Of a stretch of 28,495 nt of DNA, positions 1 through 28,495 are shown piece by piece. The stretch covers positions 27,518-56,012 of the forward strand of contig MU631385.1 of NCBI GenBank assembly GCA_026770615.1, read 5' to 3'. A program made the translations under genes and the position numbers. The DNA is from Pavlovales sp. CCMP2436 (Eukaryota > Haptophyta > Pavlovophyceae > Pavlovales). Numbering within the stretch: position 1 is the stretch's first letter; every line of letters begins with the position of its first letter. The notes below the pieces were generated by a model. The model was given only the letters and a program-made list of their open reading frames with translations. It had not been told where the DNA came from and ran no database searches.

Positions 1-1009
1 CACACAAACCACACACCCTGGAATACGAAAATATAATATTGCAGATTCTGAGGCGGTCGTGCACGTGTGCGCCTCCGCTTCGCGCATGTCCAGCAATATG
101 TCCGCTTCAGCCGCCGTCATCAGAGCCAGCACTGCGCAGGTATAACTATTTTATTATCATTCTGTCTACTACCCCCCCCCCGCCCCCCGCCCGTCCCCAA
201 CCCCAACTCCACTCTTGTCTTCAAGGGCACACTCGGCGGCGCGCGTGCGAGGGGGGGGGGCGGGTGTTATGGTTTAACACTGATATATGAAGGAAAAAAC
301 AACAATATCACTATCTCTTATTTATGTTTGCTTACAATAATATAATGTATTGCTTTTGTATTATATTCTCTTAGCCGTTACCACTGGACTCGCCACCGTT
401 GGCTCCAGGCGCTCCAGGCACTTCTTCGCGCGGCGCTGAACCGGGGCGGGTGGAGTGGGTCGGGAGGGTGGCTACAGCCCCAATACGGCTTGCACCTCGT
501 AAGTTTTATTTGTTTCCCTTTTTGTCCTTGTTATTGTTATGAATAATGTTGGATATTACATGGATATATTCAGAGTTCTTATAGTGGGGGTCCAGGAGTT
601 TAGAGGGGTTCGGTTTCCCGAGTAGGACATGTGTGAATTACCCTCAACAAATGTAATCCGTTTTGCACGTTGTAACGTGTAAAAAAGGTCGAATCATGGG
701 TGCCCTTTTTCAACTTGAACAATATTTTCAAGCAAATCCTGAAATGATTTCTCAACCCACTCTCTACCTACGGGAGATCGTTACGCTAGAAGCTATTTGC
801 TGGTAATATCAATAGAAGACCTATTTCTAAACACAATATTGACTGACTGCTCTGACCCCCCCCCACACACACACACACCAAGAAAAAAAGGCGGCCGCGT
901 GCGCCTGCGTGCACTCTTGTGATTTAATTCTTGTGATTTAATCACCTTCTGTATGGGATGAATACTTCTTTACATATTTGTAACCGTAATTTTTGAGATA
1001 TTCATCGGT
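1..1009. other. Gene-free host DNA with simple-sequence patches
   Basis: No frame here looks coding. There are C-rich runs near 171-195 and 857-866, a short CA repeat (866-880) and a G run near 251-260. Two adjacent copies of a 14-base unit (cttgtgatttaatt/c) lie at about 915-943. A GC-rich segment at about 890-915 resembles one at about 1208-1245, so similar sequence flanks the inverted-repeat element between them. Confidence 0.5.
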
Positions 1010-1197
1010 ACTACCCTGGGTATAAGGATATAAGGGGGTCGCCAAATTTATGACCGGGCCGTTTGATGTCTGTCTCCAGTCCGGATACTTAAAATACTAA
1101 ATGTTTGTGTAATGGAACTTGATATTAAAACTATCGGCGGATGCGGAGACAGACATCCTGCACTTGAATTTGCGACCCCCTTATAACCCTGGTATTG
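1010..1197. repeat. Long imperfect inverted repeat (foldback/MITE-like)
   Basis: The left arm (about 1010-1084) and right arm (about 1133-1197) are near reverse complements. Matching blocks include taagggggtcgc versus gcgaccccctta and gatgtctgtctcc versus ggagacagacatc. The loop is about 50 bases. The arms are ungapped in blocks of 12-15 bases with small indels between them. This fits a non-autonomous foldback or MITE element. No clear target-site duplication could be fixed by eye. Confidence 0.6.
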
Positions 1198-1584
1198 CAT
1201 TGCTTCAGGCGGCCGCGTGCGCGTACGCCTGCATGCACTCGTGCGCGCTCCTGGCTGGTACGAGCTCAGTGGCTCTGGCGGATATACCGTGGCAGTTGAG
1301 CCGGCGGGGGGCGCGGCGGCTGTCGCGGCAGAGGCGCAGCCCGCGCTGGCGTTCGAACGCGGGCGGGCGCACCTGGTGCAAGTAGTCCAGGACGACTTGG
1401 CCTGAATTTGGCATTAAGACTGTCATGCAGCTAGACCCCTGTGACGGTTTCTATCTAAACCTAAGTCAATAGGTTGTTGGGTAGTTGCACATTGTCGCCA
1501 CGCTAGTAGTCTCCATTTCGCGTGCTCCGACGGAACCTTGCCGGTACTGAGGGTCGCGAGTGGCAGGCTTGTTGTATTTTGAAT
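1198..1584. other. CpG-rich segment, no supported gene
   Basis: Positions 1205-1410 are strongly GC- and CpG-rich, so both strands are open in several frames. The competing frames (1217-1405 plus, 1205-1426 minus) show no recognisable domain. I would not call either a gene. Confidence 0.4.
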
Positions 1585-2045
1585 GAACATGAAATTCCTA
1601 TAATTTATTCCGCCCACGTCTCTCAACGCCGTCGGTTCATAACGACGTCACTCTCGCGAGTGAATCCGCCGTGCCAGCAGGTACCTTCTGCGCAAGCTGG
1701 AGGCCCACCACTGACAAAAAAACATCCTTTGAGTTGTCGAACGCGCCACGTTCTCGTCCAAAGCCACACTCCGTCTCCGTCGCCGTCGCCTCCGCAGCCT
1801 CCATTGCCGCCACGCGCCGTCGCCGCCGCCGCCGAATCCCCCCCCCTCCCTCCCCTCCACCCTAAACCCACATCGCTTGCCTTACAAATTCTTCGATTGT
1901 ACTCCCTGCTTATGTTTCTTTGACTGGTATTTCACATGTCGCTTCAAAGTGGGTTTTGCTTGCATCACAGGATATCACACACACCCTCCTGCCTCCGTTA
2001 CGCGATGCCGTGATCAGCTCGGCCAGTGTTTTCCTGCCCAGAGGG
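1585..2045 (-). pseudogene. Decayed inverted copy of the OTU-protease element (3' part)
   Basis: The minus strand at about 2045-1910 encodes a degenerate match to the C-terminus of the OTU-type protein at 8343-9029: AELI..RN.GR..CVIS.D..KTHFEAT is shared, including the THFEAT stretch expected to hold the catalytic histidine. Downstream (1910-1585) is the matching 3' non-coding tail. It includes a 19-base exact match (1632-1650 against about 9365-9383, opposite orientation) and the following ggaataaattata block. The two copies are therefore inverted relative to each other and about 7 kb apart. The 5' two thirds of the OTU frame is not visible here. Confidence 0.6.
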
Positions 2046-2309
2046 CCGGCCGTCCATCCAGCAATGCTATATAGAGGGATTCTCACTACATTCTGTCATC
2101 GGACAATCGGGTGATTTCACAGTGGAAGTCCGGTCATGCTTCGTGAAGGAAGGGTAGACTCACGATGGCGTCCCCGCTCTGCACGCGCTCTTCGTCTTAT
2201 CGCACTCAGCGGGCGTCGGCGTGTGCGGAGCTTCCGCTCAGGGCGCAAAACTCACTCGATCGTGCGTGCAGGCACCCTTCCTCTGCTTGACCTCCTCCAC
2301 TTCTCTGGC

Positions 2310-2465
2310 ATGTCGCGCAAGAAGAGCCACGTGGGGCGCAACTCGAAGGGATCGAAGTCAAAGGGCGGCACCAAGCATGCGACGCAGCTCGCTGCCCGCG
2401 ACCGCCGCGCGAGTCTCGAGCCCGTGGCGCAACTAGAGCCTACCGTGGCGACGCCCGACGGCTAG
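2310..2465 (+). CDS. Possible short basic protein, unknown
   Basis: This is a 51-residue frame from ATG 2310 to TAG 2463-2465, beginning MSRKKSHVGRNSKGSKSKGG, rich in Lys, Ser and Gly and turning acidic near its end. A TATA-like tatatag lies near 2070. The protein has no recognisable domain. It could be the first exon of a gene or a chance frame, since the surrounding DNA is GC-rich and open in several frames. Confidence 0.2.
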   Translation: MSRKKSHVGRNSKGSKSKGGTKHATQLAARDRRASLEPVAQLEPTVATPDG

Positions 2466-2504
2466 ACCCCTGGGCCTGAGACGTATCCTATGGTTGTTGC
2501 AATT

Positions 2505-3128
2505 CTAGCAGACCACAGGCGACATTAATTTTAAATTTACGCCGCGCGCGGCCGGCGCGGGCGGGTGGCACGCGCCAGAGCTGGTGGCAGCGTGAAGGCG
2601 TACCGGCCGCGTCAGCGTCTTGAAGAGGGCGAAGCTCGCCACGAAGACGAGTCGTCTCCAGTGCTTGAAGAGCTCGTTTTTGGCGACGGGTGAGGTCGGA
2701 TATCGCCACTGCCCACAGAGAGCCCCGCCCGTTCGGGCCGTCACCTTCTTCATCGCGGCGCCCGTACGTTCGGCGCCGATGTTCTCGGACATGTCGAGCA
2801 GGACCGCCGCCAACTTTAGGGCGTCGCGCTGCGCCTTGCGCGCCACCGTCTCAGAGACGACGGGGTCGGGAACTCTGCCATCCACCACGGCGATGAGCTC
2901 CACCAGCTCGGTGCGCGCAGAGATCTGCTGGGCGCTCGCCCTGAGCTCACGTCTCTTGACTTCGTACCGGTGCGTGCGCTCCCGTCACCCTGCGCGCTGG
3001 CGGTCCTCCCATTCCACTCTCTCCGCATCCGCGACCAGCGCGTTAGCCGCCACCTCCCCGGCAGCGGCCTCCTCCGCCAATTTCAGGGCGCGCTGCTCGT
3101 AGTGGTCGTTGCACCACTCGGGGCGCAT
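2505..3128 (-). pseudogene. Broken coding relic, probably from a mobile element
   Basis: On the minus strand a frame starts at ATG 3128-3126 (MRPEWCNDHYEQRALKLAEE...) and continues in the same frame to 2505, interrupted only by a TGA at 2987-2985. It is rich in Ala, Glu and Arg with helix-like spacing (KLAEEA, RYEVKRRELRASAQQ), then KNELFKHWRRL near 2660. The even amino-acid composition and length across the stop suggest a once-coding sequence rather than chance. The family is not recognised. Confidence 0.35.
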
Positions 3129-3878
3129 GCCCAGTCTGCTCCTTTTTATTTGAGCCAATGAGGCCCAGTCTGCACCTTAATGCCCCGGCTTGTACTTAAG
3201 TTATTTGGCAGAAAAACGGGTCCGGGTCGTACAGGGGCTTGGAAACCTGAGGAGGCTTTTCGGTTTCAGATAGGTCGGTATGCAAGTTGTTTTGTCCGCC
3301 GCACGGGTTGAGGGGCTGCAGGGCGAGGAGAGTGAGGGGCTGCGCCCCGCCTGTGAACTGATCCTAAATTCGGCGCCGATATCTCACTTCTCCCAGAATT
3401 CGTATCGGTCTCACATTTCCCAAAATTAGTATCGGTGGAAGAGACTGCAGGGATGGGGGCTGCGGGAGAGGTGGGGTCTCTGGTGGCTGTTGGCTACTAC
3501 TTGCGCGTCGAGGAAAGCATGTGCCTGCGCCCCCGCTTGCCCTTCGTGGGTCTACGCCCCCGCTTCCCACGAGGTCGGTGTGAGCGAGGGTCAAGACGCT
3601 GGCGGGTGGCTCGCACGGTCGGGGGCTGAGGGCGAGACGGCCGGGATTGCCGGGTTGCGGGTTGGCGGCGCGCGTAAGCTTCGCCCCCTGCTCGCCCCTC
3701 GTGGGGTTGTGATCGAGGTCCGCGGAGTCGACGGGGCGGGATCGGGGGGTCGCGCCGGCGAACTTGTCGGGGGAGTTGTGGCGCAACCAGGTAGAATACG
3801 CGTTTTACGAGGGCAGAATTTCGTCGAGAAAAACGCGTTTTAGTGCTTTTGGTCTCAACCTAAGCTTACACACACTAT
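3129..3878. other. GC-rich DNA without a supported gene
   Basis: Frames of 117-140 residues exist on both strands at 3364-3843, but they are Pro/Arg/Ser-rich shadows of GC-biased sequence. A short related pair of units (gatatctcacttctcccaga and tatcggtctcacatttccca) lies at about 3378-3435. Two acgcgtttta motifs occur at 3797-3842 just before the 555-bp repeat. Confidence 0.4.
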
Positions 3879-4433
3879 CTTAGTTACGAGCGGGGACAGT
3901 TTTGCAACCCGTGTGCCTCCCATTTGTCTCATCAGTATCCAGGTATGTTTCCCGCATGTGCGATTGCGCGTCTTTTGTGTGTCCCCGGTCGGGTCGATCT
4001 TGATCGTTTTGGATTTGAGTGTATATTTCATTTTGATCAAAAACACGGTTTTAAGGAGAACGCGCAGATTTCGGTGGCCCGTGTTTGTAAAACCGTGGTG
4101 GTTGTGTGGTGCCACGGTGAAGTGTGGGTGCGCAAATCGTTCAGTGCGGGGACAGTTTTGGATTTCGGAGACGAGTGCGTTATGGGCCGTGGGGTGTAAA
4201 ACCGTGGTGGTCGTGTGGCGGCACGGTGGACTGTGAGTGCGCAAATCGTTCAGTGCGGGGACAGTTTCGGATTTCGCAGATGATTTAGGTGTGTTTCGTT
4301 TTTGTGGAAATGACGGTTTCATCGATGAACGCGCAGATCTCGGTGGCCCGTGTTCGTAAAACCGTGGTGGTTGTGTGGTGCCACGGTGAAGTGTGGGTGC
4401 GCAAATCGTTCAGTGCGGGGACAGTTTTGGATT
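3879..4433 (+). repeat. 555-bp dispersed repeat, copy 1, with internal iteron-like units
   Basis: This is nearly identical, in the same orientation, to 13437-13988; one visible difference is a 2-base indel near 4022. Inside, aaaaccgtggtggt followed by a cacggtg box recurs at about 4088, 4198 and 4359. Each is followed by gcgcaaatcgttcagtgcgg and ggacagttt. The spacing is about 110 and 160 bases. Within each unit ccgtgg and ccacgg can pair as a small stem. The open frames through it are repeat shadows without domain content. Copy 2 directly borders the viral gene block, so this may be a solitary terminal or subterminal repeat from another viral insertion. Confidence 0.75.
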
Positions 4434-4531
4434 ATGGGTCGTTCGCGTCAGTCGGATCCGCAAAAGACCGCACACACGATCACACACGGTCGAAGAGGTA
4501 GAGAGGGCCGCCGCCGCCAAGTCAATCGCGA

Positions 4532-4760
4532 ACCATGCAGTCATCGAGGATCATCGCTGACCATCAAGGATCATTGCCGACCATTGCGCGCCATCGAGGA
4601 CCATCGCGTACCATCGCGCGCCATCGAGGATCATTGCCGACCATTGCGCGCCATCGAGCACTATCAAGACGTCCATCGCGGTCCATCGAGACGTCCATCG
4701 CGGTCCATTGCGGTCCGTCGCGGACAGCCGTAGACCATCGAGACGTCCATTCCGTCCAAA
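4532..4760. repeat. Degenerate 12-base minisatellite
   Basis: There are about 18 successive units of the kind gaccatcgcgnn / ggatcattgccg, with purine/pyrimidine substitutions between units and a switch to cgtccatcgcgg variants after 4665. Frames across it on both strands give monotonous Arg/His/Ser/Asp patterns and are not genes. Confidence 0.7.
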
Positions 4761-5291
4761 AAGAGGTAATGGTCATTTCGACTTTTTAGTATTTCGTCAA
4801 CTTTTTTTTAAGGTAAATTCACATTTGATCATTTAAGATGGCGCACGAACTTTTGCACAATCTTAAATGATGCGATGGTGGTAAAGCTGCTCGATCAAAA
4901 AGGAGCAATTTCACACTAAAATATTAACACGTGAAAACTTGAAGCCAGCTACCGGAGCCCTTAGGCAAATTTTTTTATTTTTTTGTGATTTGTAAAAATG
5001 GTCCTCTGGAATCCTTAGATTATTTTCTAGAACTCTCTATAAAAGAGATATATGATAAAGAGATCGTTTTTGATCAGGCAAGATAACCGTTGAGTTCTCT
5101 TTTTTGATCGTATTCGAAACCGTGGTTGATCAAAAGTGATTTAGCCGTGCTTTTTGTTACAAGTCTTTATGGAGGTGGCGCTCGGCGACGCACGACGATT
5201 CCAGCAAGTGTGTCCGCAACGACCTTCCTCGCCGCAGCTTCTTGACGTTGTTGTTTCCGAAGCGCAGCGGCTTTGGCTCTCTTCTCCGATA
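4761..5291. other. AT-rich DNA, no gene seen
   Basis: The sequence is AT-rich with T runs (4803-4811, 4972-4984) and several tgatca motifs (for example 4890, 5070, 5128). No coding frame or RNA gene is recognisable. Confidence 0.4.
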
Positions 5292-5427
5292 CGGGGTGTC
5301 GCGGGCAATAAGAAGCCGTAGTGTTAAGAAACTGAACCTCGTTTTTTTTGCATTGTTTGTATGTAATTTGCTAGAAAGCTCAGCCTCAAGCTCAAAATTC
5401 GCCCTTCTTATTGCCCGCGACACCCTG
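5292..5427. mobile_element. 136-bp Tc1/mariner-like MITE with TA target duplication
   Basis: The 24-base terminal inverted repeats at 5292-5315 and 5404-5427 differ at a single position (cggggtgtcgcgggcaataa... against the complement of ...ttattgcccgcgacaccctg). The element is directly bordered by TA on both sides (5290-5291 and 5428-5429), the classical Tc1/mariner target duplication. The 88-base interior has no coding capacity. The near identity of the arms suggests a fairly recent insertion. The mobilising transposase is not in the window. Confidence 0.75.
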
Positions 5428-6185
5428 TAATTAGAATGGCACATAATAATAGTGATGATCTGCTGTTGATGTGTGCCACTACAGGTGATTGTGGATAATT
5501 ATTGCGTGTGCCCCCTTTTTCAAAATGATAATTCTTTGAACGCCTCCCCACATGCAGCTCCCACTCGGATAATTCTTTCTGATTCTTTTGTGCGCCCCCG
5601 ATAGAAATTTATGCTGCCTGTCCTCATTCTAAATTACTGGAAATTTAACACTAAACATCAGGCAAACTGAGCGTCTGCACCGCTGTGTCAGAACTCACTG
5701 CCCTTTCGACGCTGACCCCGTCGGAGACGCGCACGCCGTCAGATTGTAGGTGGGAAGCGTGCGTGCGGGTATGGCTGCACTGACGCGTGTGGCATCTCAG
5801 ATGCCCGAATAGAATGAGTGCTCGGTACCGGCCTGCGATCCGAGGTACGTCGGGGGCAGAATATGTAGTCTGCACCGGGGCGCCAGGCGCAGACCGCGAG
5901 CCCGAGGATGCGCCCGCCCTCACTTGGCCGCTTCAGGCTAATACAAAAAGCGGTACCAGTAAATAGATTTGAACAGCGACGTGTTAACTTTTTTTTAAGT
6001 GTTTGTATATATCTAGCGGCTCAGCATGGTTCAACAGGTGATGTTCACTAACTGACTTAGTCGACGTCAGACGTTAGTCCTGGCAGCAGGGATAGTGGTG
6101 GTAGAGGTAAGGTTGGTGATGAACTCGTAGGAATTGCCACAGGCTTCCCTCCCCTCCTCCCCCCCCCCACAACGCTCACGTCCAT
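5428..6185. other. No supported gene
   Basis: The 90-residue minus frame at 5651-5923 has no domain and a biased composition. A T run (5988-5996) and a C run near 6158-6168 are the only notable features. Confidence 0.35.
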
Positions 6186-6734
6186 TTAAATGCGTGTGCC
6201 CTGTCCACCGCGGCCGCCGCGGCCACCGCGGCCGAGGCGTGCGCCCCGGTCGGCATTGTGGCTGCGCCAGTTGTCGTCACGGTACGCGCCGTCCGCGTGC
6301 GCAGGGGCGTCCTCGGGCCCGTTTGCCGAGCGGCCGGTGCGCTGGAACCAAGGTGCAACCCGGGCACCAGCGGCCGCGCGCGCAGTCTGCGTGTGCAACG
6401 AGCGCGCACGGGCAAGGATGAGCCTGGCGTGGCCGCGCGCCACGATCACTCCGAGCTCCTTGCGCATGAGCCCGAGAAGCGTGTTGCGCGCCTGCATCGT
6501 CGTCGGCGCGCTGAGCTTGCCCATCCATTTCTCCGCACCCATGCCAGCGAAGTTCTTGAGGAGGTTGTCGAGGCTCTTTGACTGCTCCCCGAAGCCGCCG
6601 GTCGCTATGCCGATGACGGGGGGAAAGCCGTTGAGGCGCGCTGTGAAGGAGGTGGTATCACGCAGCCTCAGAATGCACTGCAAATGGAGGACTGCCCTAC
6701 TGCAAATGCAGATGACGGCAGGAGATAAACCCAC
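6186..6734 (-). CDS. Unknown repeat-family protein with RGG-rich tail (probably mobile-element derived)
   Basis: The frame is 182 residues; the start is uncertain because the first 35 or so residues look non-conserved. The core at residues 45-115 (LDNLLKNFAGMGAEKW..., then ELGVIVARGHARLILARAR) aligns without gaps to the plus-strand frame at 12326-12520 (METLVADFASMGARAL..., ALRGHAKVIIARAR). About half the residues are identical or similar, so selection on protein sequence has acted on both copies. The C-terminus is Gly/Arg rich (RGGRGGRGG), as in RNA- or DNA-binding tails. The family is not recognised. The frame ends at the 6186 stop, in a C-rich region. Confidence 0.4.
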   Translation of the reverse strand: MGLSPAVICICSRAVLHLQCILRLRDTTSFTARLNGFPPVIGIATGGFGEQSKSLDNLLKNFAGMGAEKWMGKLSAPTTMQARNTLLGLMRKELGVIVARGHARLILARARSLHTQTARAAAGARVAPWFQRTGRSANGPEDAPAHADGAYRDDNWRSHNADRGARLGRGGRGGRGGQGTRI

Positions 6735-7189
6735 CGCACAGCACGGCCAACACTTTTACATGCTTACCATTAGAGACAGCAAGATTAGAAAGGTGTTACT
6801 GCAAGGGCTTATAGTCACCCAGGCAAGCCCGATCAGCACCCCACCCAAGAGAGCCAGTAGTGGCACTGGCCTGGTTGTTATTACTATCGGGGTACCTAAC
6901 GCTAGGACTAACACCTCACTACCCAAACCAGCGGGCCCACGGGCAGCAGAAAGAAAGGCTAGCAGAGCACAAAAAGCCCCTTCAGAGGCAAGGGTGGACT
7001 GGAGTTTTGGGAATAGCGCCGGAGAAAAGTTGATCGAATTAATCAAGCCGCGCTGCTCCCTGTGCTGCGCGAGCGTGCAGCTGCAACTGCGCCCCCCCGA
7101 GGGGGGCGCTGCCTGGCTCGCCACCATGATGTTGCTCTTCGCCACCATGCTATTGCTTCTGTCACGTGTTGTGACGGGCGCTGTTTCGC

Positions 7190-7680
7190 GCGGTGGCGAG
7201 CAGCACGCGGAGACGCCGCTCAAGGCTACCAAGGCTACGACGACGATGCTCCCTGCGGCCGCCGTAGTGTGCGCGCTCGTAGCGTCGCGATGCTGTCCAC
7301 TTGAGGTACTCGCTGGCACCTCTCGACCACCCGTATCGCTCGGGTCCTCAAGTGGATGTGCGTCGCGCGCTGCGGTGGGCGCTGCTGCGCGCGGCGGCGG
7401 GCCGCACGCGGAGACGTCGCTCAAGGCTACCAAAGCTACGACGATGCTACTTTCTGCGGCCGCCGCAATGTGCGCGCTCGTAGCGTCGCGAAGCTGTCCA
7501 CTTGAGGTACTCGCTGGCATCTCTCGACCCACGTCTCGCTCTGGTTCTCAAGTGGATGTGCGTCGCGCGCTTGCGGTGGGCGCTGCTGCGAGCGGCGGCG
7601 GGCCGCACACGGAGACGCCGCTCAAGGCTACCAAGGCTACGAAGTCGATGCTGCTCCCTGCGGCCGCCACGGCAGGGCTG
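7190..7680. repeat. Tandem array, about 200-bp unit, 2.5 copies
   Basis: The block gcggagacgccgctcaaggc begins at about 7207, 7409 and 7609, and the block tgtccacttgaggtactcgc at about 7293 and 7496, giving a period of about 200-203 bases. Units are roughly 85-90% alike. On the minus strand each unit reads VALVALS.VSAC.PPP in two of the open frames. On the plus strand another frame gives GGGPHAETSLKATKAT. Because both strands stay open, coding cannot be decided. Confidence 0.7.
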
Positions 7681-7749
7681 CGGCGGCCGAGGCGTGGCCG
7701 AGGTGGGGCGTGGGGGCTGGGGCGCACACCCACACACCCTTTGGTGTGA

Positions 7750-8294
7750 GTGCTGGTGTATGAGGGTTTGGGTCGATCGCTCGACCTCAGCCTGACGTCG
7801 ACCAAGCCAGTGACTGAACAACACCTATTGAACCATATCGGGATCCCAAGTGTCCTCTCACTTGGGCTCTGTCTGACATCCTGATTGCCATCCTGACAAC
7901 TATAGGAACTTGACACCCTTCCACAAAGGGTCCACAGAAAAGGCGATTACGCTTTCTCGTTCCATTCTTAATATAGCTCTCTAACTCTCTCACTCTCTCT
8001 CTAGCTCTCTCTCTCTCTCTAGCTGCCTTCGACGCTCACGCGTCTTGGACTCCAATCCTCTCTTAGCTCGTGCTTGCGTTCAACACCGCTAGCCTCTCGA
8101 TAAACCATGCTGAGCCGCTAATATATATTAATCAAGCCGCAGGCACCCGGCAGGCAGCCCCCCCTTCGCTTGCGTATAAAAATGTTAGGGTCTATTTTAG
8201 CCGTTTTAGGGTCTAAATCGGCCATATCCTGTGTTGTACGTGCGCTACGCGCGGTCGGCCTACGGCCGACCGCCCAAAGAATCAAGTTATCTAG
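7750..8294. other. Non-coding: CT microsatellite and spacer before the OTU frame
   Basis: An interrupted CT repeat lies at about 7974-8031. The segment 8180-8250 carries ttttagggtctattttag followed by ttttagggtctaaatc, a short tandem duplication. The hairpin at 8251-8273 is listed separately. No coding frame is supported. Confidence 0.45.
8251..8273. repeat. Perfect 10-bp hairpin
   Basis: The arms gcggtcggcc (8251-8260) and ggccgaccgc (8264-8273) surround a tac loop. A ctagt follows 18 bases later (8291). That layout loosely recalls a Helitron 3' end (hairpin then CTRRT), but the spacing is longer than usual and no Helitron Rep/helicase is present. Confidence 0.45.
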
Positions 8295-8342
8295 TTTGGA
8301 ATAAAGTCCACTTTAGTACTATATAGCAAGTCTAGTCCACCC

Positions 8343-9029
8343 TTGGTAACAGAGGAAGAAGACGTCACAATCACCGTAGATCTACGGACAAGCGAACCGT
8401 CTGGCAACCTGAGAGCGCTACTGGCAAGTGTAAACTTAACCCACGCAAGCATACAAGGTGATGGAAACTGCCTCCCCTACGCTGTGCTGAGAAGCGCAAG
8501 AAGGACGGTTAGCTGGGAGGCAGCCATAGCACTACGAAATGCGGCAATCACACATGCCCACAGCCTCCCGCAATACGTCCAGGAGCACTTAAATCTACGC
8601 AGACCGGAGAACGTAGGTGACCCAATTGGCAACAACCTTGACCACCGGCTAATCTGTAAGGTTTGGTCAATCAAAGCGCAAGGTAAGTACGGGCCGCCTC
8701 ACTTCGGACCAAACCAGGCAGCATGGATGAACGATAACATGCTCCACAGCATCGCCACGTGCGTAGGTAACGATGTGGTTCTAATCAAGAAACTGAAGCA
8801 GGGGCGAGTCCATAAATTCATCGCTATCTACCGCGCTGAGCCTCTGAACAGCCTCTTACAATACAGCGCAAACTGGATAGGGTGGACAGCCCAGTCTGGA
8901 ACTCATGTAAAATCTTTACCTGAGCTTATCGCAGAGTTGCGCAATAGAGGAAGGATGATATGCGTAATCTCCAGCGATGAAGGCAAGACACACTTTGAAG
9001 CAACTGCTGACAGTCTGAACCAAGGATAA
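8343..9029 (+). CDS. OTU-like cysteine protease, probably mobile-element encoded, 5' end missing
   Basis: This is an open frame of about 228 residues. Residues 37-50 carry the OTU nucleophile motif (QGDGNCLPYAVLRSA, Cys in DGNC). Near the C-terminus, KTHFEAT supplies the His-aromatic pair expected of the catalytic histidine, preceded by a hydrophobic strand (MICVISS). OTU enzymes cleave ubiquitin linkages, and such domains are common cargo of retroelements, Helitrons and large DNA viruses. There is no ATG in the frame: the frame is open from 8295 and the listed start is a TTG, so the N-terminus is either lost or joined by splicing. A decayed copy of its 3' third lies inverted at 1585-2045. 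It lies well outside the viral block and probably belongs to a different element. Confidence 0.6.
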   Translation: MVTEEEDVTITVDLRTSEPSGNLRALLASVNLTHASIQGDGNCLPYAVLRSARRTVSWEAAIALRNAAITHAHSLPQYVQEHLNLRRPENVGDPIGNNLDHRLICKVWSIKAQGKYGPPHFGPNQAAWMNDNMLHSIATCVGNDVVLIKKLKQGRVHKFIAIYRAEPLNSLLQYSANWIGWTAQSGTHVKSLPELIAELRNRGRMICVISSDEGKTHFEATADSLNQG

Positions 9030-9425
9030 GATTCCGGAAATTTAGACTGACGAAACCAAAACTGTGAGGGGAGAGGAGAGGGGGAAGGTGAGAGCAAGGG
9101 ATGTGGGCGTGGTGGAGATGGAAACGGTAGCAGCGGCAGCCGCAGCAGCTCGAGAGAAGACGGAGACGGGAAGCTGTGGTGGAAGTCGAATGTGGGTGGC
9201 TGGGACGAGGACGACAGCGGAACATGGAAGGCGACGGCGGCGGCGACAATGTGGCGAGGACATCGGCGTTTCCGGCAACTCAACGATGTAATTTTTTCAG
9301 TGGTGGTCACGAAGCACAGGCGCAGCTGAAGACCTTCTGGAAAGGCAAATTCACTTGCAAACGTGACGTCGTTATGAACCGACGACGATGAGATGACTCG
9401 AGCGGAATAAATTATATAATACATG
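9030..9425 (+). repeat. 3' tail of the OTU element, shared with 1585-1910
   Basis: After the OTU stop the sequence matches the reverse complement of 1910-1585 in patches. The best are gtgacgtcgttatgaaccg (exact) and ggaataaattata. The similarity ends at about 9425, which marks a likely element end. The purine-rich stretch 9064-9260 makes spurious frames on both strands. Confidence 0.5.
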
Positions 9426-9801
9426 CTACGTTGAGGGGTCGGGACCAGGACATTACTGACCTCTCTAGGGTTAGTATAGCTATTTTTGGATGAGGGGTCG
9501 GTAGCAATATTTTCACCAATCGACCTCACGCGGTTACCCCCCCTATGCAAAAGTAAAGATCGGTGAACATTTAAGGTTGGTCGCCGCCCCTTCCACCCCT
9601 CCCCCCCCCCAAATGACGTGCGTGTAATATATGGGGGTAATAATAATAATAAAAGGCTCAGGAGTGGGAAACTGCATGCGCAACTAATCATTCGGATGTT
9701 GACTTTGATCGAACCCCTTTAGTGGCTTTACACCGGTTTACAGCGAATCATCTGTCCGCGCCAGTGCACCGCTGGCCATGACCGGAGTCATAGTTTGCAG
9801 C
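9426..9801. other. No gene; spacer downstream of the methyltransferase gene
   Basis: The spacer contains a C run at 9600-9610 and a small ataataataata repeat near 9638. The minus-strand frames through it are shadows. Confidence 0.4.
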
Positions 9802-10096
9802 CTACAGAGCCTGGAGAGTGTGTGGCCGCGCCGGATGGGCCGCCTTCTTGACCTTGCTGCCTGTTGCTGCCTGTCCCGTCCTAGCCTGGGCCTGCTCGAG
9901 CGCATCGTGCCAGCAGATGTGCTTCCGGTGTGCGCACACAATGTTGGACCACCTGCGGATCTCAAACGCGGCATCCCAGCAGCCGGTGATGCGGTAGGTG
10001 CGCGCAACACCCGCAAAGTAGCAATCATAGCCATGAAGATCCATCCCCTCGACCACGTCACGAAGAGAGCTGGTCTTCCACGCGCCTAGGCCTATA

Positions 10097-10129
<33 letters not shown>

Positions 10130-11122
10130 NNNNNNNNNNNNNNNNNNNNNNNNNNNNNNNNNNNNNNNNNNNNNNNNNNNNNNNNNNNNNNNNNNNNNNN
10201 NNNNNNNNNNNNNNNNNNNNNNNNNNNNNNNNNNNNNNNNNNNNNNNNNNNNNNNNNNNNNNNNNNNNNNNNNNNNNNNNNNNNNNNNNNNNNNNNNNNN
10301 NNNNNNNNNNNNNNNNNNNNNNNNNNNNNNNNNNNNNNNNNNNNNNNNNNNNNNNNNNNNNNNNNNNNNNNNNNNNNNNNNNNNNNNNNNNNNNNNNNNN
10401 NNNNNNNNNNNNNNNNNNNNNNNNNNNNNGGGGGGGGGGGGGGGGGGGGGGGGGCAAGTGAAGATGAGGAGACAAATGGGGAAAAGTGCTCGGGCAAGGT
10501 GGGTGGGCAGATAGGAGGACGGGTGGGTAGGCAGCCAGCTCGCACCTGGCCCGGAATCGGCGCTCCCGCGGGAAGCAGCACCGTCGCCGCGCCCTCGGCG
10601 AGATCCGTCGCCGCTGCGAAAATAATCTGCAATCCAGACCCCTTCCAGATTGGTGAGGTCACATGCGCGGCCATGAGGAGCTGGGCGTTGACTGGAAGGG
10701 CCTCGACGCAGGTTACTCGTGGCAAGAGTTCGGGGCCTTCCGCAGGAATCGGGTCGGGGTAGTCCGCGTTGCATTGCATGCATGCGCCGCACCCCGTCGT
10801 GTTCCTCGAGAGCATAAGTGGGTTAACCAAGCCGAGCGCAGCTTTCCAGGCGGATGCGCTCGGCCACTCGGCTGCGGCATGACGGTTGCGGCGTGAGAGT
10901 AGGCGTGTCCAGCCCACACAGTCATATCCCTTGTTGCCACCGATCACGATAATTCGAGGTGGAGAGGGGAGGGTGGGGTGGGTGGGGATGAGAGTGCACC
11001 GGGCGAAGTGGTCTAACCAACTCATCCGCGGGCACATGGAGCGGTTCTCGACTGCGTCACGCTTGAACGTCTGCAGTACAGCAGTACAGCTCGGCCGCCC
11101 GCTGACAGTCTCCTCGAGCCGC
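9802..11122 (-). CDS. FkbM-family methyltransferase (host gene, split by an N gap, 5' end interrupted)
   Basis: This is an S-adenosylmethionine-dependent methyltransferase of the FkbM type. On the minus strand, about 11120-10546 reads coherently: LEETVSG..., MCPRMSWLDHFA, then IIVIGGNKGYDCVGW, the glycine-rich SAM-binding loop, and a CGACMQCNAD cysteine pair typical of algal FkbM proteins as I remember them. A donor-like site (CAG|GTGCGAG) lies at 10545. After the gap, a T-rich tract and a tatag acceptor lead into 10091-9802: LGAWKTSS..., EGMDLHGYDCYFAG, ITGCWDAAFEIRRWSNIVC, the usual C-terminal block of the family. So there are two exons, with the gap inside the intron. The frame meets a MITE at 11123, so the true N-terminus is either beyond it or lost. 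The family assignment rests on recalled motifs. Confidence 0.6.
10130..10429. other. Assembly gap (300 N) between A30 and G25 runs
   Basis: There are exactly 300 N between a run of 30 A (10100-10129) and a run of 25 G (10430-10454). The round size suggests a placeholder of unknown true length, and the homopolymers are probably where the reads failed. Confidence 0.9.
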
Positions 11123-11349
11123 AGTACTGAGAATTCTAATAAAAAGTAATAAATATCTAATAAAAATCTAATAAAAAACTAATAAAATCTAATAAATACT
11201 TATAAATGGTAATAAATACTTATAATTACGGCACTATGGTACGGTGCCCGCACCTTGTCGTTTATTTATAAGTATCTATTACCACTATGGTATGATTAAT
11301 TTGTGGTTTTTTGATGTTTTGCGAACTTTTTTTTAGAATTCTCAGTACT
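11123..11349. mobile_element. 227-bp AT-rich MITE
   Basis: The terminal inverted repeats are perfect over 16 bases: agtactgagaattcta (11123-11138) and tagaattctcagtact (11334-11349). The interior is built of ctaataaaa-type units. It also has a second inverted pair (ggtaataaatacttataa at about 11207 and ttataagtatctattacc at about 11265), so the whole element can fold. There is no coding capacity. It cuts the open 5' part of the methyltransferase gene. Confidence 0.6.
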
Positions 11350-11394
11350 CTGATAAACACTAATAAACACTAATAAACATTAGTAAATTGTTTT

Positions 11395-11660
11395 TATACA
11401 CGGCACTATGTCGTTAGTACCTATACAATCGCGCACCGTGACGTAGTCACTATTGAATACTGTTAAACCTTAACAAATACCGTAATATATTGTTAAATAC
11501 TGATAAGACATATTTAAACCTTTTTATATACCGCATACTGTCGTTAGTACCTATACAATCGCGCACCGTGACGTAGTCACTATTGAATACTGTTAAACCT
11601 TTATACATACCGTAATATATTGTTAAATACTTATAAGACATATTTAAACCATTTTGACAT
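11395..11660. repeat. 120-bp tandem duplication
   Basis: The block tcgttagtacctatacaatc plus the following 35 bases recurs exactly 120 bases later (11411 and 11531). The flanks gactgttaaacct, cgtaatatattgttaaatac and ataagacatatttaaacc also repeat at the same offset. The AT-rich units continue the style of the neighbouring MITE interior, so both may derive from one expanded element. Confidence 0.7.
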
Positions 11661-11732
11661 ACTGCACTATGGCGTCTGATTTTTTTTAGTTCTTCATACA
11701 CCGCGCCCCTCCACGCCTGTGGTAAGAAGGTA

Positions 11733-12113
11733 TCACTGGCTCATCGACGACGTCATATCAAACGATCCGAGTAGGTCCATCATCTCCGAGAGCTTGCGAT
11801 CCTCCAGCTCACGCGTCAGGGCGCGCGTCTTTGCCTCTTCATCGCGCCCTTTCTCAGCTTCAGGTGCGCGCGGACTGGCGTACTGAAAGCGCACGAGTTG
11901 CATGTAGCCTGCGAGGAGTCCGAGAAGCACGATGAGCCCGAGTCTTCGATATAGAAAGCTTGACATACTCACCGGGTCTGGCGAAGAAGGTTTGGCGGGT
12001 CTGGCAACGGAGCGACAAGGCAGCCGCCCCCGTGAGAGGATCCGCCCTGGAAATGCAAGTGCCGCAAAAGCGGCGATAATTAAATCGGCGACTTCTAGCA
12101 GCAAGTACCACAT
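11733..12113 (-). CDS. Small predicted membrane protein, unknown
   Basis: The frame has 126 residues from ATG 12113. Residues 3-22 are hydrophobic (signal peptide or membrane segment). A second hydrophobic stretch lies at about residues 57-74 (GLIVLLGLLAGYMQL), followed by a charged tail with coiled-coil character (EAEKGRDEEAKTRALTRELEDRK). A GTGAGT donor-like site at 11972 falls at codon 48, so the true gene might splice there, or the protein might start at the internal ATG 11966 as a 77-residue single-span protein. No family is recognised. Confidence 0.35.
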   Translation of the reverse strand: MWYLLLEVADLIIAAFAALAFPGRILSRGRLPCRSVARPAKPSSPDPVSMSSFLYRRLGLIVLLGLLAGYMQLVRFQYASPRAPEAEKGRDEEAKTRALTRELEDRKLSEMMDLLGSFDMTSSMSQ

Positions 12114-12301
12114 TAAGCCTTGCCCTCTTCTTGCCTATTGGGACGGTTTTTCTGGAGGTCCATAACTAGGGCTCAATTCACACAAACATGGTTGGGGCTG
12201 GGGCGGGGCAAGCCCTAGGGTCTTGCGAGTTCCCAACCGGAAGTGCGCGATTTTCTGGTAGTGAATTAGTCCGGGTCTTGGTCAGTTTTTGGAGGTCGCT
12301 T

Positions 12302-12619
12302 TTAGAGCCTTAGGAAAGGGTCGGCTTGGAAACGCTGGTCGCCGACTTCGCCAGCATGGGCGCACGCGCACTGCGAGGGCGCATGGGAGCTCCCTCCGAA
12401 CAGCTCGCACGCACCGCCCTCCTGTGGAAGATGCGGCAGGAGATCGGTATGTGCGCCTTGCGTGGACACGCAAAGGTCATTATAGCGCGCGCGCGTATGG
12501 AGAACATCGGTGACGGCGGCGCGGCACACGGTGGCGCAGACGACGACGGCACCGAGGAGTGGGCTGAGGGCGTATACCACCAGCGACAAGAGACGCGGTC
12601 GTGGCATGAAGCGGCGTAG
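12302..12619 (+). pseudogene. Second diverged copy of the 6186-6734 protein family
   Basis: The frame from about 12314, with GLETLVADFASMGA and ALRGHAKVIIARAR, aligns with residues 45-115 of the minus-strand frame at 6186-6734. A TAG lies at 12311-12313 just upstream, so only the conserved core is readable. The tail after residue 65 (GGADDDGTEEWAEG) is unlike the RGG tail of the other copy. Opposite orientation and clear divergence suggest an old dispersed family. Confidence 0.4.
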
Positions 12620-13090
12620 GCCCACCACCTGGGCGATCACTGGCTGAATTCGTCGGCTGTACACACCAGATTTGCCTAACTGCTGCTACCTGTTTAAGTA
12701 AGTCGAAGTCAAAAAAAGAAAAGAAAAGGGGAGGTTTTAATGGGACGGAATCTGCGGGCGGGCCGCGGGCGGGCCGCTGGCGGCCCAGTGAAGGCCTCGC
12801 TCGGCTCAGCTGGGTTCTCTGTAGTATAGCTAACCTTCCTGCCGACTCGGAAGCTAATAAGGTGCGCAGGTCGAGCATGTTATTGAGGCTATTTTGACAC
12901 TTTCGTAAGTGGGCGCGCACAACTGGGGTTAAATTCGCGCCGATTGGGTCGGGGTGGAGGGTGTGCAAGTAACTTGATTGTGCCAGCCCACAGCCGGACG
13001 CGCGCGCCCCTAGTAGGCGGTATTAGTCCTCGTCTAGGGGTGCTACTGGAGGCCGCTTTTCGTGCAAAAAAAGGGCAACTTACCGTAGGG
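12620..13090. other. No supported gene
   Basis: The minus frame at 12480-12968 crosses this DNA without a recognisable domain. The only marks are a purine-rich patch (12710-12735) and a gggcgggccg duplication at 12757-12776. Confidence 0.35.
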
Positions 13091-13139
13091 CGCTTCAGTC
13101 AGTCTTGATGCTGCGTGTGCTCAGGCGTACGCAAGGTCC

Positions 13140-13436
13140 TCGAAGTGCCGTGTGTGCTCAGTGCGAAGGACGCGACTGGTCGAAGTACCGCGGCGTCTCG
13201 TCGGTGTTGAAGATGCGCGCTCCCTCTCCTGGTGCGCCCCCGCGACAGCGCGCGCGGTTGCGGGAGCGAGAGACCTGGATCACGCCTTCGCCTGGGAACG
13301 AGTTGTCTGTCGTGACCGAGTAATCGTCCGACTAGTCCATGCTGGTGTCGAGGGGGTGTGGGTAGGACTTGTCCAACTTCTGCTTCTCGAGGGCGCGCAC
13401 CGCGACCTTGGACAGCTTGGCGATCGTGTGTGTAAG
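13140..13436 (-). pseudogene. Transposase relic (DDE type, pogo/Tigger-like motif), cut by the 555-bp repeat
   Basis: The minus strand from 13430 reads TIAKLSKVAVRALEKQKLDK, then a TAG at about 13338, and continues in frame to ARIFNTDETPRYFDQSR before a TGA near 13160. The N.DETP.YFD block resembles the second catalytic aspartate region of pogo/Tigger-type DDE transposases. The frame is open right up to the border of the repeat at 13437 and is not seen on its other side within the window. Two stops and short length make it a relic. The family call rests on one motif. Confidence 0.35.
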
Positions 13437-13988
13437 CTTAGTTACGAGCGGGGACAGTTTTGCAACCCGTGTGCCTCCCATTTGTCTCATCAGTATCCAG
13501 GTATGTTTCCCGCATGTGCGATTGCGCGTCTTTTGTGTGTCCCCGGTCGGGTCGATCTTGATCGTTTTGGATTTGAGTGTATTTCATTTTGATCAAAAAC
13601 ACGGTTTTAAGGAGAACGCGCAGATTTCGGTGGCCCGTGTTTGTAAAACCGTGGTGGTCGTGTGGTGCCACGGTGAAGTGTGGGTGCGCAAATCGTTCAG
13701 TGCGGGGACAGTTTTGGATTTCGGAGACGAGTGCGTTATGGGCCGTGGGGTGTAAAACCGTGGTGGTCGTGTGGCGGCACGGTGGACTGTGAGTGCGCAA
13801 ATCGTTCAGTGCGGGGACAGTTTCGGATTTCGCAGATGATTTAGGTGTGTTTCGTTTTTGTGGAAATGACGGTTTCATCGATGAACGCGCAGATCTCGGT
13901 GGCCCGTGTTCGTAAAACCGTGGTGGTTGTGTGGTGCCACGGTGAAGTGTGGGTGCGCAAATCGTTCAGTGCGGGGACAGTTTTGGAT
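13437..13988 (+). repeat. 555-bp repeat, copy 2, at the left edge of the viral block
   Basis: This is nearly identical to 3879-4433 in the same orientation, with iteron-like units (aaaaccgtggtggt ... gcgcaaatcgttcagtgcgg) at about 13646, 13754 and 13915. It ends 160 bases before the first viral start codon and begins inside a transposase relic. Its position suggests the left terminal or subterminal repeat of the virus. No inverted copy is present at the right end (27.5-28.5 kb). Confidence 0.7.
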
Positions 13989-14002
13989 TTTGGTAAAATG
14001 AT

Positions 14003-14060
14003 GGGACCATGGAGCAGCGGTTAAAAAAGATGGGACATGGAGCAGCGGTCTCGGGCTACG
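14003..14060 (+). repeat. Short direct repeat before the first viral gene
   Basis: gatgggaccatggagcagcg (14003) recurs with one base missing at about 14030 (gatgggacatggagcagcgg). A pair of agggttag motifs follows at about 14076 and 14089. The function is unknown; a subterminal regulatory position is possible. Confidence 0.5.
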
Positions 14061-14125
14061 GAAATAGCACATGTTAGGGTTAGTGCTAGGGTTAGCCTTC
14101 GATTCGTTGTACGTCTCTCGCGTTG

Positions 14126-14137
14126 AATAAAAACCTC
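14126..14137 (+). promoter_or_regulatory. Viral promoter box for the zinc-ribbon gene
   Basis: aataaaaacctc lies 23 bases before ATG 14149. The same box in variants stands at a similar distance before most genes of the block (14534, 20184, 20768, 23996 minus, 25156 minus, 26234). Confidence 0.5.
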
Positions 14138-14148
14138 GGTGAAGGCAA

Positions 14149-14436
14149 ATGGGCACTATCAAGCGCTTCGAGATGAAGATCCGCCCGCGTCTCGGTGTTG
14201 TTGCTGACGGTTGCGACGAAACAGCGTCGATAACGTGCACAGGCTGCGGAGAGCAAAAGACCTCGAACGAGATGAACCATCGCAGGCGAAAGACCGGCGA
14301 GATCAAGGTCACAAACAAGTGCGGGATGTGCTATCGTACACAGGCCCGGGTGCGCTCGGTTCGGTTCCGCATCAGCCACGACGATAGTATCGATCTGCAA
14401 GACGCACTCGATTTGCTCGATAGGGCTTACGATTAA
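14149..14436 (+). CDS. Small zinc-ribbon-like viral protein
   Basis: This is a 95-residue protein. CTGC near residue 30 and CGMC near residue 58 form two CxxC pairs about 25 residues apart, the geometry of a zinc ribbon. Basic residues between the pairs (MNHRRRKTGEIKVTNK) suggest nucleic-acid binding. The C-terminus is acidic and helical (DSIDLQDALDLLDRAYD). As the first gene of the rightward replication block it may be a transcription or replication accessory factor, but that is inference from position. The start is fixed by the promoter box 23 bases upstream. After its TAA, 14450-14497 can fold imperfectly (gatcatc ... gatgatc). Confidence 0.6.
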   Translation: MGTIKRFEMKIRPRLGVVADGCDETASITCTGCGEQKTSNEMNHRRRKTGEIKVTNKCGMCYRTQARVRSVRFRISHDDSIDLQDALDLLDRAYD

Positions 14437-14533
14437 AACACAGACTTCCCAAGATCATCTCAGATCGACCAGGATCTTAAAATCCTCGGATGATCCAGAT
14501 CTCTCCAAAATGGTCGTTCGCGTTATTCCAGCC

Positions 14534-14546
14534 AAATAAATATCTC
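14534..14546 (+). promoter_or_regulatory. Viral promoter box for the DNA polymerase gene
   Basis: aaataaatatctc lies 29 bases upstream of ATG 14563 and is a close variant of the box at 20184-20196. Confidence 0.5.
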
Positions 14547-14562
14547 AGCCAAGACTACAAAG

Positions 14563-17259
14563 ATGGATAGCTATCAGACCCAGCTAGCGCTTGAACGCTT
14601 CCAGAGCCAATTCAACCCGCCACGCATGAGTCAAGTCGCCGCCGCCGCAATGATCGCAAGGGCCCGCCCCACCCGCCACGGACCGTTCTTACCAGCACCC
14701 CAGCCCGTCCCCTCGCGTGCAGGTCGGTCGTTCTTCAAGGTCACGGGAGCAACCAAATACAAAACCCGAGTGCAAAAAACGGTCGATAGCGTAACCCAAC
14801 GTGAGAACATCGCAATTTTCAAAGATCTGTACGACCTTTACGGACAAAAAGCCCCAGAGGTCAAATTTAACAACAAAAAAGCAGCATACGTGATCAAAAC
14901 AGGTCGTCGCATACCCTCGACACAAAAAGGATTCGACAAGCTCGAGACGCGCGTTTCAAACGAATCGAATCGCCTCGATGAAATGGTAATGATGGATTAC
15001 AAAGACGCCGTCGAAGGATGTGCAGGAAACAAAATTGGAAAAATTATATTGATTAGGTTTTTGCTAAGAAAGGAAATTGCAAAATTACGATCCGCTGTAC
15101 CCCAAATAAATGTCATCACAACGCTCGCTGGATTCAAACAAATCAGGTATAATTAGGAAAAAATAGATGAAACAATCGACGAACTCGATACATTTTTAGA
15201 AGACATAGATGCAAGAACCTCACAGCAATCACTAATAAAAAACTCCGCAACAAAGCGTATAAGGTTCAAGCTGGAGAACAAAATTTACGCAAAAGCGTTC
15301 GCTGTAATTTTTGGTGAAATTATAAGGAATGAAATTGAAAAAACAGAGAGCCAAGCGGTGCTGATGCATTTAGTATCATTCAGTGGTCTATACTTGATTT
15401 GTGATCCCGATGAGCTGAGAGGGCTTCCAGAACCCGACTTTGCCACTAAATTTTGGTGCATACACAGCGAGAACTTGACAAATTTCGGAACAATAATAAA
15501 GCAGTCAGCAAGAACAGATAAATTTGTAAAACTTATGACTAAAAAGTTTATAGAAGTATTCGCTAAGACTCTTGTAAGACAATCATCAACTCACACAGAA
15601 AGATGGTTTACGCAAGGTTTCGACTTCGATCTCTCGATTATGCCTACGTCCCTCAACGACCCAGGTGGGACCTACGTACCCCTTCCAAAAGCTTTCACAA
15701 ACACAACAAAACGGCTTGTCAACCCGCAAAACAAAGACGCTCGGTGCTTTTTGTGGTCGAGTCTGGTATCTTTTGCAAAAGATGAAAAGTTTGAACACCC
15801 AGAGCGTATCAGCGTTTTAAAGAAAATAGACAACAAAATTACAATCCCTACCGATGCAACATTCCCGGTAGCAGGTGTCGATATAGGCATGTGGGAAGCA
15901 GCAAACCCTAAAATCACATGGTCGATATACGGTCTCGGCAAAGGGAAAGATGTGATCAGCATTCGCGTAGCCCCAGCGGCATTGCAACGCAAACGCAAAC
16001 ATATCATGCTAGTGCTCTACAAAAACCATTATGTATTTGCAGGATCCCTGGATGCCCTGCTGTGCGTCGACGATGACCACCGTACGTTTTGCACGTGCTG
16101 CCATTCGTACTTTTACAAGAACTCAGCAAGTCAAATGGAAAAAATGAAAGCACACGTTAAAGTATGCAACGTTGTAGACCAAACACGCATAATCCACAGA
16201 GATCAGTGGAACGATACCCAAACACCGTACGAGCGTGCAATGCAAAGCACAGATCCATACGTGCGCGAAAAGATAATAAAACAAACGTGCACACTAACGG
16301 ACAAGCCGTGGGATAACCTAGATCAAAAGGCACCGTTTGTCGCGTACGCGGATTTTGAAGCAACGGCCGTACCAGGCAGCCCGCAAAAAGCAGTGTCGTA
16401 CCGTATGGTCATCGTTCACACCAGCGGTGCACCAGACGATGTGTACCAGTACCTCGGTGAGAATGCGCACGTGGTATTTGTGGAAAAACTGATTGAGTTA
16501 AACTCTGTATACCGCGAGATATTCAATCAATACCCCAAATTCTTAAAGGAAGTACCAGACGATTTCACACAGGCAAAAAAATGCTATTTGTGCGCTGAAA
16601 GCGAAAGCTTTTATGGACACAACAAACACCTCGATCATTCGCATATAACCGGCGAGTACCTTGGTGCCGCATACATGCGCTGCAATACGCACCGCCGCAA
16701 AGATAAACAAATCAGTGTGTTTTTTCACAATTCAAAGGGGTACGATACGCATCACATTTGGCTTGCGTTGGGTCACTGTGTTGATAAAATTTGGATAAAC
16801 AACGATAATAAAAAGAAAGGAAAAGTTGACGATGAAGAGGATGACGAAGAGAACGATAAGGATAACGGAAAAGTCCGCATCAGCGGTATCCCACAAAATA
16901 CTGAGAAACTCAAAACGATCAACATCGGTCTTTTTAGCGTACGAGACTCGATGGACTTCATGATGGGTGGACTTGCCAAGCTTATCAAGATATGTCCTGA
17001 AAAGTCAAAAAAGAGGATCCTCGAAGTTGCTCAGAAGCACGCAGTCGAAAAGTCGTTGCCGGTAGATCAAGTGTTCGAGCAGCTCAAGCAAAAAGGCGTG
17101 TTTCCGTACGAATACGACTGGGTAGGAAACCTCGACGCAGAGATCGACCCCGCCCATTTCCAATCAACTCTCGGTAAGGTATATAGCGTCACAACAAGCC
17201 AAACAATGTGCAGACGGGTGACTCGACGATCGCCGCCAATCTTGCCGCGAAAAACCTGA
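14563..17259 (+). CDS. Protein-primed-type family B DNA polymerase, N-terminal half (Polinton/PLV), with in-frame TAG
   Basis: This is the exonuclease half of the viral replicative polymerase. From ATG 14563 the frame is open to 17259 apart from one TAG at 15154-15156; codons on both sides keep the same Lys/Glu/Ile-rich character. Recognisable in order: the INpxNKDxxCFLW-like block of Polinton polymerases (LVNPQNKDARCFLWS, about 15715), a hydrophobic HIMLVLYKNHYVF segment, a CTCC...H...C zinc-binding motif (about 16090-16170), exo I YADFEA (16336-16353) and exo II HNSKGYD (16729-16749). An acidic Asp/Glu/Lys run (16800-16870) is an unusual insertion. The frame ends in unrelated residues after about 17180, and the polymerase continues in another frame from 17208. 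The first 197 residues resemble nothing I know and may be the terminal-protein region, by analogy with other protein-primed polymerases. Confidence 0.8.
17179..17213 (+). other. Frame change in the polymerase; candidate 35-nt intron
   Basis: Upstream coding is in frame 1 and downstream in frame 3. The segment starts with gtatat after an AAG codon, ends in gtgcag before ACG, and is 35 bases long, which connects the two frames at codon boundaries. A plain frameshift mutation or sequencing error in the same region is equally possible. Confidence 0.35.
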
Positions 17260-20144
17260 TCTGCAAAAATGAAACCGAAATGCGCATCAACGAAATGAAG
17301 GAGAAGCTGCATATTCATACCTACCGCGAGCTGCACGACCTGTATTTGGCGGTGGACGTCGCGGGTCTTGTCGACATCATGGAAGACTTGCGCGAGACAA
17401 CTTACAAAGCGTTCAAGGTAGATCTGGTGCACACGTTTGGTCTCCCAACGCTCGCAAAGTCAGTAGCGTTTAAAATGATACGCGAAACAAAAGAGCTCAC
17501 CGGTGTGAGTGGAATTGAGCTGCTGCAGACCTCGGACTTGTATAAATTTTTCGACGAGTCAAAGGTGGGAGGGATCGCGATGAGCAAGCAGCAACACGCC
17601 ATCGCGGTGAACAGACCTGGGTTTGAAGGATACGATGAAAGCAAACCAACGGTCGCCCTAGAGAAGCAGGACGCAGTTGGACTGTATGCGACAACGCAAC
17701 ACCTTAAATTACCATACGGTGATTACCACGACTACACACAAGCCGAGATTGATACGTTTGACCCATCACACACGAAGTGGGGAAGCCTGCCAAGTACACC
17801 CGAGGACATCGACAAACCGGACCGCTGGCAAACCGACATTGGTTGTCAAATCGAGGCGGATTGGTCTATCCCGCACCATTTGCACGACGAGTTTAATGAG
17901 CTTCCTCCGATGCCAACACATGCGATCGTTCCGAGGGAATGGTTGTCAGATGAGCAGCAAGAAGCGCTACGTGGAACCAGCCCGACAAGAAAGCTGACGC
18001 CAACCCTTTGCGATAAGTTTAATTACAGGTGTAACGTATCTTTAGCCAAATTGTGGCTCAGTCTTGGGTGTAAAATCACAAAAGTCCATAGGGTAGTGAG
18101 TTTCAAACTAGCGGCTTATTTGCGACCGTTCATCGAGAAGACGCTGGCTCTGCGACGTGCGTCAGAAAACGAATGGGAGAGTAATTTTTGGAAACTATTT
18201 GGAAACGCATTTTATGGGAAGCTGATAGAGCGCATTTTTGGAAGAAGCAGCCTTTGCTTCACAACGCGTGCAAAGATTTTCAAGCACCGTGTTGAATCCG
18301 GTAGATGCCAACGTGTACTCCCCATCACCGAGGGTTTTGCATGCCTATTCATGCAGCAGCAAAACATCCACGCGGACAAGGCAATCCCAGCAGGGTGCGC
18401 AATCCTCGACTATTCAAAGCTAATCATGTATTCTTTCTGGCACAAAGTTCTTCAGCCTGCGTTTGGCCACAAAAATATGAAAATAACCGCGATGGACACA
18501 GACTGCTTCAGCTATTCAGTAAACTGCAAAACGGCACGCGAGTACGAGGATAAGAAACAAAAGATTGAACCTGTTTGGTTTGATCGTTCGGGGTTCAAAA
18601 AAGACGACCCTCGGATGAGCATGGACAACAAGAAACGTGCTGGGTGCTTTGCAGAGGAAAACGGAAGTGTCGAGATCGTAGAGGCAAGGGCTATCAGCGC
18701 AAAATGCTATACTTACAGACTTGCAAACGGTTACAGCGACAGTCGATTAAAAGGTGTCCCCAAGTACATCTCTCGTCAGCTTAACATGAGCCATTTCGAG
18801 GCTGTTGCAAATGGTGCAAGAATAAGCGCAAAGTTCAATATGCTCAAATCAAAAAAGCACTCGGTGCAGCTGGTGACAATGAACAAACGAGCACCAAAAT
18901 GGGGTGATGACAAGTCGTTTGCGCACAACAGCGGGCGGTATCTTTCACACGGACATTATCTCTCACCGAGCTTTAAGCAAGTTCAAAAGTCGATTCGTCA
19001 GCCCCCAACACGCGTGTACGCGCAAAACGCGGTATCCATCTCAGTTTCTGGTGGGGAGACTCAGTTTTATCGGGAAGTTGTCGGCGGAAAAGAAAATGGT
19101 GCGTGGCTGCCAACGAATTCACGGTTCTTGGGTGAATACGATAAGAAATATTGGGAGAAGATTGAAGGTACACCTGAAGAACTTTTCAAGATCTTCAAGG
19201 AGCGTGGAAACATCCGTTCGGTGTTAATCGACAACCTTTACATTTCGAGATTCCATGTTTCAGATTCAAGGCATTATAAGTTTATGGAACTCATCAGTGA
19301 CGACGAGGTCGAAGACGAATATTTTGACGGTGAGGAGGACGATTACCGCTATGAGATGATCGACACGTCGTGGATCAATTCTAAAACGCCCGACGATGAA
19401 GTGGCGCTGGTGAAACAATTTACCGCTGTACCGAGAACGTACTGGAGAAAGCAGCTCCAAGATGGAACAGAGTACGGGCGAGCCTACGCTTCTGCTCCGG
19501 GTGGCAGGTGGGTGAAATGTGATGACGGTGAAAAGAAATGGCGCAGTGCGTCACTCCAAGGCTGTCCAAAAGCACTCCGGTCAAAATTGGCTGGTAAATA
19601 CTATGCCGACGTCGATATGGCCGGAGCCGCACCTTGTCTAATATTGTCCATTGCTAGGAAATATGGACTGGAAGACCAGGTACCAACTCTTAAAAGACTT
19701 GCGCAGGACGTCAAGGGTGTGAGGAAATCGGTGTGCGATTCGACGGGTAAAGAGGCGGGTGATGTCAAGCTCTTAATTAACAAAGCTATACACGGAGGTT
19801 ACAACAAAGACGCCTTTTTAACAGCTCTTCGAATGGAATCACTTACAATCGCAAACGCACTCTGGGAAGACCCAACCAAGGCAGAGTTGCGTAAAGTATG
19901 TACAAAAGGCGGAAACAAAGGAAAAATCCAAATGCTGTCAAGGGTGTGGCAAACCGAAGAGAATTGTGCATTAATGATGGCCTTAAAGTGCATTGATAAC
20001 GATGAGAGGGCTGTATTAATCTTTGATGGCCTGCTCGTCCCACTCGACCGTATCAAAGGTGACTTTGAGGAGATGACGGCAAGATTTGAAGATGCAACCC
20101 GCGAGCTTTACCCTGAGCTTAAATGGGTTGTTAAACCACTGTAA
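17208..20144 (+). CDS. PolB polymerase half fused to a TV-Pol/family-A-like palm domain
   Basis: This is a 978-residue frame opening on a GTG and lacking its own ATG, so it is the continuation of the upstream frame. PolB part: exo III-like YRELHDLYLAVDV (17330-17360), motif A DAVGLYA (17670-17690), motif B KLFGNAFYGKL (18192-18224), LDYSKLIMYSF, motif C MDTDCF (18492-18509; Cys where Ser is usual), thumb AKCYTY (about 18700), and the C-terminal DDKSF...YLSHGH block (about 18910-18960). After a linker with an acidic run (19290-19350) a second domain begins: QGCPKALRSKLAGKYY, motif A ADVDMAGAAP (about 19605-19634), motif B KLLINKAIHGGY (about 19767-19800), motif C LIFDGLLVP (about 20014-20040), ending ELKWVVKPL. 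That order matches TV-Pol-type family-A-like polymerases known from virophages, PLVs and giant viruses, but here without the helicase. The box at 20184 belongs to the next gene. Confidence 0.8.
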   Translation: MQTGDSTIAANLAAKNLICKNETEMRINEMKEKLHIHTYRELHDLYLAVDVAGLVDIMEDLRETTYKAFKVDLVHTFGLPTLAKSVAFKMIRETKELTGVSGIELLQTSDLYKFFDESKVGGIAMSKQQHAIAVNRPGFEGYDESKPTVALEKQDAVGLYATTQHLKLPYGDYHDYTQAEIDTFDPSHTKWGSLPSTPEDIDKPDRWQTDIGCQIEADWSIPHHLHDEFNELPPMPTHAIVPREWLSDEQQEALRGTSPTRKLTPTLCDKFNYRCNVSLAKLWLSLGCKITKVHRVVSFKLAAYLRPFIEKTLALRRASENEWESNFWKLFGNAFYGKLIERIFGRSSLCFTTRAKIFKHRVESGRCQRVLPITEGFACLFMQQQNIHADKAIPAGCAILDYSKLIMYSFWHKVLQPAFGHKNMKITAMDTDCFSYSVNCKTAREYEDKKQKIEPVWFDRSGFKKDDPRMSMDNKKRAGCFAEENGSVEIVEARAISAKCYTYRLANGYSDSRLKGVPKYISRQLNMSHFEAVANGARISAKFNMLKSKKHSVQLVTMNKRAPKWGDDKSFAHNSGRYLSHGHYLSPSFKQVQKSIRQPPTRVYAQNAVSISVSGGETQFYREVVGGKENGAWLPTNSRFLGEYDKKYWEKIEGTPEELFKIFKERGNIRSVLIDNLYISRFHVSDSRHYKFMELISDDEVEDEYFDGEEDDYRYEMIDTSWINSKTPDDEVALVKQFTAVPRTYWRKQLQDGTEYGRAYASAPGGRWVKCDDGEKKWRSASLQGCPKALRSKLAGKYYADVDMAGAAPCLILSIARKYGLEDQVPTLKRLAQDVKGVRKSVCDSTGKEAGDVKLLINKAIHGGYNKDAFLTALRMESLTIANALWEDPTKAELRKVCTKGGNKGKIQMLSRVWQTEENCALMMALKCIDNDERAVLIFDGLLVPLDRIKGDFEEMTARFEDATRELYPELKWVVKPL

Positions 20145-20183
20145 GTGTACTTTAAGTGCAAACGTTTGACGCGTTTCTTACAC

Positions 20184-20196
20184 AAATAAAAATCTC
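20184..20196 (+). promoter_or_regulatory. Viral promoter box
   Basis: aaataaaaatctc lies 31 bases before ATG 20215, in the 70-base gap after the polymerase stop. Confidence 0.5.
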
Positions 20197-20214
20197 CAGA
20201 GATGGTATAGCAAA

Positions 20215-20760
20215 ATGCTTTATTTTTCACTGTTCCGCAACAAACATGCCGAAAACCCACACCTCGCACGTCTTGATGAGAACGCAGACGTTCCCCTCGA
20301 CTACAACGATAAAGGCGGGTACAATATCGGAACGATAAGGATGCTAAATCAGTACACAGCAACGGGTTCCTTGCTGTCACCAAGCACAAACAACGAAATG
20401 GGTTTACAATTCCGTGCAACAGAATACAAAATGATGGTTATTGATACAGATCTTGACGTCTTTATGGAATACTGCAATACCCCCGACCTTGTAAAACTCT
20501 TCATTCATCTTAAACAAGAAGAATACGCTAACAAAAAGCTACAAAAGCAGCAACAACGTGAAACCGACAAGATGAACTTTCAGCAAAATGTAGAAAAACA
20601 GTTGCCATTTTACACTCAAGAGATTGAAGACGAAGGGTCGATGGCCGGTGATGAAATCGCACGTGTTCAAGCACAAAGTGAAGAAGAATATAACCTAGCA
20701 TGCGAAATGTGGGCTCTCGAAGCGGAAATGCGCGGTGATGAACCCTCCGGTTTGGACTAG
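20215..20760 (+). CDS. Viral protein of unknown function with coiled-coil middle
   Basis: This is a 181-residue protein. The first 100 residues look globular (NIGTIRMLNQYTATGSLLSP, TEYKMMVIDTDLDVFMEYC). Residues 100-130 are a charged, Gln/Lys-rich helix (QEEYANKKLQKQQQRETDK), probably coiled coil. The last 40 residues are acidic. There are no signal peptide or membrane segments. It lies between the polymerase and the CaaX protein on the same strand with its own promoter box. No family is recognised; an early-class or DNA-associated role is a positional guess only. Confidence 0.65.
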   Translation: MLYFSLFRNKHAENPHLARLDENADVPLDYNDKGGYNIGTIRMLNQYTATGSLLSPSTNNEMGLQFRATEYKMMVIDTDLDVFMEYCNTPDLVKLFIHLKQEEYANKKLQKQQQRETDKMNFQQNVEKQLPFYTQEIEDEGSMAGDEIARVQAQSEEEYNLACEMWALEAEMRGDEPSGLD

Positions 20761-20767
20761 GAGGTAG

Positions 20768-20780
20768 AAATAAAATCTTG
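20768..20780 (+). promoter_or_regulatory. Viral promoter box
   Basis: aaataaaatcttg begins 7 bases after the previous stop and 32 bases before ATG 20800. It supports ATG 20800 over the upstream in-frame GTG at 20785. Confidence 0.45.
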
Positions 20781-20799
20781 CACAGTGCTAATAAGCACC

Positions 20800-21138
20800 A
20801 TGCAAAACTTTTATGCAAAGACAACAACCCCCCAAATACTCGAGAGCAGGCTCAATGAGATTGCACGTCTTATCGGCCAAATGAATCTAACAAAGGACAA
20901 ATTGCTTCTTATCAATGTTAAGATTATTAGCGATGGGTCAATTACAGGCTCATTTTCACATGATAAATTTTTTTTTTTTAAGGTGCAATACAACTTCATT
21001 ACCGTTTGGAGGCGTGGATTTTTATGCAGAGAAGCTGCTTACAAGCTTCTGGTCAAGCACAATCTAGACATCATTTTTTCACCAGGCGAACCGCGACCAA
21101 ATGGTGAAGAAGAAGACAAATGCTGCGCTCTTTTTTGA
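20800..21138 (+). CDS. Small viral protein ending in a CaaX-like prenylation motif
   Basis: This is a 112-residue protein from ATG 20800. The N-terminal half forms an amphipathic helix (ILESRLNEIARLIGQMNLTKDK). The middle is basic and aromatic (VQYNFITVWRRGFL). The C-terminus after an acidic patch is EEEDKCCALF. The last four residues, C-A-L-F, fit the eukaryotic CaaX prenylation rule, with Phe at the last position favouring geranylgeranylation, and the preceding Cys could be acylated. A run of 12 T (20968-20979) encodes four Phe residues and also looks like a polypyrimidine tract (see 20917-20982). The function is unknown; membrane targeting in the host cell is inferred from the tail. Confidence 0.6.
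   Translation: MQNFYAKTTTPQILESRLNEIARLIGQMNLTKDKLLLINVKIISDGSITGSFSHDKFFFFKVQYNFITVWRRGFLCREAAYKLLVKHNLDIIFSPGEPRPNGEEEDKCCALF
20917..20982 (+). other. Candidate 66-nt in-frame intron with T12 tract
   Basis: It begins GTTAAG at a codon boundary and ends in T12 AAG before GTG. The length is 66 bases (22 codons), so both retained and removed forms keep the frame. It is a pattern-based suggestion only. Confidence 0.25.
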
Positions 21139-21302
21139 TTTATTTCCAAGCCCACATCACAATGCTCAAGTGCACAACGTACAAATGCGAGAAGCGCGAC
21201 CTTAAGCACGCTCGGAAGGTTTCAGAAATGTTCGATCCTCCGATGATCTCGACGTTTCCAAGTTGCATCGATTTTGATTCGAGTATGATTTCTCTTTTTC
21301 GA
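21139..21302. other. Convergent intergenic spacer with hairpin-forming motif
   Basis: The spacer lies between the plus-strand CaaX gene and the minus-strand lipase gene. cctccgatgatc (21237) is a one-mismatch copy of cctcggatgatc at 14484 and 21334; the latter can fold as ctcgg...ccgag. These motifs follow the stops of plus-strand genes, so a 3'-end signal is possible. A 72-residue frame starts at ATG 21162 and overlaps the lipase 3' end; I do not call it a gene. Confidence 0.35.
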
Positions 21303-21920
21303 TCAGATGTGTCTGTAATCATGTGCGTACAACCCTCGGATGATCATACCGAGTGGGGCTCGGATTGGCCCCGGTAGGAGGTGGGGTGCGGCCGCCGGCA
21401 TTCCAGTGGGAGTCACCTCCTCCCGGAAACCACCGTGCGACAGTACCGATACTGCATCACCCCTTGCGCGCACATCGAGCTCGTTGGGGTTTGATTGTGC
21501 GCCCAAGTCACGAACGCCCACTGCCTTGTCCACAGTGAGTATGAGCCCACGCGCACCCGAATGCTCGGCAAGGTGTCCTCCAAGTGAGTGACCGATTGCG
21601 TGAGCCAGACCGTATTTTGCTTGCACCTTCTCTATGAGCGCCTTGGACCTTTGATGTCTCGGGCCGAATATGCCTACACCAAGTTGCAAATTCTCGGCCC
21701 AATCCGCCGCACTCACGCTTCCGCGGAAGCAAACAACTGCACCTGTGGCGGCTGAAAAAAACACCTTGGCCTCGTTCGAACTCAGTTTCAAGTCCATCGA
21801 ATAACCCAGTTTTCCCATCTCCATGCCGGCTGCGTAGAGGGGCGCGTACGAGGCACGTAGGAATGCTGGTAAGTCTCGTCTTAGGATTTTACCAACAGCA
21901 CCAAAGTCTTCCGGAGCCAT
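21303..21920 (-). CDS. Class 3 lipase-like alpha/beta hydrolase
   Basis: This is a 205-residue protein. AVVCFRGSVSAADWAENLQ (residues 61-79) corresponds to the strand and oxyanion region of class 3 lipases (xxFRGTxxxxDW). AIGHSLGGHLAEH (108-120) is the nucleophile elbow with Ser112. A plausible acid is Asp155 (RGDAVSVL), and His200 or His204 in the terminal YAHDYRH completes a triad. No signal peptide is seen, so it would act inside the cell or in the virion, perhaps breaching membranes or helping escape; this is inference. Its ATG overlaps the TAA of the upstream GIY-YIG gene by one base (TAATG), so the two may be made from one transcript. All three catalytic positions are present, so it looks intact. 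Confidence 0.7.
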   Translation of the reverse strand: MAPEDFGAVGKILRRDLPAFLRASYAPLYAAGMEMGKLGYSMDLKLSSNEAKVFFSAATGAVVCFRGSVSAADWAENLQLGVGIFGPRHQRSKALIEKVQAKYGLAHAIGHSLGGHLAEHSGARGLILTVDKAVGVRDLGAQSNPNELDVRARGDAVSVLSHGGFREEVTPTGMPAAAPHLLPGPIRAPLGMIIRGLYAHDYRHI

Positions 21921-22606
21921 TAAATGTTTCTCCCTGTGTAAGGCACCATATATAATTCTTTAGGAGTGTGTGCATTTCGGAAGCGGCGTGTTGGACCACC
22001 ATCGTCCCCACTCACCTCCGCACAACCCCCACGACCGATCGTGACCTGTACTTTGCCAACTTGCCTCACGTTTTGTCGCCACAGACTCCGTGTGAGCACA
22101 TTTGGTACGAGAGGAAAAATCGAGGTTTGGTCAAGTGTTACATGCGAACCTCCTTGCTTCATTATCTTACCCGTACCCCTCTCGAAAACGTACCAGATGC
22201 CATCGACGGCTGTGCGAAGGTCCGTCAACAGCTTGGCAACCGCGTTGTAAACGCCATCCGACGCTCCTAGCCATCTACGCCATTCCTTGTCATGCGAAGG
22301 TGCTTCCCATCCGTTTTCCTTGTTCGCCATACTGAGTACGCGTGTCTCGCGAGTCCGCACGAGTGTTGGTGAAACGACAAGGTACCCGACCAGATCGAAC
22401 GATTTACCGGGTGCTGAATAGGGCATATAGTGAGAATAACCATGCATCGCTTGATTGTAGATATTTGTAGTCAGACCAAATTTGAGAAACGGGACCTTAC
22501 TCCAGCCCGGCCAGATCACGTAAATCCCACTTACGCGTTTACCCTTTATGTTTGCGTTTGAGAGTGCTCTTCCTACTTGGGTGTGGCGTTCAACTGTGTC
22601 TATCAT
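21920..22606 (-). CDS. GIY-YIG-like nuclease domain protein
   Basis: This is a 228-residue protein from ATG 22606. GIYVI (27-31) and KFGLT (42-46) with a following Y-rich helix (NIYNQAMHGYSHYM) match the GIY-YIG/T5orf172 core. RETRVL supplies Glu87 in the position of the metal-binding Glu, and KEWRRW (107-112) resembles the later EW motif. The expected arginine of the central helix is not obvious, so activity is uncertain. Residues 130-228 have no recognised domain. A longer version would need a GTG at 22690 and a poly-Gln leader made by the TTG repeat, which I consider 5' untranslated. It lies inside the structural block rather than beside the polymerase. Confidence 0.6.
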   Translation of the reverse strand: MIDTVERHTQVGRALSNANIKGKRVSGIYVIWPGWSKVPFLKFGLTTNIYNQAMHGYSHYMPYSAPGKSFDLVGYLVVSPTLVRTRETRVLSMANKENGWEAPSHDKEWRRWLGASDGVYNAVAKLLTDLRTAVDGIWYVFERGTGKIMKQGGSHVTLDQTSIFPLVPNVLTRSLWRQNVRQVGKVQVTIGRGGCAEVSGDDGGPTRRFRNAHTPKELYMVPYTGRNI

Positions 22607-22640
22607 CAATCTCGCTTGAGTGCGATGATAATTACAGTTA

Positions 22641-22679
22641 TTTTGTTGTTGTTGTTGTTGTTGTTTTTGTTTTTTTTTA
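22641..22679. repeat. TTG/T simple repeat between capsid and GIY-YIG genes
   Basis: About six TTG units followed by T-rich sequence. On the minus strand this is an A-rich, CAA-repeat leader upstream of the GIY-YIG start. Confidence 0.7.
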
Positions 22680-22696
22680 TGAGTGTCCACTACTCC

Positions 22697-23975
22697 TCAG
22701 GCGTCGAACGTGATCGCGCCGTTGGCGAAAACGAGTGACTTCTCCATCTGCACGAAAGCATCGAGACGGATCGCACTCGTCTGCGTACCCAGATTGATCT
22801 CGAGAATGACAGTGCTGTCTATGAGGAGACCGTCGCCCATAGCCTCAGTCATCGGGAAGCACTGCAGAGAAACTCCAATAACGAACGCAGTTGCAAGATA
22901 GTCGGCGCCAGATACGTACGTACGCGCGGTTGACTCCGAGAGCTGCATCCCCAACGCCCTCATGAGCTCCATGCGAGACTCCGCACCAGCGGTGACGTAC
23001 GAGGACGGAATGATGGTCGACCCAATTCTGAACCTATACGAGACATTGCCGACGGTGTCTCCGCCAGTGAAACGATCCAAATTGAACACACCTAGAGCAC
23101 CCAAGTTTTGCCGTTTTGCGAATAGCTACAAAGATCGCGGTTGCTGACTTTGCGCGCACAGCGATAGGCATGCTCACATAGTTGGAACCCGCTGCAACCG
23201 AGGTCGACGTATGTACAAAATCGACACATGGGATAGAAATGACACCGCCGAGGTCCAAAACCATCTTACGCTCGACGTTTGGGTCGATGCGGATATACGA
23301 GATCCACATCTTGAAATTGTCGATTGCGCACGTCCCAACAGGGGCAGCCGACCATTTTCCGTAATTCAGCACGTCTGCGAGTTTGATGACGATCCGGATG
23401 TTCTCCTTTGCTTGCGAAATTGGCCAAGCGCGCATAGACATCGAGCCAAGGATCGAAATGAGCGGCACGCACACCGTCAGAAAACCGCCCGGAGCAATCG
23501 TAGCCCCGAGTCTGGCGTAATAGGCATCGGTGAAATTGGCGGCGGTCGCGATAGCTGCTGGGACATAGTCGGCCACCCCGCGCATCGTACCGCTCGTTTT
23601 ATAATCATCCGCGCCGCAGCTGAAGTCGGTAAGAATTTGCTGGAGCAGATTGTATTCTGAGATGGAGCTCAACTGACGCGATCCGTGAAACACATCGATT
23701 TGCGAGAGTACGCATGCAGCCGATTTGTCGAGCTGGACGCTTTGCGCTGCACCGTTGTAAATACGGAAGCTGAGAGCTGTTTGAGAGGGGTCGATCATTT
23801 GTCCCGGCGTGCCACATGCCAGTTCCAGGGTGATTTGCGAGCTTGGTGCGAATGTAGCGCCGTTGGTAGGCGTGATGTACGCCCGAATGCATTCGCTCTT
23901 TACAGCCGGCGGGCGTGGTGAAAAATCGTAAAAAGACGGGATCGCGGGAGCGTACTGATGGTCGGTGTCGTTCAT
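22697..23975 (-). CDS. Double jelly-roll major capsid protein, with frameshift
   Basis: This is the main shell protein of Polinton-like viruses. From ATG 23975 about 290 residues run in one frame, and the remaining 135 are in another frame (open 23104-22697). The break falls near 23100-23110, at a GGG run on the coding strand, with a one-base offset. Supporting blocks: ITLELACGTPGQMIDPSQTA near the N-terminus (family pattern LEixxGxxxxYID), LSQIDVFHG...SISEYNLLQQIL, FLTVCVPLISILG...PISQAKENIRIVIKLADVL, and after the break YRFRIGSTIIPSSY. The total of about 425 residues is a usual size for this class. A promoter-like box lies 21 bases upstream. It sits between the GIY-YIG and small hydrophobic virion genes on the same strand. 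The capsid call rests on recalled family patterns and on the adjacent packaging genes. Confidence 0.75.
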
Positions 23976-23995
23976 TGTAGATGTATCTTTACGTT

Positions 23996-24006
23996 AGATT
24001 TTAATT
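23996..24006 (-). promoter_or_regulatory. Viral promoter box for the capsid gene
   Basis: On the minus strand aattaaaatct lies about 21 bases before ATG 23975, in the 38-base gap after the neighbouring gene. Confidence 0.45.
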
Positions 24007-24013
24007 CAGCGTG

Positions 24014-24355
24014 CTACATTTTCTCAAATTTGTTGGTTAGAAGTTTACCCACTCCTCCAGTTGCACTCGCGACGGATCCAGCAAGTCCGACCGTATTAAC
24101 CATCGATTTCCTTACCCCTACGAGACCTTGGACGATCGGTATGTTCTTCAACACCGGGATGGCTTCGGCAAGTTTTAGCGCCTGATGACTGATGTCGGCT
24201 ACTTGCTGGGCCGCCTTCCCTGCGCTTGCAAGAAACGTGCTCGTGATGCGACCGATATTGCCTAACCCTGCTCCGGCAGTGCGCCCGATTTGTTTTGCTC
24301 CCTGTGATAGTCGTCCGAGCAATCCCATTTTGATGGTGGTGACAGTCCCATACAT
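24014..24355 (-). CDS. Small Gly/Ala-rich amphipathic protein, probable virion component
   Basis: This is a 113-residue protein. It begins with either MYGTVTTIK or the internal MGLLGRL ten codons later, which is tempting because an A run sits directly before the first ATG. It is made of Gly/Ala/Ser-rich amphipathic and hydrophobic helices (AGAGLGNIGRITSTFLASAGKAAQQVADI; VGLAGSVASATGGVGKLL) with spaced Lys/Arg. Such composition is typical of internal or membrane-active capsid proteins in adenovirus- and PLV-type virions. It is placed between the two capsid genes. No specific family is recognised. Confidence 0.55.
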   Translation of the reverse strand: MYGTVTTIKMGLLGRLSQGAKQIGRTAGAGLGNIGRITSTFLASAGKAAQQVADISHQALKLAEAIPVLKNIPIVQGLVGVRKSMVNTVGLAGSVASATGGVGKLLTNKFEKM

Positions 24356-24361
24356 TTTTTT

Positions 24362-25141
24362 TTAGACAATGAACACCGATAGTGCACAAGCCCATTCTAA
24401 TCCATTCGTGTCGTATGGGTCGCCGTTGTCCGTTACCAGTTGAAGGCGCAGTGACGAGATGCTCTTTTTTGTCGTTTCGAGTAGCATTGAAAACGGAGCT
24501 AAACATGTCTGCGTCGACCCCCATGCCACGCTTATCGGGATTGATGCGAACGTGTTTAGCGAGCTTCCATTCCCCAGCGAATCAGTGGTGTGCAGATCGA
24601 GTTGTGGAGCGATAAGGCGTATTGCGCGTGGCCCACGCATGTCATAGAAGCTTGGTAGGAATGTAGCGACTGTGGAAGTGGTGATCGGGGTGATGCTTCC
24701 TGTACCTAGGAGCTGGTTCATTGTAGCTCCCGAAGGGTATACGGTAGTTATATTTGTTGCACTTGAGTTTGTGAATTTCAATTTGACATCACCGGCGGTA
24801 TATGAGACCGTGACAGTTCTAAGTGGGAACGCTGCAAGCCACGCGGCGTTGAAAGCCGTAACAAATGACGATATACCCGAGTAGTAACCGGGTGTCATGG
24901 TGAATGTAGAAATGGCACCCGCATTGTTGGTATCGGCAAATCGGAATGTGTTATTTAACGAATTAATTGTGTAGTGATTTATGGGAATCGCAGCCGTCGC
25001 AAGTTGGATCAGTATTCTTTCATCTTGCCCGCAGATAAGCGGTATACCCAAATCCCAGTCGCAGCAGTCACGTCGATATTCACCTAGCGGGTAGTTCTCT
25101 GCCGACGCCGAAGACAAATATATGAATTGTTGGCTCGACAT
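24362..25141 (-). CDS. Minor capsid (penton, single jelly-roll) protein
   Basis: This is a 259-residue protein from ATG 25141, chosen because the promoter-like A7 TCT box lies 15 bases upstream; the frame can be extended to 25360 only through the divergent gene. Blocks typical of PLV minor capsid proteins: an N-terminal YLSS...EYRRDCCDWDLGIPLI, then RILIQLATAAIPINHYTINSLNNTFRF, and C-terminal RAIRLIAPQLDLHTTD, NTFASIPIS, KKSISSLRLQLVTDNGDPYDTNGLEW...SVFIV. It is expected at the fivefold vertices of the capsid. It is divergently arranged with the small basic gene at 25184 over a 42-base gap. No break is seen. Confidence 0.75.
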   Translation of the reverse strand: MSSQQFIYLSSASAENYPLGEYRRDCCDWDLGIPLICGQDERILIQLATAAIPINHYTINSLNNTFRFADTNNAGAISTFTMTPGYYSGISSFVTAFNAAWLAAFPLRTVTVSYTAGDVKLKFTNSSATNITTVYPSGATMNQLLGTGSITPITTSTVATFLPSFYDMRGPRAIRLIAPQLDLHTTDSLGNGSSLNTFASIPISVAWGSTQTCLAPFSMLLETTKKSISSLRLQLVTDNGDPYDTNGLEWACALSVFIV

Positions 25142-25183
25142 TTGGTACTTGTCGTCTAGATTTTTTTCTTGTGTACGATCATA
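25142..25183. promoter_or_regulatory. Compact divergent promoter between minor capsid and packaging genes
   Basis: Only 42 bases separate the two start codons. On the minus strand aaaaaaatctag (25156-25167) matches the viral box. On the plus strand the only candidate is ttttttctt followed by gtgtacgatcata. Initiation for both directions must be packed here or within the neighbouring coding regions. Confidence 0.5.
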
Positions 25184-25501
25184 ATGTCTATCATAATGTC
25201 TGAACCAACAACGTGCGAACCTGTCACCGAAGAACTGTCGGTCAGCCCCGCGATTCCAGCCGTCGATCAGGCTACGCAGACTGCTAAGAAGAAAGCAACA
25301 CCCGGTCAAGCTCGTGCACTCGCCGCTGCGCGTGATCGATACAATGCGGAGAGGACTCATAGTAAGATGGAGAAACTAAGGCTGAAACTGCTTGGTTATT
25401 GCGTACCGGGTATTCCACCATCATTGCCTCCGCTCCACACGCCTACTCCGTCACCCACACCAACAGCACCACCTCGAGAGAATTATGTCCGCTACTGTTA
25501 A
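25184..25501 (+). CDS. Small basic viral protein upstream of the packaging ATPase
   Basis: This is a 105-residue protein from ATG 25184 (a second in-frame ATG is four codons later). The N-terminal 30 residues are Glu/Pro/Thr-rich. The centre is a basic helix (KKKATPGQARALAAARDRYNAERTHSKMEKLRLKLLGY), and the tail is Pro-rich with TPTPSPTPTAPP. Short basic helical proteins of this kind often precede the ATPase gene in PLVs, in my recollection. It ends two bases before the ATPase ATG, so both are probably on one transcript. The function is not known. Confidence 0.6.
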   Translation: MSIIMSEPTTCEPVTEELSVSPAIPAVDQATQTAKKKATPGQARALAAARDRYNAERTHSKMEKLRLKLLGYCVPGIPPSLPPLHTPTPSPTPTAPPRENYVRYC

Positions 25502-25503
25502 CT

Positions 25504-26226
25504 ATGATACCTCCAACGATCGTGGAGGAAGTTGACGAGATACAAATACACACGCCTACGTTCTTGTGCGATACACCGTACCACGGCGTCCCAAGCCCGC
25601 TCCCTCAGAACCATAGCTTCATATTGTTTTGTGGGCCGCCGCGCAGCGGTAAAAGCTCTTTAAGTACCGCTTTTTTGACGCAACAACACCCTCCAATCTT
25701 CGTAAATCAGTTCAACCGTGTTTTCGTACTCGTGCCACAGGGTTCATTCGAATCGATTAAAGATAACCCGTTCAAAGGTCATCACTCGCTCGCACATGAG
25801 TTCAATAGCAAGATTCTCAGCGAGATCATTGCGTGCTGCGAGGTGTCGGCTCGGGCGGGCAAGGAGAGTTTATTGCTCATCGACGATTTCATGACATCGT
25901 TAAAAGACCCCTCATTGCGTAAACAGTTTGAAAAAGTGGTCGCGAATCGCCGTCATCTCAAACTCTTAGTGTGGGTGATATCGCAGACGTTTAATGCATT
26001 ACCGCTCAGCACGCACAAACTGCTCTCACACATCGCGCTGTTCAAATCAGCGAATTTGAAGGAGATCGAAAATGTTCGTTCAGAGCTTGTTCCCCGCTCG
26101 CGAGAGGATTTTGATGCAATTTATCGTCATATCTTCAGGGTTGGCGGAGACCCGCACGCGTTCATGTGGGTAGACGTTGCGTCTGGCGAGATCTACAACA
26201 AATTCTCGAGATTGGTTGTAACTTAA
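25504..26226 (+). CDS. FtsK/HerA-type genome-packaging ATPase
   Basis: This is a 240-residue protein that drives viral DNA into the capsid. Walker A GPPRSGKSS (residues 44-52), Walker B LLLIDDF (123-129) and the sensor-like VWVISQ (145-150) are intact, with the NQFNRVFVLVP strand between Walker A and B. Length and motif spacing fit the A32-like packaging ATPases shared by PLVs, virophages and giant viruses. ATG 25504 is preferred to the frame-open TG-start at 25399, because the upstream part overlaps the basic gene in another frame and resembles nothing. The next gene has its own box 27 bases before its start. Confidence 0.85.
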   Translation: MIPPTIVEEVDEIQIHTPTFLCDTPYHGVPSPLPQNHSFILFCGPPRSGKSSLSTAFLTQQHPPIFVNQFNRVFVLVPQGSFESIKDNPFKGHHSLAHEFNSKILSEIIACCEVSARAGKESLLLIDDFMTSLKDPSLRKQFEKVVANRRHLKLLVWVISQTFNALPLSTHKLLSHIALFKSANLKEIENVRSELVPRSREDFDAIYRHIFRVGGDPHAFMWVDVASGEIYNKFSRLVVT

Positions 26227-26233
26227 AAATCGC

Positions 26234-26245
26234 ATTAAAAATGAC
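26234..26245 (+). promoter_or_regulatory. Viral promoter box
   Basis: attaaaaatgac lies 27 bases before ATG 26261, with a related taaaaatcgc just upstream at 26224. It is the least conserved of the set. Confidence 0.4.
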
Positions 26246-26260
26246 AAGTAGAATCACAAC

Positions 26261-27508
26261 ATGACGCATTTTGTGATTCACAAAAACCACAGCGATCAAT
26301 TTATGAACCCGTACGCGATCAAACCCTCAGACCCAAGACCACGCTCGACCTACTACTCAACCCCAGATGGGAACCCGTACGTCGGTGCAATGTTTCGATT
26401 GTGGCCGTCAAATGACATGTGGACGGGAGTGCAACTTGACGAATCCTCTGTGAAACTTACACTGCACAAGAATCCTATTTTGGTCGATTACAGCGTACCG
26501 ATGCCCGAGTCTGCCCCTGAACCTTTGAGGACCGAGCTCACAGTGCTGAACGTCGGATACGGTGTACCGGAGGTGACAATAATGTCTGATCCCCACCTTA
26601 AAGACTACATAAATCCACGTGATGCTCCGTTTCTTGCGCAGAGACTATCGCTCGGAGTTCTCCCTACTCCATTCATGGGTGCTAAAGTGGTTGACGCGAC
26701 AGGCTTTGTTAACCCAAGTCAAATGAGTCAAATGAGTCTTGCCGGGGCTGTCAACGCGCCTCTCCCCGCGTACATTGTCCAGCAGGTCCCAAGTACCCGT
26801 CAAATCTTTAACCCTATGGCGCCGGCGATATCCTCGGTCGCAGTACCAAAAATACCGGTTACGACCAAACCGGCTGCCGGTCCAAGTGCCGGTCCGAGCT
26901 CCAGTCCCGCTCCCGCGACACCGATCAAGGGGAGCCGAAAATCACCGGCTACAACATTAACAACTACACTTACGATAAATCCGCGTACACCGAAGCCTGC
27001 TGCAGAGGCCATGACAATCACAGGCGTTCCCATTATACAATCAAACCCGCATCCTTCGACGCACGTGAGCAGTGAGGACCCTGAAGCCCTTTTTGTTCAG
27101 AATAGAGCTGCTGAGATGACCGCTGCGGCCGAGGCTAATGAGATCGAACACTTGAAGTCGCAGGCGCCGGCGTGGATCGAGATGCAACGTCCGTCTTTGC
27201 GCGCGACCGACCTTCTCGCGATTAAGGACCTTAATCAATTCGTCTCGGATACACGTGACCAATACCGGCTAAGCTACCTAGCAAATGCACAAATCCCTCC
27301 GTCACGATATACGCTGACATTTATCAGTCTGACCTCTGTGCGCAACCTCGTGTATAGCGAGTACAACATCCAAAGAGCCAGGCAGCTTCACGAGCAGGAT
27401 GCTCTCAATACGATAGCGGCTCGCTTCAAGGATAGCGGTAAGGCAAAGAGTATCGAACAGAAACGGGTCGACGACGCACTCTTGTTGGCTACGGTAGACC
27501 TTAGATGA
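26261..27508 (+). CDS. Large viral protein of unknown function, Pro/Ala-rich centre
   Basis: This is a 415-residue intact frame. Residues 1-165 look globular with short beta strands (TYYSTPDGNPYVGAMFRLWP, VKLTLHKNPILVDYSVPMP). SQMSQMS near residue 153 is a small internal duplication. Residues 180-270 are a low-complexity Pro/Ala/Ser/Thr linker (AAGPSAGPSSSPAPATP). The last 145 residues are charged and helical (AEMTAAAEANEIEHLKSQ; YNIQRARQLHEQDALNTIAARFKDSGKAKS). The position after the packaging ATPase suggests a structural or scaffold-like protein, but no family is recognised. It is the last viral frame on the right. Confidence 0.65.
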   Translation: MTHFVIHKNHSDQFMNPYAIKPSDPRPRSTYYSTPDGNPYVGAMFRLWPSNDMWTGVQLDESSVKLTLHKNPILVDYSVPMPESAPEPLRTELTVLNVGYGVPEVTIMSDPHLKDYINPRDAPFLAQRLSLGVLPTPFMGAKVVDATGFVNPSQMSQMSLAGAVNAPLPAYIVQQVPSTRQIFNPMAPAISSVAVPKIPVTTKPAAGPSAGPSSSPAPATPIKGSRKSPATTLTTTLTINPRTPKPAAEAMTITGVPIIQSNPHPSTHVSSEDPEALFVQNRAAEMTAAAEANEIEHLKSQAPAWIEMQRPSLRATDLLAIKDLNQFVSDTRDQYRLSYLANAQIPPSRYTLTFISLTSVRNLVYSEYNIQRARQLHEQDALNTIAARFKDSGKAKSIEQKRVDDALLLATVDLR

Positions 27509-27624
27509 CTCATCCACCGTGCGCGCGTAGGGCTCTATAATTTTGCATTGTGTGGCACATCGTTGGTACATTAGAATATAATTCCAAATTCGAACCTAAT
27601 CGAGGAGTAAATCAGACAATTTTG
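27509..27624. other. Right junction between virus and host gene
   Basis: Only 116 bases separate the last viral stop from the stop codon of the host gene on the other strand. No copy of the 555-bp repeat, in either orientation, and no obvious inverted terminal repeat is present, so the right terminus is either short, eroded or of a different kind. Confidence 0.5.
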
Positions 27625-28495
27625 TTATACATAATAGCAGCCGCGCCATGGACGCGCCCAGAACTTGTAGAGGCGAGGAGTAGGGCCCTGCAGGTACTCG
27701 AAGAGCTCCTGTGTCGCCCACTCTGACCTGCGGGCAGGGCATGCACGGGGCGCGGGGACAGAGGGTGAAGGGCTGCGCGGCAGTGGCAGTGCGCGCGAGC
27801 TAAGGGGCGCACATTGTAACCGTCGATGCATTTCGCGAAGTCCTCCAGAATGAAGAATGTGTAAAACTGCTGCTTCTCGAATGCCGACAGCTCCGTACCG
27901 TCGGAGTGTGTGACTCTGCTGCGGTTGTACTGGGAGTGCGACTCATTGCGCCGCTTTCTGGTGCCGTCGATCGCAATGTCAAGAGGTGGGCCGAACATCG
28001 CGAGGTAGTTGCCGGACTTGCCCACCGCGTCGACCGGCATCCTGTTGCGGCCGCCGGTGTAGAGGCCGATGCCCTGAATGACCTCGAGGCCCTTGGCGAG
28101 TGACTGGAGTATGACCGTCAGTATGTTGTTGTGGTGGGCGGCCGCCTTCTGCACGCACGCCTGGATCGAGAGGAGGCCCTGGCGCTCGTGCAGCGGGGCG
28201 TCACGGAGGGCGATCCCCGGTACGGGCTTCTCGAGGCCGCCGCTCCAGTCGATTGCCCTCGAGTAACGCACTGACAAGCCGGTCTCCTCTGGAGGCATAC
28301 AGGGGTAGTGCGAGCGTGACTTTAGCAGGATAGATGAAATCATGCATGAGTGGTGTCGCGGTCGCGCTGCACCTCAAGGTTGGCTGCGCGCGCGCGGCGC
28401 TCGTGTGTGTTAATGTACTCCGCCTTGAGAATGCCGCCGTTAAACTTGACCGGGTCGTTGGGCGCGCACAGCTCGTTGCCGCACTTCGATGCAGG
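27625..28495 (-). CDS. Host multi-exon gene, 3' part, unknown product
   Basis: On the minus strand coding-like sequence runs in from the window edge: KCGNELCAPNDPVKFNGGILKAEYINTHERRARAANLE (28495-28373), then a probable intron (GTGCAG at 28372 to about 28287), then ETGLSVRYSRAIDWSGG... to FAKCID (about 28286-27820). A second probable intron of about 90 bases follows, then EWATQELFEYLQG...RGCYYV and TAA at 27625-27627. Exact splice positions of the second intron are not settled; more than one GT..AG pair fits. The smooth amino-acid composition across segments in different frames supports real exons. The family is not recognised. Its last exon ends 117 bases from the viral block. Confidence 0.4.

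Follow-up and report, generated by a model that had tools for sequence, protein, structure and literature searches.

A family B DNA polymerase continuous with a family A/TV-Pol-like domain in probable Polinton-like viral elements of the haptophyte Pavlovales sp. CCMP2436

In the haptophyte Pavlovales sp. CCMP2436, one open reading frame of 978 codons (17208-20144, + strand), with zero internal stops, joins the polymerase part of a family B DNA polymerase (PolB) to a C-terminal domain (CTD) whose predicted fold is that of the palm and fingers of family A polymerases. The frame lies in a stretch of 28,495 nucleotides, hereafter the window, which corresponds to C79:27518-56012 of the genome searched (119 Mb, 703 contigs). 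We think it rather probable that it belongs to the replicase of a Polinton-like endogenous virus, built from PolB with its exonuclease, a linker and a family A/TV-Pol-like CTD serving as primase-polymerase. The same CTD also ends replicases with an SF1 helicase in this genome, and the presence of one module on two replicases is a larger result than the fusion itself. A bolder reading, with a probability of about 0.45, is a dual-polymerase replicase, a single polypeptide in which a protein-primed, proofreading PolB would be combined with an active family A/TV-Pol-type primase-polymerase; the portable module would have crossed between PolB and SF1-helicase replicases two or more times within the viruses of one algal lineage. 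If this is true, the enzyme could initiate DNA synthesis on a protein as well as on a primer of its own making. The frame is divided as follows:

17208..19286, + strand: polymerase region of PolB, with motifs A, B, C and KxY intact (PF03175, dN/dS)
19287..19346, + strand: acidic linker joining the two polymerase parts (from sequence)
19347..20141, + strand: CTD, a family A/TV-Pol-like palm-and-fingers domain of 265 aa
19614-19616 (residue 803) and 20025-20027 (residue 940), + strand: predicted catalytic Asp of the CTD

The PolB motifs were located at residues 155-161 (DAVGLYA), 329-339 (KLFGNAFYGKL), 429-433 (MDTDC), 498-503 (AKCYTY) and 567-583 (DDK..GH) of the 978-codon frame. A second set came after the acidic stretch behind them, at residues 801-809 (DVDMAGAAP), 854-864 (KLLINKAIHGG) and 937-945 (LIFDGLLVP). 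The two motif sets in one frame that a preliminary description of this DNA had claimed were thus found, and no superfamily 3 helicase (S3H) was seen within the PolB-CTD protein, as that description had also stated.

The Pfam profile DNA_pol_B_2 (PF03175) matched 12 of the 18 pieces scanned, with a best E of 3.5e-7; the window piece alone gave E 0.003 and 17 bits, under the cut-off of 25.8. The profile, together with the intact motifs A, B, C and KxY, is as in protein-primed family B polymerases and supports the earlier assignment as PolB. The PolB of this Polinton-like element is probably protein-primed. A profile search of the PDB with the PolB alignment (A4) found nothing. The full-length AF2 model had a mean pLDDT of 44.5 and left the PolB half without a confident fold (66 of 71 ten-residue blocks of residues 1-710 were under a mean of 50 in a check for TPR1/TPR2), so that protein-priming subdomains did not show in it and a predicted palm fold is given for the CTD alone. 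Of the two palm folds that the preliminary description had proposed to look for by structure prediction, the one in the CTD appeared, but the one in the PolB half did not take a confident shape. With the Polinton-type pPolB, the protein shares exonuclease and polymerase motifs, the DNA_pol_B_2 profile and a homing-endonuclease-like insert. In the accessible text of PMC11071308, the order of that pPolB is TP-vOTU-EXO-PALM with no family A-type domain, whereas the window PolB carries one C-terminally.

The window copy of the gene is broken: a stop and a frame change divide it into three open pieces (14563-15156, 15358-17259 and 17208-20144). Upstream of the polymerase the following features were recognised:

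14563..15156, + strand: N-terminal portion of PolB (197 codons), stop-ended in the window copy, with 65-67% identity to L015, L016 and L017
15358..17259, + strand: portion of PolB with the exonuclease region (633 codons), which runs on into the polymerase in L016 and L017
16345-16362 and 16726-16746, + strand: Exo I- and Exo II-like motifs, read by eye
16582..16698, + strand: endonuclease VII (HNH)-like insert between both exonuclease motifs (Pfam PF02945)

When the long frames of relatives were placed on the window by tblastn, they started at ~14.5-14.8 kb and ran in one frame to ~17.2 kb, crossing the window stop at 15154-15156, and those reaching past ~17.2 kb shifted to another frame. The matching N-terminal part runs on into the exonuclease region in L015, L016 and L017, and exonuclease and polymerase stand in a single frame in L016 (1504 codons) and L017 (1579 codons). 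The PF02945 match to the insert was under the cut-off of 23.6 in the window (E 3.2e-4, 21 bits) and above it in L016 (24.3 bits). Because of the upstream break, the 978-codon frame is not the whole gene and its GTG start is an artefact. The earlier wording of one uninterrupted frame therefore holds for the polymerase plus CTD, but not for the whole gene; the join between these two parts is unaffected by the break.

The join recurs across the genome. The query P0001 gave at least 55 matching rows (47 of 201 candidates scored), and the best 20 PolB places after the window itself were taken as loci L009-L028. The CTD was present in 12 of these 20 (L009-L013, L020, L021, L023, L024 and L026-L028). 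Five others (L014-L018) had clean CTD-less PolB ends, in which ...GIYP and a stop come after an acidic stretch. The remaining three (L019, L022, L025) were broken ahead of the PolB end. Since long PolB frames without the CTD exist, the CTD is an optional add-on. Polymerase and CTD shared one open frame in L009, L010, L011, L012, L013, L023, L024 and L026, with lengths of 1275 (L009), 984 (L012), 798 (L024), 652 (L026) and 650 (L011) codons; in L013 the CTD was cut short within the shared frame. L021 had a stop inside the CTD, and L020, L027 and L028 carried the CTD on a separate piece. Identity to the window CTD was 51-92% in L009, L011, L012, L024 and L026 and 46-92% for the CTD pieces across loci. 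In the PolB-part tree, which scores L019, L022 and L025 as CTD-less although they are broken before the end, the label CTD-carrying versus CTD-less required three changes, of which the starred branches force only one. Two further PolB copies (C3:828876-831800 and C655:14037-16652) have parts resembling different PolB kinds (78-81% versus 52-66%), which suggests from sequence that they are mosaics.

Since other genome copies share the join in one open frame, it is not a chance product of the window. A misassembly or a chance open frame might be suspected in a fragmented genome with repetitive element copies and an N run in the window. However, the same join, at low dN/dS, is seen in copies that lie on different contigs and have diverged from one another (51-92% CTD identity), and we give such an artefact almost no credence. 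A reading that is quite improbable, though less so, is that a distinct CTD protein arises through splicing, processing or a start codon inside the linker; the fusion frame would then not be one working enzyme. Met codons do occur near the PolB-CTD junction, and two Pavlovales sp. CCMP2436 gene predictions (P0003 and P0004) begin in the linker and cover only the CTD. The genome has a place that matches P0003 at 99% identity over 288 residues, and stops in the PolB match just upstream of that place (C238) would force such a model. The join is, moreover, open and in register in several copies, including the frames of 1706 and 1275 codons.

Selection was assessed by dN/dS (Nei-Gojobori), for the CTD in a set of 20 rows in which the pairs starting with four of them were listed. 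Against the window copy, the six of 19 CTD comparisons with unsaturated dS gave 0.07-0.11; other pairs gave 0.05 (L029-L031), 0.15 (L009-L012) and 0.19 (L009-L010). The PolB part gave 0.04-0.10 in the five of six pairs with usable dS. The linker values of 0.04 and 0.06 carry little weight because only two of six pairs were usable, at 32 codons each and with high dS. Judged by these ratios, the CTD has evolved under purifying selection. As many copies are broken today, the constraint presumably acted during replication of the element, before insertion.

The predicted model of the CTD has a family A palm-and-fingers fold, which was reproduced inside the full-length AF2 model. The predicted palm, the fingers inserted after its first strand and a structural match to Pol I place it in the family A (Pol I-type) fold. 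Virophage replication proteins were among the best named viral matches of the model: a Zamilon virus replication protein (E 3e-9, TM 0.67), a Pyramimonas orientalis virus protein (E 4.4e-9, TM 0.70) and a Qinghai Lake virophage helicase/primase/polymerase (E 2.6e-7, TM 0.67). We take the Zamilon and Qinghai Lake matches to be replicases of the TV-Pol-S3H type. Foldseek against the PDB gave moderate TM only, with 0.50 by query and an rmsd of 8.6 in the best row.

We compared the CTD with the TV-Pol family as outlined in the accessible text of PMC2579912, which describes a thumb of two helices, an invariant Arg in a hairpin, a pair of Asp in the palm, and an Asp and RxxxK in the fingers. In an alignment of 30 CTDs, D90, D227, K141 and R78 (CTD numbering) were identical in 30/30 rows, and the two Asp, which correspond to the palm pair, both align with invariant Asp of the phage set described below. 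R45 was identical in all 29 rows with a letter there; it lies in strand 42-48, where local pLDDT is low, and its equivalence to the TV-Pol Arg is assumed. K141 is invariant, and no Arg stands four residues upstream of it in the 30 CTD rows; RxxxK is likewise absent from the six phage TV-Pol sequences aligned. Ahead of the hairpin there is one helix (16-26) of low confidence, and the model has no two-helix thumb.

The phage set comprised MAP_030 of Microcystis phage LMM01 and five relatives. We assume MAP_030 to be a candidate for the TV-Pol meant in PMC2579912; it was picked by its transposase neighbour and its motifs, and that paper names the phage. When the 30 CTDs and the six phage TV-Pols were compared by hhalign, LQ, R, D90, K141, G, E and DG fell in register over 218 columns, in a match that was weak (probability 1.6%, E 0.032). 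The reversed phage set scored 14.9 against 23.7 for the real one, and two of 200 column shuffles reached the real score. MAP_030 as a single sequence aligned with the CTD over 13 residues only, outside its catalytic motifs, and a second phage protein, MAP_014, did not match the CTD. Because the profile match is weak and 2/200 shuffles equal it, we call the CTD TV-Pol-like with a family A fold, not a member of the TV-Pol family. The earlier label of a TV-Pol/family-A-like palm thus keeps its family A fold and motif order, whereas the profile match to phage TV-Pols remains weak. Of the outcomes that the preliminary description had named as refuting it, a C-terminal region lacking both a family A/TV-Pol match and a palm fold, or evidence of two separate genes, none was seen in the sequences and models. 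MAP_030 stands alone, unlike the fused CTD, and is alike in motif order once the six relatives are aligned. The TV-Pol-S3H proteins of Sputnik-type virophages and Polinton-like viruses (PLVs) are like the CTD in fold, and both occur in mobile viral elements of protists. In the accessible texts of PMC4642659, PMC3671162 and PMC11071308, TV-Pol is N-terminal there and joined to a superfamily 3 helicase, whereas the window CTD is C-terminal, sits on a PolB or SF1-helicase protein, lacks RxxxK and has little thumb. The missing RxxxK motif, the small thumb and the optional presence would also suit a CTD that keeps the family A fold without being a polymerase, as a DNA-binding or processivity appendage. 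An appendage, however, would not need both predicted catalytic Asp and the fingers Lys, which are invariant in 30/30 rows, and we hold this alternative to be very unlikely.

Beyond this genome, the CTD has few visible relatives. Searches with P0001 against Pfam and PHROGs gave nothing useful for the CTD, and NCBIfam gave three unrelated matches at E 0.03 or more. By sequence, the PDB yielded no match in one search and one chance match (E 0.8) in another. With residues 640-978, phmmer found none at E <= 0.01 among 3116 candidates, a length-limited set in which shorter relatives are beyond reach. Among viral_contigs, P0001, the CTD alignment A1, the L024 polymerase plus CTD piece and the window ATPase found nothing useful; among phages, the CTD gave 14 records, all terminases at E 7 or more. 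The CTD profile matched six of 5.8 billion proteins, all labelled Pavlovales sp. CCMP2436, and so there is no independent lineage for it. The preliminary description had suggested looking for the same fusion elsewhere; the 5.8 billion proteins and viral_contigs held zero copies outside the host lineage. As far as these searches reach, the CTD module is found in one host lineage only. The S3H family DUF5906 (Pfam) had 16 matches elsewhere in the genome, the nearest 42 kb from a listed CTD match (C228). By eye, no CTD was seen at four of these 16 places (L052-L055), hence no TV-Pol-S3H donor among those four. Two of the S3H places are adjoined by a shared ORF (L055:1329-2093 and L054:1484-1948).

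When the genome was searched with the L024 CTD, 87 rows at E <= 10 and 78 at E <= 1e-3 were obtained, some copies giving several rows. L029 (1706 codons), L030 (1468) and L031 (1403), chosen as long frames absent from the scored PolB matches, end in a CTD that is 57-63% identical to that of the window; outside the CTD they differ, and neither EXO nor POL matched them in that blast comparison. L029 has an SF1 helicase core (Pfam AAA_30, E 1.3e-8, above the cut-off), and a PDB search by sequence reached no better than E 0.11, to an ATP-dependent DNA helicase. By eye it also shows a PD-(D/E)XK-like stretch and degenerate PolB-like palm strings, with no PolB Pfam match. Its helicase gave at least 104 matching rows in the genome (73 of 204 candidates scored). 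Several rows at 60-100% identity adjoin a CTD match. Among those at ~46-50%, C382 and C456 are without one, and both proteins end in an acidic tail. A 48%-identity copy ends in a partial CTD match (C206:50892-51086, residues 210-271, E 1.6e-7), so the split of SF1-helicase kinds with and without the CTD is not clean. The CTD stands behind an acidic stretch in both PolB and SF1-helicase replicases. The PLV proteins comparable to L029-L031, in having a polymerase fused to an SF1 helicase, are the Tlr1-like helicases and the SF1H-pPolB of Oxyrrhis. In the accessible texts of PMC12721341 and PMC11071308, neither carries a TV-Pol/family A domain, and the Tlr1-like proteins end in GIY-YIG or HNH endonucleases, whereas L029-L031 end in the CTD.

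Among the matches listed, PolB and SF1-helicase replicases look like alternatives; six contigs carry both, and the nearest pair lies 56 kb apart (C236). Downstream of the window replicase are two genes with homologues behind SF1-helicase replicases:

20215..20760, + strand: gene downstream of the window replicase, with a homologue after the SF1-helicase replicase in L058
20785..21138, + strand: second gene downstream of the window replicase, with a homologue after the SF1-helicase replicase in L057

The first product is 42% identical to its L058 homologue over 116 aa (E 7e-27) and the second 33% identical to its L057 homologue over 119 aa (E 7e-17), each in a single comparison, and the SF1-helicase replicases preceding these homologues are CTD-less. 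Homologous genes thus stand behind both replicases, and therefore a single position in a common backbone seems to accommodate one or the other.

A tree was built from 30 CTDs, leaving out pieces that cover under 200 query residues: 11 on PolB of the window's kind, 7 on another PolB kind (60%), 7 on SF1-helicase proteins, and 5 unassigned and uncounted. Some of the labels were assigned from a same-strand helicase or PolB match directly upstream, in place of a shared open frame. The PolB/SF1-helicase label needs three changes on this tree. In AU tests, a single SF1-helicase clade was rejected (p 6e-53; p 5e-6 without the long-branched L033, a subset chosen after the tree was seen), and so was a single clade of the window's PolB kind (p 3e-5), because the PolB-linked L044 groups with SF1-helicase CTDs. 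The other PolB kind forms one clade. By these trees, the CTD has moved between the PolB and SF1-helicase kinds of replicase, and this suggests that viruses have exchanged it as a portable module for copying DNA.

What had been offered as a possible snapshot of replicase exchange is therefore better put as a module moved between two replicases, on the evidence of the tree and of L029-L031. The exchange reading proper would have the CTD added behind a resident replicase on the way to replacing it, a redundant passenger on PolB whose own activity would count chiefly in proteins with a degenerate resident polymerase, such as those with the SF1 helicase. It draws on the CTD being found on two replicases and being present or absent among close relatives, on the homologous genes behind both, and on L027, where PolB is in several pieces and the CTD piece is open. 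PolA- and PolB-type replicases are also treated as replacing each other in the accessible texts of PMC11071308 and PMC3671162, and PolB- and PolA/TV-Pol-type replication have so far been regarded as mutually replacing alternatives in virophages and PLVs. Yet the CTD is constrained in PolB-linked copies, and the window frame keeps the motifs of both PolB and CTD intact; we consider a passenger of this kind unlikely. The fused form recurs in many copies, the module being present or absent and the replicase of either kind, and this opens the exchange of replicases to testing.

For the replicase that we think rather probable, the simplest working picture is a two-engine enzyme. The CTD would be catalytically active and work as a primase-polymerase, as proposed for TV-Pols, making primers or filling gaps on a single-stranded template, and the PolB part would carry out protein-primed, proofread synthesis. 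In the SF1-helicase protein, the CTD would be the main primase/polymerase behind the helicase. TV-Pol is predicted to be both primase and polymerase in the accessible text of PMC2579912, and a primase of SCCmec elements is described in that of PMC10061031 as consisting of a polymerase domain of family A and a small partner protein that confers ssDNA binding. The fused form lets one test whether a single enzyme can combine priming by a protein with priming by a primase. Fusions published for this group, as given in the accessible texts, are PolA/TVpol-S3H, AEP-S3H, pPolB-SF1H (Tlr1), SF1H-pPolB (Oxyrrhis) and TP-vOTU-EXO-PALM (PMC12721341, PMC12220804, PMC11071308, PMC4642659, PMC10675990, PMC3671162), and helicases fused to an unknown domain have been remarked on (PMC10120064, accessible text). 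No pPolB-TVpol or SF1H-TVpol protein is named in the accessible parts of the open-access literature searched, which leaves most subscription journals outside.

Other genes of the element in the window include the following candidates:

22697-23975, - strand: candidate major capsid gene in two overlapping frames, 23034-23975 and 22697-23104
25399..26226, + strand: P-loop protein, candidate A32-like packaging ATPase (Pox_A32 E 0.0054, below the cut-off; other weak P-loop matches)

As it is read in two overlapping frames, the capsid candidate is probably broken; its piece 23034-23975 found nothing in Pfam or PDB. No inverted repeat longer than 32 nt occurs inside 13000-28495, and the element may extend past the window. 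On the - strand, 21303-21920 is a small ORF that resembles an alpha/beta-hydrolase or lipase, contains the string GHSLGG and has weak Pfam matches, and 24362-25360, with a weak DUF5901 match (E 0.0017, below the cut-off), is possibly a structural protein of the element.

Outside the element, an ORF at 8343-9029 (+ strand) contains an OTU-protease-like string (DGNCLPYAVLRSA), seen by eye, and an N run at ~10092-10475, between poly-F and poly-P translations, is an assembly gap. Two near-identical direct repeats (3879-4437 and 13437-13993) lie ~9.5 kb apart, with internal 111-nt repeats in each, and the right one stops just ahead of the viral element. These repeats may be the ends of another mobile element.
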